From positions 24,877 through 88,876 of the forward strand of contig NZ_BBPO01000018.1 of the NCBI RefSeq assembly GCF_000787815.1: a DNA stretch of 64,000 bases, in the 5' to 3' direction. Positions 1 through 64,000 of this stretch are shown here, piece by piece. How positions within the stretch are numbered: position 1 is the stretch's first letter; each line of letters starts with the position of its first letter. The position numbers and the translations under genes were made by a program. Under the pieces are notes generated by a model. The model saw only the letters and a program-made list of their open reading frames with translations. It had not been told where the DNA came from and searched no databases. The stretch comes from Streptacidiphilus neutrinimicus. Lineage in GTDB: Bacteria; Actinomycetota; Actinomycetes; Streptomycetales; Streptomycetaceae.

Positions 1-1
1 C

Positions 2-64
2 GTTGACGCCACGCCCGCGCCCGCGCTCGCGGCACCCCGGCCCGCCGCCCGCCGCAACGCCTGA
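2..64 (+). CDS. C-terminal tail of a gene entering from the left (partial)
   Basis: An open frame from the window edge reads an Ala/Pro/Arg-rich tail ending APRPAARRNA and stops at TGA 62-64. Only about 20 codons are present, with strong G/C at third positions, so no function can be assigned. Position and orientation fit the last codons of another gene of the plus-strand operon. Confidence 0.4.
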   Translation, partial: VDATPAPALAAPRPAARRNA

Positions 65-141
65 CGCGAGGCAGCCTCCGGGGCGGCCACCGCCCCGACA
101 GCACGGCACCACCCTCCGCCCCCTCCGAGGAGTCCACTGCC

Positions 142-636
142 TTGTCTGTGAAGACGATCTGGGACATCGACCACGCCTGCGGCCACAGCAGCCGCACGGA
201 CCTCTCCTCCCGCGCAGCCGACCAGCGTGCCGGCTACGCCCGATGGCTGGCCAAGCGCGAGTGTCCGGACTGCTGGCGCAAGGAGCACCAGCGCGACGCC
301 CAGGACACCGCTTCGTGGCTCGTGGCCAAGCGCGCCGCCGAAGTCGCCGCGGCCGACGAGTGGCAGGAACGATTCCGCATGCCCCCGCTCGACGGCCCGG
401 AGCGCGCCGTCCCCTGGGCCTCGACCGTCCGGCACCAGCTCATGACCGCCGCCTACTCCGCGCTGGTCAGCGAAGGCGACCTCGACGAGGCCGACTGGCA
501 GGAACTGGAGGACCAGGCGCGCACGGTCACGCGCGCCGGATGGTGGATCGACCAGCGCGAGGCCGACGCCGCCGACCTGCCCGAGCTGCTGGCCGCCGCC
601 TCGGACAACGACCGCACCAACGAGAACCCTTACTAG
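142..636 (+). CDS. Small putative zinc-ribbon protein, unknown function
   Basis: The product is a 164-aa soluble acidic protein. Near the N-terminus it has a CGH and, about 30 residues later, CPDCW, which could form a Cys/His metal site. The rest is Ala/Glu-rich predicted helix. I chose TTG at 142, preceded by GAGGAG at 127-132; GTG 148 is also possible. It stands before a strong hairpin (666-698), so it probably ends a transcription unit. I do not recognise a named family. CxxC/CxH small proteins of this sort are common in Streptomyces mobile elements, which is the only basis for placing it in the element backbone. Confidence 0.75.
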   Translation: MSVKTIWDIDHACGHSSRTDLSSRAADQRAGYARWLAKRECPDCWRKEHQRDAQDTASWLVAKRAAEVAAADEWQERFRMPPLDGPERAVPWASTVRHQLMTAAYSALVSEGDLDEADWQELEDQARTVTRAGWWIDQREADAADLPELLAAASDNDRTNENPY

Positions 637-665
637 GCCGTCCGCCTGACGCCACGTCACAGGAT

Positions 666-698
666 GCGGGCCCGCGATCGAAGGGTCGGCGGGCCCGC
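666..698 (+). terminator. Hairpin terminator candidate after the 164-aa gene
   Basis: Two copies of the self-complementary GCGGGCCCGC (666-675 and 689-698) can pair across a 13-nt loop. The hairpin lies 30 nt after the stop at 636 and directly before the conserved promoter-like element at 699. It probably separates two transcription units. Confidence 0.6.
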
Positions 699-728
699 TT
701 CTACCAGAGCTGCGGCGATTTTGCACGC
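699..728 (+). promoter_or_regulatory. Conserved 30-bp upstream element, copy 1
   Basis: The left half reads TTCTACCAGAG and the right half GGCGATTTTGCACGC. The same arrangement occurs at 15519-15548 and, on the minus strand, at 26569-26598. The 3' edge is 54 bp before the ATP-grasp start codon, against 55-56 bp in the other copies. The left half matches the dyads upstream of the XRE gene (33784-33800). Promoter plus operator is the simplest reading, but this is inference from conservation and spacing. Confidence 0.6.
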
Positions 729-782
729 TCCGCCCGGTCGCGAGGGTGGATGCACACCCCGACCGAAGGAAGGTCCCTCTTC

Positions 783-2087
783 ATGCACGTCTTGGTTGCC
801 TGCAGCGGCAACGCCACGCTCGAAACGGCGCTCCTGGACGCCGGTCACCGCGTCACCCTGCTGGTACCCGCCGACACGGTCGAGCAGCGCCGCGCCGACA
901 CCCCGCGAGCCGACGGCGTCTTCGGCATCTCCCGATGGCACGACCCCATCGAGGCCACCCGCCTCCTGCCGCTCCTGCCGGCGGATCTCGACCGGGTGGC
1001 GACGATCGACGAACAGGCAGTCGCCCGACCCTGCGCGGTCATCCGCGAGCGCCTCGGCCTGCCGGGCCTGACCGTCGCCGACGCCCTCGCGCACACCGAC
1101 AAGGACGTCGCCAAAAGGCGCCTGTCCCGCGCCGGGATCCGCGTAGCCCGGCACCTGCCCGTCCGCTCAGGCGCGCAGGTCGCCAAGGCAGGCGAGGAAC
1201 TGGGCTGGCCGGTCGTGGTCAAGCCCGCGCGCGGCGCCGGTGCCACCAACACCTTCGTCGTGGAGGACAAAGCGCACCTCGACCGGCTGATCCGCCAGGG
1301 CGTCTTCGACCGCAGGGTGCCGGACAGCACCGGCCGCTTCGGCGCCGGGGAGTTCCTGCTGAGCCTCAACGAGCGTCCCGGCGGCTTCCTCGTAGAGGAG
1401 TTCATCCGGGCCAAGGAGGAATGGTTCGTCGACCTCTACCTCCACGAAGGCGAACTCCTCGGCGCCTTCCCCGGCCGGTACAGCGCTCCCCTGCTGGGCG
1501 TACTCGGCCGACACCAGTGGGACGCGGTCGTCCCCGCCAGCCACCGGGACGCGCGCGAGGTGGTGAAGTTGGCACTGCAGGCGAGCCGGGCGCTCGGCAG
1601 CGGCACCGGCGTCGTGCACTGCGAGATCCTGCGGACGCCGGACCGGGAACCGAAGCGACAGTGGGTGTTCGGGGAAGCCGCGCACCGGCCGGGCGGCGGC
1701 GGCATCGCCACCCTGTACTGCCGCCAGCACGGCCTGGACCTGCCGCCGATCCTGGCGGCACTGGCCGTCGGCGAACGCCCGGACATTCGCCTCGACGCCG
1801 CGCCGCCGACCCTTGCCAACCTGGTCATCGCCGCGCCCCCGGGCACCGTGCGGCGCGTCGCCACCGCCGACGAACTGCTTCGCCTGGACGGCGTCCTCGA
1901 CGCCCAGGTCAACCTCACGCCGGGCCAGCGGACCCCGGGCAACTTCGGCACCATGAGCCTGGCCGGCGCCGTGACGCTGCGCGCCGAGAGCCTCGACGAC
2001 GTTGCCCGCCGCTGCGAAGCGCTGGTCGACGCCCTCGGCCTGGAGGTCACCGGCCCGCAGACGCAGGTCGAGGGGTGCGTGCGATGA
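783..2087 (+). CDS. ATP-grasp domain protein (carboxylate-amine ligase-like)
   Basis: The product is a 434-aa protein with the layout of ATP-grasp ligases: an N-terminal Rossmann-like pre-ATP-grasp region (MHVLVACSGN, ERLGLPGLTVADA), then the ATP-binding core with WPVVVKPARGAGATNTF and, further on, LVEEFIRAKEEWFVD. Such enzymes make an acyl phosphate with ATP and couple it to an amine or thiol; the substrate cannot be read here. ATG 783 follows AAGGAAGG. Its stop overlaps the next ATG (ATGA), so it is translationally coupled to the FemX/GNAT-like gene. The conserved element at 699-728 lies upstream, suggesting control by the element's own regulator. The pair may modify a peptide, cell-wall precursor or small metabolite. 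Confidence 0.85.
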   Translation: MHVLVACSGNATLETALLDAGHRVTLLVPADTVEQRRADTPRADGVFGISRWHDPIEATRLLPLLPADLDRVATIDEQAVARPCAVIRERLGLPGLTVADALAHTDKDVAKRRLSRAGIRVARHLPVRSGAQVAKAGEELGWPVVVKPARGAGATNTFVVEDKAHLDRLIRQGVFDRRVPDSTGRFGAGEFLLSLNERPGGFLVEEFIRAKEEWFVDLYLHEGELLGAFPGRYSAPLLGVLGRHQWDAVVPASHRDAREVVKLALQASRALGSGTGVVHCEILRTPDREPKRQWVFGEAAHRPGGGGIATLYCRQHGLDLPPILAALAVGERPDIRLDAAPPTLANLVIAAPPGTVRRVATADELLRLDGVLDAQVNLTPGQRTPGNFGTMSLAGAVTLRAESLDDVARRCEALVDALGLEVTGPQTQVEGCVR

Positions 2088-3169
2088 CGACCACCTCGAC
2101 CAGCCCCAGCACCTGGCTCCCCCGCGCGGCCGACCTGCCCCAGGTACCGCTACCGGCCCACCTGTTCCACACGACCGCCTGGGCGGCGGCCTGGGAGCAG
2201 GCGGCCCCGGAAGTCATCCGCTCGCACCACCACCTGCTCCTCGACGGCCCGGACGACCCCCGGCCCGAAACGGTGAGCTTCCACCTCGTCGAGCGCAGCG
2301 GGTTCTGGGACCGGCTCCAGCACGACGCCGCCATAGAGGTTTCCTGGCCAGCACCCGTGCTGTGCGCGGGCAGCCTCTACGCCGAGTACGGAGGCGCTGG
2401 CGCCGGCACTCCGGAGCACATCTCCGCCGTGCTCGGCAAGGGCCTCGCGCTCGCCCGCCGACTGGGCGCAGCCGCCCTGGTCCTGCCGAACCTCACGCTG
2501 GCGGAGGCCGAACCGTGGCTGCGCGAGCGGCGACCCGACGCGCGGGTCTTCACCGACATGGCGCACACCGCGCCGGTCGCCGGCGGCCTGGCCGCCCTCG
2601 CCGACCGCGCTCCGCGCCGGCAGGCGGTTCGCGACCTGATGCGCCAGCAGCGCCGCGGCGCCGACCGCGGCCTGCGGCTGAAGGTTCTGCAGGGCGAGGA
2701 AATGCTGCCCTGGCTCGACCGCTTCTCTCCGCTCGCCGGAGCGACCGCCGAGCGCCACGGCACTCCTCTCTATACGGCGCCCATGTTCCGGGCCCTCGCC
2801 CTCGTCCCCGGCGCCGTCCTGCTGGCCGCCGTGCTCGGCGAGGACGACCTGGCGGGCGCGTTCTTCTCCTTCCGCCACCGGGACCGGCTCCACCTGTGGG
2901 GAGCGGGGATCGACCACGCCCGCCAGCGGGACCTGCACACCTACACCTGGCTGATGGCCGAGTCCGTCGAGTACGCCCAGCGCACCGGAGCGACCGTGCT
3001 GGACGCCGGCCGCGGCAACTGCGCCTACAAGGTCCGGCACGGGCTGACCGGTGAGCGCCTGGACTCCCTGGTGTACCTCACCCGCCCCGCACCCGCGCTC
3101 ACCGCGCAGTTGACCCGGCTCGGCGACCGGCTCCTCTCCTTCGCCCGCACCGGCAACCCGCAGCCCTGA
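2084..3169 (+). CDS. FemX/GNAT-like acyltransferase
   Basis: This is a 361-aa protein overlapping the ATP-grasp gene by 4 bp. The order of motifs matches FemX/GNAT-superfamily peptidoglycan-synthesis-like proteins: an N-terminal half with AEYGGAG and PNLTLAEAEPWL, a conserved QAVRDLMRQQRRGADRGLRL stretch, then a second GNAT fold with LAGAFFSFRHRDRLHLWGAG and DAGRGNCAYKVRHGL. Family members transfer amino-acyl or acyl groups. With the ATP-grasp partner, an amide-forming two-enzyme step is plausible. The acceptor is unknown. No membrane segment is seen. The next gene, a small secreted protein, follows after 128 bp. Confidence 0.75.
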   Translation: MTTTSTSPSTWLPRAADLPQVPLPAHLFHTTAWAAAWEQAAPEVIRSHHHLLLDGPDDPRPETVSFHLVERSGFWDRLQHDAAIEVSWPAPVLCAGSLYAEYGGAGAGTPEHISAVLGKGLALARRLGAAALVLPNLTLAEAEPWLRERRPDARVFTDMAHTAPVAGGLAALADRAPRRQAVRDLMRQQRRGADRGLRLKVLQGEEMLPWLDRFSPLAGATAERHGTPLYTAPMFRALALVPGAVLLAAVLGEDDLAGAFFSFRHRDRLHLWGAGIDHARQRDLHTYTWLMAESVEYAQRTGATVLDAGRGNCAYKVRHGLTGERLDSLVYLTRPAPALTAQLTRLGDRLLSFARTGNPQP

Positions 3170-3297
3170 GCCCGCCGCGGCCCCGGAGGCTTCACGCCTT
3201 CCGCCGCTGGCCCGGCTCTGGCAAGCCCGGCACCGCACCGTTCGGCACCGATGCCGCACCTCTCCCTCCCTTCCATCCCTCGTAAGGAATTGGCCAC

Positions 3298-3618
3298 TTG
3301 AAGCACCGCAGCCTGCGTACCCGCATCGCGCTGACCGTCGCGGCCACCGCGACCGCTGTCCTCGGCACCGCCATCCCGGCGAGCGCCACCACCTTCTCCC
3401 ACGTCTCCGGCTGCTTCGCCTGGAGCTGGTCCGACTCCGGCTGGTTCACCACGACCGTGTACTGGCACAACCGCTGCTCGACCCGTCACCGCATCGAGGT
3501 CGTGTGGGACGGCCAGGCGTACGACCCCACCGTCCGGCTGGTCAACGGCGACGGCAAGGGCAACGCCTGGACCACGTCCGACGCGGTCACTGGTGTGTAC
3601 GACCTGGGCCGGGCGTGA
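3298..3618 (+). CDS. Small secreted protein with one putative disulfide
   Basis: The product is a 106-aa protein with a clear Sec signal peptide: KHRSLRTRIA basic start, hydrophobic ALTVAATATAVLGTA core, and an Ala-X-Ala-like site after IPASA around residue 30. The mature part of about 75 residues is rich in Trp/Tyr/Thr and has two Cys (SGCFAW and NRCSTR), so one disulfide is likely. Start is TTG 3298 after AAGGAATT. It resembles other small all-beta Streptomyces secreted proteins; a tendamistat-like inhibitor fold is only a guess. Its stop overlaps the next GTG (GTGA). The role with the upstream ligase/acyltransferase is unknown. Confidence 0.75.
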   Translation: MKHRSLRTRIALTVAATATAVLGTAIPASATTFSHVSGCFAWSWSDSGWFTTTVYWHNRCSTRHRIEVVWDGQAYDPTVRLVNGDGKGNAWTTSDAVTGVYDLGRA

Positions 3619-4313
3619 CGCCACCGCCGCCGGGGCCCCGTCAGCCGGTCTCGGTGATCTCGATCCTGCGGGAGCCCGCGACCGGCCGCTACGAGGCGCG
3701 CAGCACCAACAACTGGGAGCGCACGGGAGAGCCCTTCCTCCAGGACCTGCTGCAGCGGATCGGCTACGTGCCGGAACAGCGCCGCGGCCGGACGGTCCTG
3801 CGCCTGCCAGACCACCTCCGGCCGTCCCAACAGCGCGACCTCGCCGTGACGGCTGCGGTGACAGCGCGGCGGTTGGGCCATGAGGTGCGTCTCTCGCCGG
3901 ATCTGCACGGAGCACAGGCCGAACCGCTCCATCCCCGGCCCCGGTTCGGCCAGCCGCTGGCCAGCCTGGCCTCCGAAATCGCCGAGGCGCCGGACAGCGA
4001 CGCCCTGGCCGGGCTGCTACTGGAGCTGACCGCGCCGGTGACCGGTCTGCTGCCCTCCGCGGCAGCAGCGCTCGCCGAGGCCGGCCTGTGGCTGTCCGCC
4101 AACCGTCCAAGCGCCCCGGACGACCACGCCACCCAACTCACGAAGGCAGCCGAACAGCTCCAACGGCTCGCGGCGCGAGTCGCCGCGGCCCAGGCGCACA
4201 CGGCGCACCTCGGCACCTCGCAGCACCCACCGGCGACGGCTCCCCGCCTCCGGGCCGTCCCCAGCCCGCAACCGCCGGTCGCACCGTCCACCGTGACGCG
4301 CCGAGCCCGCTGA
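3615..4313 (+). CDS. Unknown element protein, paralogue of the next gene
   Basis: The product is 232 aa from GTG 3615 (overlapping the previous stop), or 219 aa from GTG 3654, which would give an N-terminus VISILREP parallel to the neighbour's LISITLNP. The first about 90 residues align with the following gene: a GY/GW-xP turn, a GR...LP segment, PSQQRD/PAQERA, then GHEVRLSPDL/GHRVELAPEL. The C-terminal half is helical and Ala/Leu-rich with a Pro-rich tail. I do not recognise a family. The tandem arrangement indicates an old duplication within the element. Confidence 0.7.
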   Translation: MTPPPPGPRQPVSVISILREPATGRYEARSTNNWERTGEPFLQDLLQRIGYVPEQRRGRTVLRLPDHLRPSQQRDLAVTAAVTARRLGHEVRLSPDLHGAQAEPLHPRPRFGQPLASLASEIAEAPDSDALAGLLLELTAPVTGLLPSAAAALAEAGLWLSANRPSAPDDHATQLTKAAEQLQRLAARVAAAQAHTAHLGTSQHPPATAPRLRAVPSPQPPVAPSTVTRRAR

Positions 4314-4330
4314 CTCCCTAGGAGCACCTC

Positions 4331-5053
4331 TTGATCTCCATCACCCTCAACCCCGACGGGGGCGTCACCGCCGAGGGAGGCGACTCGGCCGCCCACGACA
4401 TAATGGTGACCCTGGGCTGGATACCCAAGCAGTCCCCCGGCCGCCTCTGGCAGGCCCTGCCGCCGGGTCTGACACCTGCGCAGGAGCGCGCGGCGGCCTC
4501 GCGCACCGCCGACCTGCTGCACGCAGCCGGCCATCGGGTCGAGCTGGCCCCGGAGCTGGACGTCGAACCGGAGCCCCTGCGCCTCGACGCCGGCAACGAG
4601 CAGACGGCCAGCCAGACGATCGCGGCCCTCACCGAGCGGCTGAGCCAGGCCACCAGCGCCGCTGAGATCGCCGAGATCACCGCGCAGGTCACCGACCAGA
4701 ACAACGGCGCTCTCCACCACCTCTTCGCGTTCTTCCCGGCGGCCGTCGAGCGGATCGCGAAGGTCACCGCCTTCACCCCCGACCCCGACCCCCAGGTCCA
4801 GGCCCGGATCGACGAAGCGATGCAGGCGGCGATGGTCTTCACGCTGGACGAGGCCGAGATCCCCGCCGCGGTCGACCACCTCCTCCACGCGTTCGCGCGG
4901 GCGATGAATCCAGAGGCGGCGACCGTCCTCGTCGACCGGCTCACGCGGCAGGCCGCGGCAGCTCCCGCTCTCCGGCCGGTGTCCGGCAGCGACCCGGCCT
5001 CCCTTCCCACGGCGCTTCCCCGATCGGGGGCGAGCCGCCGTGGCTCCCGCTAA
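4331..5053 (+). CDS. Unknown element protein, tandem paralogue
   Basis: The product is 240 aa from TTG 4331, which has GGAG at 4321-4324 in front. The N-terminal module (LISITLNP, LGWIPKQSPGR, GHRVELAPELDVEPEPL) matches the preceding gene over about 90 residues. The C-terminal part is acidic helix (DEAEIPAAVDHLLHAFARA) with a basic tail. No catalytic motif or membrane segment is evident. It precedes the coupling-protein gene by 147 bp and may be a cytosolic accessory of transfer, but nothing in the sequence proves this. Confidence 0.75.
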   Translation: MISITLNPDGGVTAEGGDSAAHDIMVTLGWIPKQSPGRLWQALPPGLTPAQERAAASRTADLLHAAGHRVELAPELDVEPEPLRLDAGNEQTASQTIAALTERLSQATSAAEIAEITAQVTDQNNGALHHLFAFFPAAVERIAKVTAFTPDPDPQVQARIDEAMQAAMVFTLDEAEIPAAVDHLLHAFARAMNPEAATVLVDRLTRQAAAAPALRPVSGSDPASLPTALPRSGASRRGSR

Positions 5054-5200
5054 CCGACGGACCGGCGACAAGGCACCGGGCATCGGCCCGGCCGCCAGCG
5101 CCAGCCCGCCTTAGCCCTTCGCCGAAGAGCCCCGCACCGTCGCGCCCGCTCGCAACGGACAGACGTCCGCCCGTCGCCGCCAACCACACACAGGAGCGCC

Positions 5201-7102
5201 ATGACCAGCAGAAGAGCCCGCACCGCCGCCATCCCACCCGCCACTCCGGCCGGGTGCGCCCCCGGTGCGCTCGCGCGCGGACCTCCCAAGGACCCGCCCT
5301 TGCCCAACTCCTCCGCCCCTTCTCCGCGTTCCTCGACTCCCGGCACCGATCTCGCCCTCGGTGCGCTCATCGGTGGCGCCTGTGTACTCGCCGGCTACGG
5401 CACCCTCGCCTGGGCCGTCGGCAACCTCGCCGCGCTGGCCGCCGATCAGCCCAGCGCGCCCTGGACCCCAGTCACCGCGGCCCTGCACCCGCAGCAGCTC
5501 TGGCCGCACCTGCCCGGCTGGGAGATCCTCGCCTTCGCCCGCATCACACCGGGCCTGCTGCTCCTCGCGCTTCTCGCCCTTGGCCTGGGCGTGTGGATGC
5601 GGCTGCGGAAGGGGCGTGCCAAGGGCTTGGCACAGGCGCGCGACCTCTCCACGCTGCTGCCGCGCGAGACCACCGCCAAGGCGCGGGACCTGCGACCCAG
5701 TCTGGCCCTGGTCAAGAACCCGCCCGCGGACGAGACCGGCCTGCTGCTCGGCACGCTCCGGCCCGGCCGCCGCGAGGTCCGAGCCTCCTGGGAGGACGTC
5801 CTCCTGGCGATCATGGCACCACGGTCCGGCAAGACCTCCGGTCTGGCGATCCCCTCGATCCTGCGGGCGCCCGGGGCCGTCCTGCTGACCAGCAACAAGG
5901 CCGCGAAGGACGCCTACGCCGCCTGCTTGGGACCGCGCCGCGCGGTCGGCACCGTGTGGACGCTGGACCCCCAGCAGATCGCCCACGCCGAGCGCGTCAT
6001 GTGGTGGGACGTGCTGGCGGACGCCCACACCCTCGCCGGGGCCAGGCGGCTGGCAGGCCACTTCGTCGCCGCCTCTGTGGACGAGTCGAACGCGAACGAC
6101 TTCTGGTCGACGGCCGCCGCGAACACTCTGACCTCCCTGTTCCTCGCGGCGGCCCGTTCGGGGCGCCCGATCACCGAGGTACTGGCCTGGCTCGCGTCCC
6201 CGTCCGACCGCACGCCCGTCGACCTGCTTCGGGACGCAGGTTTCGACGCCGTCGCAGCCCAACTCCAGGGCACCGTCGCCGGAGCGGTGGAAACGCGCGA
6301 CGGAATCTACGAGACCGCGAGGCAGTACGCGGCCTGCCTCTTGGACCCGGATATCGCCGCCTGGGTCACCCCCCAGCCGCTGCTTCCGGAATTCCAGCCC
6401 GCGGAATTCGTGACCAGCCGCGACACACTCTTCCTGCTCTCGAAGGACGGCGGCGGCAGTGCCAGCGCGCTCATCGCAGCCGCAGCCGACGCAGTCATGC
6501 GGGCCGCGGTTATCCAGGCGGAGCTCTCCGGAGGGCGTCTTGACCCGCCGCTGCTGGCGATCCTCGACGAGGCAGCGAACGTCTGCAAAATCTCGGACCT
6601 GCCCGACCTGTATTCCCACCTCGGTTCGCGCGGCGTCATTCCGATCACCATTCTCCAGAGTTACCGGCAGGGCGTCCGGGTCTGGGGAGAGGCGGGCATG
6701 GACGCCCTGTGGAGCGCTGCCACCTGCAAATTGATCGGTAGCGGGATCGACGACGCGGATTTCGCGGACAAGCTGAGCAGGCTCGTGGGCGAGCACGACG
6801 TGGAGACCCTCTCGTACTCCACCTCGGATTCCGGGACCTCATCGTCGACGAGCATGCGGCAGGAGCGGATCCTGCCCGCCGACGAGATCCGGGCGCTTCC
6901 CAAGGGCCAGGCGCTGCTGCTGGCGACGGGGATCCGGGCCGCCCTGGTGGATCTCAAGCCCTGGTACAAGGAGCCCGACGCGGGGCCGCTGGCCAAGCAG
7001 TCCGCCGAGGCCACGGCGGCTATCACCGAGCGCGCGCTCGCCAAGACCAGGGCTGCCGCTGGCCAACCGGAGGACGGGCTGCCGCAGGGCTGGCCGGCAT
7101 GA
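5201..7102 (+). CDS. VirD4/TraG-type conjugative coupling ATPase
   Basis: The product is a 633-aa type IV coupling protein. Two membrane segments lie near residues 51-72 and 114-134, then the ATPase domain with Walker A APRSGKTS (about 206-213), Walker B LLAILDEAAN and the TraG/TraD signature SHLGSRGVIPITILQSYRQG. Such hexameric pumps pass the relaxase-DNA complex to the secretion channel at the membrane. It pairs with the relaxase and MobC at 26.6-28.8 kb and marks single-strand DNA conjugation rather than TraB/FtsK-type transfer. ATG 5201 follows AGGAG. The stop overlaps the next start (ATGA). No VirB4-type channel gene is in this window; channel genes may lie to the left or be supplied in trans. 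Confidence 0.92.
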   Translation: MTSRRARTAAIPPATPAGCAPGALARGPPKDPPLPNSSAPSPRSSTPGTDLALGALIGGACVLAGYGTLAWAVGNLAALAADQPSAPWTPVTAALHPQQLWPHLPGWEILAFARITPGLLLLALLALGLGVWMRLRKGRAKGLAQARDLSTLLPRETTAKARDLRPSLALVKNPPADETGLLLGTLRPGRREVRASWEDVLLAIMAPRSGKTSGLAIPSILRAPGAVLLTSNKAAKDAYAACLGPRRAVGTVWTLDPQQIAHAERVMWWDVLADAHTLAGARRLAGHFVAASVDESNANDFWSTAAANTLTSLFLAAARSGRPITEVLAWLASPSDRTPVDLLRDAGFDAVAAQLQGTVAGAVETRDGIYETARQYAACLLDPDIAAWVTPQPLLPEFQPAEFVTSRDTLFLLSKDGGGSASALIAAAADAVMRAAVIQAELSGGRLDPPLLAILDEAANVCKISDLPDLYSHLGSRGVIPITILQSYRQGVRVWGEAGMDALWSAATCKLIGSGIDDADFADKLSRLVGEHDVETLSYSTSDSGTSSSTSMRQERILPADEIRALPKGQALLLATGIRAALVDLKPWYKEPDAGPLAKQSAEATAAITERALAKTRAAAGQPEDGLPQGWPA

Positions 7103-8042
7103 GCGCGCGCCCCCGCTTTCCCGCGGTCGCATCCGACGCACCGTCTCGCCCGGCGCTGCGGACTCTCTCCTTGGGCGCCGGGGTCCAGAGCACCTGCCTG
7201 CTCCTGCTCTCCGCTCTGGGCCGCCTCCCGAAGGTCGACTTCGCGGTCTTGTTGGACACCGGCTGGGAACCCGAGGCCGTGTATTCCCATCTCGACCGTG
7301 TGGAGCGCGAGATCGCACGGCCCGCTGGAATCCCGATTATCCGGGTCTCTTCCGGGAATATCCGCGACGACGCACTGGACCCGGCGCACCGATTCGCGAG
7401 CATGCCACTCTTCATCCGCAATCCCGACGGCGGCGAAGGAATGACCCGGAGACAGTGCACGGGTGAATACAAGATCAAGCCGATAAAGACCCAGGTGCGT
7501 TCTCTCCTCGGCTATCCATATCCCAAGCGCATTCCGTCCGCCGTCTTCGTCGAGCAGTGGATCGGGATCAGCAAGGACGAGTTCCATAGGGCCAAGGACG
7601 CGGACGTGAAGTACATGCGGAACCGTTTCCCCCTGCTGGAGCTGGACATGTCCCGGGAGGACTGTGTCGACCTGCTGGGCGAGCACGGATTCGGGAGCAC
7701 CCCGAAATCCGCGTGCCTAGGATGCCCTTATCACGGGAATTCCCAGTGGAGGTCTCTGCGGGACAGTTCGCCCGGCGAATGGGCCGACGTCGTCGCCTTC
7801 GACAGGGCCATCCGGGCGGGAAACGCCCGAGCGACCGCAGAGGGCTCCCCGCTGCTCGGCCAGGCGTACCTGCACCGCAGCCGCGTGCCTCTCGACCAGG
7901 CGCCGATCGACCGCCCGAGCAGCCGGGAGCGGGCCGCCCGCCAGACCAACGCGCCGTCCTCCTGGAGGACGGCGACGCGGACGGCTGCTCGCCCTGGGCC
8001 TGCCGCGGCGAGCACGCGGCCGTCGCGAGCGAGGCGGCGTGA
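7099..8042 (+). pseudogene. PAPS-reductase/DndC-like PP-loop protein, frameshifted near the 3' end
   Basis: The start MSARPRF is followed by the PP-loop TLSLGAGVQST (residues about 23-32) of adenylyl-transferring phosphoadenosine-phosphosulfate-reductase-like enzymes. Later come MTRRQCTGEYKIKPIK and KSACLGCPYH, Cys residues typical of Fe-S-binding relatives such as DndC. The frame is good to about 7950 (RERAARQTN). Then the family-like ending LLEDGDADGCSPWACRGE continues in another frame and stops at 8042. One missing base near 7951-7953 would join both parts. Without it the reading frame runs on through later genes. It is a decayed gene or a consensus error. Small-molecule activation or nucleic-acid modification is possible; the substrate is unknown. 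Confidence 0.75.
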
Positions 8043-8110
8043 AGACCTCGCCCGACCGGCGCCGGGACCTGCCCCTCTTCCTCAACCAACCCTGCCTTCA
8101 AGGAGCTCCT

Positions 8111-8311
8111 GTGCCCCGCCGCCGATCCGCGGTACCCGAGTACCTGGACCGTCCCGCTTTCCAGCCCACCGGACGGTGGACCGTCCTCGGCCGGACCCGG
8201 GCCTGGCTGGAGCAGTCCGCGCTCGCGGACCTCCTGGCCGCGCGCGACCAGGCGCTGGCCAGCCGCGAGCAGGCTCGGCTCTACCGCTACACGAGCGGGC
8301 CGCGGCTGTGA
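8111..8311 (+). CDS. Small unknown protein
   Basis: The product is 66 aa from GTG 8111, which has an excellent AAGGAG (8100-8105) in front. An upstream in-frame GTG at 8039 would add 24 residues but has no comparable ribosome site. The sequence starts VPRRRSAVPEYLDRPAF and ends in a helix LAARDQALASREQARLYRY. The stop overlaps the next GTG (GTGA). It is probably a small element backbone protein; no family is recognised. Confidence 0.65.
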   Translation: MPRRRSAVPEYLDRPAFQPTGRWTVLGRTRAWLEQSALADLLAARDQALASREQARLYRYTSGPRL

Positions 8312-9318
8312 CCCGTACCGCGACGGCCGTGGCTTTCGCCACCGAGGTGGCCGCGCGCCTACCCGGCTGGCGGCCGATGGCGCCCTACCACCGCCTGGTT
8401 CCGTATCTGGCCGCCAGCGCCGCCGACACGGTCTGGGACGACAGCTCGTTGCTCACCGCCATGCGCCAGCACCCGGTCTCCGACGTGGCGATGCTGGCCG
8501 GCACCGTCGGCGACGAGCGGATGCAGTTGCTCGTCCTGCCCCGTCCCGCCCGGCGCGGCTACCTGGTGGGCGCGATGCTCAACTGGGCTACTCCGCACCC
8601 GGATCCGACGTCCGACATCTGGGCGCACGTACCGCGTGCCGTCGCTGTCCCAGCCGATCCGGCGCGCGCGGCCAGCAGCCTGTCCGACCGACTCCTGCCC
8701 CGCATCACCCAGTGCCTGTGGAGCGTGCGCACCGAGGCCGTCGACCGAGCGGTCCGCCTCATCCGGACCGCCTCCGCGAGCTGGGACGCCGTCAGCGACA
8801 GTTTCTGCGACGCAGCCGGGTATCCGCTCGACGACCAGGCTTACGGCCAGGGCCTGGTTGCCCGCGACGCCCAGGCTTGGGACGGCTTCGCCGGCTACCT
8901 CGTGCACGGCCCGGCAGTCCTCGCCCGGGTCGAGGCTGACCTTCGCGGTGCCGGTTCCGAGTCCTCTGCCGGCGACCGCTGGCGGGTCTCGGAGCTTCGC
9001 CACGCGCTGACCGAAGGGCTCCGGCTCCAGAGCGAGTGGCTGACAGGCAGCGAGCAGGGACGCCTGTCGGGGGCCGGGCCGGCTCGACTTGCGGATCTGG
9101 AGGCGGAGCGCAACGAGGAAGCCTGGCACGCCATGACCATCGTTGCCGAACACGGCGCGGGCCTTGGCGAGTTCACCGAGCGCCTGGCGGCCCTGGGGAG
9201 CGAGGTCCGTCCCGGAAGCCGAAGCGTGATGCCCCGCCCGATCTCGAACCCGCGGTCCCAGCCCGCCGCGGCACGGACGCCTCCGGGACTGCCGGTGACA
9301 CGGGGGCGACGCCGGTGA
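8308..9318 (+). CDS. Unknown 336-aa element protein
   Basis: The frame starts at GTG 8308 inside the previous stop and ends at 9318, itself overlapping the next GTG. It is soluble, mixed alpha/beta at first (MLAGTVGDERMQLLVLPRP, YLVGAMLNW) and helical later (AVDRAVRLIRTASASWDAVSD), with a basic Pro-rich C-terminus. No catalytic motif is seen. Its coupling to both neighbours makes it a genuine operon member. Function is unknown. Confidence 0.75.
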   Translation: MTRTATAVAFATEVAARLPGWRPMAPYHRLVPYLAASAADTVWDDSSLLTAMRQHPVSDVAMLAGTVGDERMQLLVLPRPARRGYLVGAMLNWATPHPDPTSDIWAHVPRAVAVPADPARAASSLSDRLLPRITQCLWSVRTEAVDRAVRLIRTASASWDAVSDSFCDAAGYPLDDQAYGQGLVARDAQAWDGFAGYLVHGPAVLARVEADLRGAGSESSAGDRWRVSELRHALTEGLRLQSEWLTGSEQGRLSGAGPARLADLEAERNEEAWHAMTIVAEHGAGLGEFTERLAALGSEVRPGSRSVMPRPISNPRSQPAAARTPPGLPVTRGRRR

Positions 9319-10431
9319 GCTACGCCGCCGCCCCCGCTGCCGGAGCCGAAGAACACGACCCGGTCCTCCTCGCAGAGCAGGCCCTCCTGGGTGCACTGCT
9401 GCTCGACCCCGGCCAGATCGGAGCCCTGGCAACCTCGCTGCGCCCGGAGGACTTCTACCGCCCCGTGCACGCCGAGACGTACCAGGCCCTGCTGGAGCTG
9501 GCCGTCTCGGACCGGAGCGCCGAGGGGCAGGCGGCGGATCCCGGCAACCTTCCGCTGCCGCTGGCGGTGCAGGCGCGCGTGTCCCGCCGGCTGCCCGGCC
9601 TGTCGCCGTCGTACACGCACGCCCTGATCGCCCGGTGTCCGCACCCGGCCCACGCCGCCGCCTACGCCCGGATGGTCGTGGACGCGGCCCTGCACCGCGA
9701 GATCACAGAGCACGCCTCGCGGCTGGCTCAGGTCGCGGAGCGCTCGCGCGAGGTGTCCAGTGTCCTGCACTACCTGGACGTACTCACCGACGCGCTGTCG
9801 AAGGCCGGGCGCTCGTTGACCCGGCCGCCCGATCCCGCCGCCGCACCGGCACGGCGAGCAGCGGCTCTCGATCGTTCGGGCAGCGCCGTCGGTACTGAGC
9901 AGCACGTGGTCGACGAGCAGATGGTCCTGGCTCTGCTGCTCCAGAACCCCTCGTCGCTGCCGGAGATCGCCCGGTGGCTGGTGCCCGCCGACTTCACCGA
10001 ACCGGCCCATTCCCAGATCTACGCCTGCCTCGTCGCCGTCCACCGGCGCGACGACGTGGTGGACGCGCTCACCGTGCTGTGGGAGGCCCGCCACCGCGGC
10101 CTGCTCAGCAACAAGGAGCTGACGGCCAGCGCCGTGCTGATGCTGAGTTCCGATGTCGTGGGTGGCGATGCCGACTACTGGGCCTGGGCAGTGCTGCAGT
10201 CCGCGGTGCTACGGCACATCGCCGCCGCAGCAGCCGAGGTCATGCGCCTGGCTCTCCAGCCGTCGGCCCCTGAGCAGCTCATCCGTGACGCCTCCGCGGC
10301 CTTGGCCCCGCTGAGGGCCCTGCGGCTCCGCTGGCAGCGGGCCGTCGGCGACGCAGCCGCGCCGGGCGCCGGACCAGGGCCGCCTCCGCTCGTGCTGCAC
10401 GCCACCGCCCGCCCCGCGAAGGAGCTTCCCG
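9315..10431 (+). CDS. DnaB N-terminal-domain-like protein, no clear stop codon
   Basis: The product starts at GTG 9315 and carries two copies of the fold found at the N-terminus of DnaB helicase: EQALLGALLLDPGQIGAL...LRPEDFYRPVHAETYQALLEL near residue 20 and DEQMVLALLLQNPSSLPEIARWLVPADF...HSQIYACLVAV near residue 200. No helicase ATPase domain follows, so it may act as a decoy or loader-interacting protein in element replication. The coding signal ends near 10431 but no in-frame stop occurs there; the frame stays open to 11171 through the next gene. Inserting TG after GCG at 10418 would make GCG TGA. The end coordinate is therefore approximate. Confidence 0.7.
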
Positions 10432-11007
10432 ATCGACGACCAGTCCCGCCGGCTCACCGGCCTCGCCCACGATTACCACTATCTGCTCGACCACCCCCTG
10501 CGTGCCGGCCCGGCCGGCCCGGTGCCGGACCTCGACTCCGTCGCTTCCCGGCTCGACCGCACCGCCACGCTACTTGCGGACACCTGCACCGCAGCATGCG
10601 CGCCGCCTCCGACAGCCCGCGACCCCCTGGCGCTGCACTGCGCGACGCAGGCCGCCGCTGGACTCGCGGAATCCGTGCGCCATCTCGGCACCGCATTCGC
10701 CGGCCTGGGCCTGCTGCACAACCCGGCGCTGTCGGACTACCAGCGGGCAGCGACGCTCCAGGAGTGCATCGGCCACCTGCACCTCGCCGACCGGTGGCTG
10801 GACGTCGCCCGACTTCGGCTCCTGAACCAGCCGTCGCCGTCCGAAGACCTCGGCTCCCGCGCTTTGGCAGCCCGAATGCCAGGTGCCCTCTCCCCGCCCA
10901 CCGCCCGCGCCGACGGGCCCGTGAGGCCGGCTTCGGCCCTGCCCGAACCCCGGCTCCCCGACGGACGGTCGGCGCCAACGGACGGATACCCGGGCCCTCG
11001 GCGATGA
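10432..11007 (+). CDS. Small helical protein, paralogue array member 1 (start codon unclear)
   Basis: Coding character in this frame begins at about 10432 (IDDQSRRLTGLAHDYHYLLD) behind a good AAGGAG at 10419-10424, but the codon there is ATC. GTG 10522 would give a 161-aa protein and lose conserved-looking helix. A lost TG (CCCG[TG]ATC) would restore a normal GTG start. The protein is mostly helix with CATQAAAGLAESVRHLGTAFAGLG, similar in style to the four genes that follow. The Pro-rich C-terminus ends at 11007, overlapping the next ATG. Confidence 0.65.
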   Translation: MDDQSRRLTGLAHDYHYLLDHPLRAGPAGPVPDLDSVASRLDRTATLLADTCTAACAPPPTARDPLALHCATQAAAGLAESVRHLGTAFAGLGLLHNPALSDYQRAATLQECIGHLHLADRWLDVARLRLLNQPSPSEDLGSRALAARMPGALSPPTARADGPVRPASALPEPRLPDGRSAPTDGYPGPRR

Positions 11008-11171
11008 GCAACCCCCAGATGAACACCCTGCCTGACGACCTGCAGCGCCAGATCGCAGACCTGCGCACCGCAGGGGTCAGCATCGGCAGCTCCGAGCCGG
11101 GCAACCGGCCCCGGCGCACCCGCTGCTTCGGCGACCGTGCCCTGGACCCGGTGCTGCCCCATCACGTGTAG
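11004..11171 (+). CDS. 55-aa unknown peptide
   Basis: ATG 11004 overlaps the previous stop (ATGA) and the frame ends at 11171. It reads MSNPQMNTLPDDLQRQIADL then TAGVSIGSSEPGNRPRRTR. The first part resembles an amphipathic helix. It sits 10 bp before the next GTG. Position and overlap support translation; there is no recognised domain. Confidence 0.6.
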   Translation: MSNPQMNTLPDDLQRQIADLRTAGVSIGSSEPGNRPRRTRCFGDRALDPVLPHHV

Positions 11172-11180
11172 GAGACTGTC

Positions 11181-11699
11181 GTGCCTCTCGGCTCCCGAGA
11201 ACTGATCGACCTCGGCCAGCAAGTGGGCCCCCTCCAGGTCGCCCTGGCCACACCGGAGGCGCTGGAAGCGCTGCCAACCCTGGAGCAAGCCCTCCAGCGT
11301 GTCGAAGACCTGGGCGCCCTGCTCGCGTCGACCGCCCGCGCTTTGCGCGAGAACCAGCCGGGCGAAGACGGCGGCCCCGCCCAGGTGAGGCCCCTCTGGC
11401 TCGCGCAGCAGGCCCTGGTTCCCCTGGCCCACGCGGCCGAGCGGGCCACCTGGATCACCAGCAACCTGGCCTACCTTTCCGCCTTCGACCTCACCGACGC
11501 CGAGCGTGCCGCCCCCGAAGAGGAGGTGATCGGCCTCCAGTACGAGCTGGGCGACGAACTGGCCACTGCCGTGGCCAACCTGCGCTCGGGAGCGCGGGAA
11601 CTGGCGTCGCGCCCGGCCGCCGGCGCGCCCAGTCGCGTGGCCACTGCAGCCGGACGGGCCCACGGGCAGAGCGGTCCCGCTTCCACGGCCCGGCGCTGA
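11181..11699 (+). CDS. Small helical protein, paralogue array member 2
   Basis: The product is 172 aa from GTG 11181 behind TAGGAG. It is nearly all predicted helix (DLGQQVGPLQVALATPEAL, LAQQALVPLAHAAERATWIT) with a disordered Ala/Arg tail. The layout is shared by its neighbours: a first helical pair, a LAxxAxxxLxHAAxxA helix in the middle, and a basic low-complexity end. No catalytic residues stand out. It may be a structural or chaperone-like element protein; the function is unknown. Confidence 0.7.
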   Translation: MPLGSRELIDLGQQVGPLQVALATPEALEALPTLEQALQRVEDLGALLASTARALRENQPGEDGGPAQVRPLWLAQQALVPLAHAAERATWITSNLAYLSAFDLTDAERAAPEEEVIGLQYELGDELATAVANLRSGARELASRPAAGAPSRVATAAGRAHGQSGPASTARR

Positions 11700-11785
11700 C
11701 CCGGGCGCCAAGCACCCAGAGCCCGCCCGAGATCCAGCCTGTCGGGCCCCGCGCCCCTGGCTTCAACCCTTCGACGGAGTGGCCC

Positions 11786-12352
11786 GTGCCCGACCCCGCC
11801 CAGCATCTCCTCGCACTCGCCGACCGAATCGACGCCTGCGGCGCTCAGCCCGTCCTGCTCGGCGTCGTGGCCCCGGCTGACCTGACGCATCTCACGCGGC
11901 TGCTCTCGGACCTCCAGGCGATCACCCAGGACGCAGCGGACACGGCGGCCGAACTGCTCGCGTCCCCCTCCGCTCCGGCCCGTGCACGCTCCGCTGCTCA
12001 CGGGCTGGCCGAAGTGGCCGTCGCCACCACCGCGGCCGGCAGTCTCCTGGGCCGGGCGGTCCGCCAGTGTGCCGCCTCCGGCCTGCCCGGGGAGACCGCC
12101 GACGGCCGCGTGCTGCTGAACCGGCTGCGACTGCGGCTCGACGGAGCCGACACGGGGGCCCGCGTCCGAACCAGCCTGGCCGACGCTGCCCTCACCGCCC
12201 GTCGGGCCGCCGCCGCGCTGCCTGCGGAAGACCCCGTGCCGCTGCGTGCCGCAGCAGCCCTTCGACGCTCTGCAGGCGTCCGCCCCCGCACCACGCCCAT
12301 ACCCGTCGCCCCCGCGGTGCTGGCGACCGTCCTGCCCTTCCGTCACCGCTGA
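11786..12352 (+). CDS. Small helical protein, paralogue array member 3
   Basis: The product is 188 aa from GTG 11786 with CGGAG upstream. It starts VPDPAQHLLALADRIDACG and contains ARSAAHGLAEVAVATTAAGS, the same kind of central Ala-rich helix as the adjacent genes. The C-terminus is Arg/Pro-rich. It follows the previous gene after 86 bp and precedes the next ATG by 10 bp. Function unknown. Confidence 0.7.
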   Translation: MPDPAQHLLALADRIDACGAQPVLLGVVAPADLTHLTRLLSDLQAITQDAADTAAELLASPSAPARARSAAHGLAEVAVATTAAGSLLGRAVRQCAASGLPGETADGRVLLNRLRLRLDGADTGARVRTSLADAALTARRAAAALPAEDPVPLRAAAALRRSAGVRPRTTPIPVAPAVLATVLPFRHR

Positions 12353-12362
12353 GCCGGAGCCG

Positions 12363-12884
12363 ATGAACACACTTGCCGCCACTGAACTGGTCCCGCTCGC
12401 AGCCCAGTTCGACGAGATCGCCACCCGCCTGAGCGGCGCCTACGCCGACTCACTGACCGGGCTCGCGCTTCCCGCCGCCGAGTTGCACGCCCTTCTGGCG
12501 GATCTGCTCGACCGGGCGGCGCAAGCGAGCACCGAGGCCCCGGCCGCCACCGCGCTCGTGCACGCGCTGACCGAGGCCGCCGTCCAGGGCGCAGCCGCCG
12601 CACAGCACCTGGGACGCCTTGCCGCCGCCCACGGGCGGCTCGGTCACCTCGCGACACTGCGGCCCGCGCCGGCCCGGACCACGGCGATTCGACAGGCCCT
12701 GTCGGACGTCGAGGCCGCCCAGGACGCCCTGAACCGCGAGCTGACAGTCACGGCAGCGCAGTTGCGCGGGCACGCTGCCCGCCGGATTCCCGCAGGTCCG
12801 CAGACGCCGGTCTCCCAGCCATCCACTGCCGCCCGTGCCCGGCCCGCAGTGGTGCTGTCGGCCGCACATGCCCGCCGTCCCTGA
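12363..12884 (+). CDS. Small helical protein, paralogue array member 4
   Basis: The product is 173 aa from ATG 12363 (MNTLAATELVPLAAQFDEIA). The central helix VHALTEAAVQGAAAAQHLGR matches the array pattern, and the C-terminal 35 residues are disordered and basic. It begins 10 bp after the preceding stop, so it shares a transcript. No known family. Confidence 0.7.
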   Translation: MNTLAATELVPLAAQFDEIATRLSGAYADSLTGLALPAAELHALLADLLDRAAQASTEAPAATALVHALTEAAVQGAAAAQHLGRLAAAHGRLGHLATLRPAPARTTAIRQALSDVEAAQDALNRELTVTAAQLRGHAARRIPAGPQTPVSQPSTAARARPAVVLSAAHARRP

Positions 12885-12900
12885 TCCTGGAGCCGCTGCC

Positions 12901-13419
12901 TTGCACGACCGCCCTGCCACCAGCGCCGCCGCCCGCCTGGCCGGCGACTGCGCCTCCGCCTTGCTGGCCCGCGAGGCCCGCCCACAGCCACCCACCGCCG
13001 ACCAGATCCGTGACCACCTCGACGAGACCGTCCGCGTCAGCCGGGTGCTCGCCGAGTCGCTGGAGCAGGTCGGCACCCGGCAGTCCGCCGACCGACCGCA
13101 CCCCGCACTACGGGACGCGCTGACAACCGCCCTCGGCCACACACAGACCGCAGCCGGCTACCTGGAGATCGCGCTCAACGCCGCAGGCCGCGAACCAGAC
13201 GCCGGGCCGATCCGCTCCGCCACCGACGCCGTGTACTTCGCCCGGACCTCGATGGAACTCGCCCACCAGGGCCTGCGCGGATGGCTGCTGCGTACGGGCG
13301 TCGCCGAACGCCGCGCCGAAGCGGCCCGGTCCGCCCGCAGGCTCCGCACCGAGCAGAGCCGCCAACTGCGCTCGACCCTGACCTCGCAGCCCTCCCACTC
13401 CCGAAGGAACCGCACGTGA
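12901..13419 (+). CDS. Small helical protein, paralogue array member 5
   Basis: The product is 172 aa from TTG 12901, which has TGGAG 13 bp upstream; an in-frame start at 12835 would overlap the previous gene. It carries LRDALTTALGHTQTAAGYLE and TDAVYFARTSMELAHQGLRG, again helical repeats of the array type. The C-terminus is Arg/Ser-rich. The stop overlaps the GTG of the methyltransferase gene. Function unknown. Confidence 0.7.
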   Translation: MHDRPATSAAARLAGDCASALLAREARPQPPTADQIRDHLDETVRVSRVLAESLEQVGTRQSADRPHPALRDALTTALGHTQTAAGYLEIALNAAGREPDAGPIRSATDAVYFARTSMELAHQGLRGWLLRTGVAERRAEAARSARRLRTEQSRQLRSTLTSQPSHSRRNRT

Positions 13420-14787
13420 CCACCCCGCCGCCGATCGGCTCCCTGTGTTCCGGCTACGGGGGCCTGGACCTCGGCGTCATGGCCGCCCTGGGCGGGAGCG
13501 TGGCCTGGCACGCCGAGGTCAACCCCGCTGCCGCCGCCATCCTGGCCCACCACTGGCCCACCACTCCGAACCTGGGCGACATCACCCGCATCGACTGGAC
13601 CGCCGTCCCCGAGATCTGCGTCCTGACGGCCGGCTTCCCCTGTCAAAGACCTCTCTCTCGCAGGTAAGCGCGCCGGGCTGATCCCCGGCACCCGGTCCGG
13701 CCTGTGGCACACCATCGCCGACGCCATAGGCACCCTCCGTCCGTGTTTGGTGGTGATCGAGAACGTCAGGGGAATTCTCAGCGCAGGAGCAACCTCCGCT
13801 TCCCCGTCAGCCATTGGCGACCTGGAACAGTGCCCGTGGTGTCTGGGAGACAGCGGAGACGAGCATTCTCTGCGGGCACTGGGGTGTGTACTCGGAGACC
13901 TGGCCGACCGCGGGTACGACGCGGCATGGACGTGCGTACGCGCGTCCGACGTCGGCGCCCCGCACAGGAGGGAGCGCGTCTTCCTCGTCGCCTGGCCAGC
14001 CTCCGCAGGGCCTGCCGACGCCGAAGGCGCGGGACTCCAAGGGGCCGGACCCCGGCCGCGAGGACTTGGGCTTCGTGGTCACCCTGTTCGCCACCCCGAC
14101 CGCGAACCTGGGCACGAACGGTGGGAGCCAGCCGCCCGCGAAGCGGAAGGCCGGTGGACACACCCCGAATCTCCAGGACGAGGTGGAGCACCTGTCACCG
14201 GAGACGGAGGCGTTCGGGCAGCCCAGCCTCCTCTTCCCGACACCGCTGGCGAGCGACGGGAAGCACGGGAGCGCGAACGCGCGCGGCTCGCGGGGGGACC
14301 AGACCATGTCGTCGGCGGCAGCGAGCCTGCTGCCGACTCCCCGGGCGAGCGACACCGGGACCGCCGGCCGCCGGGCCGGGCCGGGCTTCCGCCCGCCGCT
14401 GAGCCAGGTGGTGCTCCCGCTGTGGGAGGAGGATCCCGGTCCGGAGGACAGCAGACCGCGCCCGAGCGCTGGGGCCCCTACCTGCCGGCGATCAGGCGCT
14501 GGGAGGCCCTCACCCGCCCGGCTCCGGCCCCGACGGACGAACGCGGCCGCCTGTCGCCGGCATTCGTGGAATGGGTAATGGGGCTGCCCGAGTCCCACGT
14601 CACCGCCGTGCCCGGCCTGTCGCGGGCTGCGCGACTCACCGCTCTCGGCAACGGCGTCGTCCCTCCGCAGGCCGCACAGGCCGTCCGGCTGATCACCCCG
14701 ACCGAGGCGCTGCGCTGCCACCACCGGCTCATCGCGCCGGGCGGGGGCGACGGGCGCCCCCGCGGTGGCACCGGCAGCTCGCGCTGA
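13416..14787 (+). pseudogene. C5-cytosine DNA methyltransferase, broken by about three frameshifts
   Basis: GTG 13416 begins a Dcm-type enzyme: motif I GSLCSGYGGLDLGV, motif IV GFPCQ with the catalytic Cys, motif VI VVIENVRG, motif VIII GAPHRRERVFLVAWP, motif X LTALGNGVVPPQA. An extra A in CAAAG (13645-13647) shifts the frame directly after the catalytic PCQ. The frame shifts again near 14000 into the family's variable repeats (LPTPKARD, LLPTPRASD), and back near 14440 for the C-terminal LSPAFVEWVMGLPESH. All motifs are present, so the loss is recent or the sequence has errors. When intact such an enzyme would protect element DNA from restriction on entering a new host. Confidence 0.85.
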
Positions 14788-14855
14788 CGGAACAGGCGGG
14801 CAACCGCCCGGGAAGCCACCGGGACCACCAACAACTCACCTCAAGGGAAGTGCAC

Positions 14856-15482
14856 TTGGGATACGAAGAAGACCGCCTGATCCGGATCAACCTCTGGCAC
14901 GGCTACATGGACCTGTCGTCCAGCCTGGACGGCCCATACTCGCCAGGCAGCCAGTGGCTGAACACCCTCGCCTTGTCGTTCGAGGAGGCGTGGAGGGAGG
15001 GAAGGCTTCCAACGGAGGGCGACCACAACGACCGCGGTGAAACCGGCGAGTACGGCTCCGACGTCGTCGGGGAGGTTGCCTCGGCCTGCGTCCCCATCCC
15101 CACCAACGAGCGGTGGCAGGTGTTCGTCGACCTCTGCGCCTACGGGTCCGAGGAGGCCAAGGACGCCCTGAAGCAGGGCGATATCACCGACGCGACGAAC
15201 TGGGCCGGAGACGTTCTCGACGGCATGGCCAACAGCGCGGGACTGTGCTGGCTCGCCGAGCAGATCGAGGCCCGAAGCGCAGAGGAGGCGGAGTCCGAGT
15301 CGCCCGAGGAGGTCGACGAGTTCGAGGACTCGGAGACCGAGGCGCTGGCGGAAGCGCCCCCGGCCTGTGCCCGCCAGAGCGCCGCGACCCAGACAAGCGG
15401 ATTGATCGAGCCCGTGCAGGCACCGCAGGCCGAGCGGCCCCCGCGCGCCGACCCCCCGGACTCCCCCGCCCGGGGCCGCTGA
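14856..15482 (+). CDS. Unknown acidic protein
   Basis: The product is 208 aa from TTG 14856, with AAGGGAAG ending 5 bp before it; GTG 14850 overlaps that site. It starts LGYEEDRLIRINLWHGYMDL and has a folded part to about residue 140 (RWQVFVDLCAYGSEEAKDAL, GMANSAGLCWLAEQIEAR). The C-terminal 60 residues are acidic, then Pro-rich and probably disordered. A small hairpin follows. No domain is recognised. It ends this transcription unit. Confidence 0.7.
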   Translation: MGYEEDRLIRINLWHGYMDLSSSLDGPYSPGSQWLNTLALSFEEAWREGRLPTEGDHNDRGETGEYGSDVVGEVASACVPIPTNERWQVFVDLCAYGSEEAKDALKQGDITDATNWAGDVLDGMANSAGLCWLAEQIEARSAEEAESESPEEVDEFEDSETEALAEAPPACARQSAATQTSGLIEPVQAPQAERPPRADPPDSPARGR

Positions 15483-15484
15483 CC

Positions 15485-15499
15485 CAGGCCGCCGGCCTG
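15485..15499 (+). terminator. Short hairpin after the 208-aa gene
   Basis: CAGGCC, a GCC loop, then GGCCTG form a small perfect stem just after the stop. It is followed at once by conserved upstream element copy 2, the same terminator-then-element order as at 666-728. Confidence 0.4.
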
Positions 15500-15518
15500 C
15501 GGACTACTCGGAGAACGC

Positions 15519-15548
15519 CTCTACCACAGGGTCGGCGATTTTTCACTC
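15519..15548 (+). promoter_or_regulatory. Conserved 30-bp upstream element, copy 2
   Basis: CTCTACCACAGGG is followed by GGCGATTTTTCACTC. The 15-bp right half is identical to copy 3 (minus strand 26569-26583) and nearly so to copy 1. Its 3' edge is 56 bp before the GTG of the DUF4913 gene. Confidence 0.65.
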
Positions 15549-15604
15549 GCTGGCCGCCGACCAGAGTCGTGGGAGCGAACCCGTCCTACGACCTGGGAGT
15601 TGCT

Positions 15605-16267
15605 GTGCCGGAACCCGACAACCCGTCCGCCTCCGTGGAAGTACCCGCACTGCGGCTGCTGGAGCAGACCCAGCAGATGCTTGCCCAACTCCCGCCAGCG
15701 ATCTCGGCGCTGGCCGCAAGCCACCAGGCCCAGACCCGTCTCGTCGCCCAGATGGCCGGCGGTGCGCCGGGCGGGGAGCCGTCCGGCGGTACCGCTGAGG
15801 GCGACCTCGGCCAAGGCGAGTCGATGTTCATCCTGGCCCTGGACGACAACGCCTACGCCCGCGAGGTCGAGTCGATGACGCCCTGGGTGGACGAGATCTT
15901 CCTCAAGATCTACGGGCGCGAGGTCAGCGGCGCGCGGCCCTGGTGCGTGCGCTGGCCCGAACACCCCGAGGTGGTCGCGCGCCTCCACGCGCTCTGGCTG
16001 GCCTGGCAGGCGTTGACGCACGTCGAAGCCGGGCATGCCGGTCCCTCGACCTGGCAGCGCGACCACCTGGACCCGGCCCTGATGCAACTGCGCGACCCGG
16101 CCGGGCCGCTGGGTGCCTGCACCACCCACCCGGACCGCCCGACCCACCGTCTGCTGCCCGTGCCGGATCTGACCGACCTGGCCGCGCTGCCGCGTCCGCA
16201 GCCCCGCCCGCGACCGCAGCCGACCCTGCCCCCGCAGCCGGATCCGGACCTGGACTCCGCGGCATGA
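15605..16267 (+). CDS. DUF4913 protein
   Basis: The product is 220 aa from GTG 15605 with GGGAG upstream. After a helical N-terminus (LLEQTQQMLAQLPPAI) it shows the DUF4913 pattern: WVDEIFLKIYGREV, then PWCVRWPEHPEVVARLHALWLAWQAL, then STWQRDHLDPALMQLRDPAGPLGAC. DUF4913 proteins are frequent in actinomycete plasmids and integrative elements but have no assigned reaction. A Pro-rich tail ends in overlap with the next gene (ATGA). It heads a new unit behind upstream element copy 2, so it is probably one of the genes switched with transfer or replication. Confidence 0.85.
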   Translation: MPEPDNPSASVEVPALRLLEQTQQMLAQLPPAISALAASHQAQTRLVAQMAGGAPGGEPSGGTAEGDLGQGESMFILALDDNAYAREVESMTPWVDEIFLKIYGREVSGARPWCVRWPEHPEVVARLHALWLAWQALTHVEAGHAGPSTWQRDHLDPALMQLRDPAGPLGACTTHPDRPTHRLLPVPDLTDLAALPRPQPRPRPQPTLPPQPDPDLDSAA

Positions 16268-16788
16268 CGGCCTACTCCTTCGGAGCGCACCCGCAGGCTG
16301 TCGTGGACCTGCGCCAAGTCCCGTCCGTTGTACGCGACTCCGCGCTCGACCGGCTGGAGCAGGTGGTACGCGGCCTGCTGCGTGGCCTGCCACTGGGGCA
16401 GGTCGCCGCCACAGACCTGCGGGGATGCCGAAAGATCTACCTGGGCGACGCTGCCGACTGGCGTGCCGTGTACCTGGAACGGGCAGCCTCGCCCAGCGCG
16501 GTGCGTCCCCGTGAGATCAACCTGCTCGCGGTCGGGGCCCGCAGGGACCTGGTGGTCTACCGGTCAGCCGCCCAGCGGCTGCTGCAGCTCAGTTCCGGGT
16601 TCCTGACCCCGCATCCGCTGCCGCCGCGTGCCCGTGCCGCGCTGACCGCCTCCGTCCACGCTCCCCGGCCCGGTCACGGACTGCCGGTCGCAGGCGGCCG
16701 GGCGACCGGCTCGCTGGCGGCAGCACTCCGGCCGCTGGGCAGCCCGGATCTGGCTCTTCTGCGCGGAGGCGCTCGCCCTACCCGCTGA
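16264..16788 (+). CDS. ParE/RelE-fold-like protein
   Basis: The product is 174 aa. The middle resembles the RelE/ParE beta-sheet core: LPLGQVAATDLRGCRKIYLG, WRAVYLERA and then EINLLAVGARRDLVVYRSAAQRL, the last being the usual core ending near a conserved Arg/Tyr pair. Toxins of this fold cut mRNA or poison gyrase. Here an 80-residue basic Pro-rich tail is added, and no antitoxin-like gene is adjacent except perhaps DUF4913, with which it overlaps by 4 bp. The homology is read by eye, so toxin activity is only a possibility. Confidence 0.6.
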   Translation: MTAYSFGAHPQAVVDLRQVPSVVRDSALDRLEQVVRGLLRGLPLGQVAATDLRGCRKIYLGDAADWRAVYLERAASPSAVRPREINLLAVGARRDLVVYRSAAQRLLQLSSGFLTPHPLPPRARAALTASVHAPRPGHGLPVAGGRATGSLAAALRPLGSPDLALLRGGARPTR

Positions 16789-16807
16789 GCGATGCGAAAG
16801 GAATTCG

Positions 16808-17203
16808 ATGTCCCACCCCCTGCTCCTGGACCGGATCGCCGCATCCGTAAGCGAGTTGCACGCCGACGCTCTGCTCCTCTCGCGGGCGATGGCCTCCGGC
16901 TCCCGCTCAGCGGTCGACACGCTGATCGGCGACCTCGGCGCACTGATCGTCTCGATCAACACCCAGCGCGGTCCCGACCAAGACGCATTGGTGGCTCTGC
17001 GGCACACAGCCACGGCTTTGACCCACCTGGTCCACGCCGCGGAGCACCTGGCCTCCGAGGACACCACGGCGCACGACGGGACTGCCGCGCTGCACCAGGT
17101 CCAGTCCGCCGTGCGCTGTCTGCACGTAGCACACAGCGACCTGCTCCGGGCCGGCTCCCGCCGCCTGGGTCCGGCCGCCCGCATTCTCGGGGCCGCTGCG
17201 TGA
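16808..17203 (+). CDS. Small helical protein, stray member of the paralogue array
   Basis: The product is 131 aa from ATG 16808 with AAAGGAATTCG in front. It is all helix; VALRHTATALTHLVHAAEHL matches the central helix style of the five proteins at 10.4-13.4 kb. Function unknown; its location after the ParE-like gene suggests the array was split by insertion of other genes. Confidence 0.65.
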   Translation: MSHPLLLDRIAASVSELHADALLLSRAMASGSRSAVDTLIGDLGALIVSINTQRGPDQDALVALRHTATALTHLVHAAEHLASEDTTAHDGTAALHQVQSAVRCLHVAHSDLLRAGSRRLGPAARILGAAA

Positions 17204-17291
17204 GCCGCGCCCCACGGCGGCGCTCCCGAGCACCGGAGCGGACCAGCCTCCTCAGCCTCCCTCTGCCGGCACCGATCCATCCGGAGTTCCC

Positions 17292-18077
17292 GTGAGCAAC
17301 ACCGTCACCCTCATACGCCCCGCTTCCAGCCGTCGTCTGCAGGGCGCCGACGATGTGCAGGAGGCCATCGAGAGCCTGGCCCCGCGCTGGACCACATGGA
17401 CGATGCAGTTGGTCACCCACCACAAGCGGATGCGGTATGCCGAGGTCGCCGCCGCCATGACCTGGATCAGCCCCGGCAGCCTGCAGCCTCGACTCCGGGC
17501 GATGCAGGACGGCGGCCTACTCGCCCGCACCAGCTCCGGCGAGTACCTGCCGACCTCCGACGGCCTGCGCCTGTCGGCGACCTATGAGGCGATGGGGGCC
17601 TGGGGCCTTGCCCACCGCCCAGCGGCCGAGCCGGTCGCGCGCGCCGAGCACGTCGAGCGCTCGCTGTCGGCCCTGTCCCGCTCCTACACCACCCATCTGC
17701 TGTGGGCCGTGGAGCCGGGCCCGACCTCGCGGGCGGAGTTGCTGGAGCTGCTGCCGCAAGTACCGGAGGGCACCCTGCCCGGCAGGCTGATCCAGCTCAC
17801 CGAGGACGGGCTGCTCTCTCGCAGCGGAGCTCCGCGCCACTACCGGTACGAGCTCACGGCGGCCGGCCGAGCGCTGGCGCCCTCGTGGGATGCGCTGCAG
17901 CGGTGGAACCGGGGCGAGGACGCGGCTCCCGCGGCCGGATCCGTGGTCGCCGCCGCTGTCTCCCGCGCGCAGGCCGCGGTTCTGCGCGGGGCCGTCCCCC
18001 CGCTGGTGTTCTCCCACGTCGAGCCGCCGCCCCCGCCGTTCGTGCAGCACGCCGTCGCCCCGTCACGAGCGCGCTGA
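17292..18077 (+). CDS. Double winged-helix (HxlR/MarR-like) regulator
   Basis: The product is 261 aa from GTG 17292 (CGGAG in front). It contains two similar winged-helix units: residues about 20-100 (LAPRWTTWTMQLVTHHKRMR, AAMTWISPGSLQPRLRAMQD, GGLLAR) and about 120-200 (LSRSYTTHLLWAVEPGPTSR, LPGRLIQLTEDGLLSR, HYRYELTAAGRAL). HxlR-type proteins bind DNA as dimers; here both wings are on one chain. It may regulate the backbone operon or act in replication. The C-terminus is Ala/Pro-rich. The next gene begins 10 bp later. Confidence 0.75.
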   Translation: MSNTVTLIRPASSRRLQGADDVQEAIESLAPRWTTWTMQLVTHHKRMRYAEVAAAMTWISPGSLQPRLRAMQDGGLLARTSSGEYLPTSDGLRLSATYEAMGAWGLAHRPAAEPVARAEHVERSLSALSRSYTTHLLWAVEPGPTSRAELLELLPQVPEGTLPGRLIQLTEDGLLSRSGAPRHYRYELTAAGRALAPSWDALQRWNRGEDAAPAAGSVVAAAVSRAQAAVLRGAVPPLVFSHVEPPPPPFVQHAVAPSRAR

Positions 18078-18087
18078 CGGAGCCGCG

Positions 18088-18654
18088 ATGACCGCCTTCG
18101 AAGATCTGAGTCGGGCGCTCGCCCCGGACACCAGCGCCGCCACCGGCCGGATCGTGCTGGACCTGGTCGAGAACCTTGCCGGCGCGATCGAGGCGCTCAC
18201 GGCGCACACGCGCGGCATTATGGCGGCCGGGGACGACGTCCGGGACACGGTCGCCGAGACCGTCCTGGCGTTGGTCCGTCCGTGCGGGCACGTCTGCCCT
18301 CCCCCGTCTCCTCTCCTCGGGCCGAACGAGACGTCCCTTGGTCGCGAGCTGCTCGACGAATGCGTCCGGATCGCGCTGGCGCTGCCGGAGGAGGAGCTGC
18401 TGCTGGAGGAACTCCTGGTGGACCTGCTGCGCGCAGATCTCTCGCACCCATGGAGCCGACAGCGTCCGCACGGGCTTGGCATCGCGCAGCTTGCCGAGTT
18501 CCTGGGTTGCTACGGCGTGCGACCGATCCCCGCGCCGTCCGCGGCGACGGAAGCTCGGCCCGGACAACGCGCCTACCGCCGCACCGACCTGCTCTTCGCC
18601 CAGCCGGGGCCGCCGGACCCTGGTGACGAGGCCGCTCTGCGGGATGCCGCGTGA
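18088..18654 (+). CDS. Protein with DUF3631-like C-terminal segment
   Basis: The product is 188 aa from ATG 18088. After an N-terminal helical part, residues about 95-170 (LLDECVRIALALPEEE, LLVDLLRADLSHPWS, GLGIAQLAEFLGCYGVRPIP, RAYRRTDLLFAQ) resemble the small winged domain at the end of DUF3631/primase-helicase proteins of actinomycete elements. No ATPase is attached. A DNA-binding role in replication is an inference. It is the last gene of the plus-strand run and converges on the minus-strand gene that ends 4 bp later. Confidence 0.65.
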   Translation: MTAFEDLSRALAPDTSAATGRIVLDLVENLAGAIEALTAHTRGIMAAGDDVRDTVAETVLALVRPCGHVCPPPSPLLGPNETSLGRELLDECVRIALALPEEELLLEELLVDLLRADLSHPWSRQRPHGLGIAQLAEFLGCYGVRPIPAPSAATEARPGQRAYRRTDLLFAQPGPPDPGDEAALRDAA

Positions 18655-18658
18655 CCCG

Positions 18659-19639
18659 TCAGCCGCGCGCGTCTGCCACCGGCGGCAGCCAGTCCGCGTG
18701 CCCCTGCCCCGCGGTGGCCACCAATCCGGCCGTCAGCCACGTCAGGGCGACGACAACGCCTCGGTCGCCGAGTGTCTCGACCAGCTCGTCCACGGTGGTC
18801 GTTGGCGCTGCTGGGTGGCGCAGCATGCCGGCGGTCTCCAGCGCTGAGCGCCCGTTCATCTCGCCCAGGTGCTCGGCCACCCAGTGCACCGCCTGCTCGG
18901 CGCCTTCCGGGGGAAGCCCCCCCTCGGCCGCGCCGACCAGCCACGAGGCCAGAGTGCCGAAGGCGTACGCGTAGCCTTGGCCGGCGGCGTCCTCGCCCTG
19001 CTCGTCGGCCACCGTGTCGAGGTAGCGCAGCACGGTGATGGCCGGCGTGTCGGTCGCGGAGGACACCACGGCGCTGACCGCGGTCCGCAGCGCGTGCTCG
19101 ACCTGTCGGTGCAGTTCGGCTGAGGCCCGGCGGGCCTGTGCGGCCTGGTGGCGCTCGACGGCGTCCAGGTATGCCTGCACTTCGTGGGCGGTGAACAGAT
19201 GCTGCGTGTCCTCGGTGACCATGTAGCCGACGTCGTTGACCGCTAGCAGGTACGCCGGGTCGAGGCCGGCCGCCTTGGCGCTGCCGGCCAGGTCAGCGAC
19301 CATCGCCTCCATGTCGCGCTCGTCCAGGGGGGTCGGCTCGGAGGCCGCGTGGTCGAACAGCAGCGGCTCGCCTGGCTGCGGGTCTCGCCCGAAGTGCTCG
19401 CGGAAGTCCGTCCGCAGCCGCTCCACGGCCTCTGTGAACTGCGGCGGCACAGACCCCTTAGGCAGTACGACCTGGACCGAGCCGTCGGGCAAGCGCACGC
19501 GCTGGGGGAACCGCGGGTCGCCCACCCGTTCATAGGCCACCCGCATGTGGTCTTCGCGCAGTGTCTCCTGCGCCGCCTGGCGGCTCTCCCTCTGCCGCCG
19601 GGCGCGCTGGGCCTTTCCGCTCCGCCCGTCCTTGGCCAC
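18659..19639 (-). CDS. Unknown 326-aa protein
   Basis: The start GTG 19639 has a good GGGAGGAC upstream. The protein begins VAKDGRSGKAQRARRQRESR (basic coil), continues with RVRLPDGSVQVVLPKGSVPP and DPQPGEPLLFDHAA, and is helical afterwards (AYAFGTLASWLVGAAEGG, LVETLGDRGVVVALTWLTAG). The C-terminal Ala/Gly-rich stretches are moderately hydrophobic but not convincing membrane spans. No catalytic motif. It looks like cargo read opposite to the backbone operon. Confidence 0.7.
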   Translation of the reverse strand: MAKDGRSGKAQRARRQRESRQAAQETLREDHMRVAYERVGDPRFPQRVRLPDGSVQVVLPKGSVPPQFTEAVERLRTDFREHFGRDPQPGEPLLFDHAASEPTPLDERDMEAMVADLAGSAKAAGLDPAYLLAVNDVGYMVTEDTQHLFTAHEVQAYLDAVERHQAAQARRASAELHRQVEHALRTAVSAVVSSATDTPAITVLRYLDTVADEQGEDAAGQGYAYAFGTLASWLVGAAEGGLPPEGAEQAVHWVAEHLGEMNGRSALETAGMLRHPAAPTTTVDELVETLGDRGVVVALTWLTAGLVATAGQGHADWLPPVADARG

Positions 19640-19798
19640 TGGCGTCCGTCCTCCCTGTCGTGTCCCGAGACTATCCGCCAGCGACGCGATCACCGTCCGC
19701 GCCGCAAAGCGCGCCCACCCGAGGGCAGGAGATCGTGGGCCCTCCGCCCGATGCGTCGAACACGCCGGCCGGTCCACACCAACCAAGGACGGCGCGCA

Positions 19799-21190
19799 TC
19801 ACTGCTGCGGGTCCACGCCGTTCAGCGACACCCAGGTCGGCCGAACTTGAGGGTCGTTACCGCTCGTGTCGGCGAGCACCCACCACTGGCCGTCCCGCCC
19901 GAGGGCGAGGTCGAGCAAGTAGTTGGCCTGGAGCCGCGCGATCTCGTAACTACTGCCGTCCACCGGGTCCCAGAGCACGACCCGTCGACCGTCGCTGTTC
20001 AGGCCCTCGGCGACAACGATTCGGTCGCCGCTTCGGGCCACGCCCTCGGGCCAGTGCACCGCCGAAGGGATCCAGTCGTCACGGGAGACGTTGCGTCCCA
20101 GGTCCAGGTCGACAATCGCGCTGTGCCCGTTGGCGGACAACAGGAAGCGACGTCCGTCCAACCAGACGGCATTGAGCACCGCTGCAGGAAAGCCCACCTC
20201 ATGTACTTCCTCTTCGCCTACTCTTCTCCCGAGCCGGGCCAGGAGGTGATGGCTCTGCTGCGCCTGTGTCGAGCGTTGGAAGACCCACGGCTCTCCGCCG
20301 GGGCCGCTCAGGAGATGGGTGTTCGATCCGGCGAACCCGCCTGCGATCACACGCGCTGATCCGTCCCACCGAATCACAGCGCCATTGCACACTGCCATCG
20401 TGCTGCCGTCCGGAAGGGACAGTGCACGGCCATGGCATCCCGGCAGGGGAAGGGCCCAAGCAGTCCTGCCCGTCTCCGGATCGAGCCTGAGTACGCCGTC
20501 CGGGGTGGTGACGAGGAGGTCACCGTCTGGACCGGGGCACATTCCGGAAGGCCGAGACCATCCCGGTCGCCCGGCGAACACGGCGACGGCCCGAATGCCG
20601 TCGCGCGTGGACAGCACTGTCTCCCAGCCCTCCAGCACCTCGGCGGCCGGGCCGGCACTCGGCGGCTCCGAGGAACGGCCGACCAACAGATCACCCAGGG
20701 GCACGTAGGAGCCGCCGTGACGAGCCGTGTGCCTCATCAGCGCGTCGAGCAGGGCAGTGGGAGACAGCAGCCCGCTGATCACAGCTTCGACGTGGGCCCG
20801 GTCCAGGAGGAGGATCTGCGGCCACCGCGGCTGCGCGGCCTTCGTCTTCACGGACTCGGTGTAGCCGCTCATCGACACGAACAGGCCCCGGGTTCCCGCC
20901 GGGCGGGAGTTCAGGCGTTCCTGGTGCGTGGCGATCGGGTCGACGTTGACGGCCGCATTCAGCCACTTCGCCTCCAGGACCCAGTGAATGCCCCTGTACT
21001 CGAAGAAGACGTCGACCTCGTCGTGCCCGCCTGAGCCGCGCACTCCGGTCTCAGCGTCGATGCCATCGGCCTGCCAAGCCCTGGCCAACAGTTCGTTGAA
21101 GTCGGTTCCGCGTTGTTGGGGTGAGCAGGTTCCCCCGGCGTCCAGTTTCCCGAACTCCTCGATCACGTTCCGCATTCTGGAGCTACCCAT
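19799..21190 (-). CDS. Mrr-like nuclease domain fused to a beta-propeller-like region
   Basis: The product is 463 aa from ATG 21190. Residues about 25-140 match restriction-endonuclease-like Mrr/PD-(D/E)XK domains: GTDFNELLARAWQADGIDAE, HDEVDVFFEYRG, WVLEAKWLN (E-x-K), then ERLNSRPAGTRGLFVSMSGY. From about 190 to the end there are repeated short beta units (GPDGDLLVTTPDGVLRLDPE, LSLPDGSTMAVCNGAVIRWD, GRDGQWWVLAD) typical of a 6-7-bladed propeller. A nuclease joined to a sensor propeller fits a defence effector. It lies 136 bp downstream of a HEPN-type gene on the same strand, which strengthens that reading. No published system is assigned here. Confidence 0.75.
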   Translation of the reverse strand: MGSSRMRNVIEEFGKLDAGGTCSPQQRGTDFNELLARAWQADGIDAETGVRGSGGHDEVDVFFEYRGIHWVLEAKWLNAAVNVDPIATHQERLNSRPAGTRGLFVSMSGYTESVKTKAAQPRWPQILLLDRAHVEAVISGLLSPTALLDALMRHTARHGGSYVPLGDLLVGRSSEPPSAGPAAEVLEGWETVLSTRDGIRAVAVFAGRPGWSRPSGMCPGPDGDLLVTTPDGVLRLDPETGRTAWALPLPGCHGRALSLPDGSTMAVCNGAVIRWDGSARVIAGGFAGSNTHLLSGPGGEPWVFQRSTQAQQSHHLLARLGRRVGEEEVHEVGFPAAVLNAVWLDGRRFLLSANGHSAIVDLDLGRNVSRDDWIPSAVHWPEGVARSGDRIVVAEGLNSDGRRVVLWDPVDGSSYEIARLQANYLLDLALGRDGQWWVLADTSGNDPQVRPTWVSLNGVDPQQ

Positions 21191-21326
21191 TCTTCCCTGT
21201 ATGCCATGCCGATCTCGAAGGCCAGCGTCACGCCTGAGGAGATTCTGAAGACAGCTACGGCGACGTGGCGACCGCGGTCCTCGGCAGCGCCACGCGGTTC
21301 GCGTAGACGCTCCCCTACCGCACAGC

Positions 21327-22736
21327 TCACTTCTCGGGGCTAAGCAGACCTGCGATCTGGCCCTTCACCTGATTAGCGATGTCCTTGTAATCGACGACGC
21401 TCGCGGTTCCGGCCAACGCGTCGAGTCGGCTGAAGAAGTCGCGGAACGCTGAGTCGCGTGCTGTCCCCAAGTGCGCCGTCGCATGGAAGAGCCGCACGAC
21501 GTTGTCGATCGCGCCCCACCCCCAGCACTGGCTGTTGGCTGCCCACGCCGTCAACGCTGCCTGCAACTGGTCCGCTGTCATGTAGACCGCACAGGGCAGC
21601 ACGGCGACACGCTGGATCTCTCCGCCGTTGTCGAAGCTCGACGCCTCCTCAAGCAGAGGTCCGACGAACTCGGCGAAGTACGGGCTCGGCCGCTGGGCGA
21701 CCACACGGGCTCGCCGCAAGGTAGACCACCCGTCCATGGCGCCCTCAAGCGAGGGCAACGCAGAACGCACCTCGGCGAGGGCGGCAAGGGCGAGTGCGCC
21801 GACTTCCGAGGACTCCAAATCGGGTGCCTCCCAACCTGCCTTGCCCTTGTGCCTCTCGCCGATGTCCCGGACCATCGCGTCCAAGTGGCTGAGCATCGGC
21901 TCGCTCATGCCGCTCCAGAACGCATCCAGATCACCGAGTCGCACGAGCGTGCGGCGCTGGATCTCCACCTGCGGCAGCGTGGACCACCGCTGGGCGAACT
22001 TGCCCACCATCTCGGCCACCAGGTCCCGGTCTTCCGCCGCGAAGATACGCAGGCACTGGGCCATTCGGTCGGCGACATCGGCCGGCGCCACGGCGGGGTG
22101 GTCGGGAAGCGCAGGTTCCAACATGGCGTGCCGTGCTGCGAATTCCACCACTCTGCGGCGGGCGGTGGGCCGCACCTGACGGAAGAAAGCGTAGGCAATG
22201 TGGAGCGGGTCGCCGAGGAATCCCGGGTCGAGGATGTGCTCGGCGAACGCCTCCACCACTTTGCGTCCTTGGCTGGCGGGGTGGACGAGTACCGCATCGA
22301 GCGCGACCGCCAAGTGCGCACGGGCGTACTCCAGAGGCGGATCGAACAACTCGCCCATCGGACGCAACGAGGGGTGAGCGCAGAGGTTGCGGTCCTCGCG
22401 CAGCCGTTCCAGTTGCACCCTCTGAGTGGCATCGATCAGCTCAAGCGTGACGGCGGTATCGAGAACCCGGCTCTCCACGCCCTGCATGGCCACGATCGAT
22501 GCCCGGTCCAACTTGCCCTGTACTGCGGCGACCTCGTTGGTGAGATCGGCGGCCTGGGCCTCGCCGCTCTGATAGAGCGTCGCGATCTTGTCGATCAGGT
22601 CCGCGCACACGGCCGTCCACGTGAGCACAATCGCCGCCCGCGCGGCACCCGTCGTGTAGCAGCGGTGAGCCTCCTTCACCAACGGCCGAACCTCGGCGTT
22701 AGCTACTCGGGCGAGCTGAACCTCTAGGTCGAGCAT
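21327..22736 (-). CDS. HEPN-domain-like protein, possible RNase effector
   Basis: The product is 469 aa from ATG 22736, behind GGAGGGGATTGG. The N-terminal about 160 residues are helical with AARAAIVLTWTAVCADLIDK and, near residue 140, LREDRNLCAHPS, which contains the R-x4-H of HEPN ribonucleases. The remaining 300 residues are helical (LFHATAHLGTARDSAFRDFF) and unrecognised. HEPN proteins often act in toxin-antitoxin and abortive infection as tRNA or mRNA nucleases. The next gene encodes a nuclease-propeller protein, so the two may form one system. Catalytic function is inferred only from the motif. Confidence 0.72.
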   Translation of the reverse strand: MLDLEVQLARVANAEVRPLVKEAHRCYTTGAARAAIVLTWTAVCADLIDKIATLYQSGEAQAADLTNEVAAVQGKLDRASIVAMQGVESRVLDTAVTLELIDATQRVQLERLREDRNLCAHPSLRPMGELFDPPLEYARAHLAVALDAVLVHPASQGRKVVEAFAEHILDPGFLGDPLHIAYAFFRQVRPTARRRVVEFAARHAMLEPALPDHPAVAPADVADRMAQCLRIFAAEDRDLVAEMVGKFAQRWSTLPQVEIQRRTLVRLGDLDAFWSGMSEPMLSHLDAMVRDIGERHKGKAGWEAPDLESSEVGALALAALAEVRSALPSLEGAMDGWSTLRRARVVAQRPSPYFAEFVGPLLEEASSFDNGGEIQRVAVLPCAVYMTADQLQAALTAWAANSQCWGWGAIDNVVRLFHATAHLGTARDSAFRDFFSRLDALAGTASVVDYKDIANQVKGQIAGLLSPEK

Positions 22737-22964
22737 CCAATCCCCTCCATCGTCCTGGGGACAATCTTCCTCTCGCAGGACGCCCGGGGGGTCACTCCGT
22801 CGGACCCACGTTCCGGCCCGAGGCGCCGACGCTCGGCCGGCGATGGACCGCAGGGAATTCGTCGTTGCTTGGCACCCCCCTAGTGGAGGGGCGGCCCCAT
22901 ACGCAATCGGCCGTCCGACTTCCAGGGCCACTCGTGGGGAGAACGACGCCGACCAGTGCGGTGG

Positions 22965-23234
22965 TCAGCCGTTGGCTCCCGCCGCCCACTGCTGCGCCTC
23001 TGTCAGGTTGTCGGCGATACCGACGACCTCGTACTCGAAGTCGTTCCAGCGCAGCAGGATGCGCTGCTCGGTGGAGCGAACGTGCATGGCACCACCGCCG
23101 ACGGGCTGGTGGGTGCGACGGCCGCGCAGCGGGGGCTGGCGGCGCCGGAGGTAGGGCTCCAGCAACAGGGCGTCGGCTGGGTCGACATCGTCCGGCAGCT
23201 CGGGGTCCGGCTTCGGCTTGGCGTGTCGTCCCAT
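22965..23234 (-). CDS. Small unknown protein
   Basis: The product is 89 aa from ATG 23234 (MGRHAKPKPDPELPDDVDPA), with AAGGTG upstream. It starts as a basic and Pro/Asp-rich tail and ends in a short folded part (EQRILLRWNDFEYEVVGIAD). It is a typical Streptomyces conserved small protein in appearance, but I cannot name it. It is divergent from the 81-aa gene at 23321. Confidence 0.65.
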   Translation of the reverse strand: MGRHAKPKPDPELPDDVDPADALLLEPYLRRRQPPLRGRRTHQPVGGGAMHVRSTEQRILLRWNDFEYEVVGIADNLTEAQQWAAGANG

Positions 23235-23320
23235 GGCGGGCACCTTACCGAGGCCCAGCGGGCGGCGGGGCTGGTGCGCGCCGGGGTGCGAAGAGGTGGT
23301 GAGGAGGTGAGGGTGGTGGG

Positions 23321-23566
23321 GTGAACGAGAGCGAGCAGGATGCCCCGACCGATCCGCCGGTGGTGGTGAAACCGGTGCAACAGCACCCGACGATTCCGAG
23401 CGGCGGCATGGTGCGACGGGTGGAGGTCCGGCATCAGCTGGTCGGCCTCGCGCACCGGCGTAGCGACGTGGAGGAGCTGCTGCGGGTAGCGGGCCTGGAG
23501 GACCCGGACGTCACCGATCCCGAGCTGGTCCAGTGGCGCGGGGGCGGCCCCGAGGTGTGGGACTGA
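23321..23566 (+). CDS. Small unknown protein
   Basis: The product is 81 aa from GTG 23321 with AGGAGGTGAGGG upstream. It reads VNESEQDAPTDPPVVVKPVQ, then VRHQLVGLAHRRSDVEELLR and ends in PEVWD. Acidic and Pro-rich first half, helix later. It is divergent from 22965-23234, sharing an 86-bp promoter region. No function is assigned. Confidence 0.6.
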   Translation: MNESEQDAPTDPPVVVKPVQQHPTIPSGGMVRRVEVRHQLVGLAHRRSDVEELLRVAGLEDPDVTDPELVQWRGGGPEVWD

Positions 23567-23613
23567 CCCGGGTCAGTCTGCTCGTTTCGTGGGCACCGGG
23601 GGCCGTAGCCTGC

Positions 23614-24201
23614 TCAGGTGCGAGCTCCGCGTTCGCCGGCAAGGACGGCGAACGCAGCCAGGAGCCCGGCGAAGGCTTCTGCGAGGGGGCCGGTGGGGCC
23701 GGTGCCGTTGGGCCCGTCTGTGTAGACGAAGAATACGTCGGCCGGGTCGTCGCGCTTGACCTGGCAGCAGTACACGGTGCCGAGGTCGACGAACAGCGCG
23801 GCGTGGGCGTAGCGGATCTCGATCTTGTGGGTAGCCAGCGGAGGGAAGGAGCCTCCAACGGCGTCGCGTCGGACCAGTTCCTCCACCAGGTGCTCGGGCG
23901 CTGCCCAGCCCTCGTTGATCAGGACCAGGCCGTGGGTGCGGGAGTTGACCGCCCGCAGGGCCTCGCGCAGGTCCGTCGGCATGTCGTCGGCGCGGGTCAC
24001 GGCGGCGGCCAGCGCGGCGTACGCCGTGCTGGGGTTCGGGAAGGCGAAGGTCTTCCGGGGCAAGGTCAAGCGCTTCACGGTGATCTGCCCGTTGGGACGT
24101 ACGTGGAGCAGGCCGACGAAGGAGTCGGCGTCCCAGGTGCCGGCCAGGCCCTCGATCTGCCGCACGAGGGCGGCGCGCATCTGCTCGGCGGTGGGTGTCA
24201 C
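23614..24201 (-). CDS. Unknown 195-aa protein
   Basis: Start GTG 24201 follows AGGAG. The protein begins VTPTAEQMRAALVRQIEGLA and has alternating beta and helix (GLLHVRPNGQITVKRLTLPR, THKIEIRYAHAALFVDLGTV) and a hydrophobic helical C-terminus (LAEAFAGLLAAFAVLAGERG). No catalytic motif is evident. Upstream lies a 390-bp gap. Confidence 0.65.
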   Translation of the reverse strand: MTPTAEQMRAALVRQIEGLAGTWDADSFVGLLHVRPNGQITVKRLTLPRKTFAFPNPSTAYAALAAAVTRADDMPTDLREALRAVNSRTHGLVLINEGWAAPEHLVEELVRRDAVGGSFPPLATHKIEIRYAHAALFVDLGTVYCCQVKRDDPADVFFVYTDGPNGTGPTGPLAEAFAGLLAAFAVLAGERGART

Positions 24202-24594
24202 AGGGCTTCTCCTATGGAGCTGTGGGACGACGGGCGTGGTCGTCGTGCGGCCGGGTGCGCGTAGGAGCTGGAGCACGACGACGGTGTCTGCTGCGGTGAA
24301 TCGCAGATCCGCGCGCGTTGGCGTCGGCGCTGAATCTCGCTTCGCCGGCGGCGGCGCCTCTGGCATGGCCGCCTGCGCGCAGATGATGGTCTTGCAGGTC
24401 GGCCTTCGGTGCCGCAGCGAACTGCTCTCGCCCCAGGGCGCGCTGGGCGGTGTCGCTGCGCGAGGCACCCCTTGTGTTGATGGGGGTGCCTCGCCGACGT
24501 TGATCGTCAAGCAGATTGCGCAGTTAGTAGAGGCCCGGCGACTGGTGACAGCCCACCCCGACAAGACGCCGGTGATGCTGAATGCCTGCGCGGG
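24202..24594. other. Intergenic stretch of about 390 bp
   Basis: No frame here has convincing coding character or a ribosome site. It holds one strong hairpin (24460-24494). The rest should contain the promoter of the 23614-24201 gene. Confidence 0.5.
24460..24494 (-). terminator. 12-bp perfect hairpin downstream of the 125-aa gene
   Basis: GCGAGGCACCCC (24460-24471) and GGGGTGCCTCGC (24483-24494) form a perfect stem with an 11-nt loop, about 100 bp after the stop of the minus-strand gene 24595-24972. It is likely its terminator. Confidence 0.6.
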
Positions 24595-24972
24595 CTACAG
24601 GTAAGCGCCGGCCAGCAGGCCATCGAAGGCGGTTACCCGGTAGATCTCTTCGAGGCCCCCCTCGCACTCCCGCTCGACTGCGGTGAAGAGGCTGTCGAAG
24701 TCCTCCTTCGTCAGCGCCGGCTCGTACCAGTCGTGAGCTGCACGGCACCGCACGAAGCGGAAGCCGCCGACCTCGATGAACAGCCAGTCCCGCCGGGCGC
24801 CACACTGCGCGCAGCGGACCTCAACGCCGAACGGTGCGTAGGGGTCGGCGTGGTAGATCGTGCGGATGAGCGGCCGGCCGGGAACTCGGGCAGGCCGATC
24901 GTCCAGGTCGTCGACGTGGTGGAGGTAAGGTCGGCCGGCGTCGAAGCCGGGGTCGTGTCTGGCGGTGCTCAT
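24595..24972 (-). CDS. Small zinc-ribbon-like protein
   Basis: The product is 125 aa from ATG 24972 with GAGGGGGCG upstream. The N-terminal 50 residues are His/Asp/Arg-rich (FDAGRPYLHHVDDLDDRPAR). Then comes FGVEVRCAQCGARRDWLFIE with a CxxC, and FRFVRCRAAHDWYEP. The Cys/His set could bind zinc. The C-terminal helix is acidic. Function unknown. Confidence 0.65.
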   Translation of the reverse strand: MSTARHDPGFDAGRPYLHHVDDLDDRPARVPGRPLIRTIYHADPYAPFGVEVRCAQCGARRDWLFIEVGGFRFVRCRAAHDWYEPALTKEDFDSLFTAVERECEGGLEEIYRVTAFDGLLAGAYL

Positions 24973-25199
24973 CTCGCGCCCCCTCGTGCAGCGGTGCGCG
25001 GAGCCGGGACGGCTCTGCGGCGGAGGCGATCTTCTCTCGGATCCTGGGGCCGGCCAAGTCCCATTTCCGCCGCCCCAGTGGGTGCCGAAGTCAGGAAAAC
25101 CCCAGGTCAGAACTGCTTCCGCAGGAACCGGAGCCATGCGTGACCGACATAGATCACACCTGGTGTTTGCAGGTGCCGCGCTGCCCTGTTCGCCCGGGT

Positions 25200-26513
25200 C
25201 TACGCCGCTTGCTGCTGCTCGACAGGCTCCGGATCCGCTTGATCGCCTTGGGCCTCGTAGGCAGCACGGTGGCGGTGCAGGCCGGTGAAGCAGGTGCCGA
25301 TGGCTGCGGCCTGGGCAGCCGCCAGGGCCACCAGCAGCGCCGCCAGGTGAGTGGGTACGGCGGCGACCAGCACGCCGGCGAGCGGCAGGGGCAACCGCAC
25401 CAGGAGCGCGGTTACCGCCAGCGCGGAGCCGAAATGGCGCTCCGGGATAAGCCGGGCGCGCGCCGTGCGCAGTACGACCGACACCGCGCCTTCGGCGCCC
25501 ATCATCACCGCGACCGCCGCGCCGTAGGCCCACAGCGTAGGAGCGAGAGCGGCGGCAGCGGCGGACAGGCACATCAGCGCTGCGGCGACCAGGCCGACAG
25601 GGAAGAGCCCGAAGCGGTCGACCCCGCGCCGCGACACGCCGATCACGACGAGGGCCAGGGCCGCCGAGCTGCTCCAGATGACGCCCGACGCGGACGGGGG
25701 GTACCCCCAGGACCGGACGAGCACGGGGGTGGCGACCTCGATCGCGCCGCTGACCAGGTTGCCGACCATCAGCGCTCCGAGGAGCCAGGCCAGCGCGGGG
25801 GTCCGCCGCACGACACCCGCCCCGGTGGCCAGCGAGGTCAGCAGTCGCGGAGGCGGGTCGGTGACGAGTTGAAGGTGGGGGCGGTCGGAGCGCACGAGCA
25901 GGGCTTCCGTGCACACCACGGCCGACAGCACGGCGATGCTCGCCAGCAGGGCGACCGGGCCTGCCAGCAGCAGGACGGCGCCGAGGGCGGGCCCGACGAG
26001 CTGGGCGGTCTGGTCGATGCCGGTCATGACGGCCTGGACCCGGTGGGCGCGGTGCCCGGCCCTTCGGCTGGCCTCGGCGGCCAGGGCCTCGCTGGCCAGG
26101 TAGGAGCCTTCTGCAAGGACCCCGGTGAGGATCGCGTAGGCGAGGACGACGGCGATGCCGCCGCCGAGCGCGAGGCCGAGGATGGCGGCTGCGGTGGTCG
26201 CCGCACGCAGAGCACCGGAGGTGGCCGCGGCGGCGGCCGGGGTGTAGCGGTCGATCAGCGGTCCGGCTCCGGTAACGGCGGCCAGCCTCGGCAGCCACTC
26301 GGCGAAGAAGGCCAGTCCGGTCCACGCGGGCGAGCCGGTGATGTGGAGGACCATCAGCGGCACGGCGTAGACAACCATGGCGCTGGCAAGCGAGTCTGCG
26401 GAGCGCAGCGTGTAGCAGGCCACGAGCCAGGCCCTGCCGCGTGTCGGCGGTGGGCTTGCCCTGCGGCGTCGGGTGCGGTTCGGTCGGGCGGCCGAAGCGG
26501 GCATCGGGGTCAC
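25200..26513 (-). CDS. MFS transporter
   Basis: The product is 437 aa from GTG 26513, with CAGGAG in front. It has about 12 hydrophobic segments from residue 40 on (LASAMVVYAVPLMVLHITGS, AAILGLALGGGIAVVLAYAI, VALLASIAVLSAVV, GAAVAVMMGAEGAVSVVL) and a basic N-terminus. The pattern with FFAEWLPRLAAVTGAGPLID at the TM2-TM3 loop fits MFS efflux permeases. Conserved upstream element copy 3 sits 55 bp before the start, so it seems to be part of the same regulon as the ATP-grasp and DUF4913 genes. Cargo is unknown. It is 12 kb from the lanthipeptide operon, so a link with that peptide is speculative. Confidence 0.85.
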   Translation of the reverse strand: MTPMPASAARPNRTRRRRASPPPTRGRAWLVACYTLRSADSLASAMVVYAVPLMVLHITGSPAWTGLAFFAEWLPRLAAVTGAGPLIDRYTPAAAAATSGALRAATTAAAILGLALGGGIAVVLAYAILTGVLAEGSYLASEALAAEASRRAGHRAHRVQAVMTGIDQTAQLVGPALGAVLLLAGPVALLASIAVLSAVVCTEALLVRSDRPHLQLVTDPPPRLLTSLATGAGVVRRTPALAWLLGALMVGNLVSGAIEVATPVLVRSWGYPPSASGVIWSSSAALALVVIGVSRRGVDRFGLFPVGLVAAALMCLSAAAAALAPTLWAYGAAVAVMMGAEGAVSVVLRTARARLIPERHFGSALAVTALLVRLPLPLAGVLVAAVPTHLAALLVALAAAQAAAIGTCFTGLHRHRAAYEAQGDQADPEPVEQQQAA

Positions 26514-26568
26514 CGGTGCTCCTGTCTGGGATGTGGGCGGTCGGGCTCGACGATGCCTCTCGCGGGGA

Positions 26569-26598
26569 GAGTGAAAAATCGCCTGCCATGTGCTAGTT
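26569..26598 (-). promoter_or_regulatory. Conserved 30-bp upstream element, copy 3
   Basis: Read on the minus strand: CTAGCACATGG then GGCGATTTTTCACTC. The right half is identical to copy 2. Its 3' edge is 55 bp from the MFS start codon. It lies in the short gap after the relaxase gene. Confidence 0.65.
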
Positions 26599-26610
26599 GG
26601 CGTCGGGGCC

Positions 26611-28332
26611 TCACCGTCCGAGGCCGTGGTCGGGATCCGTCTGGCCGGTCCGGCGGGCTCGGCTGTCGTCCGGCTTCGCCCGCTTGGTCGGGGACGGGGC
26701 GGCAGAGAGGTTGGCCAGGTGCCGGACGCGCCAGGCCAGCACGGCGGTCTCCGAGTCGGCGGTCTGCAGCTCCCGCATGGCACGGGCACGCTGCAGGAGG
26801 TCGTCGGGGTCGTGGCCAGCCTGTTGGGCCTCGTGCAGTGACGCGGCCAGCGCGTCCCAGGTCGGTTCGGCGAGCAGCCGCTCGGCTTCGGGGAAGGTGG
26901 AGCGCACCGTTGCCGCCTGTCGGTCCCGGGCTGGGGCGGGCAGGCGCTGTCCCCTCTCGCGCATCGCCTGGAGGGGTTTGCGGGTGACGGTGCGGTAGAC
27001 GGCCCGGTACCTGGCTGCGCTCTCGGCCGCGGCGGCGGCTTGCTGGGCGTTGCCGCGTTGGGCGTGGTGGTGTTCGGCGGCGACTGCGAGCAGGATCAGT
27101 GCGCCCAGCAGCCAGGCGGTGACGCCGCCGTCCTCGCGGCTGAGCGAGAAGCCGGCGCCGAGCAGGTCGCGGGCGGCGCGGCGCAGCGAGGTGTCCTGTG
27201 CGCGGGCGGCGCGGACGTGCGAGAGGGCTACTCGGTCCCAGGCCCGCGCGGCGGACAACAGGTCGGCCCGGGTATCGGCGGAGGCCGTCTCCGCCAGCGC
27301 GTGCACCACTTCTACCGTCTCGCGGATGACGCGGGCGGAATCCGCCTCGTCGCCCTGTTCTACGACGATGATCGCGGCCTCGATCGCCGTGGTGGCACGG
27401 CGTCGGGCAGCGGCGGGCGTCGTGCCGGCGTCGTCCGGCATCTCGACGGAGGCGGCGTCGGCAGGATGATCGGGAGGTGCTTGGAGCTGCGCGAGGACCT
27501 GGTTGGCGGACAGGCCGAGCCTTGACCCGGCGAACCAGATGGGGGTGCCGTCGGCGGTGGTGTCTCCGACCGCTGCGACCTTGTAGCCCTGGACGTCCCC
27601 GCTGGGGAAGTACCTGACGTCGCAGAGCACGCCGGCCTGCCGCAGATGGGCGAAGAAGTCTTCCATCGTGGTGGCGCCGACCATCGCCTGGCGGACGGCA
27701 TCCTGGAGGACGGTGCGGGAGGGCTCCGGCTGGCCTCGGCGTTCGGCCTTCGCGATCTCCCCTCGCTTGGGCCTGGGCGGGGCGGTTCCGTCTCCGGAGT
27801 TGAGCTGCCGCAGGCCGAACTCGCGCTCGATCTTGCGGCATTCGGCCTGGGCCCGTTTGGCGTCGTCGTGGTGCCGCGGCGCGCGGCCGTCCTGCGCGGC
27901 GAGGGTGGCCAGGAGGTGGATGTGGTCGCTGGCGTGCCGGACGGCGACCCAGCGGACGTCGCGGTTGTCCCCGTAGGGTGCGAGGCCGGTGGCGTGCATG
28001 ATCCGGCGGGCGACCTCCCCCCATTCTGCGTCGGACAGGATGCGGTCACCCGGGGCGGTCCGCACCGGGCAGTGCCAGACGTGGCCTTCGTCGGGGTACT
28101 TGCCGTCGTGGCGCGCGAGCACCGGCAGGTCGAGGCGCTCGGCCATAAGCCGCATCAACCTCTTGGACTCGTCGCTGCCGTACGGGTGGTCTCCGGGGTC
28201 GGGAGTGAGCAGCGGAGCCCATGAGGCGACCAGGTGCTGGTCGGTGTGCTCGTCGAACCTGCCCGGCCCGAAGAAGTAGTCGATCAAGCCGTACGTGTCG
28301 TGGCCGGGCTTCTCCCCGATGTCAGGCACCAC
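26611..28332 (-). CDS. MOB-family relaxase (mobilization nuclease)
   Basis: The product is 573 aa from GTG 28332. The N-terminal relaxase domain shows the Tyr-bearing start KPGHDTYGLIDYFFGPGRFD and the metal-binding histidines VRHASDHIHLLATLA, followed by ECRKIEREFGLRQL. Relaxases nick oriT, stay bound to the 5' end through a Tyr, and guide the strand to the coupling protein. Residues about 310-573 are helical with one hydrophobic segment (AWLLGALILLAVAAEHH). The gene overlaps MobC by 11 bp. Together with the coupling protein at 5.2 kb it makes the element mobilizable by a single-strand route. The HxDHxH motif suggests MOBP or a relative. Confidence 0.88.
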   Translation of the reverse strand: MVPDIGEKPGHDTYGLIDYFFGPGRFDEHTDQHLVASWAPLLTPDPGDHPYGSDESKRLMRLMAERLDLPVLARHDGKYPDEGHVWHCPVRTAPGDRILSDAEWGEVARRIMHATGLAPYGDNRDVRWVAVRHASDHIHLLATLAAQDGRAPRHHDDAKRAQAECRKIEREFGLRQLNSGDGTAPPRPKRGEIAKAERRGQPEPSRTVLQDAVRQAMVGATTMEDFFAHLRQAGVLCDVRYFPSGDVQGYKVAAVGDTTADGTPIWFAGSRLGLSANQVLAQLQAPPDHPADAASVEMPDDAGTTPAAARRRATTAIEAAIIVVEQGDEADSARVIRETVEVVHALAETASADTRADLLSAARAWDRVALSHVRAARAQDTSLRRAARDLLGAGFSLSREDGGVTAWLLGALILLAVAAEHHHAQRGNAQQAAAAAESAARYRAVYRTVTRKPLQAMRERGQRLPAPARDRQAATVRSTFPEAERLLAEPTWDALAASLHEAQQAGHDPDDLLQRARAMRELQTADSETAVLAWRVRHLANLSAAPSPTKRAKPDDSRARRTGQTDPDHGLGR

Positions 28333-28840
28333 GTGGCTGCCTTCCGATCAGCTCGGCGGAGCAGTCCTCCACCTCGCCGGCGACGCGGCTGAGGCGTTGG
28401 AGGACGTCTTCGAGTTGAGTGCGGACGGGGTCGTCGATCACGCCCGTGATGTTGGCGATCCTCGCCAACTGGTTGAGGTTGGTGCCGACGCGGGAGAGCT
28501 GGACGGTGGCCTCCGCGAGCATGTGCACGGCGTCACTGCGGCCGAGCAGGTACGGGCGCACTCCCTGGCCGAGCCGGGCGAGCGCCAGGGCAGCGTCGGC
28601 GATGAAGGCCGCCGGGCGCAGCCCGAGGGCGCTTGCCGTGGCCTGCACCTCCTCGAACTCGGCCGCGTTGTAGCGCACCTGGGGGCGGAGGGTCCGAGCG
28701 CCCTCCGCCCGTCGCCGGTAGGCGAGGCGGGGGGCGAGGAGCGCCGAGACGTCGGCGAGGCCGTCGACCGCCTGCTGGGGGCCGCCCTCGGCACCCGGCT
28801 TCACGTCCTGCGCCCCCTGGCGCGGGACGTCCTCCGCCAC
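28322..28840 (-). CDS. mobC: MobC relaxosome accessory protein
   Basis: The product is about 172 aa from GTG 28840. The C-terminal about 110 residues have the MobC pattern: RPQVRYNAAEFEEVQATASA, LGLRPAAFIADAAL, and VGTNLNQLARIANITG near the end. MobC proteins bind oriT as dimers and help the relaxase open it. The frame is open much farther upstream, but that stretch overlaps other genes. The start is uncertain because no strong ribosome site is seen at 28840. A hairpin and candidate nick region lie directly upstream (28860-28900). Confidence 0.82.
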   Translation of the reverse strand: MAEDVPRQGAQDVKPGAEGGPQQAVDGLADVSALLAPRLAYRRRAEGARTLRPQVRYNAAEFEEVQATASALGLRPAAFIADAALALARLGQGVRPYLLGRSDAVHMLAEATVQLSRVGTNLNQLARIANITGVIDDPVRTQLEDVLQRLSRVAGEVEDCSAELIGRQPRGA

Positions 28841-28859
28841 CCCCGGGGCGGAGGCAAGC

Positions 28860-28900
28860 CCAATCGTCAGCCCCTCGGGCTGACGATTGGTATAGCTTGC
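28860..28900 (+). other. oriT: Candidate oriT: inverted repeat with putative nic region
   Basis: A perfect 14-bp inverted repeat CCAATCGTCAGCCC/GGGCTGACGATTGG with a 3-nt CTC loop spans 28860-28890 and is followed at once by TATAGCTTGCTG. Known MOBP origins such as IncP have an inverted repeat just before a nick of the form TATCCTG^C, and TATAGCTTGC resembles this. It sits just upstream of mobC and the relaxase gene, the usual place. It could instead be a translational control hairpin for mobC. No nick site has been tested. Confidence 0.5.
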
Positions 28901-28953
28901 TGCCGCGCGGTGGGCGGGCGGACTGCCCGCACCGCCTGCGCCGTTGGGCGAGC

Positions 28954-29184
28954 TCAAGCCGCCATCCCGCCCCGTCGGCGGCCCGGTCGGCGTGCGTGCG
29001 CCAGGGTGTCGACCGCGAAGTCGAGGGCCTCCTCGGTGCCGTCGAGGGCGATGACCGGCCCGGTGTCCTTGCGCCGGACCAGCCACCCGCCGTCGGACTG
29101 GCGTCGGGCCACGGTGACGTGCCCGTACGCGATCAGGTGGCGCATGAGGTCGACCGCCTGCTCGGCCTTGGTGCTGCTCGGCAT
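28954..29184 (-). CDS. Small unknown protein of the mobilization operon
   Basis: The product is 76 aa from ATG 29184 with GAGGAC upstream. It reads MPSSTKAEQAVDLMRHLIAY then GHVTVARRQSDGGWLVRRKD, a compact alpha/beta protein with a basic C-terminus. It stands between DUF2637 and MobC. DNA binding near oriT is possible but not shown. Confidence 0.65.
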   Translation of the reverse strand: MPSSTKAEQAVDLMRHLIAYGHVTVARRQSDGGWLVRRKDTGPVIALDGTEEALDFAVDTLAHARRPGRRRGGMAA

Positions 29185-29210
29185 GATGTCCTCGTCTCGG
29201 AAGTAGCACT

Positions 29211-29235
29211 GTCTGGTCCGCCACGCGGACCAGAC
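29211..29235 (-). terminator. 11-bp perfect hairpin after the DUF2637 gene
   Basis: GTCTGGTCCGC, CAC loop, GCGGACCAGAC. It lies between the stop at 29247 and the start of the 76-aa gene at 29184, so it would end or attenuate the replication-operon transcript. Confidence 0.6.
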
Positions 29236-29246
29236 CGGTCTGGTCC

Positions 29247-30572
29247 TCAGCGGCCTCGGGGCGGGGGCTCGCCTCGTTGCAGGGCGCGCAGGACCTCGCC
29301 CGCCCTCTCGTTGCTGATGGTCCGACCGGTGCCGCGGATCGCCTGGACCACGATCGGCCGGTTGAGTCGGCCGGCCTCGGCAGCAGCCTTCCGGCCGATC
29401 GAGACCAGTGCCTGGAACTCCGGGTCCTGGACCGGACCGGACCGGCTGTGCTCCGGACCACCTGCGCGGACCGGACGAGGCTGGCCTTGCGCCGGACCGA
29501 CTGGACCGGCCGGAGTGTCGCTGCGGACCGGACCAGGCTCGGCTTCTCGGTCCGGTCCAGCCTGGTCACCCGCCGGGCCGGCCGCCCGGACCGGACCGAC
29601 ACCGCCTTCGCGTGCCGGACCAGACCGACCCGTCGCCGGAAGGGCCTCGCCCTCGCGGACCGGTCCGGACCCGCTGTCCTCCGGACCAGTTGCGCGGACC
29701 GGACCAGGCGGCACCCCCACCGTGTCGGCGGTCCGGACCGGATCGGACCGGTCCTCCGTCCGGCCATCGCTGCGGACCGGACCGGAAGAGCCGCGCGCCG
29801 GACCGGAAGAGCCACGCGCCGGACGGGGCTGGCCCTGTGCCGGACCGGCCGCGCGGACCGGACCGACACCGCCTTCGCGGACCGGACCAGACTGGTCCTC
29901 GGCGGGACCGACCGCCTGGACCGGACCGGACGAACCCTGCGCCGGACCGGACTGACCCTGGGTGTCCTTGCGCAGGATGACCTTGGTCTGGTCCGTAGCG
30001 AGCAGTTCTGCGCGGGTCGGACGGATGGCTGCGGACCGGACTGCGGTCGCCTCGGCGGCTGGCGAGTCATCGTGCCCGTCCAGCCGGGAGAGCGTCGCGC
30101 CGCTGCTATTCGGCTTCGCCGGCTCCGGACCGTCTTCCTTGTCTTCGCCGCGCATGTGTCGGGCGATCACGATGTAGAGGTGGACGGCGCCCCCGAGCGC
30201 CAGCGGAGCCAGCGTGGACAGGGCGCCGACGGTCCAGTTACCGAGCCGCAGCAGGTTGGAGCTGGTCTGGGCCGCCTGCTCCTGGTTCAGCCTGATCGCG
30301 TGGAGCGCGTTGGCCCAGACGGAGGCCGTCGTCGCGGTCCCGAACAAGCCCCAGGCGTACAGGCGCGCTCGGAAGGGGGCTTCGCGCAGGAGGACGAGTG
30401 CCCGCACGCCGTAGCCGATGAATCCGTCCAAGAGCAGCGGGAAGAGGTAGCTGAGGGTCGGCCGGATGTGGATGGCCACGGCCATCTGGCGAAGCGCGTC
30501 GTAGGACAGGGCGCTGCCGGCGGCGCCGAGCGCGAGGATCGCGACGAAGTCGGCGAAGGACACGCGCTTCAC
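29247..30572 (-). CDS. DUF2637 membrane protein with long GPVR-type repeats
   Basis: The product is 441 aa from GTG 30572, overlapping the whiB stop (GTGA). Residues 1-145 are the DUF2637 domain with about four membrane segments (FADFVAILALGAAGSALSYD, LSYLFPLLLDGFIGYGVRAL, WGLFGTATTASVWANALHA, LSTLAPLALGGAVHLYIVIA). DUF2637/Spd-type proteins are typical of Streptomyces plasmids and are linked with plasmid spread. Residues about 205-375 are a degenerate repeat of SGPVR/AGPAQ units encoded by repeats of CGGACCGGAC. The last 60 residues (DPEFQALVSIGRKAAAEAGR, ISNERAGEVLRALQRG) look like a small helical DNA-binding end. The repeat may be a flexible spacer. Confidence 0.85.
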   Translation of the reverse strand: MKRVSFADFVAILALGAAGSALSYDALRQMAVAIHIRPTLSYLFPLLLDGFIGYGVRALVLLREAPFRARLYAWGLFGTATTASVWANALHAIRLNQEQAAQTSSNLLRLGNWTVGALSTLAPLALGGAVHLYIVIARHMRGEDKEDGPEPAKPNSSGATLSRLDGHDDSPAAEATAVRSAAIRPTRAELLATDQTKVILRKDTQGQSGPAQGSSGPVQAVGPAEDQSGPVREGGVGPVRAAGPAQGQPRPARGSSGPARGSSGPVRSDGRTEDRSDPVRTADTVGVPPGPVRATGPEDSGSGPVREGEALPATGRSGPAREGGVGPVRAAGPAGDQAGPDREAEPGPVRSDTPAGPVGPAQGQPRPVRAGGPEHSRSGPVQDPEFQALVSIGRKAAAEAGRLNRPIVVQAIRGTGRTISNERAGEVLRALQRGEPPPRGR

Positions 30573-31096
30573 GCGGCCCACCTCTCCGCCTGGGTCAGCA
30601 GGCCGGCGGCGTCTTGGACGGCGTGGGCCTCGACGTCGTCGAGTTGGCGGCCTTCCGCATGCTCGGTGAGCAGGTTGCGCGCCCACTTGTTGCTGACGTT
30701 CAGCGTGCGGGCGAGGCGGGACGTGGGCAGGCCCAGGTCGTAGACCACCTCGACGGCGAGGTTGCGGTCATCCTTGGACAGGAGGTGGGCCTGGTCGCGG
30801 GCGAGCACGGCGATCACCCTGGATCGGCTCCCCGTCTTGGCGCGACGGTGCCAGGGGCGTCGTTCCTGCTGGGTCAGGCCGCCGCGGACGCCCTGGGTCT
30901 CGGCGAGGGCGAGCGCGTCGAGCAGGCATTCGGCACGGACGGGGCAGACGGCGCAGACGCGCTTCGCCTCGGCCTGGACATCGACGGCCTTGGCGTCGGG
31001 GTAGAACATGTCGGGCTCGGGGTGCCCGGCACACGCGGCGTCCACCTTCCAGGTGATGTCGCTGCTTTCGGGCAGGGGCAGGTCGTTCTCGTGCAT
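30569..31096 (-). CDS. WhiB-like (Wbl) transcription factor
   Basis: The product is 175 aa from ATG 31096. Cys22, Cys48, Cys51 and Cys57 give the C-x25-C-x2-C-x5-C set that binds a 4Fe-4S cluster, followed by the GVRGG turn of Wbl proteins. After residue 90 there is an extra helical part with an HTH look (LGLPTSRLARTLNVSNKWAR) not found in minimal Wbl proteins. Wbl factors contact the sigma factor and control development and stress genes. An element-borne copy could time transfer with host growth stage. It is co-transcribed with DUF2637. Confidence 0.9.
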   Translation of the reverse strand: MHENDLPLPESSDITWKVDAACAGHPEPDMFYPDAKAVDVQAEAKRVCAVCPVRAECLLDALALAETQGVRGGLTQQERRPWHRRAKTGSRSRVIAVLARDQAHLLSKDDRNLAVEVVYDLGLPTSRLARTLNVSNKWARNLLTEHAEGRQLDDVEAHAVQDAAGLLTQAERWAA

Positions 31097-31179
31097 GGGT
31101 GCGGTCTCCGTAGCCCTGGGCGCGGGACGTGGGCGGCGCCGGGCGGGTCGGTGCGAAGTTGGTGGGCGGCTGCCGCCGG

Positions 31180-31893
31180 TCAGCGGGCGGCGGGGGCGAC
31201 TCTGCGGTCGCTGCCGTCGAGGGGGATCACGGTGCTCATCTGGCGCAGGCGGGAGGTGACGCGGTCGCCGAGGACGTCGCGCAGGTCGCCGGGCATCGGC
31301 CTGGGGCCGACGGGCAGGTTGCTCGTCATGATCGTCGGGAGCATCTCGCGGTACCGGTAGTCGATGAGCCGGTAGGTGACCTGCTCGGTGAAGGGCGTCA
31401 CCCCTCCGACGCCGAGGTCATCCAGCAGCAGCAGCGGCGCGCGCTTGAGGAGCTCGAACTCCCTCTCGCCGTCCCCTGTCTGGCGCGGACGCATCATGGC
31501 GTGCAGCTCGGCGCTGGTCGTCTCGCGCCACGACAGCCGTACGCCCATGGCCAGCAGCGCCCTGACCGCCCCGTACGCCTGGTAGGTCTTGCCGGTGCCG
31601 GTGGGGCCGATCAGCAGGATCGAGGGCGCGTGGTGGATGCCGGGGCGGCCCTGGATGCCGGGGCGACCCGCGTCGGCGACCCGCCTGGTCCAGGCGGCGA
31701 CGTCGGGGTGGGTGGCCTCGGCCTCACGGAAGAGGTACGGGATGCGGCGCTCGGCGGCGTCGAGGGCGTCCTGCGGCAGGTAGGCGCGGTCGTCGGCGAG
31801 CTCGGGCAGGGTTCGCAGGTCCATGCCGCGAGTGCGCAGGATCGTGGCCATCTTGGCCATCAGGCCGGCGGCGCGCTGGGGCTCACGGTCCAT
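31180..31893 (-). CDS. DnaC/IstB-like AAA+ ATPase
   Basis: The product is 237 aa from ATG 31893, which shares one base with the previous stop (TGATG). Walker A is ILLIGPTGTGKTYQAYGAV (near residue 100), Walker B is LLLLDDLGVGG, and the sensor region is PTIMTSNLPVGP. DnaC-type ATPases load the replicative helicase. Immediately after a winged-helix replication protein, it very probably serves element replication. A 31097-31179 gap separates it from whiB. Confidence 0.88.
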   Translation of the reverse strand: MDREPQRAAGLMAKMATILRTRGMDLRTLPELADDRAYLPQDALDAAERRIPYLFREAEATHPDVAAWTRRVADAGRPGIQGRPGIHHAPSILLIGPTGTGKTYQAYGAVRALLAMGVRLSWRETTSAELHAMMRPRQTGDGEREFELLKRAPLLLLDDLGVGGVTPFTEQVTYRLIDYRYREMLPTIMTSNLPVGPRPMPGDLRDVLGDRVTSRLRQMSTVIPLDGSDRRVAPAAR

Positions 31894-32804
31894 CACAGGC
31901 TCCCTGCGTAGGCGTCGGCGGCGACGGGGTTGGTCCAGGCGTGGTGAGGCTGCCGTGCGGCGGGCACGGCGGCGGGGCGGGGGTTGTCGGCTTCGTGGAC
32001 CATGCTCGGCAGGACGGACGGGGACAGGGGCTTGTGCCAGTACCGCAGGAGTCCGGCGTGGATGCGGTCGGGCGCGACGCCCTGGTCGAGCAGGCTCTTG
32101 ATGGTCTTGCCGAGGTGCCCGCGCACTTCGCGGGAAGGCTGACGGTCGGGCGCGAAGGTGCCGGTGTACCAGGCGACCATCTCCTGGGCGGTCTGGCCCC
32201 GGGGAGGGGTGGGCGGCTGCAGCGGGGGCGCGGCGAAGCCGTCCCCGTAAGGGGTAGATCCGAGATCCTTGATCCCAGATCCAGGCGCGAGCGGCTCCGG
32301 AGTCCTCTGGAGAGGCTCCGGAGAGTGGCTCTGACCTGCGGTTTCTATGCCGTTCTCCCCAGCGGGGGGCGTGATCGTCTCGGGGCGGTGGCTGGACTGC
32401 TCGACGGTGCTGGAGTGCACGTGCTGGCAGCGTCCGCAGGCCCTGGCGGGGCCCGGCACGGGGTGGGTCGGGCAGGCGGCATAGCGGCTGGGGGTCGGGT
32501 GGGAGATCTTCTGGTGCTCGAACCAGCCGACGAGGTGGAGGTACTTCTTGCCGTCGCAGCCGGTGTACCGGCAGACGAGTCCGGCCTGCTCCAGTTGCTG
32601 GAGGTGGTCCTCGACGTCCTGCCAGGTGATGTCGTCGCGCTCGGCCCAGACGAGTCCCTTGATGGATCTCGCCTTGTCGGCGTGGCGGCCCTGGTCGTCG
32701 GCGTGGCTGATCAGGCCGATGAACGTCAGGACGGCGGGGATGCTGACGGAGCACACCCTGTCGTTGGACCACAGCTCCGGCTTGATGGTTCGGATCCTGG
32801 CCAT
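31893..32804 (-). CDS. Winged-helix replication initiator-like protein
   Basis: The product is 303 aa from ATG 32804. The N-terminus MARIRTIKPELWSNDRVCSV, then ADDQGRHADKARSIKGLVWA, DVEDHLQQLEQAGLVCRY and YLHLVGWFEHQKISHPTPSR match the phage/plasmid replication initiation family with a winged helix at residues 1-110. A disordered linker follows, then a helical end (LGKTIKSLLDQGVAPDRIHA). It would bind the origin and recruit the DnaC-like ATPase encoded by the overlapping downstream gene. Confidence 0.85.
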   Translation of the reverse strand: MARIRTIKPELWSNDRVCSVSIPAVLTFIGLISHADDQGRHADKARSIKGLVWAERDDITWQDVEDHLQQLEQAGLVCRYTGCDGKKYLHLVGWFEHQKISHPTPSRYAACPTHPVPGPARACGRCQHVHSSTVEQSSHRPETITPPAGENGIETAGQSHSPEPLQRTPEPLAPGSGIKDLGSTPYGDGFAAPPLQPPTPPRGQTAQEMVAWYTGTFAPDRQPSREVRGHLGKTIKSLLDQGVAPDRIHAGLLRYWHKPLSPSVLPSMVHEADNPRPAAVPAARQPHHAWTNPVAADAYAGSL

Positions 32805-32805
32805 C

Positions 32806-33144
32806 TCACGCCTCCCCGGAGGTCGCGCAGACGCAGAGGAGCTGTCCGGTGGTGAGGTCGACCTCGTGGGGTCGGCTCCAGTCGGCGTGGGGGTAGTCGG
32901 CGCGCACCCAGGCGACGACGGTTTCGGCGGTGGCGGGGCGCAGGGCCTGTGGCCGTGCGCCCCACATGAGCGCGGTGGCGGTCCAGCCGCCCTCGGGCCC
33001 TGCGTCGACCAGGCGCAGGGTGAGCGCGCCGGGGAGCATGGGGCGCAGCGACGAGGCGAGGCTGAGCGGGCGGGCGAGGGCGGCGGCGGGGTCGGTGCAG
33101 TCCGGTCCGCGCGTAGGCATGGCTGTACGCCGGGGGTGGGTCAT
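32806..33144 (-). CDS. Small unknown protein ahead of Rep
   Basis: The product is 112 aa from ATG 33144, with CGGAG upstream. It contains LTLRLVDAGPEGGWTATALM and VVAWVRADYPHADWSRPHEV, a small alpha/beta domain. The frame is open upstream to 33492, but that part has low-complexity composition. The stop is 1 bp before the rep start. Perhaps it regulates initiation; no family is recognised. Confidence 0.6.
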   Translation of the reverse strand: MTHPRRTAMPTRGPDCTDPAAALARPLSLASSLRPMLPGALTLRLVDAGPEGGWTATALMWGARPQALRPATAETVVAWVRADYPHADWSRPHEVDLTTGQLLCVCATSGEA

Positions 33145-33534
33145 GAGAGACTCCGGGGTTAGGCAGTCCGGCTGGCTGGTGATGAGGCAGGCCGGCTGTT
33201 GGATGTGGTCAGCACCGCTGACGTCGAGCGCCCGGGAGTTCCCGCTCCTGGGCGCTTCGTCGTTCGGCGCCGGTGTGTCGTCGGTATCGCGGTGGTTGCC
33301 TCCTGCGAAAGCGGCACCACGAGTCGCGGTGCCGCCGCCGGGTCGGCGACGGGGAAGTCTGCATGCTTCCGGATCGCTCAACTGCGCTCTTTTGGATTGC
33401 AGTTGAGTGGGTGAGCCGTCCGGCCACGCTGCGGGGCGGCTTCCAGTTCCGGCCGCTCTCGGGCGACGGGAGCCGTCTCGGGCCGTAGCCATCGCAGTGC
33501 CTACGGTCCAACGCTTCGGCTGTCGGGGCCTTGT
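33145..33534. other. Gene-free stretch between Rep operon and control region
   Basis: About 390 bp with no convincing gene. It contains an inverted repeat CTCAACTGC (33377-33385) and GCAGTTGAG (33399-33407) around a T-rich 13-nt spacer. Next to the rep operon, this is a candidate for origin or leader structure. Confidence 0.4.
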
Positions 33535-33648
33535 TCAGGCGTCCCGGTTCGCGGTGGCGCGGCACGTTCGCGGGATCGCGGCGCGCGCGGACGCGCGAAC
33601 TTCCGCCCCCTGGGCCTGTGCCCGTCTGTGCAGTCGACGCTTGACCAT
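33535..33648 (-). CDS. 37-aa basic peptide (possible small gene)
   Basis: ATG 33648 has a strong GAGGGGGAGCT in front and reads MVKRRLHRRAQAQGAEVRAS then ARAAIPRTCRATANRDA. It lies directly beyond the operator array on the minus side, where the leftward operon should begin. Size and basicity could suit a DNA-binding or leader peptide. Evidence is only the ribosome site and position. Confidence 0.4.
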   Translation of the reverse strand: MVKRRLHRRAQAQGAEVRASARAAIPRTCRATANRDA

Positions 33649-33691
33649 AGCTCCCCCTCGGCGCGTTGTATGGCCTCCCCCACCCCCACCT

Positions 33692-33800
33692 GCTACACAG
33701 GAGTGGAAGTGGTGGCGTAAAGCTACACCAGAGTAGCGCCAGAGGCCACAGGAGTAGAAGAAGTGGCTCCAAATGGGGGCCATCTTCTACCAGAGTGGCT
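33692..33800. promoter_or_regulatory. Operator array upstream of the XRE repressor
   Basis: Four related dyads lie in 109 bp: GCTACACAGGAGTGGAAG (33692-33709), GCTACACCAGAGTAGC (33722-33737), GGCCACAGGAGTAGAAG (33744-33760) and CTTCTACCAGAGTGGC (33784-33799). Each reads as a CTAC/GTAG or GTGG half-site pair, in both orientations. Repeated dyads before an XRE gene are the classical autoregulated operator layout. TTCTACCAGAG also occurs at 699 and a variant at 15519. Confidence 0.7.
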
Positions 33801-33840
33801 ATGCTGGCCGCCGACCAATAAACCGCGAAAGGAGGGGCCG

Positions 33841-34296
33841 ATGAGCGGAACGCCACAGGGCAGCATCGCCAAACGGCTGCAGTGGCTGTTCGAGAATGTC
33901 CACCCATCGGGGCGCGGCCCCTACACGCCGACGGAGGTCGCACAGGGCATCCGAGAAGCCGCCGGCGAGCAGGGCACGACCCTGGGGGCCAGCACCATCG
34001 CAGCGCTGAGATCTGGCGCACGCGACAACCCGAGCAGCGAGACGCTCAGGGCACTCGCCGGGTTCTTCGGCGTGAAGCCCAGCTACTTCCTCGACGACGA
34101 AGAGGCCGCCGAACACACCCAGGCGAAGGTGACCGCCATCGCAGCCATGATCGACAACCAGGTGCTGTCGGTAGCACTCCGAGCCAAGGGCCTGTCGCCC
34201 GACAGCCTCCGCATGGTCGCCACCGTGCTCAACCAGGCGCGCAAGCTGGAGGGCCTGCCCGCCCCGGACGACGACGGCCTCGATCTCAACAACTGA
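33841..34296 (+). CDS. XRE-family repressor
   Basis: The product is 151 aa from ATG 33841 behind AAAGGAGGGG. An HTH_3-like domain spans about residues 8-85 (IAKRLQWLFENVHPS, TPTEVAQGIREAAGEQGTTL, GASTIAALRSGARDNPSSET, LRALAGFFGVKPSYFLDD). The C-terminal helical part is probably for dimerization. It is followed by an HExxH protease gene of the ImmA/IrrE type, the same pairing as ImmR/ImmA in ICEBs1, where the protease removes the repressor. The four dyads upstream are its likely binding sites. Confidence 0.85.
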   Translation: MSGTPQGSIAKRLQWLFENVHPSGRGPYTPTEVAQGIREAAGEQGTTLGASTIAALRSGARDNPSSETLRALAGFFGVKPSYFLDDEEAAEHTQAKVTAIAAMIDNQVLSVALRAKGLSPDSLRMVATVLNQARKLEGLPAPDDDGLDLNN

Positions 34297-34308
34297 TACG
34301 CACCGAGC

Positions 34309-34336
34309 AGACCCCGCCGCACAAGCGGCGGGGTCT
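34309..34336 (+). terminator. Terminator of the XRE gene
   Basis: AGACCCCGCCGC, ACAA loop, GCGGCGGGGTCT: a perfect 12-bp stem 13 bp after the stop codon. Confidence 0.8.
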
Positions 34337-34422
34337 CGTCGTCTTACCCGGACACCCAGCCCTTGCCAACGGCACCTCAAAGATATTGTCCAGCAGTTGA
34401 TTTGAGCTGGCGTCAGATAATG

Positions 34423-34436
34423 GTGATCGCGATCAC
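34423..34436. promoter_or_regulatory. Perfect 14-bp palindrome in the protease promoter region
   Basis: GTGATCGCGATCAC lies in an unusually AT-rich stretch (34380-34450, with AGATATTG and CTTTAAAG) between the repressor terminator and the protease gene. It is a plausible operator for a dimeric regulator. Confidence 0.45.
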
Positions 34437-34570
34437 ATCGCTTTAAAGGCGTGGACCGCTACTCGGACGATCACCTACGATCGGGCCACTGCGGACGAGC
34501 AAGGGCCCGCCCACCAGTGATTATGTCTGCAACAACGGGGGTCGGCTATGGACATACCAAGAAAAAGATC

Positions 34571-35110
34571 ATGGAATTCGAGCGTCTTCGTGCGGACTGT
34601 GAAGAACGCCTACAGCTCCTGCGCCTGCCCCACCGCTTCAATACCGGACAGCTCCTCAAAGCCCTGGAGGAGTACCGGGGACACCCGGTCAAGGTAAAAC
34701 CCGTTGACACCGGGGGGAATCTCGACCTCCTGTGCGGAATGCGCGCGGAGACCCCGGACGGCGACATTCTTTACTACGAACGCCAGGCGTCGCAGATGCA
34801 CCGCAACCACATCGTCGCGCACGAGGTTTCGCATGTGCTTTGGGACCACCCTGGCTCACTGAGCGTGGACCCGACCCGCGCGGCCAGCCTCGGCCTCGAC
34901 CCGGCGCTCATCCTGCGCCTGTCGGGCCGAAGCGTCTACACCGATGAGGACGAGCTGGAGGCCGAGTACACGGCCACGCTCATCCGCCGCCGGGCGTACC
35001 TCGAACAGCACTACGCGCCGAGCGATCCGCAGGGCGCGGACGACCGGTGGGATGCCGTGTTCGCCCGCCCGCTATTGCCCGGCCCGAGAAAGAAAGGCCG
35101 ACGTCGTTGA
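34571..35110 (+). CDS. ImmA/IrrE-like zinc protease
   Basis: The product is 179 aa from ATG 34571, or 195 aa from ATG 34523; neither has a strong ribosome site. NHIVAHEVSHVLWDHPGSLS carries HExxH zinc ligands, and DEDELEAEYTATLIRRRAYL provides the downstream Glu, as in IrrE/ImmA metallopeptidases. Partners of this type cleave an XRE repressor after a signal. It lies just downstream of the XRE gene on the same strand but behind its own AT-rich promoter. The stop overlaps the next TTG (TTGA), coupling it to the membrane protein. Confidence 0.8.
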   Translation: MEFERLRADCEERLQLLRLPHRFNTGQLLKALEEYRGHPVKVKPVDTGGNLDLLCGMRAETPDGDILYYERQASQMHRNHIVAHEVSHVLWDHPGSLSVDPTRAASLGLDPALILRLSGRSVYTDEDELEAEYTATLIRRRAYLEQHYAPSDPQGADDRWDAVFARPLLPGPRKKGRRR

Positions 35111-36343
35111 TCAGCGTCATCTTCACCGGCATGCCCGTGATCCTGGTCGCCGGCGCCCTCTACTGGGCGCGCGGCCGCGGGGGCTACCGGCCCTTGGGGA
35201 TCGGCAACCTCTTCTCGCTCCTGATCGGCTTCGCGTTCGCGTTCGCCACCTACTCTCCGCTCGTCCGCGACGCGGTGGACACCGTAGCCCCCGACCTCTC
35301 TCGGCTCCTGAGCAACACGGGCACCCTGGTCGCCGCGGGCTCGGTCCTCGCGTTCCTGCTCGTCATGGACCGCGGACCGGCCGCCCGCACCGCTATCCGC
35401 TGGTGCTTCGGCCTTCTCGCCGGCGCGCTGAGCGTCATGCTGGTCTCCTACCTCGCCACGCCCTCGCGGCCCCTGCCGGACGGCTCCCGGGAGGTCTTCC
35501 CGCCGGCGCACCTGCTGCCGGTAACCCTGGACATTCTACACCATCGTCTACGTCCTCTACCTGGGGGTCGCTGCCGGCGGCTGCCTGCGCCAGACCTGGC
35601 GGCAGGCCCGCAACAACCGCTACCTGAGCCGAAGGGTCGGACTGCGGGTCACCGCCGTCGGCTGCGGCCTCGCCCTGGTCTACACGCTCTACAAGACGGT
35701 CGACCTGCTCGGATCTCTGTTCCAGATCGACGTCCTGCCGGGCGGCTCCCGCAGGTGCACGTCGCTGATCACGCCGGTCGACTGCGCGTTCAGCGTCGCC
35801 ACCCCCATCCTCTCCGTCCTGATGATCGCCGGCGGCCTGCTGCTGCCCGCGCTGGCCTGGCCGCTGATCCAGATGCGGCGGCGCCGCTGGGAAATCCGCT
35901 CGTCTCGGGCGTTGAAGCCGCTGTGGAGCGAGCTGACCTCGGTCGCGTCTCAGATCGTGCTGCTGCCCGAGGTCGGCGCCGCGGACGAGGGCGCTGACTA
36001 CGAGCTGCACCGGCGGGTCGTCGAGATCGCCGACAGCATCATGGAGCTGCGGCCCCACCGCTGTCTGGGTGTCGCCGAAGAGGCCCGCCGCCTGCTGGCG
36101 GCCGAGGGCCGCGATCCCGATGCCGAGCCGGCCGTGATCGAGGCGGCCGTCGTCCTCGGCGCTGTCCACGCCGCCCGGCTGGGCCGCCCCGAGGAGTCCG
36201 AGCAGGCGCCGACAGCGCCGCGCACTCGCTCCGGCGATCTTCTCGCGGAGACCGAGTGGCTGCTGGCCGTCGCCGCGGCATACACCGACGACCCGATCGC
36301 CGCAGCCGCCGCGCTCAGGCAGTCCGACGCCGACTTCGTGTAA
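35107..36343 (+). pseudogene. Multi-pass membrane protein (MAB_1171c-like), one-base frameshift
   Basis: From TTG 35107 the frame reads membrane segments PVILVAGALYWARGRG, NLFSLLIGFAFAFATYSPLV, LVAAGSVLAFLLVMD and WCFGLLAGALSVMLVSYLAT to HLLPVTLD. At 35533 an extra A (GAC[A]TTC) breaks it. In the next frame it continues FYTIVYVLYLGVAAGGCLRQ, GLRVTAVGCGLALVYTLYKT, ILSVLMIAGGLLLPALAWPL and a cytosolic C-terminus to 36343. Joined, it is about 411 aa with seven or so spans, resembling actinomycete MAB_1171c-family putative transporters, often next to XRE/ImmA-like genes. It may be a sensor or transporter; broken or miscalled here. Confidence 0.75.
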
Positions 36344-36352
36344 GGAAGAAGC

Positions 36353-37522
36353 ATGACCAGCACCCCGCCGGACCGGAACCCTTACGCCCCCTACGCCGCG
36401 GCACGCTCAGCGCGCCCGGTCCAGGAGGTGCCCGACCGGTCCGGCCGGGTGCCCAGCATCCTGATCACCGGCGACGCCGAGGCCCGCGAGGCACTCACCT
36501 GCCCGGCGCTGTCAAAGGACACCGCGGCCTTCTTCGCCAACCGGCCCTCCAGCCGGAACCTGCACCCGGCGGTGGCCCACACCATGCTCGCCACCGACCC
36601 GCCCGCCCATACCCGGCTGCGCGGCCTGGTCACCAAGGCGTTCACCTCTGCCGCCACGGAGCGGCTGCGCCCCTTCGTCGAGAACCTCACGGCGTCCCTC
36701 CTCGACTCCTTCGCCGGCCACGACGAAGTCGACCTGGTCAGCGCCCTGGCAGTTCCGCTGCCGGTCGCGGTGATCAGCGAGCTGCTCGGCGTGCCGCACA
36801 GCGACCGTGACCGGGTCAGGGCCTGGTCCGCGAGCTTGTTCGCCGCCGGGGACGACGCGGTGATCGACGCGGCCTCCCACGAGCTCGCCGGCTACGTCGA
36901 GGAACTTGTCCGGGACAAGCGACGCGCCCCCGGCGACGACCTGCTCACCCAGCTCATCGCCGTGCGCGACGGCACCGACCAGCTCTCCGACGAGGAGCTG
37001 GTCTCCCTCGCGGTGCTCCTTCTCGTCGCCGGCCACGAGACCACCACCAACGCCATCGGCAACGCGGTGCTCGCCCTGCTGCTCAACCCACTCACGCTGG
37101 AGCAACTCCGTTCCCAGCCCGAGCAGATCAGCGACGCCGTCCCGGAGCTGCTGCGCTTCGACAGCCCGGTGGCGATGGCGACGTTCCGCTACGCGACCGA
37201 ACCGGTCGAGCTGGCCGGCGTCCCCGTCCCCGCCGGCGCGCCCGTACTCATCGCCCTCGGCGCCGCCAACCGCGACCAGCGCCGCTACCCCGACCCGGAC
37301 ACCCTGACACTGGATCGCGCGGACGGCACTAGCCTGGCGTTCGGCCACGGCATCCACCGCTGCCTGGGCGCTCCCTTGGCCAGCCTCGAACTCGGCATCG
37401 CTCTAACCGCGCTCCTCACCCGGTTCCCCAAGATCGCCCTGGCCGTGCCGGAACAGGAGCTGGAGTGGCGCCGAACCCGCCTGGTTCGCGGACTCACCCG
37501 CCTCCCCATCCGGCTTCGCTGA
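36353..37522 (+). CDS. Cytochrome P450
   Basis: The product is 389 aa from ATG 36353 behind GGAAGAAGC. The I-helix has AGHETT (226-231), the K-helix ELLR (265-268), and the heme site FGHGIHRCLGAPLA with Cys337. This is a soluble bacterial class I P450 of normal length that needs ferredoxin and reductase from the host. The B-C loop MLATDPPAHTRLRGLVTKAF is typical of CYP105/107-like enzymes. It follows the membrane protein by 9 bp. No substrate is indicated; no other biosynthetic genes are adjacent on this strand. Confidence 0.93.
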   Translation: MTSTPPDRNPYAPYAAARSARPVQEVPDRSGRVPSILITGDAEAREALTCPALSKDTAAFFANRPSSRNLHPAVAHTMLATDPPAHTRLRGLVTKAFTSAATERLRPFVENLTASLLDSFAGHDEVDLVSALAVPLPVAVISELLGVPHSDRDRVRAWSASLFAAGDDAVIDAASHELAGYVEELVRDKRRAPGDDLLTQLIAVRDGTDQLSDEELVSLAVLLLVAGHETTTNAIGNAVLALLLNPLTLEQLRSQPEQISDAVPELLRFDSPVAMATFRYATEPVELAGVPVPAGAPVLIALGAANRDQRRYPDPDTLTLDRADGTSLAFGHGIHRCLGAPLASLELGIALTALLTRFPKIALAVPEQELEWRRTRLVRGLTRLPIRLR

Positions 37523-37569
37523 TCCCGCATCTGGCACGCAACCCGCCCAGCATCTCGTCCAGCCGCAGG

Positions 37570-38682
37570 TTACGCCCCGGATCGAACTGTGGCTGCCAGA
37601 GAGTGCAGGATGACCGACTCGCTGCTCTGCAGGCCGGATGACAGAGCAGTGGCGAGTTCCACTGGGAGCTCTCCTGAGTCCAGGCCGCAGGCGTTCACCA
37701 GCTCCTGGCAGGCGCGGAGTTGGCTCTTGGTGGCGAGAGTGGCGAAGTGGCTGTCGGCCAGGGTCTCGCGGGCGGCGTAGCCGTCGCGCGCGGTGCTGGC
37801 TCGTTGCGCGAGATCGTCGACGAGGCTGCGGGCTGACGCGTGATCCGCGCTGCCGATGGTGTTCAGCGTGGTGAGACCGAGGCGTATGTCGAAAACGGTC
37901 AGACCCGGCTTGGCCGCGTGTCGCAGGTAGTAGGCCACCAAAGCGGAGGAGGTGTCGGAGTCCTGGGCTGCGCCGTTGTGGCAGAGAGCGGCGAGGCAGG
38001 CGGTGACTTCTTGCTCCCACGGATCTCCTGGGGTGGTGGCGGTGAGGAGGTCTGCTGCACGCTGTGTGTCGTTGTCGACGAGGGCTGCGACGACGGCGAC
38101 TTGGCGGCCGTCCAGCATCCGGGAGCCGATGCCGCGGTGCTGCTCGATGTGGGCCAGGGCTTCCTGCCAGCGGCCGGTGCTGGTCAGGGTGCGTGTGCCG
38201 TCGGCGAGCAGGACGCGCCACAGCCACGCCTGGACCTCTTGTCGGTCCGCCTCGGTCCGGCAGAGATCAGCGGGGACAGTGATGCCCTCGAAGGTGGCGT
38301 TGCCGCCGGAGTTGACCGCTTCGTAGAGGTCCAGGAGCCGCTGACGGCCTTCGTCCGCGTTGCCGGCGCGGATCTGCAGCCGGGCAAGGTTGACCAGAGG
38401 TTCCAGGCCCCGGATCGCGCTGGCGGCCGTGAGTGGAGTGCCGTTCAGGTAGGCGCTGGCGTGCAGGTGGCACATCGCCCTGGACAGGTCGGGGAGGCCC
38501 AGGTCGGAGGCGAGGAGTGCGGACTGGTTGAAGACGGTGGAGGCAAGTCCTTGCTCGCCTTGCTGTTCAGCCCTGCCGGCCAGCTCGGTCAGTGCCTGGA
38601 CGCGGTCCGGCAGGGGCAGGCAGGCGGGCCGGTTTCGGGCGATGAGCGGGAACCGTCGTGCTGTCGGGCCGTCCGCTTCCAT
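37570..38682 (-). CDS. TPR-like helical protein beside the lanthipeptide operon
   Basis: The product is 370 aa from ATG 38682, with GGGGGAG in front; a start farther upstream would add 26 residues. It is a continuous set of helix pairs (LTELAGRAEQQGEQGLASTV, ASAIRGLEPLVNLARLQIRA, GRWQEALAHIEQHRGIG), like the TPR-type C-terminal half of Streptomyces XRE regulators but without an HTH. A strong hairpin (38719-38752) separates it from the methyltransferase gene upstream, so it is a separate unit. It may sense a ligand or partner protein; the function is unknown. Confidence 0.75.
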   Translation of the reverse strand: MEADGPTARRFPLIARNRPACLPLPDRVQALTELAGRAEQQGEQGLASTVFNQSALLASDLGLPDLSRAMCHLHASAYLNGTPLTAASAIRGLEPLVNLARLQIRAGNADEGRQRLLDLYEAVNSGGNATFEGITVPADLCRTEADRQEVQAWLWRVLLADGTRTLTSTGRWQEALAHIEQHRGIGSRMLDGRQVAVVAALVDNDTQRAADLLTATTPGDPWEQEVTACLAALCHNGAAQDSDTSSALVAYYLRHAAKPGLTVFDIRLGLTTLNTIGSADHASARSLVDDLAQRASTARDGYAARETLADSHFATLATKSQLRACQELVNACGLDSGELPVELATALSSGLQSSESVILHSLAATVRSGA

Positions 38683-38718
38683 GTCTCCCCCTTGCGTGTG
38701 ACAGTGCAGGTCAGGGTT

Positions 38719-38752
38719 GGTGGAGTCCGCCGCGTGGGTGGCGGACTCCACC
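38719..38752 (-). terminator. Terminator of the FxLD lanthipeptide operon
   Basis: GGTGGAGTCCGCC (38719-38731) and GGCGGACTCCACC (38740-38752) make a perfect 13-bp stem with an 8-nt loop, 22 bp after the stop of the methyltransferase gene at 38774. Confidence 0.8.
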
Positions 38753-38773
38753 GATATCAACCGGGCGCGGTCG

Positions 38774-40846
38774 TCAGCGCCAGTCGACGAGGATGCGGTT
38801 CAGGGGTGTGTCGATGGAGAACAGGCCAGGCTGCTGCTCGATCGGCGGCGCGTCGAGGTGCTGAATCTCGAAGGTCGCCTCGCGGCCGCGGTACTCGCGG
38901 TCCCAGGTCCGGATCGCGTCGGCGACCTGTGCGGCCAGCTCGTCGCTGCCGGGCCCGTGGCCGATGACTCCGAACTCCCAGAGCTTGCCGCCCTCGCGGG
39001 TCGTCTGCTGCAGCAGGCGGCGGGCGAGGTAGGTGACGGCGCCCTTGTCGATAGCGGCTGTGGACGACGGGTAGGGGTCGTCGGTGAGCAGGGTGCCCTT
39101 GGCCTCGGGACGGAACAGCATCCTGGTCAGTCCGGAGGGCAGGGAGCAGGAGACGAACAGCTCCATCCATTCGGGCGACTCCATGGCCTGGACCGTCATG
39201 CCGGTCCACTCCTCGGTGCGCGGCTGGTCCAGCGCGCCGGACAGGGCCTCAGGGTCGAGCGGCAGACCGGCGGGGGCTTGGAGCCGGACCGTTTCGTCCG
39301 CGCTGATGGGGATGATGCGGCGGTCGTCGTCGGCGATGCCCCGGCGCAGCGGCATGAAGGTGTTCATCTTGCTGCTCACGCTGGTCCAGCGGCCGTCGTT
39401 CTCCTCGTAGGCGATGGACCGGGAGACGCTGCCCTTCAGGCGCTGCGGCACGACGAGGCGTCCGCCGGGGGCGAGCTGGGAGAGCCAGGCGTGTGGGATG
39501 CCGTGGGCGCCGACCGTGGCGATGATCCGGTGGTAGGGCGCGCCTTCGCCGTGGCCGACGGCTCCGTCGCGGGTGAGTGCCTGGACGTGCGGGTACCCGG
39601 CGGCGGCCAGGTTGCTGCGGGCGCCGTCCACGAGGTCTTCGTCGACGTCGATCGTGGTCACCTGGCCGCTCTCGCCGACTAGCTGGGCCAGGAGCGCGGC
39701 GTTGTAGCCGGTGCCTGCGCCGAGCTCCAGGATGCGCTGGCCGGGCTGAGGGTCGAGCTGGTCCAGCATGAGGGCCACGACGGTGGGCTGTGAGGCGCAG
39801 GAGATGGCCTGGCCGTCGGCGTCGTACTTGATGTTGACCGGGGTGTCGGCGTACGCCTCTTCGAGGGAGGCGTCGGGCACGAAGAGGTGGCGGGGCACGG
39901 TGCGCAGCGCGGCCTCGACGGCGGATTCTCGGGCGTATCCGGACTCGCGGATCTTGTCGACCAGGGCGTTGCGAAGGCGCGCGGCCTCGGCCCCGTTGGG
40001 GGCGATCGTGTCGGTTGTCACCGCTGCGACGTTAGTGGCTGCGGGTGTGCTCGCAGCGGACGACGCGGTGTTGTCACTCGATCCCATGACTGCCTCTCGT
40101 GCAAGGGTGAACAGGGTGCTTTGGTCGCTGGGGAGGAGACCGGCGCGGTTGGCGTGGAAGATCAGGTGGTGGGCGATGACGGCTCGCAGCCCGCGTGTGA
40201 GCCCGGCCCCGGCGGCGAGGTCGGCCAGCCGCTCGCCGGTCCGCTCGAAGGCGTCCAGCCACAGGCTGTGCGCGTCGAGCGGGCCGCCGGGCCTGGCCAG
40301 GCTGTGGGCGTCGGCGGTCATCAGCGTCCGGACTGCCGAGGTGATTGCGGCGGTCTTCGCTGGGCGGACGCCGGGGCGGAGCGCAGCGGCTTGCCCCCAC
40401 GCGTCGCCTTGCTCGTACCAGTCCAGTCGGGCGGCGCGCATCATGGCGCTGAGCAGCAACACGGCCGTCTCCCGGCGTCCCAGGTGCCCGGCGCCGGGCT
40501 GGTAGGTGAGCAGGTGGCGGCTGTCGCAGTGGAACAGGTCGTGGGCTGCGTCCATGGCGGGCTCGCCGCCGAAGGCGATGGATTCCGGCTCGTAGATACC
40601 GGGCAGTGAGGACTTCACCGTGCCGTCGTCGAGCAGGTCACGCAGAACCTCCTGGAGCAGCGCAGACGGCCGGTCCGCGCGGTAGCGCAGCGGCCAGGGC
40701 TGCTTGTTCATGAACCACCAGCCGTCGGCCTGTCCGGCGTCCTCGGCGGCCAGCAGGGCGGGGCCGAGCCGTTCGGCTATGGCGCGCTTGGCGCTCGTGC
40801 GGTTGATGAAGGTGATGTTGTGCTGCTGCCAGGGTGCGGGGGTCAT
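38774..40846 (-). CDS. LanB-C domain fused to PIMT-like methyltransferase, FxLD system
   Basis: The product is 690 aa. Residues 1-255 (WQQHNITFINRTSAKRAIAE, DGWWFMNKQPWPLRYRADR) are the small thiopeptide-type/LanB C-terminal domain, and 286-690 a protein-L-isoaspartate-O-methyltransferase-like domain with ESGYARESAVEAALRTVPRH, the SAM site ILELGAGTGYN (372-382) and RIIATVGAHGIPHAWLSQLA. In FxLD lanthipeptide clusters this methyltransferase acts on the precursor. The related LanS/OlvSA enzymes methylate Asp and lead to isoAsp through succinimide, and the precursor core here has an Asp-Asp-Gly. It is 22 bp downstream of lanC, the last gene of the operon. Confidence 0.9.
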   Translation of the reverse strand: MTPAPWQQHNITFINRTSAKRAIAERLGPALLAAEDAGQADGWWFMNKQPWPLRYRADRPSALLQEVLRDLLDDGTVKSSLPGIYEPESIAFGGEPAMDAAHDLFHCDSRHLLTYQPGAGHLGRRETAVLLLSAMMRAARLDWYEQGDAWGQAAALRPGVRPAKTAAITSAVRTLMTADAHSLARPGGPLDAHSLWLDAFERTGERLADLAAGAGLTRGLRAVIAHHLIFHANRAGLLPSDQSTLFTLAREAVMGSSDNTASSAASTPAATNVAAVTTDTIAPNGAEAARLRNALVDKIRESGYARESAVEAALRTVPRHLFVPDASLEEAYADTPVNIKYDADGQAISCASQPTVVALMLDQLDPQPGQRILELGAGTGYNAALLAQLVGESGQVTTIDVDEDLVDGARSNLAAAGYPHVQALTRDGAVGHGEGAPYHRIIATVGAHGIPHAWLSQLAPGGRLVVPQRLKGSVSRSIAYEENDGRWTSVSSKMNTFMPLRRGIADDDRRIIPISADETVRLQAPAGLPLDPEALSGALDQPRTEEWTGMTVQAMESPEWMELFVSCSLPSGLTRMLFRPEAKGTLLTDDPYPSSTAAIDKGAVTYLARRLLQQTTREGGKLWEFGVIGHGPGSDELAAQVADAIRTWDREYRGREATFEIQHLDAPPIEQQPGLFSIDTPLNRILVDWR

Positions 40847-40868
40847 CTGTGGGGTCCTTCTGTCGTGG

Positions 40869-42122
40869 TCAGGCGATGAGGAGGCAGGCGTCCCAGCTCG
40901 ATATCGGCGGGGTGCCGCTCGCGGCTTCCGTGAGCGCCAGTGCGACGCCGGCTGCGCCGTTGAGGAATCCCGGACCGGCTGTCTCGTCGTGTACCAGGGC
41001 GTTGGCCACGGCCGCCGGATCGGCTTCCGGCGGGCAGACGGCGTCCAGGAGGGCGGGTATCGCGGCGCGGAGCTGCCGCGCCGTCAAGGGGCGGGCGTCG
41101 ACGGCGGCGCGGTCGGCGATGTGAGCGAGTCCTGCGAAGCCGTGGCACAGCCCGTGGTCCGTGGTGGCCTTGAGCTGGTCGGAGTCAGGGAGCAGGGCGG
41201 CGGTGAGCGTGGTCTCGGCGTGGATCTGGCGGCGGGTGTCGCGGAGGGCCAGGGCGGCGAGTTGCTGGGCGCGGGCATGGCCGGCGGTGCCGTAGCACCA
41301 AGAGGGGCGTCTCGGCGCGGAGGGTTGGGGGCGTCCCTCGCGCGGTTCCGCGCGGGTGACCCAGTACGGCCAGGTGGCACCGGAAGGGTCGTCCTCCCGC
41401 CAGCGGTCCAGCCAGGCCAGGATCCGCCGCAGTGCGGCGTGGTGACCGCTCACGGTGTAGCCATGCCGCTTGGCCAGAGCCAGCAGCGCGAGGACGCCGC
41501 TGATGCCGTGGGCCATACCCGTGTTGCCGTGCCCGCCTGGGAAGCGCGGGTCCGGGCGGCCTGCCGGCCCGGAGTCGGTCCACCAGCCAGGCAGGTCCTC
41601 GCCGTTGACGGTGACCGGTTCGGTGAGGCGGGTGCAGTAGTGCAGCACCTTGGTGAGGGTGAGGCTGAGCGGGGCACGGTGCAGGAGGTAGGCGCCGTAG
41701 CCGACCAGGCCACGGATCGCGTCGAACTCGGCGAGTTGCGGCAGTCGACCGGCGTCGATACGGCGGTGTGCGGCGTCAAGGCGGCGTTGGACGTCGGCTT
41801 GGATCTGCCCGTCCATGCGCGCCAGGGTGCCCTGGTAGGCGCTGGGTTTGTGGTCGGCGGCACGGGCCACCGCGTGGGCCAGCGCGGGTACGCCATAGAA
41901 GGGGTGGCTGTCGGGTCCGATGGTGACCGGCCCGCTGGCGGCGGCGAGCCAATCGCGGGCGCGCTGCCACGAACTGAATCCGGCTGCGGCGCGCTCGATG
42001 TGCAGCAGCGCGATGCCCGCGGGTCCGTAGGCGAGCTGTTGCCGGTTCGAGGAGACGTCTTCGGGATCGGCGAGCAGGTCGGCGATCGTGTTCGCGACCT
42101 GGAGCGGGGCGGTGCGGGTCAC
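40869..42122 (-). CDS. lanC: LanC-like lanthipeptide cyclase
   Basis: The product is 417 aa from GTG 42122, inside the lanB stop (GTGA). It has the seven-hairpin barrel repeats (YGPAGIALLHIERAA, GGHGNTGMAHGISGVLALLA, GTAGHARAQQLAALALRD) and the zinc ligands in SWCYG and LCHGFAG. LanC adds Cys thiols to dehydrated Ser/Thr to form (methyl)lanthionine rings. Length and ligand spacing are normal. Confidence 0.93.
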   Translation of the reverse strand: MTRTAPLQVANTIADLLADPEDVSSNRQQLAYGPAGIALLHIERAAAGFSSWQRARDWLAAASGPVTIGPDSHPFYGVPALAHAVARAADHKPSAYQGTLARMDGQIQADVQRRLDAAHRRIDAGRLPQLAEFDAIRGLVGYGAYLLHRAPLSLTLTKVLHYCTRLTEPVTVNGEDLPGWWTDSGPAGRPDPRFPGGHGNTGMAHGISGVLALLALAKRHGYTVSGHHAALRRILAWLDRWREDDPSGATWPYWVTRAEPREGRPQPSAPRRPSWCYGTAGHARAQQLAALALRDTRRQIHAETTLTAALLPDSDQLKATTDHGLCHGFAGLAHIADRAAVDARPLTARQLRAAIPALLDAVCPPEADPAAVANALVHDETAGPGFLNGAAGVALALTEAASGTPPISSWDACLLIA

Positions 42123-45100
42123 GGCGTCCTCCGGGACATCCAGGCCAGGGCGGCGGCGCGGGTCAGGTAGAGGCAGATCGCTTCCTCGGGGAAGTCGACT
42201 GCCACGTGCCGCACGAAGTGGACGTGCAGCAGCGAGGACAGGACGTCGTCGAGGCGGATCCCTTGGCCGTCGGAAACGTGCAGGCGGGTCCGGTATGCGG
42301 CAAGAGCGTGGTCGCGCTCGGCCCACGCCGCGACGACGGCTTCCCCGCCCGGTGCGCCGCGCAGCGCGGCCCAGTCATCGGTCGGGTCGGCGAGCCAGAC
42401 CGTCTCCCTGAACTGCGGGCGCGGTACCGGGCCTGGGGCGACCGCGAGGATGTGGGTGGACAGCCAGCGCATGGCGGCCTTGGTGTCGCCAAGGAAGGCG
42501 GCGGCGATGGCGATGGTCTGTGCGGCCACCAGAGCGCGCTGCGGCGGGCGTTGCCGCTGGGCAAGAAGGCCCAGGACTGCGCGGGAGTCGGCGCGGAACA
42601 CCTCCTCTGCTGCCGTCCAGGCGGCTCCGGAGCCCCAGCGTCCCATCTCGCGGTACGAGGTGGGGAGACGCAGGTCCGACAGCAGTCCGGCCGCACGCAG
42701 CTCGTTGGCCCAGGTGCCGATGGTTCGGGCGGTGTCGGCGAAGGCGTCAGGGTCGGGCAAGGCGATGCGCAGCCGCAGGTGGTGCTGGGGGTCACGGAAG
42801 CGGATGAACCACCACGGCGGGCTGCCGAGACGATCGAGCAGGTCGGGAAGGTGTTCGGCGAGGAGGGCGTCCTGCCGGCGCAGGTCTCCGTAGAGGGTGG
42901 CGAGCAGCAGCGGGGAGACGCCCGGGGTCTGGACCTGCGCGGCGGAGAACCTGCGCGCGGGGCTCGGTGTCGGCAGCTTCGGCCAGGCCGGTGGGCGGAC
43001 CGCAGTGAGCGGCACGACGACTTCGTGCGCCCGGCCCCCACACCAGCCGTAGGCGCTGGCGTCCGGGGTCTCCAGCAGTACCGCGACGCCAGCGCGGGAC
43101 AGGTACTGCCGCAGCAGCGTCCGGTGCGGCCCCAACCCCAGGTCCAGCAGCAGACGCTGATCGCCTTCGGCCAGGAGGACCCGCTGCGGGAGACGCCGCC
43201 GGGTGCGCCAGTCGTCCAGGGCGGCGTCCCACCGGTCCTGCAGGCGATCACGACCGGGCAGCTCGGCGGCCTCCAGCCGCCACCGAGCCGGGGCGAGCAC
43301 CGTTCGGCCGTGGCGCACCCTGGGCAGGAACGGCATGGCGCTGGCCGCACCCCAGTCAAACATGGTGACCTGGGCGGCCTGAGCGCGGGAGAGCTCGATC
43401 AGGAACCGGGCCAGGGGCGGTGTGTGCTCGCGCAGGTTCAGCGCGTTCATCCCCACGGCCTCGATTCGCTGGCTGCGTTCGGGGGCGGCCAGGTACATCC
43501 GGCGGCCGTCGCAGGCCACGGCCAGGTCCGCGGGGGTGAGCACGTCGCAGCGAGGGGCGCGGTGTTCCTGGACGCTGATCACGGTCGGCAGGACCTGCGG
43601 GGTCCGGGTGACGTGGGCGCTGCCGGGGTGAAGCGGAGGGAAGGACATCTGTGCGGCGATGGTGCCGGTGTCCGCGGCGGGAAGCTCGGCCAGTTCGACT
43701 TCGAGGCGGGCGCGGTCCTCCGGGGTCAACACGGTGAGGAAGCGGCCGATGGTGACGCCGAGGCCCCTGGAGACGCTCGTCATCTCCAGCTGGAATCGTC
43801 CGCGTTGCAGTTCCTCGGCGCTGGCTGCGTGGATACGGACGCCGACCTCAAGATGGGGCGGCAGGCGGGGCGTCTCTGGGCCCAGGTCCATCGCCGCGAT
43901 CAGGTCGTCAGTGAGGAGCACTTCGTCGCGGCCGTCAAGGATGGCGGCCTGCGCGGCGCGTAACAAGGCGTCGTCCCTCGTCGAGACGCGGGACCGTCGT
44001 CCGTCGCTGGGAGTGCCCGGGTATCCGTCGGGCAGGCCGATGCCGCTGTCAGCGACGACCTCGGCGAGCGGCACCATCGTGCCGATTCCGAAGGTCTCGT
44101 AGAACCGGCGCTGGTATGCCTTCCACGCGGCGGTGCCGTAGGGCAGGGGGCTGACCCGGGCCAGGACGGCAGCGGCACGTTCGATCTCGTAGGCGACGTT
44201 CTGCGGCACCTCGACGTCGGCGCTCAGACGCAGGTCGAGCGCGAGAGGGTGGCGGCGCAGTCCAGGGACGGCGGCCCGCATCCGTGCGGCGGCGCGGGCC
44301 CGGCCGCTCCTCGTGTCGCAGCCGCGCAGGTCCCGCTGTACCGCGCCCAGTTCACGAACGAGGTCGGCGACGGGTGCGACCGCGCCGGCACGGGCGGCGT
44401 CGAGCTGGGCCAGCAAGTAGTCCAGGGCATCGGTCTCGGTGCTGGGTGCGCGCAGATTAGTGATCAACACCCTGTGCCGGATCAGCCCTTGGATGAGCCG
44501 CTGGGCACTGCTCCCGTCGGCGTCGGGGAACTCTGCGATCAGCTTGCCCGCGAGAGCGCCAACGCTGATGGGTGCCTGCGCCGCATCCAGAACGGCCCGG
44601 ACCGGCGGGGTCAGAGACATGGATGCCTCAACGGCCCTGCGCCGATCGTTGTCGGTGTTGGACTCGTAGGGCACGATCAGCCGTCCGCCGCGCACCTGCA
44701 CGGTGTTGCTGACGAGCACCGGCAGGCGCTCCACCAGCTCAGGGCAGGCCTCAAGCCGCTCGACCACGGCGTGCAGCCACTCCGCGCTAGCTCGCGCGAG
44801 AGCATGGTGTTCTGGTCCCCACGTCGCTCTGGCGCGCGGTCCGACGGTGGCCGTAGTGACGCCGGCGAACAGACCGAACGGCGTTGCCCTCTGCTCGGCA
44901 CGCAGGGCATACCGGGCCACTGCGGCGACCGCGCGGCGAACGTCGCGGTCTGGTGGGGCGCTGGAGGAGAGCAGGCCACGCACCTGCGAGACGAGGTCCG
45001 GGCTGGCGTGCTCCAGGGCCTCGGTGAAGTCCGTCCCCGTCCAGACAGCACGGAGCCAGCTCAGGCGCGTCTCCGCGCTGAGAGGGGACGGGTCATCCAG

Positions 45101-45190
45101 TTCGGGGACCGGCGGGACATGGAGGTCCGGCACGGCGACCGCGCGCACGAGTGCGGTCTTGCCTGCGCGAAACGCGCCTCTCGAAGTCAT
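42119..45190 (-). CDS. lanB: LanB-type lanthipeptide dehydratase (class I)
   Basis: The product is 1023 aa from ATG 45190 with CTGGAGG upstream; the open frame upstream overlaps the precursor gene and is not used. It has the tRNA-Glu-dependent dehydratase architecture: residues 1-700 glutamylation domain (FRAGKTALVRAVAVPDLHVP, RAEQRATPFGLFAGVTTATV, PYGTAAWKAYQRRFYETFG) and a C-terminal elimination domain (LLLATLYGDLRRQDALL, PPWWFIRFRDPQHHLRLRIA). It dehydrates Ser/Thr of the FxLD precursor encoded just upstream. A hairpin between precursor and lanB (45215-45252) should lower its expression. Confidence 0.95.
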   Translation of the reverse strand: MTSRGAFRAGKTALVRAVAVPDLHVPPVPELDDPSPLSAETRLSWLRAVWTGTDFTEALEHASPDLVSQVRGLLSSSAPPDRDVRRAVAAVARYALRAEQRATPFGLFAGVTTATVGPRARATWGPEHHALARASAEWLHAVVERLEACPELVERLPVLVSNTVQVRGGRLIVPYESNTDNDRRRAVEASMSLTPPVRAVLDAAQAPISVGALAGKLIAEFPDADGSSAQRLIQGLIRHRVLITNLRAPSTETDALDYLLAQLDAARAGAVAPVADLVRELGAVQRDLRGCDTRSGRARAAARMRAAVPGLRRHPLALDLRLSADVEVPQNVAYEIERAAAVLARVSPLPYGTAAWKAYQRRFYETFGIGTMVPLAEVVADSGIGLPDGYPGTPSDGRRSRVSTRDDALLRAAQAAILDGRDEVLLTDDLIAAMDLGPETPRLPPHLEVGVRIHAASAEELQRGRFQLEMTSVSRGLGVTIGRFLTVLTPEDRARLEVELAELPAADTGTIAAQMSFPPLHPGSAHVTRTPQVLPTVISVQEHRAPRCDVLTPADLAVACDGRRMYLAAPERSQRIEAVGMNALNLREHTPPLARFLIELSRAQAAQVTMFDWGAASAMPFLPRVRHGRTVLAPARWRLEAAELPGRDRLQDRWDAALDDWRTRRRLPQRVLLAEGDQRLLLDLGLGPHRTLLRQYLSRAGVAVLLETPDASAYGWCGGRAHEVVVPLTAVRPPAWPKLPTPSPARRFSAAQVQTPGVSPLLLATLYGDLRRQDALLAEHLPDLLDRLGSPPWWFIRFRDPQHHLRLRIALPDPDAFADTARTIGTWANELRAAGLLSDLRLPTSYREMGRWGSGAAWTAAEEVFRADSRAVLGLLAQRQRPPQRALVAAQTIAIAAAFLGDTKAAMRWLSTHILAVAPGPVPRPQFRETVWLADPTDDWAALRGAPGGEAVVAAWAERDHALAAYRTRLHVSDGQGIRLDDVLSSLLHVHFVRHVAVDFPEEAICLYLTRAAALAWMSRRTP

Positions 45191-45214
45191 CAGAGCCTCC
45201 AGGTCGGCCGGACG

Positions 45215-45252
45215 GCCGGTGCCTTCGCGCTGCAAGGCGCAAAGGCACCGGC
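45215..45252 (-). terminator. Attenuator hairpin between precursor and lanB
   Basis: GCCGGTGCCTT (45215-45225) and AAGGCACCGGC (45242-45252) form a perfect 11-bp stem with further pairing in the loop. Partial terminators in this position make precursor mRNA exceed that of the enzymes in many lanthipeptide operons. Confidence 0.65.
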
Positions 45253-45273
45253 ACAGTTCTATGCCTGTTGCTG

Positions 45274-45438
45274 TCAGGCCACGTTGGTGGTGCAGGCGCC
45301 GCAGGTCTCGCCGCAGCCGTCGTCGGTCAGGTTGACCAGGCCGGCCGGGTCGGCGACCTCGACCAGGGTGACGTCCAGCTCGAAGCCGCTGACCTCGGTG
45401 TCCGGCTGCGCCTTGGTGATGTGCTGGATGTTGCTCAT
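45274..45438 (-). CDS. lanA: FxLD-family lanthipeptide precursor
   Basis: This is a 54-aa gene too short for usual calling. ATG 45438 follows AAGGGGAG. The leader is MSNIQHITKAQPDTEVSG, then FELDVTLVEV, the FxLD motif that gives the family its name (residues 19-22). The core region reads PAGLVNLTDDGCGETC then GACTTNVA: Cys42, Cys46 and Cys49, Thr38, Thr45, Thr50 and Thr51. Up to three methyllanthionine rings are possible. Asp40-Gly41 is a natural succinimide site for the PIMT-like enzyme of the operon. No leader protease or dedicated LanT exporter is encoded nearby. Confidence 0.92.
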   Translation of the reverse strand: MSNIQHITKAQPDTEVSGFELDVTLVEVADPAGLVNLTDDGCGETCGACTTNVA

Positions 45439-45504
45439 GTCGACTCCCCTTCGGAGCGCGGGAACAGAAGTGGTGCATTGCGGGCCGCTTGGAGCGGCCG
45501 GATG

Positions 45505-45552
45505 GGCTCACATCGGCGAGGTATCCCCTCAGTGCCATCGCCGACGTGAGCC
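45505..45552 (-). promoter_or_regulatory. Long hairpin in the precursor 5' region
   Basis: GGCTCACATCGGCGA (45505-45519) pairs with TCGCCGACGTGAGCC (45538-45552) with one mismatch, 67 bp before the precursor start. It may be a leader structure, or a further terminator for the upstream operon. The promoter of the lanthipeptide operon should lie between about 45440 and 45590. Confidence 0.45.
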
Positions 45553-45591
45553 GCTGTGACGTGCCGGGACGAGGGAGCCCGACGCATCACG

Positions 45592-45637
45592 GCCCTGCTG
45601 GTGAAGCAGGGCGCCTCTGCTGTGGGTTGAGCAGAGG
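45592..45637 (-). terminator. Two tandem hairpins after the 171-aa gene
   Basis: GCCCTGCT/AGCAGGGC (45592-45612) and CCTCTGC/GCAGAGG (45614-45637) are adjacent perfect stems immediately after the stop at 45640, isolating the upstream regulatory operon from the precursor gene. Confidence 0.65.
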
Positions 45638-45639
45638 GG

Positions 45640-46155
45640 TCATGGGAGGGGCCATCTCAACAGGGCCACGTAGACGCCGGCGGCGAGGAAGGCGGGCAGA
45701 CCGAGCCCGTATGCCAGGCGGCGGATCCGAGAGGGCCGCCGTGGTGTGGCGTGCCGTCGACGTACCGGCACGGGCACAGTGCGCAGACGAGGCAGGTTGA
45801 TCGCGCCAGCCGGAGGACACACGGAGACTTCGTAGCGGGCTTGGTCGTCGACGAGCGCGAAGGTGACCGGCAGCCCGTTGTCTAAGCGGCGGGCGGCGAC
45901 GCGCTGCGCGCCGACGTCGGTCATCCAGTCCTCGGCGATGCGTTGTGCGGAGTCGTCAAGCTGCGCGGCGGTCTCCCACAACTTGCGGTGCAGCCACTGC
46001 AGGGCCGCGCTCGGCGTCGGAGCGGTGTACCGGCTCAGCCAGTAGCCGCCCTGCGTTCCGTCGACCGGGAACGCCGTGTGAGTGCACGCGTACGCGAGGG
46101 GAGTCAGCCGGTCGGCGCTTGCGCCGGCAGAAGGGGGAAGAGTGCTGGTCAGCAT
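45640..46155 (-). CDS. Unknown protein with C-terminal membrane segment
   Basis: The product is 171 aa from ATG 46155 behind AGGAGATG. The soluble part contains HRKLWETAAQLDDSAQRIAE and RRLDNGLPVTFALVDDQARY. The end, RRLAYGLGLPAFLAAGVYVALLRWP (about residues 145-170), is one membrane span with basic residues before it. It overlaps the ATP-binding protein gene by 7 bp. It is the last of four overlapping genes; the role is unknown. Confidence 0.7.
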   Translation of the reverse strand: MLTSTLPPSAGASADRLTPLAYACTHTAFPVDGTQGGYWLSRYTAPTPSAALQWLHRKLWETAAQLDDSAQRIAEDWMTDVGAQRVAARRLDNGLPVTFALVDDQARYEVSVCPPAGAINLPRLRTVPVPVRRRHATPRRPSRIRRLAYGLGLPAFLAAGVYVALLRWPLP

Positions 46156-46580
46156 GCTTCATCTCCTGTCGGGATGGTCGCCCACACGGTCTTGCCTACG
46201 GGGTTTCGGTCGCGGAAACCGACTTCCGTGGCGAGCATTCGGACGAGCGTCAGTCCGCGCCCGCCCTCGTCCTCGGCGGCGGCGATGACGGGCCTCGGTT
46301 GCTTTTCGCGGCTCGGGTCGGAAACCTCAACGATCAGCGCCTGGTCGTCGCTGAGCAGCGCGACGTGGACCAGGTGCTTGGTATCGCAGTGGCGGATGGC
46401 GTTGGTCAGCAGCTCGCTGACGATCAGCTCGATGTCGTCGATGGTCGCGGGCGGGACGCCGATATCCGTCAGGGCCCTGCGGGACTGGTGCCGGGCGAGT
46501 GCGACGGCCTTGGGGTAGGGGGTGAACCACATGTCCCATACCTCGGCTCGCGCAGCCTCAACTTGGGTTGCCTGCGTCAT
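46149..46580 (-). CDS. RsbW-like ATP-binding protein (HATPase)
   Basis: The product is 143 aa from ATG 46580. It has the GHKL ATPase boxes: N-box IELIVSELLTNAIRHCDTK, G1 LIVEVSDPS, G2 DEGGRGLTLVRMLATEVG. Streptomyces has many such stand-alone anti-sigma-like kinases with partners of unknown specificity. The start overlaps the stop of the 56-aa gene, so the four genes 46977-45640 are translationally coupled. No sigma or anti-anti-sigma factor is adjacent. Confidence 0.85.
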   Translation of the reverse strand: MTQATQVEAARAEVWDMWFTPYPKAVALARHQSRRALTDIGVPPATIDDIELIVSELLTNAIRHCDTKHLVHVALLSDDQALIVEVSDPSREKQPRPVIAAAEDEGGRGLTLVRMLATEVGFRDRNPVGKTVWATIPTGDEAC

Positions 46581-46747
46581 GGCGTTGGCCTCTCGCGTCC
46601 GGACTTCCGCAGATCGCGGGGAATCCTCAAGCGCGGGGCCTGGCAGGCACCCTCGACCGTCTCGCTGGCGGGGTGAAGGCCTGCCGCGGCGAGCAGCAGG
46701 TCGCGCCGGCGTTCCCAGTCCGAGGCGCTGCGACGAGGCGTGGTCAT
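46577..46747 (-). CDS. 56-aa basic protein
   Basis: ATG 46747 overlaps the upstream stop (ATGA), and the stop at 46577 overlaps the next ATG. It reads MTTPRRSASDWERRRDLLLA then AGLHPASETVEGACQAP. The overlaps on both sides are good evidence that it is translated. No domain is known. Confidence 0.65.
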   Translation of the reverse strand: MTTPRRSASDWERRRDLLLAAAGLHPASETVEGACQAPRLRIPRDLRKSGRERPTP

Positions 46748-46977
46748 GACGCCTCCTGCTCGTCGAGGCGCAGGAGGTTCGCCAGCTCGTCGCGCAGCGC
46801 CTGCGCGTCCTCGGCGGTCAGGACGAGCGTGGTCTCAGCCACGCACACGCGGGAGCCGACTCGGCGCAGTCGCACGGGGACGGAGATGCGGCCGGCTTGG
46901 GTCATCTCAGGAGTGCCGGGGGCGCGTTCGACGCGCCATGCCCGTAACGTTCCGTGCGGGGGGTGACGGTTCGTCAT
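46744..46977 (-). CDS. 77-aa unknown protein
   Basis: ATG 46977 starts MTNRHPPHGTLRAWRVERAP. The C-terminal 45 residues hold VCVAETTLVLTAEDAQALRD then a Leu-rich helix (ELANLLRLDEQEAS). It is the first gene of the four-gene overlapping run. The 80-bp gap to the XRE-TPR gene contains its promoter. Function unknown. Confidence 0.65.
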   Translation of the reverse strand: MTNRHPPHGTLRAWRVERAPGTPEMTQAGRISVPVRLRRVGSRVCVAETTLVLTAEDAQALRDELANLLRLDEQEAS

Positions 46978-47056
46978 GCTGTCACCGTAGAAGCACGGTT
47001 GGTGAGCGGCCCTGAGGAAAAATCAGGGCTTACAACTGGTCAGGGCTGAGTGATCT

Positions 47057-48286
47057 TTACGCGGTCATGCCGATGTGCTGCGCCACGGCCCTCAAATCCT
47101 GCCGCCACATGGGCTTTTCCCGCTTGAGCAGGTCAGCGACGGCCTCGCGGACCAGGGGCGAGTAGCCCACCTCTTCGGGTGACTGGTCGGTGATCCGCTT
47201 GAGCATGTAGACGGTGGCAAAGTCGTCTCGCTGGATGCGGTTGCAGTTCATGACCTCGATCAGGTACCGGGTCCGGCGCTCCAGCGGCAGGTCAGGGTTA
47301 CCGTCCTCGACGGTGTCGGCCACGCGCAGGGCCTCCGCCGTGTCGCCCTCTTCGGCCCGAAGGTGCACCGCGTGCATGGCCACATTGGTCGGGCCGAAGC
47401 ACGTGTGCCAGTCGTTGCGGTCCTGGCCGATTCGCAGCGCCATGCGCTCAGCCCCTCGGTACAAGTCCCAGGCGACTGGGCCTTGGTGGGCGCGTACGGC
47501 GGCGACCGACGCCTGTAGGTGGAGCGCTCCGTAGGCAGACAGGTGCTCGATCGGCGCGTCGTCGCTGGGCGTGCAGTTGGCGATCGCCTCCCTGGCCAAG
47601 GCGACGCTGTCAGCGACCTCGCCAGAGGACGTCAGGACGCAGGACAGGTTCCACGTCGCAGCGGCGAGCAACGCGGGGTCGCCGACCTGGTCCGCGAGCG
47701 ACAGCCCGCGGTCGGCGGCGACGCGGGCCTGCACAGGCTCGCCAACGCGCCGAAGCCAGATCTGTGCCAAGCCGTACATGGAGATCAGGAGGGCAACGGC
47801 CTGCTTCTCCTGCTCTTCGCCTTCGGCGTCACGCACGGCGGCGTAGCCCTGCCGCAGCAGGTTCGGCAGCCGGCGGCCGACTTCGGCGTACCGGTCCTTG
47901 GTCTGGGTCTCGTAGACCAGCCACGCGTCATCCACAGCTTGTCGGTACTCGTCCACAGGCACCTCGCTGATGCCGGACGGCAGGAGGGAGAATGGCAGCG
48001 CGAGTACCCGCCGGATCGCGGGAACTGCTTCGTGCTCGGTCTGCGGCCCGGACACGGCGCCGGTCAGCACCCCGCCGGTCAGGTCCGCCAGGTCGCGGAT
48101 GTGCAGCACACGGGCCAGGTCGATGAGGACGGACAAGCGGTCGATGGGCAGCACGCCCTTCTCGACCTTGTAGGCCCAGTTCTCGGACCTGCCGACGAGC
48201 TCTGCCATGGCCTTCTGCGACAGCCCCGCGCGCTCGCGGTAGTACCGAATGCGCTCACCGACGCCGAAGTCCTGCTCCAAGCCCAT
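47057..48286 (-). CDS. XRE-family regulator with TPR-like C-terminus
   Basis: The product is 409 aa from ATG 48286. The HTH is GERIRYYRERAGLSQKAMAE, LVGRSENWAYKVEKGVLPID (residues about 10-65). The remaining 340 residues are TPR-like helices (AAATWNLSCVLTSSGEVADS, AYGALHLQASVAAVRAHQGP). This is the common Streptomyces type of large XRE regulator that may sense small molecules or peptides. It is divergent from the HAD gene and may control the neighbouring operons; the target is not shown. Confidence 0.88.
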   Translation of the reverse strand: MGLEQDFGVGERIRYYRERAGLSQKAMAELVGRSENWAYKVEKGVLPIDRLSVLIDLARVLHIRDLADLTGGVLTGAVSGPQTEHEAVPAIRRVLALPFSLLPSGISEVPVDEYRQAVDDAWLVYETQTKDRYAEVGRRLPNLLRQGYAAVRDAEGEEQEKQAVALLISMYGLAQIWLRRVGEPVQARVAADRGLSLADQVGDPALLAAATWNLSCVLTSSGEVADSVALAREAIANCTPSDDAPIEHLSAYGALHLQASVAAVRAHQGPVAWDLYRGAERMALRIGQDRNDWHTCFGPTNVAMHAVHLRAEEGDTAEALRVADTVEDGNPDLPLERRTRYLIEVMNCNRIQRDDFATVYMLKRITDQSPEEVGYSPLVREAVADLLKREKPMWRQDLRAVAQHIGMTA

Positions 48287-48450
48287 GACCTGAGTTCCCC
48301 TCAACCGCGCGCAGCCGATGCAACCCTCCACTGTCAGGGTACGGCCACGGCCAGTGCTCGCGGGAGTGTGTTCCCGACCGGACGCCCGCGTGGTATACGG
48401 TGCCCACACGCCCATACGGGGGTGCGCAGACCTGTACGGAGAGCCTCAGC

Positions 48451-49074
48451 ATGCAGAACTACCGCGGCCTGATCCTCGACTTCGGTGGCGTCGTCACCAT
48501 CCGTATGCGGCTCAATGGCGAAGCCTTCGAGCGAAGTGAAGGGCTGACGCCCGGGGCCTACTTCCACGCGCTGAACGAGCACCCGGACGGCGTCGCGATC
48601 TACAAGGCCCTGGAGGTCGGCGAGGCGACCCAGGAGGAGTGGAACCAGGTCATCGGCCGCATCCTCCGGGTCGATCCCACGGACCTGATGCGTCGCGCGT
48701 TGGCCAACCTGCCGCTGGAGCCCCGCATGGTTGACGTGGCGCGCCGCGCCCGTGCCGCAGGCATCAAGGTCGCCATGCTGTCCAACAGCTTCGGCCTGAC
48801 CCCCTACAACCCCTACGCGGCGCTGGGCATGTGGGACGGGAAATGGGATGCGATCGTGCTCTCCGAACAGGTCGGAGTGCGCAAGCCAGACACGGCCATC
48901 TACCAGCACACCCTGGATCTGCTCCAACTCAATGGCGACGAATGCGTGTTCGTTGATGACCACGAGCACAATCTCCCACCTGCAGCAGAGTTGGGCATGC
49001 ACACCATCCACCACACCGACGCTGAGGACACGGTTGCCCAGCTGGATGCCCTCCTTGGCTGTGTGACCGGCTGA
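48451..49074 (+). CDS. HAD-superfamily hydrolase
   Basis: The product is 207 aa from ATG 48451. Motif I is LILDFGGVV, motif II VAMLSNSFG, the Lys is in VGVRKPDTAIY, and the acidic pair is CVFVDDHEHN. The DFGGV variant is typical of epoxide-hydrolase-N/HAD-IA-like proteins, where the second Asp is replaced by Gly. Likely a phosphatase or dehalogenase-like enzyme on a small substrate. The HD-domain pseudogene follows after 19 bp. Confidence 0.85.
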   Translation: MQNYRGLILDFGGVVTIRMRLNGEAFERSEGLTPGAYFHALNEHPDGVAIYKALEVGEATQEEWNQVIGRILRVDPTDLMRRALANLPLEPRMVDVARRARAAGIKVAMLSNSFGLTPYNPYAALGMWDGKWDAIVLSEQVGVRKPDTAIYQHTLDLLQLNGDECVFVDDHEHNLPPAAELGMHTIHHTDAEDTVAQLDALLGCVTG

Positions 49075-49093
49075 CCGTCAGGAAGGACACGGC

Positions 49094-49675
49094 ATGACCG
49101 ACCAGCCCACACCCGAGGCCATCGGCACTTCGGGCTTCCTGCTGGAGTTGGGCATGCTCAAGCGTGCCAAGCGCAGCGGCTGGTGGATCGCCGGGGTCAC
49201 GGACTCTGAGTCGATCGCTGAACCCTCCTAGCAAACGGCCGTCATCGGCGCCGTGCTGGCCATGATGGAGGGGGCTGACCCGGCGAAGGTGGCACTGCTC
49301 GCCACGTTGCACGACACCCAGGAGACTCGCGTCGGGGATATTCCCTGGATCGGCCGCCGCTACCTGACGGCAGCCTCGAACGAAGACGTCACGGCCGACC
49401 AAGTCGCGGACTCCCATCCGCGTGTGGCTGACGGGATCAAGTCACTCATCGCGGAGTACGAGGCCCGGGAAACCCCAGAGTCGCAGGTCGCACACGATGC
49501 GGATCTGCTCGACTGCGCGCTTCAGGGCCTGGAGTACCTGCAGCAGGGCCACGTCCAGGCCCGCGAGTGGGTCAACTCCACGAAGGCCAAGCTCAAGACG
49601 TCCTCCGCGATCGCTCTCGCCGACGCAGCGAAGGGCATGACGATCACGGAGTGGCAGCGCACCTATCTGCGCTGA
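49094..49675 (+). pseudogene. HD-domain nucleotidase-like gene with in-frame stop
   Basis: ATG 49094 (behind GGAAGGAC) reads MTDQPTPEAIGTSGFLLELG and SGWWIAGVTDSESIAEPS, then TAG 49229-49231, and continues in the same frame QTAVIGAVLAMMEGADPAKV, LLATLHDTQETRVGDIP, AHDADLLDCALQG to 49675. HD proteins of the YfbR/HDDC2 type have SIAEHS-F-R here, where His is the first metal ligand; this copy has Pro and a stop instead. So both the ligand and the frame are lost. The downstream part could be started at 49253 but would lack the first ligand. Confidence 0.8.
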
Positions 49676-49734
49676 ACAGCCTGAGTGCCTGGCGGCCTCC
49701 CTCTTGGAGTGCAGGAGGCACCGAACTCGCCCTC

Positions 49735-50031
49735 TCAGGCCGATTCTCCAAGCGGCTGGCCCGCAGCATCTTCGGCGCCAGCACCGAGGGTGGCCGGCTC
49801 GACGCCGATGACGCGCAGGATCTCAGCGGAAGCGACTCGGTACCCGCCGGCGGGAAGGCGGATCACGGGGCACGGGTATGTGCCGGCCTTCGCCTGCCGG
49901 TAGCCAGTGCTGCGGCCGAGCCCGAACGCCTGGTTGGCAATGTCGAGGTCGACCACTGCCGGCAGGGCCAGCACCTCAGCCAGGGTCAGAGCCTTGTAGA
50001 AGTTCGGTCCGGTCCGCGCGTGTGCTCCCAC
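49735..50031 (-). CDS. xis: Excisionase-like HTH protein
   Basis: The product is 98 aa from ATG 50031. After FYKALTLAEVLALPAVVDLD it has IANQAFGLGRSTGYRQAKAG and PVIRLPAGGYRVASAEILRV, the MerR/Xis-type winged-helix pattern of excisionases that accompany Streptomyces integrases. It is divergent from the XRE-integrase operon. Xis bends att DNA to favour excision. Other small HTH roles are possible. Confidence 0.75.
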   Translation of the reverse strand: MGAHARTGPNFYKALTLAEVLALPAVVDLDIANQAFGLGRSTGYRQAKAGTYPCPVIRLPAGGYRVASAEILRVIGVEPATLGAGAEDAAGQPLGESA

Positions 50032-50120
50032 AGCTTCCTCCCCAGGGTTCTTCCTCCGTGATCGAGGACACCCTAAGCAGATTCGCTCCAGAAGCGTGAA
50101 TCAGGACTATTATCGTTCTC

Positions 50121-50768
50121 ATGGAGACTCTGGAGTGGATGCAGGAGCTGACGCGCCGGGTGGGGGCTCAGGTGGCAGCCCAGCGCAAGCGGCTTGGCTG
50201 GACCGGGGCGGAGCTGGTCGGTGCCTGTCAGGCACTGGGGTACAGCAAGCTCTCTGCCTCGGCGGTGTCGAAGATCGAGACTGGTGGCCGCGACGGGTTG
50301 ACGCTCGCCGAGCTGCTGGTATTGGCCGAGGCACTGGGCGTTCCCCCCGTTAGCCTCGTCTTCCCGTTGTCCGGCGGCGATGTGAACAAGACGCCAGTCA
50401 AGAGCGTGACGGCCTGGGAGGCGGCCTCGTGGTTCACCGGGGAGGAGCCGTTGGAGGAACCTGCTGGCGAGGGTACGCCTCGTGGGGATCTGGAAGATCA
50501 TCGCAGCCATGTCCTCTCCGTCCAGGCCGCCGTGCAGAGCGACCGCCTGGCCAGCGAGCGGCGGCGCCTGGCCTCCCGAGTCGAGGACCCCGAGCAGCGG
50601 GACCTGGCGCAGGAGAACGCAGCGGCCTTCGAGCAGATCGCCAGGAAGGACTGCCTGGCGTTGGGGAGGCTGCGGGACGACATGCGCCGTCGCGGCCTCA
50701 GCCCTTCTCCCCTGCCCCGTGAGATCGCCTGGGTGGACGACTCGGACTCCGGCAGGAGCGGCCGATGA
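50121..50768 (+). CDS. XRE-family regulator upstream of the integrase
   Basis: The product is 215 aa from ATG 50121. The HTH is RRVGAQVAAQRKRLGWTGAE and KLSASAVSKIETGGRDGLTL, followed by LLVLAEALGVPPVSLVFP. The C-terminal 110 residues are charged helix. The stop overlaps the integrase ATG (ATGA), so it probably controls integrase and, on the other side, xis. Confidence 0.85.
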   Translation: METLEWMQELTRRVGAQVAAQRKRLGWTGAELVGACQALGYSKLSASAVSKIETGGRDGLTLAELLVLAEALGVPPVSLVFPLSGGDVNKTPVKSVTAWEAASWFTGEEPLEEPAGEGTPRGDLEDHRSHVLSVQAAVQSDRLASERRRLASRVEDPEQRDLAQENAAAFEQIARKDCLALGRLRDDMRRRGLSPSPLPREIAWVDDSDSGRSGR

Positions 50769-52291
50769 GTGACACCGGCGTGGAGCGCAGGTGCACCTGC
50801 CGGATACCGGGCACCCGGCGCGCGTACGGCTCGCAGTGCCCCAAGCTGAGCAATCGTCGGCACGGCACGTGGCGGGCACGGCTGACGCTGTACCCGGCGA
50901 CGGACGGGCGGGTCCGCCGCTTCGCCCGCCAGGGCTTCGCCAGCAGCACCGCCGCCGGAGAGTTCCTCGACGCCGTGCGCGCGCTCATGAGCGTCCCGGC
51001 CAAGGAGGACGCGGATGCGCGGACTGCCATCAGCGATCTCCTGGAGGAGTGCTCAAAGACCGGTGGTCCTCTGCCCGAACTGACCGAGATCACCCGAAGG
51101 TACGCGGTCCGGGTGAAGTTGACCGATGAGGTGACCGTCGGCGACTGGCTCGACCAGTGGCTGGAGGGCAAGGCGGCACTGCGGCGGACCTCCCGCAGCA
51201 GCTACGAGGGGCACGTCCGCAACCACCTCAAGCCGCACCTGGGCCACCACCGCTTGGGCAAGCTCGAAGTGGTCCATGTGGAGCAGATGTTCGCGAAGAT
51301 CACCGAACAGAACGCGGCGATCCTGCTGGCCAACGCCGAACGCGCAGCGGTGCGTGACAGGCTCAACGCGACGCCGAACAAGGGAGCGGCACACCGGGCG
51401 CTCCGGAAGGAGCTGCGCGGGCAGCTCGCCGGCTTGCCACCCTTCCGTCGCATCACGGACGTGGCCACCCAGCACAGCATCCGCCGGACGCTGCGCGCAG
51501 CGCTCAACGTGGCGATCCGCCGACAGATCATCCCGAACCTGAACGTCGCCAGCCTCACGGAACTGCCCGCCCCGAAGCCGCGGAAGGCTGTCCTGTGGAC
51601 ACCGGAGCGTATCCGAGCCTGGGAGAAAACAGGAGTTCGGCCGTCACCGGTCATGGTGTGGCCGCCGCACCTAATCGGCCGCTTCCTCGACGGCATCGCC
51701 GACCACCGCCTCTACACTTTCTTCCACCTCATCGCGTTCCGCGGCCTGCGCCGAGGCGAAGCCTGCGGTGCCCGGTGGACCGACCTGGACGAGGAGAACG
51801 CCTCGCTCAACGTGGCAGTTCAGTTGGTGCAGGACGGATGGGACGTCTACGAGGGGATCCCCAAGACCGAAGCCGGCAGCCGTGACGTGGCGATGGACAC
51901 GGAGTCGATGTCCCTCCTTACACGACAGAGGGTGGTCCAGCGGGACGAGTTCGTCGCCCTCGGCCTGGACCCTGCGGATGCGGTCAGGATCTTCACCGAC
52001 GAAGACGGGAAAGAACTGCACCCAGGCAAGATCACCGATCTGTTTGAGCGGCTGATCGCGTCGCTCGGCCTGCCCCCGATTCGCCTGCACGACCTGCGGC
52101 ACTGCGCTGCGACCCTGGCTCTCGCTGCCAACGTCGACATCAAGATCGTCTCCAAAATGCTCGGCCACAGCTCCACCACCATCACCCGCGAGATCTACGG
52201 CACCGTCCTCCGGGAGCTGTTCCACGCGGCGGCCGAAGCCGTCGTCGCCTTGGTCCCCCGGGCCAGGCGAGCAGGCGTGGCGGGCGCCTAG
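50765..52291 (+). CDS. int: Tyrosine recombinase (integrase)
   Basis: The product is 508 aa. It has a Cys-bearing N-terminus (RRCTCRIPGTRRAYGSQCPK), an arm/core-binding region (LDQWLEGKAALRRTSRSSYE, HVRNHLKPHLGHHRLGKLEV), and the catalytic domain with FRGLRRGEACG (Arg I), RLHDLRHCAATLAL (HxxR), KMLGHSSTTITREIYG (His and the nucleophile Tyr). This is the long type of actinomycete integrase that uses tRNA 3' ends. It points toward the att site at 57.4 kb. The IS982 element begins immediately after its stop; TAG is within the CTAG target duplication. Confidence 0.95.
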   Translation: MSDTGVERRCTCRIPGTRRAYGSQCPKLSNRRHGTWRARLTLYPATDGRVRRFARQGFASSTAAGEFLDAVRALMSVPAKEDADARTAISDLLEECSKTGGPLPELTEITRRYAVRVKLTDEVTVGDWLDQWLEGKAALRRTSRSSYEGHVRNHLKPHLGHHRLGKLEVVHVEQMFAKITEQNAAILLANAERAAVRDRLNATPNKGAAHRALRKELRGQLAGLPPFRRITDVATQHSIRRTLRAALNVAIRRQIIPNLNVASLTELPAPKPRKAVLWTPERIRAWEKTGVRPSPVMVWPPHLIGRFLDGIADHRLYTFFHLIAFRGLRRGEACGARWTDLDEENASLNVAVQLVQDGWDVYEGIPKTEAGSRDVAMDTESMSLLTRQRVVQRDEFVALGLDPADAVRIFTDEDGKELHPGKITDLFERLIASLGLPPIRLHDLRHCAATLALAANVDIKIVSKMLGHSSTTITREIYGTVLRELFHAAAEAVVALVPRARRAGVAGA

Positions 52292-52308
52292 ACGAGTAGA
52301 TCCGAAGT
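52288..52308 (+). repeat. Left inverted repeat and target duplication of IS982
   Basis: CTAG (52288-52291) is followed by ACGAGTAGATCCGAAGT, the inverse of the right end at 55457-55477. CTAG is the likely target duplication. Confidence 0.75.
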
Positions 52309-52310
52309 GA

Positions 52311-55300
52311 TCAGTGGTCATAGGCGGTCAGTGAGCGTGTGACTGGCGCGCCGATCTGGTTGTTGTGCCAGATGCCGGTGGTCATCGCCAGGATGCGCTG
52401 GGCGACCCGGATCGCGACGCCCTCGAAGGTCCGCCCGCCGTGTTGTTCCAGGTCGAGCTGCCCTTTGAGGGTGTCGTTGACCGACTCGATCAGCTGGCGG
52501 ACCTTCTTGAGCATGGGCTCGCCGTAGCGCTTCTTCTCGCGCTTGAGCGAGGGCCGCAGCAGCTCGATGCCGAGCTCGGCGAGCTCCTTCTCGAACGTCT
52601 TCGAGGCAAAGCCCTTGTCCGAGACGAGCAGCACGCCCTCGCGGCGGGCGACCAGCTCGGCGTCGACCTCGAGCATCGCGGCCAGAACCTCGCGCTCGCC
52701 GATCTTCGGGTTGGCCAGTGCCCACATGATCGGCATGCCGGTCGGCGTGCAGACCAGGTACAGGCGCAGGCCCCAGAAGAAGCGGGAGTGGGAGGCGCAG
52801 TAGCCGTATCCCGCCCAGCCGGCAAGGTTCGAGCGCTGGACGGTGGGGCGCGACATGCCGCACGGCACCGGGGTGGAATCGGTGAGCCACACCGTGTCCG
52901 TCCAGAAGTCGCTGTCCCGGGCGAGTTCCCGGATCATGCGCTTGACCAGCGGCAACGACGCACGGAGGCGCTTGTTGTAGCCCGCTCGCTGCGGCAGGTA
53001 CGGGAACATCCCGCACAGGTGCTTGCGGGCGTAGCGCAGCCAGCGGGCCTCGGAGTGGTAGCCGAGGAGCGCTTGCGCCACCGCGAGACAGACGAGTTCG
53101 GAGTCGCTGAGCAGGGGCGGGCGGCCCATCCACCGCGTCCCTCCGATCTCGTCGGTGAGGTAGGCCCGTGGGCGCGGTGCCGACGTTTCCGTCGGTCGTC
53201 TCCCTCGGGCCCCCTCCCGCACCCGGCGTGCGAATTACTCCGCACCGGGCGCTCCACGTGTCTTGACCGCCGGTCAGCCGCTTGCCGGGGCGGCTGCTGG
53301 TTTCGAGGGCCATGGGGTCGGGATATCACTGCCGCGGTAGCGGTAGCGTTCCACCGTGACGCTGGCCGCGCCGGTGAAAACGACCCCGTTGTAGGCGAAG
53401 CGCCATCCCCTGTCGCAGAAGCGGTTTCGCATTTCCTTCATCCCGAGCCGGTGCTTCCCTGTGTACTTGGCACGGATCCAGCGCATCAATCGGCACCAGG
53501 TGTGATGGTCGACTGAGGCGAAGACCGCCTTTGACACTCCGTATCGAAAGAAGTTCGCCCATCCCGCCAGGGTTCGGTTGAGGCTGCTCAGCAGTTCGTC
53601 CAGTTCCATATGGCGGGTTGATCTGTACGTTTGCTCCCTCACCTTATCCTTGATCGACGCGATGGACTTCTTGGAGGGTTTGGTGTAGACGTAGTGCTTC
53701 GCGGTTCCTCGTTTCCGCTGGCGGCGGATATTGTGCCCGAGGAAGTCGAAGCCCTCGTCGATGTGGACCACTCGGGTCTTCTCAGGTGCCAGCCGCAGCC
53801 CCAGTGGGGCGAGCACGACCGCCACTTCCTCGCGCAGGGCCTCGGCATGGTGACGGTTTCCCGATACCACCAGAACGAAATCATCCGCATAGCGGATGAT
53901 TCGCCAGTTGCCAAGGCCGTCCTTCTTGCGCTTGGACCGCCGGTAAGGTGTCCCCATATCGCGGCGCCACTGCTGGTCGAAGTGATCGTCCAGCGCGGAC
54001 AAAGCGATATTGGCGAGCAGCGGCGAAAGAATCCCTCCCTGTGGAGTCCCCGTCAGCGACTCTTCCCGATTTCCGAGTTCGGTGAGGATCCCGGACTTCA
54101 GGAACGCCTTCACCAGCCCGCAGATGCGCTTGTCCTTGATCCTTGTCCGGAAGCGGTTCATCAGCGCCGTGTGATCAATCTCGTCGAAACAGGCTTTGAT
54201 GTCGCACTCCAGTATCCAGTGATAATCCCTGGATCCGGAGGCCAGATAGTGAATCTCGGCGATGGCGTCATGTGCGCGCCGTTTCGGGCGGAACCCGTAC
54301 GAGCACGGCTTGAAGTCCGCCTCGAAAATGGGCTCGAGCACTGCTTTCAGGCTTGCCTGGACCACGCGATCTGTGATGGTGGGAATCCCGAGTTTCCGGA
54401 ATTTCCCCGAACTCTTCCCTTTCGGGATCATCACCTGTCGCACCTCGGCCGGACGGTACTCGCCTGACTTTAGCAAGTCCCGGAGCCGGGCCAGGAAGAC
54501 ATCGACCCCGACCCAGGTTTCGACCATGGGTGCTGTGACCTTGTCGATTCCTGCTGTCTTGGCGCCCCTATTGGTGGACACGCGTTGCCACGCAGCCCTA
54601 AGGAACGCCGGGTCGTGCACCAGATTGAACAGATCATCGAAACAGCGGCCGGGTTCCTCGGCCGCCCAGCGGTGCAACTTGCTCTGCATTCTCCGTACCG
54701 CGATCTCAGCCGAATCTGCATCCGGCCATGACGCGGCGCCGGTATTCACCGGCGCATCTCCGGACATTACATGCACTCCTTGTCTGACACGCTGCCGCCC
54801 TTCTCCATGTGCTCGGGCTTTCCCCGGCTCGAAGTACTACGGCGGCTCCGCCCCCTCCGCACCTTCGGCAGACGTCGCACCTATCCCACCGACCGTCCCT
54901 GGAGGGGAAAGGCGGCAGGAACGCGTGCGGATGGTTCCCACGTTCCCTGTTGTCCGATCGACGGGTTAGGCACCCGGCTTTACCCCTGCGGCGTCGTCAC
55001 GACTACTGCCGTAGACAATTCACCGTGACCTCCCGATTCGGACATCGAAGACCCTTGTCGGAAGTTCCTCGCCGCCACTATGAGTGGCGAGTGCGCACCG
55101 CGATCCAGCCCGCATCCACCGGGTTAGAGCTGGCACGTGATCAAGAGGCGTAACGCAGCCGGTTCCTCGCGTATACCTTCCCGTCTCGCTCACCACGCCC
55201 GGTCCATCCGGCAGTGCTGGACCGTCGCGACTTTGTCGAGGCTGCTCCCGCCGTCCCCGGCGACTCCCGGATCCGACTGCCTCCAGCTTCACCCCACCGC

Positions 55301-55416
55301 TACGGCGGAAGGGAGATGAGGGTCTTCCACCCCCATTCGGTACAACAACAGAGCTTCGTGGCGCACTCGATCTTCACGTAGAGTGCGGTCAAGAGGGTGT
55401 TCAGGTCGGTCGTCAC
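52311..55416 (-). CDS. IS982 transposase split by the intron (52311-53154 joined to 55367-55416)
   Basis: The 3' exon 53154-52311 encodes most of an IS982 DDE transposase: LLSDSELVCLAVAQALLGYH, DTVWLTDSTPVPCG, GYGYCASHSRFFWGLRLYLV, GVLLVSDKGFASKTFEKELA, QLIESVNDTLKGQLDLEQHG. The missing N-terminus is found 2.2 kb away: GTG 55416 reads VTTDLNTLLTALYVKI then GA. Joined exactly at the predicted intron ends it gives YVKIDDEIGGTRWMGRPPLL and a 297-aa protein. So the gene depends on RNA splicing, or is inactive. Confidence 0.88.
53274..54767 (-). CDS. ltrA: Group II intron reverse transcriptase/maturase
   Basis: The product is 497 aa from ATG 54767, 8 bp after AAGGAG (GTG 54776 also lies in frame). 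RT motifs are complete: KFRKLGIPTITDRVVQASLK, FKPCSYGFRPKRRAHDAIAE, ILECDIKACFDEIDH, GTPQGGILSPLLANIALSAL, and IIRYADDFVLVVSG with YADD. The maturase X domain (LDELLSSLNRTLAGWANFFR, HHTWCRLMRWIRAKY) follows. A D/En endonuclease domain with Cys/His pairs is not obvious. It would splice and move the intron. Confidence 0.95.
   Translation of the reverse strand: MSGDAPVNTGAASWPDADSAEIAVRRMQSKLHRWAAEEPGRCFDDLFNLVHDPAFLRAAWQRVSTNRGAKTAGIDKVTAPMVETWVGVDVFLARLRDLLKSGEYRPAEVRQVMIPKGKSSGKFRKLGIPTITDRVVQASLKAVLEPIFEADFKPCSYGFRPKRRAHDAIAEIHYLASGSRDYHWILECDIKACFDEIDHTALMNRFRTRIKDKRICGLVKAFLKSGILTELGNREESLTGTPQGGILSPLLANIALSALDDHFDQQWRRDMGTPYRRSKRKKDGLGNWRIIRYADDFVLVVSGNRHHAEALREEVAVVLAPLGLRLAPEKTRVVHIDEGFDFLGHNIRRQRKRGTAKHYVYTKPSKKSIASIKDKVREQTYRSTRHMELDELLSSLNRTLAGWANFFRYGVSKAVFASVDHHTWCRLMRWIRAKYTGKHRLGMKEMRNRFCDRGWRFAYNGVVFTGAASVTVERYRYRGSDIPTPWPSKPAAAPASG
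54768..55366 (-). ncRNA. 5' ribozyme part of the group II intron (domains I-IV)
   Basis: About 600 bp without a gene between the intron 5' end and the maturase start. By position it holds domains I to the start of IV. Exon-binding sequences could not be assigned by eye; the 5' exon ends TGAAGATCGA. Confidence 0.7.
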
Positions 55417-55456
55417 AAACTGATCTTGGGCACCCTCGCCCCTTTCGCGGGGCGGA

Positions 55457-55477
55457 ACTTCGGATCTACTCGTCTAG
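55457..55477 (-). repeat. Right inverted repeat and target duplication of IS982
   Basis: ACTTCGGATCTACTCGT followed by CTAG is the exact inverse of the left end. Confidence 0.75.
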
Positions 55478-55541
55478 AACCTGACTCGGCGTCGGGTGGA
55501 CGGAGGGCATCCCCGCCCACCCGGCGTCCGAGTACGCGGAA

Positions 55542-57038
55542 TCAGCGGCGATCTGCCAGAACCGGGTCAGTCGGCTCGATCGCCACGTACGTCTCGGCCG
55601 TCCTCGACTCCAGCAGGCCGCCCCGGTCCTCAGGACGCTCCACCGCGTAGCGCGTAGCTCGCAGGAACCCGGCGGGCACCTCCTCGGCCGCGTAGGCGCG
55701 GGTCATCTCCCGTGTGGCCGTCACCAGCCGCTCCTCCTCGCGCTCATAAAAGGTGCGTCGTGCCTCGCGGGTCATCTCCTCGCGCTCCTCATCCTCCCCA
55801 CGCCGTGTGAGGAAGGGGTCAGCAGGAAACAGGGGCTCGTCCGCCGGCACCTCCGCCTGCGCTTGGTGCAGGCGCGCGCAAGCCGCGTACAGGCCACGCG
55901 ATAGGCCCAGATGAAGACCAATTCCGGGGATACGCCCGACCACGAACTCCCTAACTCTCGAACCCTGCTGCTCCCGAGCCCACTCAAGAGGAATCCCGCC
56001 CAAGACCATCTCGCGCAGCTCACGAGTAGCGACGTCCCCTTCAAGTGGCCTCAGCCTGCCCTCCCGCCCGAGCGGCCCATCCCACTCCGCTCCCGTCTCT
56101 GCGAGCGGGACGACCCGCAGATCCTGCACCGCCCCGAACGCCAGGGCCCGGAAGACGAGCAGTTGGTCCCGCGCCACGCGGAGCAACTCGTCGGGGGACT
56201 CATTCAACGGAGGTGCGCCTCCTCCACTCGGCGGGTCCGGCAGGGAGTGAATACCGCCGCCCGAGGATGGGCCGACGAGAGCGGTGTGCACCATCATGAC
56301 GAGGTGGTCGTCCTCCCATCGGCCCGACTCGGGAAGTACCGTTCCGCAGAGCACCTGACGGTGCGGGACTGCAATCTCAGCCGTTGCCTGATCCAGTTGC
56401 CACTGCCCGTCGCGCATATCGCCTGCGCCCAGCGCCTTACGCGCCTTGGCCTCGATCAGCCAAGGCAACGCCTCGACAGCGTGGTTACCGTAGAGATCCG
56501 GGAGCTTCTTCGTCGGGTCCGCCAGTTCAGGGATCCCGCACGCCTCCAAGTGCACCGTGGCCGGCAGCCCCGCCATTCCGACCGTCAGCCACTGAGCCAT
56601 CGTCATGCCGAGGTGGTAGCCGAAGGCCGCGTGGGCACTGCGCTCCGTGCCGTGCCGGTAGATGGCGTTCACAAACAGGCGGCGCCCTGCTGCCTCCGCA
56701 GGTGCCTCGACGTCCTTGAGCGAGAGATACGCCTGCAGCGGGCTGACGCGGGCGATGAGTTCGTTGACAGCGAATGCCGGCGTCTTGCGCAGCCAGGGTG
56801 CCAAGTCGCGGCCAGCGCTGGTCGCTGCCGTCAGGAGCTGGCGCCACGTGGTTGTGACCAGGTACTCGCCGTCCGCTGGCAGCTTCCCAGCGGCCGGCCA
56901 GGGCAGCACGGCCTTGGGTGCCTTCCGTCGGTCCCACTTCGCCAGGACTCCGTCGGAGCGCACACGTACCGGGATGTCGACGGCATCGGCCAGGGAGAAG
57001 CTGAAGTCCATCGCATTGGGAGGAGGGATCATCGCCAT
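55542..57038 (-). CDS. Unknown 498-aa protein with a nuclease-like E-x-K motif
   Basis: ATG 57038 starts MAMIPPPNAMDFSFSLADAV. Near residue 205 is LPDLYGNHAVEALPWLIEAK, which has the look of a PD-(D/E)XK core (D...E-x-K), with SAHAAFGYHLGMTMAQWL before and WQLDQATAEIAVPHRQVLCG after. The C-terminal 100 residues are charged helices (TREARRTFYEREEERLVTAT). It is the only gene between the integrase/IS and the att site and next to a BREX locus, a common cargo position. Nuclease function is inferred from one motif. Confidence 0.7.
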   Translation of the reverse strand: MAMIPPPNAMDFSFSLADAVDIPVRVRSDGVLAKWDRRKAPKAVLPWPAAGKLPADGEYLVTTTWRQLLTAATSAGRDLAPWLRKTPAFAVNELIARVSPLQAYLSLKDVEAPAEAAGRRLFVNAIYRHGTERSAHAAFGYHLGMTMAQWLTVGMAGLPATVHLEACGIPELADPTKKLPDLYGNHAVEALPWLIEAKARKALGAGDMRDGQWQLDQATAEIAVPHRQVLCGTVLPESGRWEDDHLVMMVHTALVGPSSGGGIHSLPDPPSGGGAPPLNESPDELLRVARDQLLVFRALAFGAVQDLRVVPLAETGAEWDGPLGREGRLRPLEGDVATRELREMVLGGIPLEWAREQQGSRVREFVVGRIPGIGLHLGLSRGLYAACARLHQAQAEVPADEPLFPADPFLTRRGEDEEREEMTREARRTFYEREEERLVTATREMTRAYAAEEVPAGFLRATRYAVERPEDRGGLLESRTAETYVAIEPTDPVLADRR

Positions 57039-57340
57039 GACGGGAGCCTGCCAGACCCTGCCCAGTCGGGTGCGAGCTGGGGCGTCAGTCGGACGCCGCC
57101 TCCGCGGGGCTCGGGCCCTTTTGTAGCTTCCCTCTCAACGGCTTAGGCGAACCAGGTTGACCGCCCATTGCCGCCAGTGCCGTACGGCTGGGCCACGCGA
57201 GCGCGCTCCCAGCCGCGCAGATCCCCGTTCAGCTCGCCTGTGCCAGCCGCCCCGACCGCGTCTCGCCCGCAACCAGGAGTTGCTCGCGGCGGTGCGCCAG
57301 AGCTACTGAATCGCGCATCGTGGTCAGCCTCTGCACCGAC

Positions 57341-57361
57341 CGGTACGCCATCGGTACGCCA
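57341..57361 (+). repeat. Putative integrase arm sites, left
   Basis: CGGTACGCCA occurs twice (57341-57350 and 57352-57361), spaced one helical turn apart, 82 bp left of the tRNA-like core. Confidence 0.55.
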
Positions 57362-57442
57362 GTACACAATTCGGGCGGGCCTGGAACGGCCTCCAGACGC
57401 ATAAGGCCCAGCTCACGGGGCATGAGCTGGGTCTTAGTCGCG

Positions 57443-57486
57443 TGGGGCGCGTGGGGCTCGAACCCACAACCTACGGATTAATAGTC
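57443..57486 (-). other. att: Putative att core: 3' half of a tRNA gene
   Basis: On the minus strand the 44 nt read CTATTAATCCGT (anticodon loop and stem), AGGTT (variable loop), GTGGGTTCGAGCCCCAC (T arm) and GCGCCCCA (acceptor end). The 5' half of a tRNA is absent on the right. Long actinomycete integrases recombine within such tRNA 3' ends. In a tRNA-directed integration the side 5' of the fragment (higher coordinates, BREX) is element, and the side 3' of it is chromosome or a second element. Confidence 0.7.
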
Positions 57487-57666
57487 AAGAACCGCGAAGC
57501 GGGTCATCGGCCCGGGCGATCCCACTCGGTCCCGTCTGCGCCCGATAGTCCCACCAGATCCCAGATCTGGCTGCTCAGGGGCTACTCAATACCCGACCTG
57601 GCGACCCGGCGCGCGCCAAGTCCGTCTCATTCGTTGCTGTCGTTCGCCGATCGTCCCAAGGCGTCC

Positions 57667-57686
57667 CGGTACGCCAGCGGTACTCC
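57667..57686 (+). repeat. Putative integrase arm sites, right
   Basis: CGGTACGCCA (57667-57676) then CGGTACTCC (57678-57686), in the same orientation and with the same 11-bp step as the left pair. Confidence 0.5.
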
Positions 57687-57709
57687 CGCAGTCCTCTTCC
57701 GGCGAAGCG

Positions 57710-59872
57710 CTACTCGTCACCAGACAGCACAAAACGCACCGGCTCGGCTAGTACCTTCACCGCTCCAGCCTCGTCAGCGGCGCGCACGGCCAGGGTGGCT
57801 TCAGCCAAGCGCTGCGGAAGCGCATCTGCGAACTTGAGTCCACGGACCGCGCGAACGTCGACCTCGGGCAGGCACAGGGCTGACTCCGCCTCGGCCCGAG
57901 CCTTCCGCCACTCCGGCAGGCCGATCTCGTCGCGGAGTCTGATCCAGAGGTCACCGGTCCGCTGATGCGGGGAGACGACACCCGAGAGCGAGGCCGCCAG
58001 GGTGGCGTTGGCTCGGTGGCCTGCCCAGGTCCACCAACGGACATCGCCCTGCGAGGACCTTGTGATGAGCGTCCCTCCCGGGTGGATCGTGGACAGCAGT
58101 GTCTCGCGTCCTTCGGCGAGCTTGGCCTTGGCCCTGTTCGTCAGCCTCACCGGTGGATTGTCCCCGAGCAGAACATCGCGGGCGGCCCGGGCGAGGGTGA
58201 AGGAGCGAACGCGTTCCCCACCTCCGTTCCAGCGAGCCCGGCCACCGCCGTCCACGGATTCGACGAAACAGCGTCTCCGCTTCCAGTCGATGTAGGTCAC
58301 CAGCCAACTGCGGCCGGCGAGCAGAAGCTTGCGCGGACCTTCCACTTCCTCGGTGAGCAGGTCGGGGTCTGTGCGGCCGAGCTCGGTCCTGCCGTTGAAG
58401 ACAGTGAACTCCGGAGGGGCAGTGAACACTGCCGTTAGGTTCATGAAGTGCCGGTGACCGTAACGGCGTTCCGCCTCCGGCCCGATGAAGAGCAGCCCAC
58501 CGTCGCGGTCCAGATACCCCTCCTCGACGAGGTGCCGGACGATCGGTCCGGCCCCTGGACCGAACGGGCCGACACCGCCGAACCACTCCCGCCACAGATT
58601 CTCACCGACCCGGTGCTCCTGCAGGCAGAGCGCGAGGAGCTGCTGCGCAACCAAGTGCCGTGGCTCCTTCGGCGGGACGACCGGCTCCACCCAGCCGCGC
58701 GACCACTGCAACAGCAGGGCCGAGGCTTCCAACAGCCCGGTCTCGGTGGTGGCGAGGAACAAGCAGTTGCGTGCTGTGCCAGACCGGCGCCCAGTCCGGC
58801 CCAGCCGCTGCAAGAAGGAGGCCACCGTGGCAGGAGCGTCGATCTGCACGACGCGATCGAGATCGCCGACGTCGATGCCCAGTTCCAGGGTGCTGGTGGA
58901 GACGATCACACAGTCCCGCGCATCGGCGAAAGCAGCCTCCGCGCGCCGCCGCTCGTCCACCGAGAGCGAGGCGTGCGAGAGGAACGTGGTGACGCCCTTC
59001 AGGCGCAGTTGCTCTCCGAGTTCCTCGACAGTGCGCCGACTCTCACAGAATACGAGTCTCTTCTCCCCTCGGTGCAGGGCCGCGATCACCGTCGCCGCGT
59101 TCGCCACCGATCCGACGTAGTCGAGCTCCACCTCTCCGGCGGGGCGGGGCGCCGGCACGGCGGCGCCTCCCGCTGCCGGAGCCGGTTCAGCGCTGGTGAG
59201 CACCCCAGGAGCGATCACTCTGGCCGGTCGGCGGCCCTCGCCCGATCCTTGGAGCCAACCCAGCAGGTCGTGAGGGTTACCGATCGTGGCGGAGAGACCG
59301 ACTCGCTGCAGCGGCCGACCGGCGACCCGGCTGAGTCGTTCCAGTACCGCCAGCAGATGCCAGCCGCGGTCGTCACCGGCGAAGGCGTGGACCTCGTCGA
59401 CCACTACCGCGTGAAGCCCGGAGAAGAACGCCTGGTGATCGACGTGGACACTGACGAGCATCGACTCCAAGGACTCCGGAGTGGTGAGCAGGATGTCCGG
59501 GCGCCGCGCCAGCACGGCACGGCGCTTGGCGGTGCCGATGTCGCCGTGCCACAGCTCGGCGGTCCTGCCCAGCCATCCCGCATACGTCTCCAGACGCGGG
59601 TGCAGGTTGTTGAGCAATGCCTTGAGCGGGCAGACGTAGAGCACGCTGGTGCCCTTCCACCCGCGTCGGTTCATCCGGGTGAGCAGCGGGAAGACGGCGG
59701 CCTCCGTCTTCCCGCCTGCGGTCGGGGCCAGGAGCAGCGCGTCCTCCCCGTCCGACACGGGCTGCACTGCCTCTTGCTGAAGCGGGCGCAGCGTCTGCCA
59801 CCCAAGGGAGTTGACGAGGTGGTGACCGATCATGGGGTCGAGCCGATCGGCTGCCTCGGCCGGGTCGGTCAT
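57710..59872 (-). CDS. brxHI: BREX-2 DEAD/DEAH-box helicase (BrxHI-like)
   Basis: The product is 720 aa from ATG 59872. Motif I is LLLAPTAGGKTEAAVFPLL, the DEAH-type box VVVDEVHAFAGDDRGW, motif III LSATIGNP, and motif VI FLQRLGRTGRR, with an Lhr-like C-terminal half (GRTELGRTDPDLLTEEVEGP). BrxHI is the Lhr-type helicase of BREX type 2 (Pgl-derived) systems that stop phage replication. It overlaps brxD by 4 bp and ends the operon near the att region. Confidence 0.88.
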   Translation of the reverse strand: MTDPAEAADRLDPMIGHHLVNSLGWQTLRPLQQEAVQPVSDGEDALLLAPTAGGKTEAAVFPLLTRMNRRGWKGTSVLYVCPLKALLNNLHPRLETYAGWLGRTAELWHGDIGTAKRRAVLARRPDILLTTPESLESMLVSVHVDHQAFFSGLHAVVVDEVHAFAGDDRGWHLLAVLERLSRVAGRPLQRVGLSATIGNPHDLLGWLQGSGEGRRPARVIAPGVLTSAEPAPAAGGAAVPAPRPAGEVELDYVGSVANAATVIAALHRGEKRLVFCESRRTVEELGEQLRLKGVTTFLSHASLSVDERRRAEAAFADARDCVIVSTSTLELGIDVGDLDRVVQIDAPATVASFLQRLGRTGRRSGTARNCLFLATTETGLLEASALLLQWSRGWVEPVVPPKEPRHLVAQQLLALCLQEHRVGENLWREWFGGVGPFGPGAGPIVRHLVEEGYLDRDGGLLFIGPEAERRYGHRHFMNLTAVFTAPPEFTVFNGRTELGRTDPDLLTEEVEGPRKLLLAGRSWLVTYIDWKRRRCFVESVDGGGRARWNGGGERVRSFTLARAARDVLLGDNPPVRLTNRAKAKLAEGRETLLSTIHPGGTLITRSSQGDVRWWTWAGHRANATLAASLSGVVSPHQRTGDLWIRLRDEIGLPEWRKARAEAESALCLPEVDVRAVRGLKFADALPQRLAEATLAVRAADEAGAVKVLAEPVRFVLSGDE

Positions 59873-61200
59873 GGGAGCTCCAGCTCGACGTCCCCGGCAC
59901 TGCTCGCCGCGTTCAGCTCGGCCTCGTCGAGTTCGCCGCGCCGCACCGTCAGGGCGTAGTGCCGCCGCGGTTCGAAGTCCTCGAACTCGTCGACCCGGTC
60001 GAGCACGTCGGCGACCAGCTTGCGCAGATAGAGCCGGGGCGCGATGCCGACCCGTCCGCCCAGCGCACCCGTGACGGCCTGTGCGAGCTCTGCGAGGTAG
60101 CCGTCGTCGACGCGGGCAGCCAGTCGCTCAGGGTGCCGGGCGCCTCCGGCGTAGACGTCCCGCGCACGTCGTCCCAGCTCGATCAGCGACTCGGCGTCGA
60201 AGCCCGGCAGGCGCAGTTGGACGGCGCGCGGTGAGTCGAACCGTGGATCGGTGGTGAAATCGGTGGCCAGCCGTTGCGCGAGGGGCGCGAGTCGCTGCAC
60301 TCCCTGTTGGCCCTCGTAGAAGGCAGGCGTACCGGTGATGACGAGAAAGAGACCGGGAAAGCGCCCGGCGTCGATCTCGTCCAGCAGTTGGCGCAGTGCG
60401 TTGAGCGACTTCTCCCGCACATCGCCGCGCACTCGCTGGAGGGTTTCCACCTCGTCCAGCACCAGCAGCAGGCCCGGGTGCCCGCAGTCGCGCAACACGG
60501 TCAGCAGACCCTGGAGGAAGCCCAGCGCGGCGAAGTGGTCGAGATCACCGCGGACTCCTGCGGCCCGCTTCGCCGAAGCAGCGACCGATCGTTGGCCCGC
60601 AAGCCACGCGATGAGCGCCTCGGCCGCGGCGCCGTCCCCCGACGCCACGGCGCGCCGGTAGCCGCGCAGCGCCGCGGAGAACGCCGGGGTCGTCCGGGCC
60701 ACCTCGGCGAGGCGGCGCTCCAGGAGCTCGTCGACGGCCTTGGCCAGAGCAGCTTCGTCGTCGTCCGCAAATGTGCCGTCGGCGAGTGCCTCCTCCTCCA
60801 GGGCGTAGAACCACGAGTCGATCACCGGTCGCAAGGCGGAGGGCTGGTGAGTGGCTGTGGTGAGCCGTTCCACCAACCTCCGGTAGACCGTCTCCAGGCG
60901 GTGCAACGGCGTCTCGGTCTCGGAGATCTGCACCTCACTGACGGCAAGCCCCCGGCGTTTCGCACGCTCCGCGAGCCAGCGGGCGAAGAAGGTCTTGCCC
61001 GCACCGTACTCGCCGCGCAGCGCGTGGAAGGCCGAGCCGCCTCGGGCCACGGTGGCGAGGTCCTCGTCGAGTGCGGTCTCGAAGCGGTCGAGGCCGACCG
61101 CGAGCAGGCCGAGCCCGGTCTGCGGCACTGTGCCTCGGCGCAGGGCGTCAACGATGTCCCGCCTGCGCGCCGCGCTGATCTCCGGGGTCGGCGTGCTCAC
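59869..61200 (-). CDS. brxD: BREX system ATP-binding protein BrxD
   Basis: The product is 443 aa from GTG or ATG near 61200 (MSTPTPEISAARRRDIVDAL). Walker A is RGEYGAGKTFFARWLAERA, Walker B LLLVLDEVETLQRVRGDVRE, then LFLVITGTPAFYEG, the pattern of BrxC/BrxD AAA+ ATPases (DUF2791-like). It lies between pglZ and brxHI with 4-bp overlaps on both sides, the order known for type 2 BREX. Confidence 0.9.
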   Translation of the reverse strand: MSTPTPEISAARRRDIVDALRRGTVPQTGLGLLAVGLDRFETALDEDLATVARGGSAFHALRGEYGAGKTFFARWLAERAKRRGLAVSEVQISETETPLHRLETVYRRLVERLTTATHQPSALRPVIDSWFYALEEEALADGTFADDDEAALAKAVDELLERRLAEVARTTPAFSAALRGYRRAVASGDGAAAEALIAWLAGQRSVAASAKRAAGVRGDLDHFAALGFLQGLLTVLRDCGHPGLLLVLDEVETLQRVRGDVREKSLNALRQLLDEIDAGRFPGLFLVITGTPAFYEGQQGVQRLAPLAQRLATDFTTDPRFDSPRAVQLRLPGFDAESLIELGRRARDVYAGGARHPERLAARVDDGYLAELAQAVTGALGGRVGIAPRLYLRKLVADVLDRVDEFEDFEPRRHYALTVRRGELDEAELNAASSAGDVELELP

Positions 61201-63983
61201 GCGTCGACCTCCCCTGCTGCCTCCGTACTGGGCGCGCTGAGGAACTGTTGCTCCAGCAGTTCCTTGTCGAGGTTGACCACACGCCCGGCCTCAGCGAGCT
61301 GAAGTACGGGGTAGGCGTCGACGTTGAGCAGCCGTTCCAGAATCGTGGCGAACCGTTCGGGGTTCCGCTGCGACTTCCCCGTGGCCGCCTCGGCCGACGC
61401 GGCCACAGCCGCCGGTGAGAGCCGCCCTCCTGCTGCCAGCAGCGCGTCCAGGGCGGCGGCGACGGCCTTGTCCTGTGGGGCCAGTCGGACGAACTCCCGC
61501 TGTGCCCTGTAGATGCTGGACTGGATCACCTGCTGCCCGCGGGTGACCGCACCCGAGTGAGCGGCAGTGGCCTGGCTGCTCCCTTCCTGTGCGGGGGCGG
61601 ACGCCGTCATCTCGTCGACTGCAGCGAGCTCTGCTCCACCGGAAGGGCCGGCTCCGACGACGACATCGCGTGCGGACACGCCGTCACCTCGCCACCACGC
61701 TGGCGCGACCTGCTCCAGTGGCACCAGCGTCCAGCCGGCAGGAACATCGACGCTGGAGGGCACGACCGTGATGACCGGAACGGTCACCTCGGCCAGGGAC
61801 GCACCACCGTGGTAGCCGGCCTGCCGTGCCGTGTAGCGCAGGTCCTCCCTCCAGGCGGCCGTGACTCGCCCGTCCCCGGCGAGCACCCGCGGGCCGGTCA
61901 ACTCGACCTCGCCCTCACGCGCCGGGCCGACCCGCCAGCGGGCCCCGCCGACCCCCGTGACGGCAGGTTGTTGGTGATCACGGGGCGTGCGGTCCAGGAC
62001 ATGGCCGTGATCAGAGACGAGCACGACCGGCCGACCGTGGTCGCGGGCCGCGTTCAGCAGGTCCTGCAGCTTGGCGACGTCTCTGATCCCCCACCGCGCC
62101 CGTGCGCCCTCACGACCGTCGTCGAGCGCGTCGTCGATGGTGTTCAGCACCACCGCGACCACGTCCTCGGAGGCAAGGGCCTCCTGAAGGGCGGGGTCCA
62201 GCCGGTGCCCCGGAGCGCCCTCGTAGTCGCCCTTGTGGAAGAGGCGTGCACCGCGGCGGCGCTTCTTCCAGAACGCGCTGAAGCCTGCCTGCTCAACGCT
62301 CTGGCCGCCTTCGGCTCGCCGGCCGCAGAGCAGGGACGTCCGGCTGATCTTGGTGAGCGACGGCAGCATCGACACGGCTGCCTGCCGCAGGTGCGACTCG
62401 CCCCGCTCCGACCTGGGCACGATCTCGGTCCAGATCCTCGGATCGAGTTCACCCGCCAGTTGGACGGCTACGTCGACGCTCATGCCGTCGAGGACCAGGA
62501 CCAGCGGTCGTCCCCCGTCCAGGGCCAGCGGCGCCACAGTCCTGGCCAGCACGTCCTCGATCAGCAGTGCGCCACCGGGCGCCTGCTGCGAGGCATGCTC
62601 CGCCCACACGGCCAGCAGCGGGACGAACCTCTCGTCCACACGCCGACGACGTGCGCGGGCCGCTCCTATCAGACGGTGGTACGCCTCCCCGACCGTGGTG
62701 TCGCGCGAATCGTCGCCCTCGGCAAGAACCGTCATCGCCAGGTCAACCCATGCCGTCTGGGCTAGATGGGCCGAGACCGCCTCGGCCACCGAGTCCGCCT
62801 CCGGCAACGGCTCCTCCAGCCAGCGCCGCAGCCGCACCGCCGCAGATGCCTTCTCGGTGGACTCGACATGAAGGAACGAGAGCTGATGCTCAATCAGCTC
62901 CTCGAGCGCCCTGCTTGCCTGCGCAGCGGGACCGTCGAGCGTCGCAGCGAGCGCGCGCAGCCGCCCCCGGTATCCCGAGGGAAGCAGCCCGTCCAACCCG
63001 ACCAGCGGAGTGAGTCTGACCTCCGCGGCAAGGGCGTCGGCCCGTTCCAGGACGTCCAGGACGCGGCGGCGGTTCTCCTCGCGCTGTGGGCCGCCCCCCT
63101 CGGCCTGCGCGATCCAGCGCGCGAGCACACCACTGGCGGCGGCGGCGAAGGGACGCAGGGCCTCGAAGGAGTCGAGCGCGGAGCCGAAGAGCGTGCCCAG
63201 CCCGAAGCTGGCGGCCTCGGCCGCTGGCGAGGAGAGAGCCCTGGCCGCCAGAGCGCCCAGGGGCAGGGCGTCTGCGCCGCGGCCCCCGGCCGCCAGTGCC
63301 AGGAGCGTGGGCGCGGCCGGTCCGATAGCCTGCGCCAGCCAGTCGCTGAGCCCTGCACGCTCGGCGCCGGGCAGTGCGGCGAACCGCGTGGGCCCGCCTG
63401 GCGTGCGAGTCCAGGCGAACAAGGTGTCCGCATCGGTGTCCAGTGCATCGGCCTGGATATCACCTAGGCCGAGACGGACCGCGAGCAATGCGCACAGGGC
63501 TCGGTCTCTGGTGAGTACGGCTCCCCCGCGTGGCCAGCCGTCCAATGGCTCGGCTTCCAGCAGGGCATCGAGCAGCCAGCTCTCTCCCACCATACGGGTG
63601 TCCAGATCGGCGACCCCGAACAGTTGCTTCACGATCTCGGCGCGGTCGACGGCGAGCGGTCGTCTGCCGACCGCGTGCGCCCGGAGATCCCACCCGAGCT
63701 GGTCCGCGGGGACTGTGCCAGTCACCACGAGGACGGCGCCCTCGCCCCTGCCCGACCGCGAGCGGTGCTCGTGCCATGCTTCGACGACGCCGAGCGGGGA
63801 GTCCTGGTTGGTGACCCGCACCCGACGCTGCCCGCCCCCGACGCGGACGGTGAACTCGGAGTCCGCGTCCGAGCCCTCGTAGACGGCGTCGACGAGGACG
63901 AGGTCGCAGCCCTCGGCCTTGGTCAGCTCGCCCTGCAACAGCGCCTCCAGGGCGCGCCGCCCGGCGGTGGGACGCGGGGGCAT
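61197..63983 (-). CDS. pglZ: BREX-2 phosphatase PglZ
   Basis: The product is 928 aa from ATG 63983. The alkaline-phosphatase-like core holds RPLVLVLDGMSVDVAVQLAG (metal site), PSLTKISRTSLLCG (nucleophile region), VVAVVLNTIDDALDDG and VVLVSDHGHVLDRTP. The N-terminal 450 residues are specific to PglZ. PglZ is the common marker of all BREX systems; this type, with BrxD and BrxHI, is type 2 as first known from the Streptomyces Pgl phage-growth-limitation locus. The start shares a base with the preceding stop (TGATG). Confidence 0.92.
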   Translation of the reverse strand: MPPRPTAGRRALEALLQGELTKAEGCDLVLVDAVYEGSDADSEFTVRVGGGQRRVRVTNQDSPLGVVEAWHEHRSRSGRGEGAVLVVTGTVPADQLGWDLRAHAVGRRPLAVDRAEIVKQLFGVADLDTRMVGESWLLDALLEAEPLDGWPRGGAVLTRDRALCALLAVRLGLGDIQADALDTDADTLFAWTRTPGGPTRFAALPGAERAGLSDWLAQAIGPAAPTLLALAAGGRGADALPLGALAARALSSPAAEAASFGLGTLFGSALDSFEALRPFAAAASGVLARWIAQAEGGGPQREENRRRVLDVLERADALAAEVRLTPLVGLDGLLPSGYRGRLRALAATLDGPAAQASRALEELIEHQLSFLHVESTEKASAAVRLRRWLEEPLPEADSVAEAVSAHLAQTAWVDLAMTVLAEGDDSRDTTVGEAYHRLIGAARARRRRVDERFVPLLAVWAEHASQQAPGGALLIEDVLARTVAPLALDGGRPLVLVLDGMSVDVAVQLAGELDPRIWTEIVPRSERGESHLRQAAVSMLPSLTKISRTSLLCGRRAEGGQSVEQAGFSAFWKKRRRGARLFHKGDYEGAPGHRLDPALQEALASEDVVAVVLNTIDDALDDGREGARARWGIRDVAKLQDLLNAARDHGRPVVLVSDHGHVLDRTPRDHQQPAVTGVGGARWRVGPAREGEVELTGPRVLAGDGRVTAAWREDLRYTARQAGYHGGASLAEVTVPVITVVPSSVDVPAGWTLVPLEQVAPAWWRGDGVSARDVVVGAGPSGGAELAAVDEMTASAPAQEGSSQATAAHSGAVTRGQQVIQSSIYRAQREFVRLAPQDKAVAAALDALLAAGGRLSPAAVAASAEAATGKSQRNPERFATILERLLNVDAYPVLQLAEAGRVVNLDKELLEQQFLSAPSTEAAGEVDA

Positions 63984-64000
63984 CAGAACAGGCCTCCGTG
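63983..64000 (-). CDS. Last codons of the gene upstream of pglZ (probably pglY)
   Basis: Only HGGLF and a TGA stop are inside the window. In type 2 BREX the ATPase PglY precedes PglZ, so pglY is expected, but the identity rests on context alone. Confidence 0.5.
   Translation of the reverse strand, partial: HGGLF

Follow-up and report, generated by a model that had tools for sequence, protein, structure and literature searches.

A probable coi-type class I lanthipeptide cluster with a lyase–methyltransferase fusion and a coiH-like TPR gene in Streptacidiphilus neutrinimicus

The coi cluster of S. coelicolor A3(2) encodes the precursors CoiA1–3, the enzymes CoiB, CoiC and CoiSA, and CoiH, for which no function has been described (PMC9486935). 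The domain fused to the methyltransferase in CoiSA is a glutamyl lyase unlike the canonical LanB one: it depends on an essential Lys46, has neither the catalytic His nor an Arg at the position of NisB Arg826, and leads to D-allo-L-methyllanthionine (MeLan), a reaction proposed to proceed via syn-elimination to (E)-Dhb (PMC9011353, PMC9486935). Walker et al. 2020 described fusions of the LanB-C/PIMT kind together with the conserved Asp (PMC7268733). In the olv cluster of S. olivaceus NRRL B-3009 (OlvA, OlvB, OlvC, OlvSA) the methyltransferase stands alone, and since a second lyase is absent, no allo-MeLan is formed (PMC9486935); for OlvSA, Asp methylation leading to succinimide and isoAsp was shown by Acedo 2019, as related in a review (PMC13001092). 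The SapT cluster (SptA, SptBa, SptBb, SptC), which has a split LanB in place of a full-length one and yields a morphogenetic peptide, relies on a syn-type glutamyl lyase that bears the Lys signature of CoiSA (PMC9011353). The published motif for the lanthimiditide group is TxDGC (PMC10787088); Gly is the usual residue after the target Asp, but others occur (PMC13001092).

We analyzed a stretch of 64,000 nucleotides from Streptacidiphilus neutrinimicus (the window) and found on its minus strand an operon with the same gene set as coi. Its gene order (precursor, lanB, lanC, lanSA, coiH-like gene) is that of the coi-like locus L162, which has three precursors (one with the core TDDGCGSTCSSPCATNVA), LanB, LanC, SA and a gene at the coiH position. 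Judged from its sequence, the locus belongs, with a probability of about 0.92, to the "lanthimiditide" group of class I lanthipeptide clusters and is of the coi type. The features, predicted functions included, are the following.

45274..45438, minus strand: lanA, FxLD lanthipeptide precursor of 54 aa (TIGR04363, 46.9 bits, cut-off 30; ribosome-binding site AAGGGGAG)
45373..45384, minus strand: FELD leader motif, residues 19–22, predicted recognition motif (sequence; lanthipeptide RREs are known to recognize FxLD, PMC12710340)
45313..45327, minus strand: TDDGC, residues 38–42, predicted first ring and target Asp40 (conservation of position 40; published TxDGC motif, PMC10787088)
42119..45190, minus strand: lanB, full-length dehydratase with glutamylation domain and canonical anti-glutamyl lyase domain (PF04738, PF14028)
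40869..42122, minus strand: lanC, cyclase of 417 aa (PF05147)
38774..40846, minus strand: lanSA, CoiSA-type protein of 690 aa in which a glutamyl lyase is fused to a PIMT-type O-methyltransferase (PF14028, residues 6–252; TIGR04364, residues 288–689)
40067..40846, minus strand: N-terminal syn-type glutamyl lyase domain, residues 1–260 of the fusion (Lys48; replaced NisB R826 and H961 positions)
38777..39985, minus strand: C-terminal PIMT domain and its C-terminal extension, residues 288–690 (TIGR04364; PCMT, PF01135; Foldseek)
37570..38682, minus strand: coiH-like gene of the same operon, 370-aa protein with a predicted TPR alpha-solenoid fold (tblastn, AlphaFold, neighborhood)
46149..46580, minus strand: HATPase_c_2 (RsbW-like ATP-binding) protein, candidate upstream regulator with a weaker association (PF13581)

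The likely start of LanB (about 1023 aa) is the ATG at 45190 and that of lanC the GTG at 42122, which overlaps the lanB stop by 4 bases. Purine-rich ribosome-binding sites precede the precursor, fusion and coiH-like genes, with AAGGGGAG standing upstream of the precursor ATG. An earlier note on this DNA had placed a 54-aa FxLD precursor before full-length lanB, lanC and a fusion gene; the family models and Pfam domains bore this gene set out and showed the precursor to be no chance ORF, but the operon was one gene short, as the coiH-like TPR gene at 37570–38682 had been missed. Our domain scan of the main neighboring ORFs revealed no protease or exporter domain, in line with the note's remark that neither is encoded alongside. 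Of the 73 entries in which LanB matched strongly, 42 have a homologue of the HATPase_c_2 protein no more than 3.5 kb upstream of lanB and in the same orientation. The P450 at 36353–37522 was discarded as a tailoring enzyme, being on the opposite strand and present in 2 of 81 loci. The window also carries an integrase, MobC and a group II intron.

The precursor (MSNIQHITKAQPDTEVSGFELDVTLVEVADPAGLVNLTDDGCGETCGACTTNVA) scores above the TIGR04363 cut-off and has FELD at residues 19–22, as is typical of the FxLD family. The earlier note took the peptide to have been missed because it is small, but this NCBI model picks it up. Together with the methyltransferase, it makes the window a member of the NCBIfam FxLD system (TIGR04363 precursor, TIGR04364 methyltransferase), well above both curated cut-offs and with no material difference; a PDB sequence search with the precursor gave no match. 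The core TDDGCGETCGACTTNVA (residues 38–54) contains Cys42, Cys46 and Cys49, Thr38, Thr45, Thr50 and Thr51, and Asp39-Asp40-Gly41, confirming the three Cys, four Thr and Asp40-Gly41 described earlier, and its TDDGC agrees with the TxDGC motif and supplies the conserved Asp. The earlier note had named Asp40-Gly41 as the ideal methylation site and suggested an alignment with other FxLD precursors. We aligned 70 related precursors and found Asp40 in all of them, while position 39 changed from Asp to Asn in three (L017, L065 and L079). The invariance of Asp40 and the Asn substitutions at position 39 point to Asp40 as the putative target of methylation. The emphasis on Asp-Gly proved too strong, since LTDDNC (46 precursors) outnumbers LTDDGC (18) and Asn is thus commoner than Gly after the second Asp. 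Asp39 is likewise an Asp within the predicted first ring and might be methylated in place of Asp40, or the peptide might end as an aspartimide, as known from lasso peptides and graspetides (PMC13001092). We regard such deviations as unlikely: the three Asn-bearing relatives and the published TxDGC motif (PMC10787088) speak against Asp39, and the products of OlvSA hydrolyze to isoAsp (PMC13001092). As no product of a coi or olv cluster has been reported from its native host (PMC9486935), aspartimide, isoAsp and Asp are all possible final forms of Asp40, the residue we favor as the target.

The two core enzymes are those of a class I lanthipeptide system. In the domain search, the full-length LanB matched PF04738 and PF14028 and LanC matched PF05147, with their catalytic and zinc-binding residues in place. 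LanB retains the equivalents of NisB R784, R786, E823, R826 and H961, canonical residues that are kept in 72 or 73 of the 73 LanBs of related clusters. Similarly, the LanC zinc ligands C276, C326 and H327, as well as H205, are conserved in 73/73 aligned sequences.

The fusion protein matched TIGR04364 ("methyltransferase, FxLD system") over residues 288–689 with 451.9 bits, against a cut-off of 320. The match extends about 200 aa past the PCMT core, as in the RiPP clade of PIMT homologues that carry an extension, and residues S349, S352, E374, G376 and G378 of the PIMT domain are present in 77/77 aligned fusions. Foldseek matched this domain to the PIMTs 2yxe and 1dl5; the whole-fusion model, whose confidence is middling (pLDDT 73), served only to confirm domain folds. 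The LanB-C/PIMT-like fusion recognized in the earlier note was thus upheld by PF14028 and TIGR04364, but the novelty implied for it was not, as the architecture is that of the published CoiSA (PMC7268733, PMC9486935, PMC9011353). That note gave the fused domain no function; in the literature, the domain of CoiSA is a second glutamyl lyase (PMC9486935, PMC9011353).

The residues of the fused lyase-like domain are consistent with this role. Lys48, equivalent to CoiSA Lys46, is found in 76 of the 77 aligned fusions, while the position of NisB Arg826 holds Ala, Thr or Val (Ala in the window) and that of His961 holds Ile, Leu or Val (Ile in the window) in all 77. A second lyase domain fused to a methyltransferase, with the Lys46 equivalent and without NisB Arg826 and His961, is the coi-type arrangement. 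Walker et al. 2020 raised other roles for extra elimination domains (PMC7268733), and a domain that lacks the canonical His base and Arg826 could perform other catalysis, such as a [4+2]-type cyclization or peptide aminoacyl-tRNA ligation, or only dock the substrate. We consider this very improbable: the residues missing are exactly those absent in the characterized syn-lyase CoiSA(ED) (PMC9011353, PMC9486935), the essential Lys is nearly universal among the fusions, and the acceptor Thr and Cys are present in the core. A point against the coi-type reading is that CoiSA Arg51 is replaced by Pro52 in the window fusion, but Pro is usual at this position in the subgroup (69/77), and CoiSA R51A still yielded three-fold dehydration (PMC9486935).

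Among the described systems, coi is the closest. Equivalents of CoiSA Lys46, Arg53 and Glu89 are present in the window fusion and a homologue at the coiH position follows downstream; the fusion of L162, which has K46, R51, R53 and E89 at the exact published CoiSA positions, is about 48% (lyase) and 58% (PIMT) identical to that of the window. Both systems have FxLD precursors with the pattern T-D-D-G-C...T-C...C..T-N-V-A in common, but coi has three precursors and the window one, and the window core, which contains an extra Thr50, has one residue fewer than CoiA1 in the stretch from the second to the third Cys. The window shares with olv an FxLD-type precursor, LanB, LanC, a PIMT-type methyltransferase and a conserved Asp enclosed by the first MeLan ring (a predicted ring in the window), and differs from it in having the methyltransferase fused to a lyase. 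From SapT it differs in its full-length LanB.

The chemistry of the window cluster, which we infer from the coi and olv systems, may proceed as follows. By homology, the FELD leader motif would be recognized by LanB, whose N-terminal domain would glutamylate core Thr residues and whose own lyase domain would convert Thr38 and Thr45 to (Z)-Dhb. The methyltransferase-fused lyase would then give (E)-Dhb at a C-terminal Thr, most likely Thr51. In the core alignment Thr51 corresponds to CoiA1 Thr57 and Thr50 to Ala56, so that Thr50 is expected to stay unmodified. LanC would close three MeLan rings, Thr38-Cys42, Thr45-Cys49 and Cys46-Thr51, the last probably a D-allo-L-MeLan. The PIMT domain would subsequently methylate Asp40 within the first ring, and the ester would collapse to an aspartimide with isoAsp as its main hydrolysis product; proteins encoded elsewhere would remove the leader and export the peptide. 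On the basis of the alignment with CoiA1 we thus expect three dehydrations and this ring pattern, with ring sizes and the choice of Thr51 over Thr50 extrapolated to a core that is one residue shorter. The analysis supports, in outline, the identity and chemistry that the earlier note had proposed, namely a probable FxLD class I lanthipeptide with PIMT-type tailoring and Asp40 as the target.

Scanning about 85,000 species genomes, we retrieved 80 loci that show 73–83% identity in the methyltransferase region; nearly all come from Streptomyces or near relatives. When the second locus of the window's own genome is included, the precursor, LanB, LanC, fusion and TPR genes are all near full length in 62 of 81 loci; most of the others are affected by contig ends, a frameshift, a missed precursor or truncation. 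The exact core TDDGCGETCGACTTNVA, also found in other Streptomyces, is present in nine of the related loci. Within the order, FxLD precursors occur in 82 of 294 genomes and TIGR04364 matches at E ≤ 1e-90 in 120 of 294; among the matches listed for genomes searched with both models, those positive for TIGR04363 also carry TIGR04364. Six loci with PIMT and TPR genes and without lanA, lanB and lanC (L014, L058, L069, L071, L081 and L085) were considered as a separate imiditide-like system, which was not supported: their lyase domains are partial or missing and some TPR genes are broken, and truncated loci are expected as these six were fetched through the PIMT.

The second cluster in the same genome (G000:C157, L089) has the same gene order, with enzymes 52–61% identical to those of the window. 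Its existence, the mobile-element genes of the window (integrase, MobC, group II intron) and the occurrence of truncated relatives would fit an operon that is a decayed or silent copy. We find this improbable, as all five genes of the window operon have uninterrupted reading frames, ribosome-binding sites and intact active sites, and the in-frame TGA observed in a coiH-like gene belongs to the second copy and not to the window, though a silent operon may look just as intact. The window cluster is apparently intact and, with coi as its closest characterized cousin, one of many such clusters in Streptomyces and relatives.

The coiH-like protein is a dedicated member of these clusters. Using tblastn, we found a homologue directly downstream of the fusion in 80 loci, and the protein at the coiH position of L162 is about 41% identical to that of the window. 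Of its 70 occurrences in the 294 genomes, 66 have a TIGR04364 gene no farther than 9 kb away, directly adjacent in 58, which indicates that the protein is dedicated to the clusters. A tie to the lyase fusion was rejected, as 8 of the 66 accompany stand-alone methyltransferases. The AlphaFold model is a confident TPR alpha-solenoid (pLDDT 90.7). Pfam gave nothing above its cut-off, just weak TPR matches; Foldseek returned generic TPR proteins, none of them at E ≤ 0.001; and a PDB sequence search with the protein's profile gave no match. VIA matches of the model included the peptide sensors NprR, RapI and RapH, TPR proteins of the RRNPP type, at Z 11–13 among unrelated TPR proteins, a range reachable by helical repeats generally, and for this modeled fold such matches are not evidence of function. 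We assign rather low odds to the speculative suggestion that the protein specifically binds the isoAsp lanthipeptides as their dedicated partner, be it as a sensor, as a chaperone or in immunity.

The cluster represents one more example in a family of hundreds of known members, and its use is chiefly comparative. The Asn at position 39 of three relatives fixes which Asp is conserved, and the shorter core provides a test of how ring size and the choice of lyase depend on sequence. The near-obligatory coiH-like TPR protein is the one component of these systems without any described function. If it were indeed a peptide-binding partner, these widespread peptides would act as signals or in development and not as antibiotics.

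Two genes upstream of the precursor gene of the lanthipeptide operon are candidate regulators:

46149-46580, minus strand, RsbW-like ATPase
47057-48415, minus strand, HTH protein, weakly matching NsdA-type TPR regulators

A homologue of the RsbW-like ATPase was found upstream in 42 of the 73 entries having a strong LanB match. Convergent with the operon lies another gene pair, of which the cytochrome P450 gene does not keep its adjacency to the cluster in relatives:

35822-37522, plus strand, DUF6545 gene, then cytochrome P450 gene

The same genome carries a second coi-type cluster, L089 (G000:C157:68000-86000), with the core TDDGCGSTCGACNSTVA and an in-frame TGA in its coiH-like gene. Six related loci (L014, L058, L069, L071, L081 and L085) retain the methyltransferase together with a whole or partial TPR gene but are without precursor, lanB and lanC, and their lyase domain is partly or wholly gone.

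The window also contains a group II intron (53155-54776, minus strand) and, at its right end, a partial BREX/Pgl defence system (57710-63983, minus strand), the three genes of which gave very strong PADLOC matches; the remaining BREX/Pgl genes would lie past the right edge.

53155-53254, minus strand, group II intron RNA (Rfam RF00029 match)
53274-54776, minus strand, reverse transcriptase/maturase ORF of the intron
57710-59872, minus strand, BrxHI
59869-61200, minus strand, BrxD
61197-63983, minus strand, PglZ

No tRNA genes were found within the 64-kb window. Three ORFs flank the lanthipeptide operon, and their presence suggests that it lies in a mobile-element setting:

28322-30070, minus strand, MobC-like ORF
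31180-32772, minus strand, IstB-like ORF
50765-52291, plus strand, tyrosine integrase ORF

Follow-up and report, generated by a model that had tools for sequence, protein, structure and literature searches.

A type 2 BREX system in a CIME-like element that probably shares a tRNA-Lys attachment site with an ICE-type element in Streptacidiphilus neutrinimicus

The site analysed here, at positions 57341-57686 of the window (the whole 64,000-nt stretch, equivalent to C167:24877-88876 on a 117.6-kb contig of an 8.4-Mb draft genome in 184 contigs), is very probably an internal chimeric attachment junction, to judge from its sequence and that of its surroundings. At this junction an ICE-type element (E2) would adjoin a CIME-like element with a BREX system (E1), the two having accreted at the 3' end of a single tRNA-Lys(UUU) gene. 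The features on which this reading is based are as follows, in window coordinates unless the contig is named.

1-57441, no strand: the part in the window of the ICE-type element E2, which runs from the distal core C167:2804-2848, as delimited by the cores
57292-57441, plus strand: P (integrase-side) arm of E2, with doublet sites 57341-57350 and 57352-57361
57442-57486, minus strand: middle core, a tRNA-Lys 3' half and putative E2/E1 chimeric internal attachment site, with A for T in the anticodon loop relative to the other two cores
57487-57702, plus strand: far (P') arm of E1, with doublet sites 57667-57676 and 57678-57687
57442-64000, no strand: CIME-like BREX element E1, as delimited by cores and gene content, continuing beyond the window to the intact tRNA-Lys gene C167:105084-105157

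In minus-strand sense the window core reads GACTATTAATCCGTAGGTTGTGGGTTCGAGCCCCACGCGCCCCAC and starts at the anticodon arm of tRNA-Lys, matching the intact gene over 45 nt with one mismatch (A for T at anticodon position 34), 40 nt of which are exact. ARAGORN found no tRNA in the window, and the Rfam tRNA match of the core is sub-threshold (21.1 bits against a cutoff of 29) with a scrambled 5' half, confirming the description in an earlier note on this DNA of a tRNA 3' half without its 5' half. That note had proposed a genome-wide search for an intact tRNA gene and further cores, and exactly two more copies exist. A pattern search (<=3 mismatches) finds the core exactly three times genome-wide, each time on C167 and with the same orientation (2805-2845, 82319-82359, which is the window copy, and 105085-105125), and a shorter 23-nt query (<=2 mismatches) recovers the same three. 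The third core sits inside the intact tRNA-Lys(UUU) gene (anticodon TTT), at the far end of the BREX island. Since this tRNA lies on the minus strand and insertions at its 3' end run to lower coordinates, the three cores bound two elements: E1 at 82.3-105.1 kb of C167 (22.8 kb, gap-free), and E2 at 2.8-82.3 kb (79.5 kb), which contains one 195-N scaffold gap (C167:24682-24876) just left of the window. The same polarity agrees with the earlier placement of element DNA on the BREX side of the core. The joining of the left third of E2 through the scaffold gap counts against our main reading.

Comparison of the contig with itself yields, besides a copy pair of a cold-shock gene near its left end, two top matches, both of which include the core. 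Sequence to the left of the window core aligns with that to the left of the intact tRNA at 77% identity over 229 columns (the P arm of E2 against that of E1, C167:104934-105083, outside the window), and sequence to the right of the distal core aligns with that to the right of the window core at 73% identity over 275 columns (the far arm of E2, C167:2849-3077, also outside the window, against that of E1). This pairwise homology is the pattern that two related elements in tandem must give. The window core accordingly resembles an attP because it is a chimeric junction, composed of the E2 P arm, the core and the E1 far arm.

The arms also share short repeats. CGGTACGCCA is exact at 57341, 57352 and 57667, with a fourth copy at 57678 that carries a mismatch (CGGTACTCCC), such that the repeat pairs previously noticed on both sides of the core stand on the left, where both copies are exact, whereas in the right pair the first copy is exact and the second degenerate. 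Lone 10-mers that match with one mismatch turn up often by chance. The 11-bp-spaced doublet, however, is confined on the 117.6-kb contig to the arms of the elements (5 matches, spread over 4 arms) and appears in 0 of 60 first-order Markov shuffles, a control that rules out chance as the source of the repeats. In both P arms the GGTACGCC doublets, which repeat every 11 bp, are found at -100/-89 relative to the core; the positions of such sites are +226/+237 in one far arm and +228/+239/+250 in the other. A terminator-like hairpin (57403-57436) falls within the E2 P arm, which is directly adjoined by a 498-aa ORF (55542-57038, minus strand) with no match in Pfam, PADLOC, NCBIfam or PDB.

The principal genes of E2 in the window are:

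5300-7102, plus strand: VirD4/TraG-type coupling protein (Pfam PF12696, PF02534)
26611-28332 and 28322-30070, minus strand: relaxase-like protein (relaxase by Pfam) and MobC-like protein, respectively
38774-44767, minus strand: lanthipeptide genes (LanB-type dehydratase, LanC-like cyclase, Lant_dehydr_C-PCMT fusion)
50121-50768, plus strand: helix-turn-helix protein directly upstream of the integrase gene, kept with it in Kitasatospora
50765-52291, plus strand: tyrosine integrase, 508 aa (Pfam PF00589, PF14659; R, HxxR and Y motifs readable)
52311-53129, minus strand: IS transposase (DDE), between the integrase gene and the P arm
53155-54689, minus strand: group II intron (reverse transcriptase/maturase 53274-54689; catalytic RNA domain 53155-53254)

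The content of E2 is that of an ICE, with an integrase, att sites at both ends, a relaxase, a coupling protein and a VirB4-like protein (an NCBIfam match below curated cutoffs), together with SCO6880/6881-family proteins and a DnaB-type protein. Identification as an AICE is not supported, a T4SS-type set being present, and no FtsK/TraB match was found in the part of E2's genes that was scanned. The integrase belongs to E2, on the side of the core opposite to BREX, as the earlier note had it, and in sequence both its reading frame and its catalytic motifs are intact. It is separated from its arm by the IS and the group II intron, which counts against our main reading. The lanthipeptide genes form part of a class I-type cluster (37570-44767) in which a dehydratase C-terminal domain is fused to a PCMT methyltransferase, and related lanthipeptide genes adjoin the related integrase in Kitasatospora sp. 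MBT63 (L048:2576-8005). Two further minus-strand genes of E2 encode a protein with a PADLOC match to PD-T7-3 in its N-terminal part (21327-22736) and a protein with an Mrr-type endonuclease domain (19799-21190), both of which are possible additional defence genes.

In E1, the following genes were identified:

57710-59872, minus strand: brxHI (PADLOC BrxHI, 1049 bits, profile 3-695/698)
59869-61200, minus strand: brxD (PADLOC BrxD, 690 bits)
61197-63983, minus strand: pglZ (PADLOC)
C167:88859-104564, outside the window: pglY, pglX, PDC-M28C/B/A and pglW (PADLOC)

Outward from the window core the order is brxHI, brxD, pglZ, pglY (BrxC-PglY), pglX, PDC-M28C, B, A and pglW. The type 2 BREX set is complete (pglW, pglX, pglY, pglZ, brxD and brxHI), with six profiles matched nearly end to end, and apart from BREX and PDC-M28 there is almost nothing between the two arms. 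A search of E1 for integrase similarity gave no signal, and transfer genes are absent too. Relatives of BrxHI occur in 84 of 394 family genomes; at the threshold used, none was detected in 13 genus relatives. PDC-M28A, B and C are three PADLOC candidate-defence genes (C167:96806-100199, outside the window), and the trio lies inside the type 2 BREX locus both here and in 6 of 9 related BREX loci (L090-L101), sometimes in the opposite orientation, which suggests that it is a recurrent companion module of type 2 BREX. None of the nine related loci inspected is an equivalent arm-bounded cassette. Two candidates were rejected: at G275:C191:487-790 (L090), BREX starts 227 bp after an intact tRNA-Ala with no tRNA-end repeat on the contig, and in G309 a degenerate tRNA-Met half lies 437 bp beyond brxHI and has no partner in the stretches read.

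The nearest integrases outside this genome are those of two Kitasatospora strains (54% identity, with the same HTH-int pair), which face tRNA-Thr, not tRNA-Lys; there the tRNA end is preceded by a hairpin as well as by an 11-bp doublet (GAATGTCCACC). That these nearest relatives face tRNA-Thr counts against our main reading. A 34.5-kb circular record from Streptomyces sp. NBC_01335 (NZ_CP108372.1) contains phage structural genes and an integrase 38% identical to that of E2, adjoining a tRNA-Lys core. Its attP is laid out as doublet, hairpin, core and doublet, as at the window site, and its doublets differ in sequence and, measured from the T arm, are at -95/-84 and +186/+197, as against -111/-100 and +215/+226 in the window. 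Given this shared layout, a real circular attP of this integrase group looks like the window site. From the layout of NZ_CP108372.1 and the conservation of sites in E1 and E2, we infer that the E2 integrase probably reads the GGTACGCC sites. NZ_CP108372.1 was deposited as a Streptomyces plasmid, yet its gene set (terminase, portal, capsid, tail, integrase) and its tRNA-Lys attP give it the look of a circular phage or an excised prophage.

Related genomes provide occupied and less occupied versions of the site. In relative G006, the sequences flanking the array (C167:1-2103 and C167:105077-107706) align to a single contig, where they are separated by 2.2 kb and accompanied by one intact tRNA-Lys, and CCGAACGATCA, which directly follows the distal core on C167, likewise follows the tRNA. 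In G008 the flanks are again on one contig, 3.3 kb apart. Neither is a perfectly clean empty site, given the 2.2 and 3.3 kb between tRNA and flank, and this counts against our main reading. In G010, two cores at this tRNA enclose another, different interval of 30.7 kb. G009 shows three cores around tRNA-Lys genes; beside one of them is a far arm with 82% identity to that of E2 over 307 nt, in which three GGTACGCC sites lie. The occupancy patterns of these four genomes indicate that tRNA-Lys is a recurrent insertion site. Two of the three cores in G009 (G009:C1:8972654-8993560; L040, L041) are called as whole tRNA-Lys genes, and the middle one has the far arm of E2 directly beside its 5' half, as if the attP of that element contained an almost whole copy of the tRNA. 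Elsewhere, a search of 394 family genomes, viral contigs and plasmids for the same arms returned at high similarity only the G009 far arm, along with NZ_CP108372.1, which has a different motif. The DNA search for the arms scored no more than two candidates in each genome and overlooked the P arm of E1 itself, and is hence not exhaustive; within that scope, no second copy of E1 with arms was found in the 394 family genomes.

In the proposed arrangement the two elements lie head to tail. Along the plus strand, it runs from the chromosome through the distal core, the E2 far arm, the body of E2 with int, and the E2 P arm to the core at 57442-57486, and from there through the E1 far arm, brxHI to pglW, and the E1 P arm to the core in tRNA-Lys and the chromosome. 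The E2 integrase would bind the GGTACGCC doublets and recombine pairs of cores, releasing E1 alone, E2 alone, or E1 and E2 as one circle, which would let BREX move along with E2 in cis. Between the two outer cores 48 nt are identical, whereas either pairing with the window core includes the mismatch at anticodon position 34. As the block common to the cores starts in the anticodon arm, strand exchange is likely to occur in the anticodon loop; if so, joint excision of E1 and E2 is predicted to be favoured, as only pairings with the middle core carry the anticodon-loop mismatch.

The earlier note had left two options, tandem elements or an unresolved attP. The former is supported by the three co-oriented cores, the intact tRNA-Lys, the arm homology (77% and 73%) and the G006 flanks 2.2 kb apart. 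The latter, in which a single element would have the window core as its own unresolved or internal attP rather than a junction of two elements, we consider extremely improbable, even though doublet arms on both sides recall the attP of the circular record NZ_CP108372.1: every arm is matched by a homologous one at the other end of the adjacent element, the two outer cores are both there, and a single element needs two arms where four are present, which refutes it unless the scaffold is wrong. The attP-like appearance is explained away in that two elements sharing an attachment system rebuild such a site at their internal junction.

Other alternatives accept two elements and differ in what became of them or where E1 came from. 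It is possible, if somewhat doubtful, that E1 and E2 inserted in tandem and are now an immobile fossil, with a damaged integrase region and a mutated middle core. The IS and group II intron between int and arm, the middle-core mismatch and the absence of an integrase from E1 are all consistent with this, but the integrase frame and catalytic motifs remain intact, the arm doublets are kept at exact offsets, and no mismatch separates the outer cores over 48 nt. A different origin for E1, as a compact integrase-less BREX satellite rather than a decayed ICE, its arms being kept so that related ICEs can pick it up in cis or in trans, seems unlikely: its compactness, with little besides BREX and PDC-M28 between two arms, and the retention of doublets at exact offsets in both arms despite 23-27% divergence from E2 would suit such a satellite, but the searches described above revealed neither a second armed copy nor an equivalent arm pair at the nine related loci. 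We think it improbable that E1 is a satellite movable by any ICE with a matching integrase, alone or as a composite, with the middle-core mismatch biasing it towards co-transfer.

The tandem of an ICE-type E2 and a CIME-like E1 accords with the definition of CIMEs as elements that have lost integration and transfer genes but retain attL and attR, and that can be mobilised in cis by a neighbour (PMC5704250). E1 retains a core at each end and its two arms, whose doublets sit at the offsets seen in E2, and is without integration and transfer genes, whether lost or never present. Joint transfer of ICE-CIME tandems has been observed (PMC5704250). The toxicogenic region at aviX1 in Streptomyces scabiei includes TR1, a CIME of 20 kb, and the neighbouring ICE TR2 (Zhang and Loria 2017, as presented in PMC8369830), and each part or the whole can excise at the internal att site. 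As in E1/E2, a ~20-kb integrase-dependent CIME adjoins a large ICE with an internal att site between them, although the target there is aviX1 instead of a tRNA gene and the cargo a toxin cluster instead of BREX, and the mobility of E1/E2 is predicted. On the evidence of its sequence, E1 thus fits a CIME accreted onto an ICE, with mobility like that of TR1/TR2 as a plausible consequence.

Among streptococcal ICE-CIME and ICE-IME tandems, composite and single excision are known, and the S. agalactiae tRNA-Lys composite resembles our array in its accretion at a tRNA-Lys 3' end and its chimerical internal att site; it belongs to another phylum, and the att sites of its two elements are unrelated, whereas the arms here are 73-77% alike (PMC5704250). 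AICEs and DAICEs have accreted at tRNA-Arg in a Streptomyces population, where identical direct repeats at a single tRNA gene enclose several elements and decayed members are proposed to move in cis, but these are TraB-type AICEs, in contrast to the VirB4/VirD4/relaxase-type transfer genes of E2 (PMC9513070). In Streptomyces coelicolor, the Pgl system lies in GI-4, a ~30-kb laterally acquired island for which no tRNA or flanking repeats are listed (PMC1934918); type 2 BREX (Pgl) genes in an island are common to both, while the boundaries of E1 are exact. Islander distinguishes anticodon-loop from T-stem sites and requires each tandem member to have its own integrase, and would therefore not count E1, which has a tRNA fragment without an integrase, as a separate island (PMC4383910). 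In the literature searched, coverage of which is incomplete, we found no precisely bounded type 2 BREX element like E1.

E1/E2 is clearly a new case of the known ICE-CIME arrangement, with BREX as cargo; of interest are the precision of its boundaries, how little else it carries and a testable bias towards co-excision. It offers a base-level view of a complete type 2 BREX system in an integrase-less element that keeps both attachment arms beside an ICE. If co-excision does occur, this would constitute a route by which large defence operons could spread among Streptomyces relatives.
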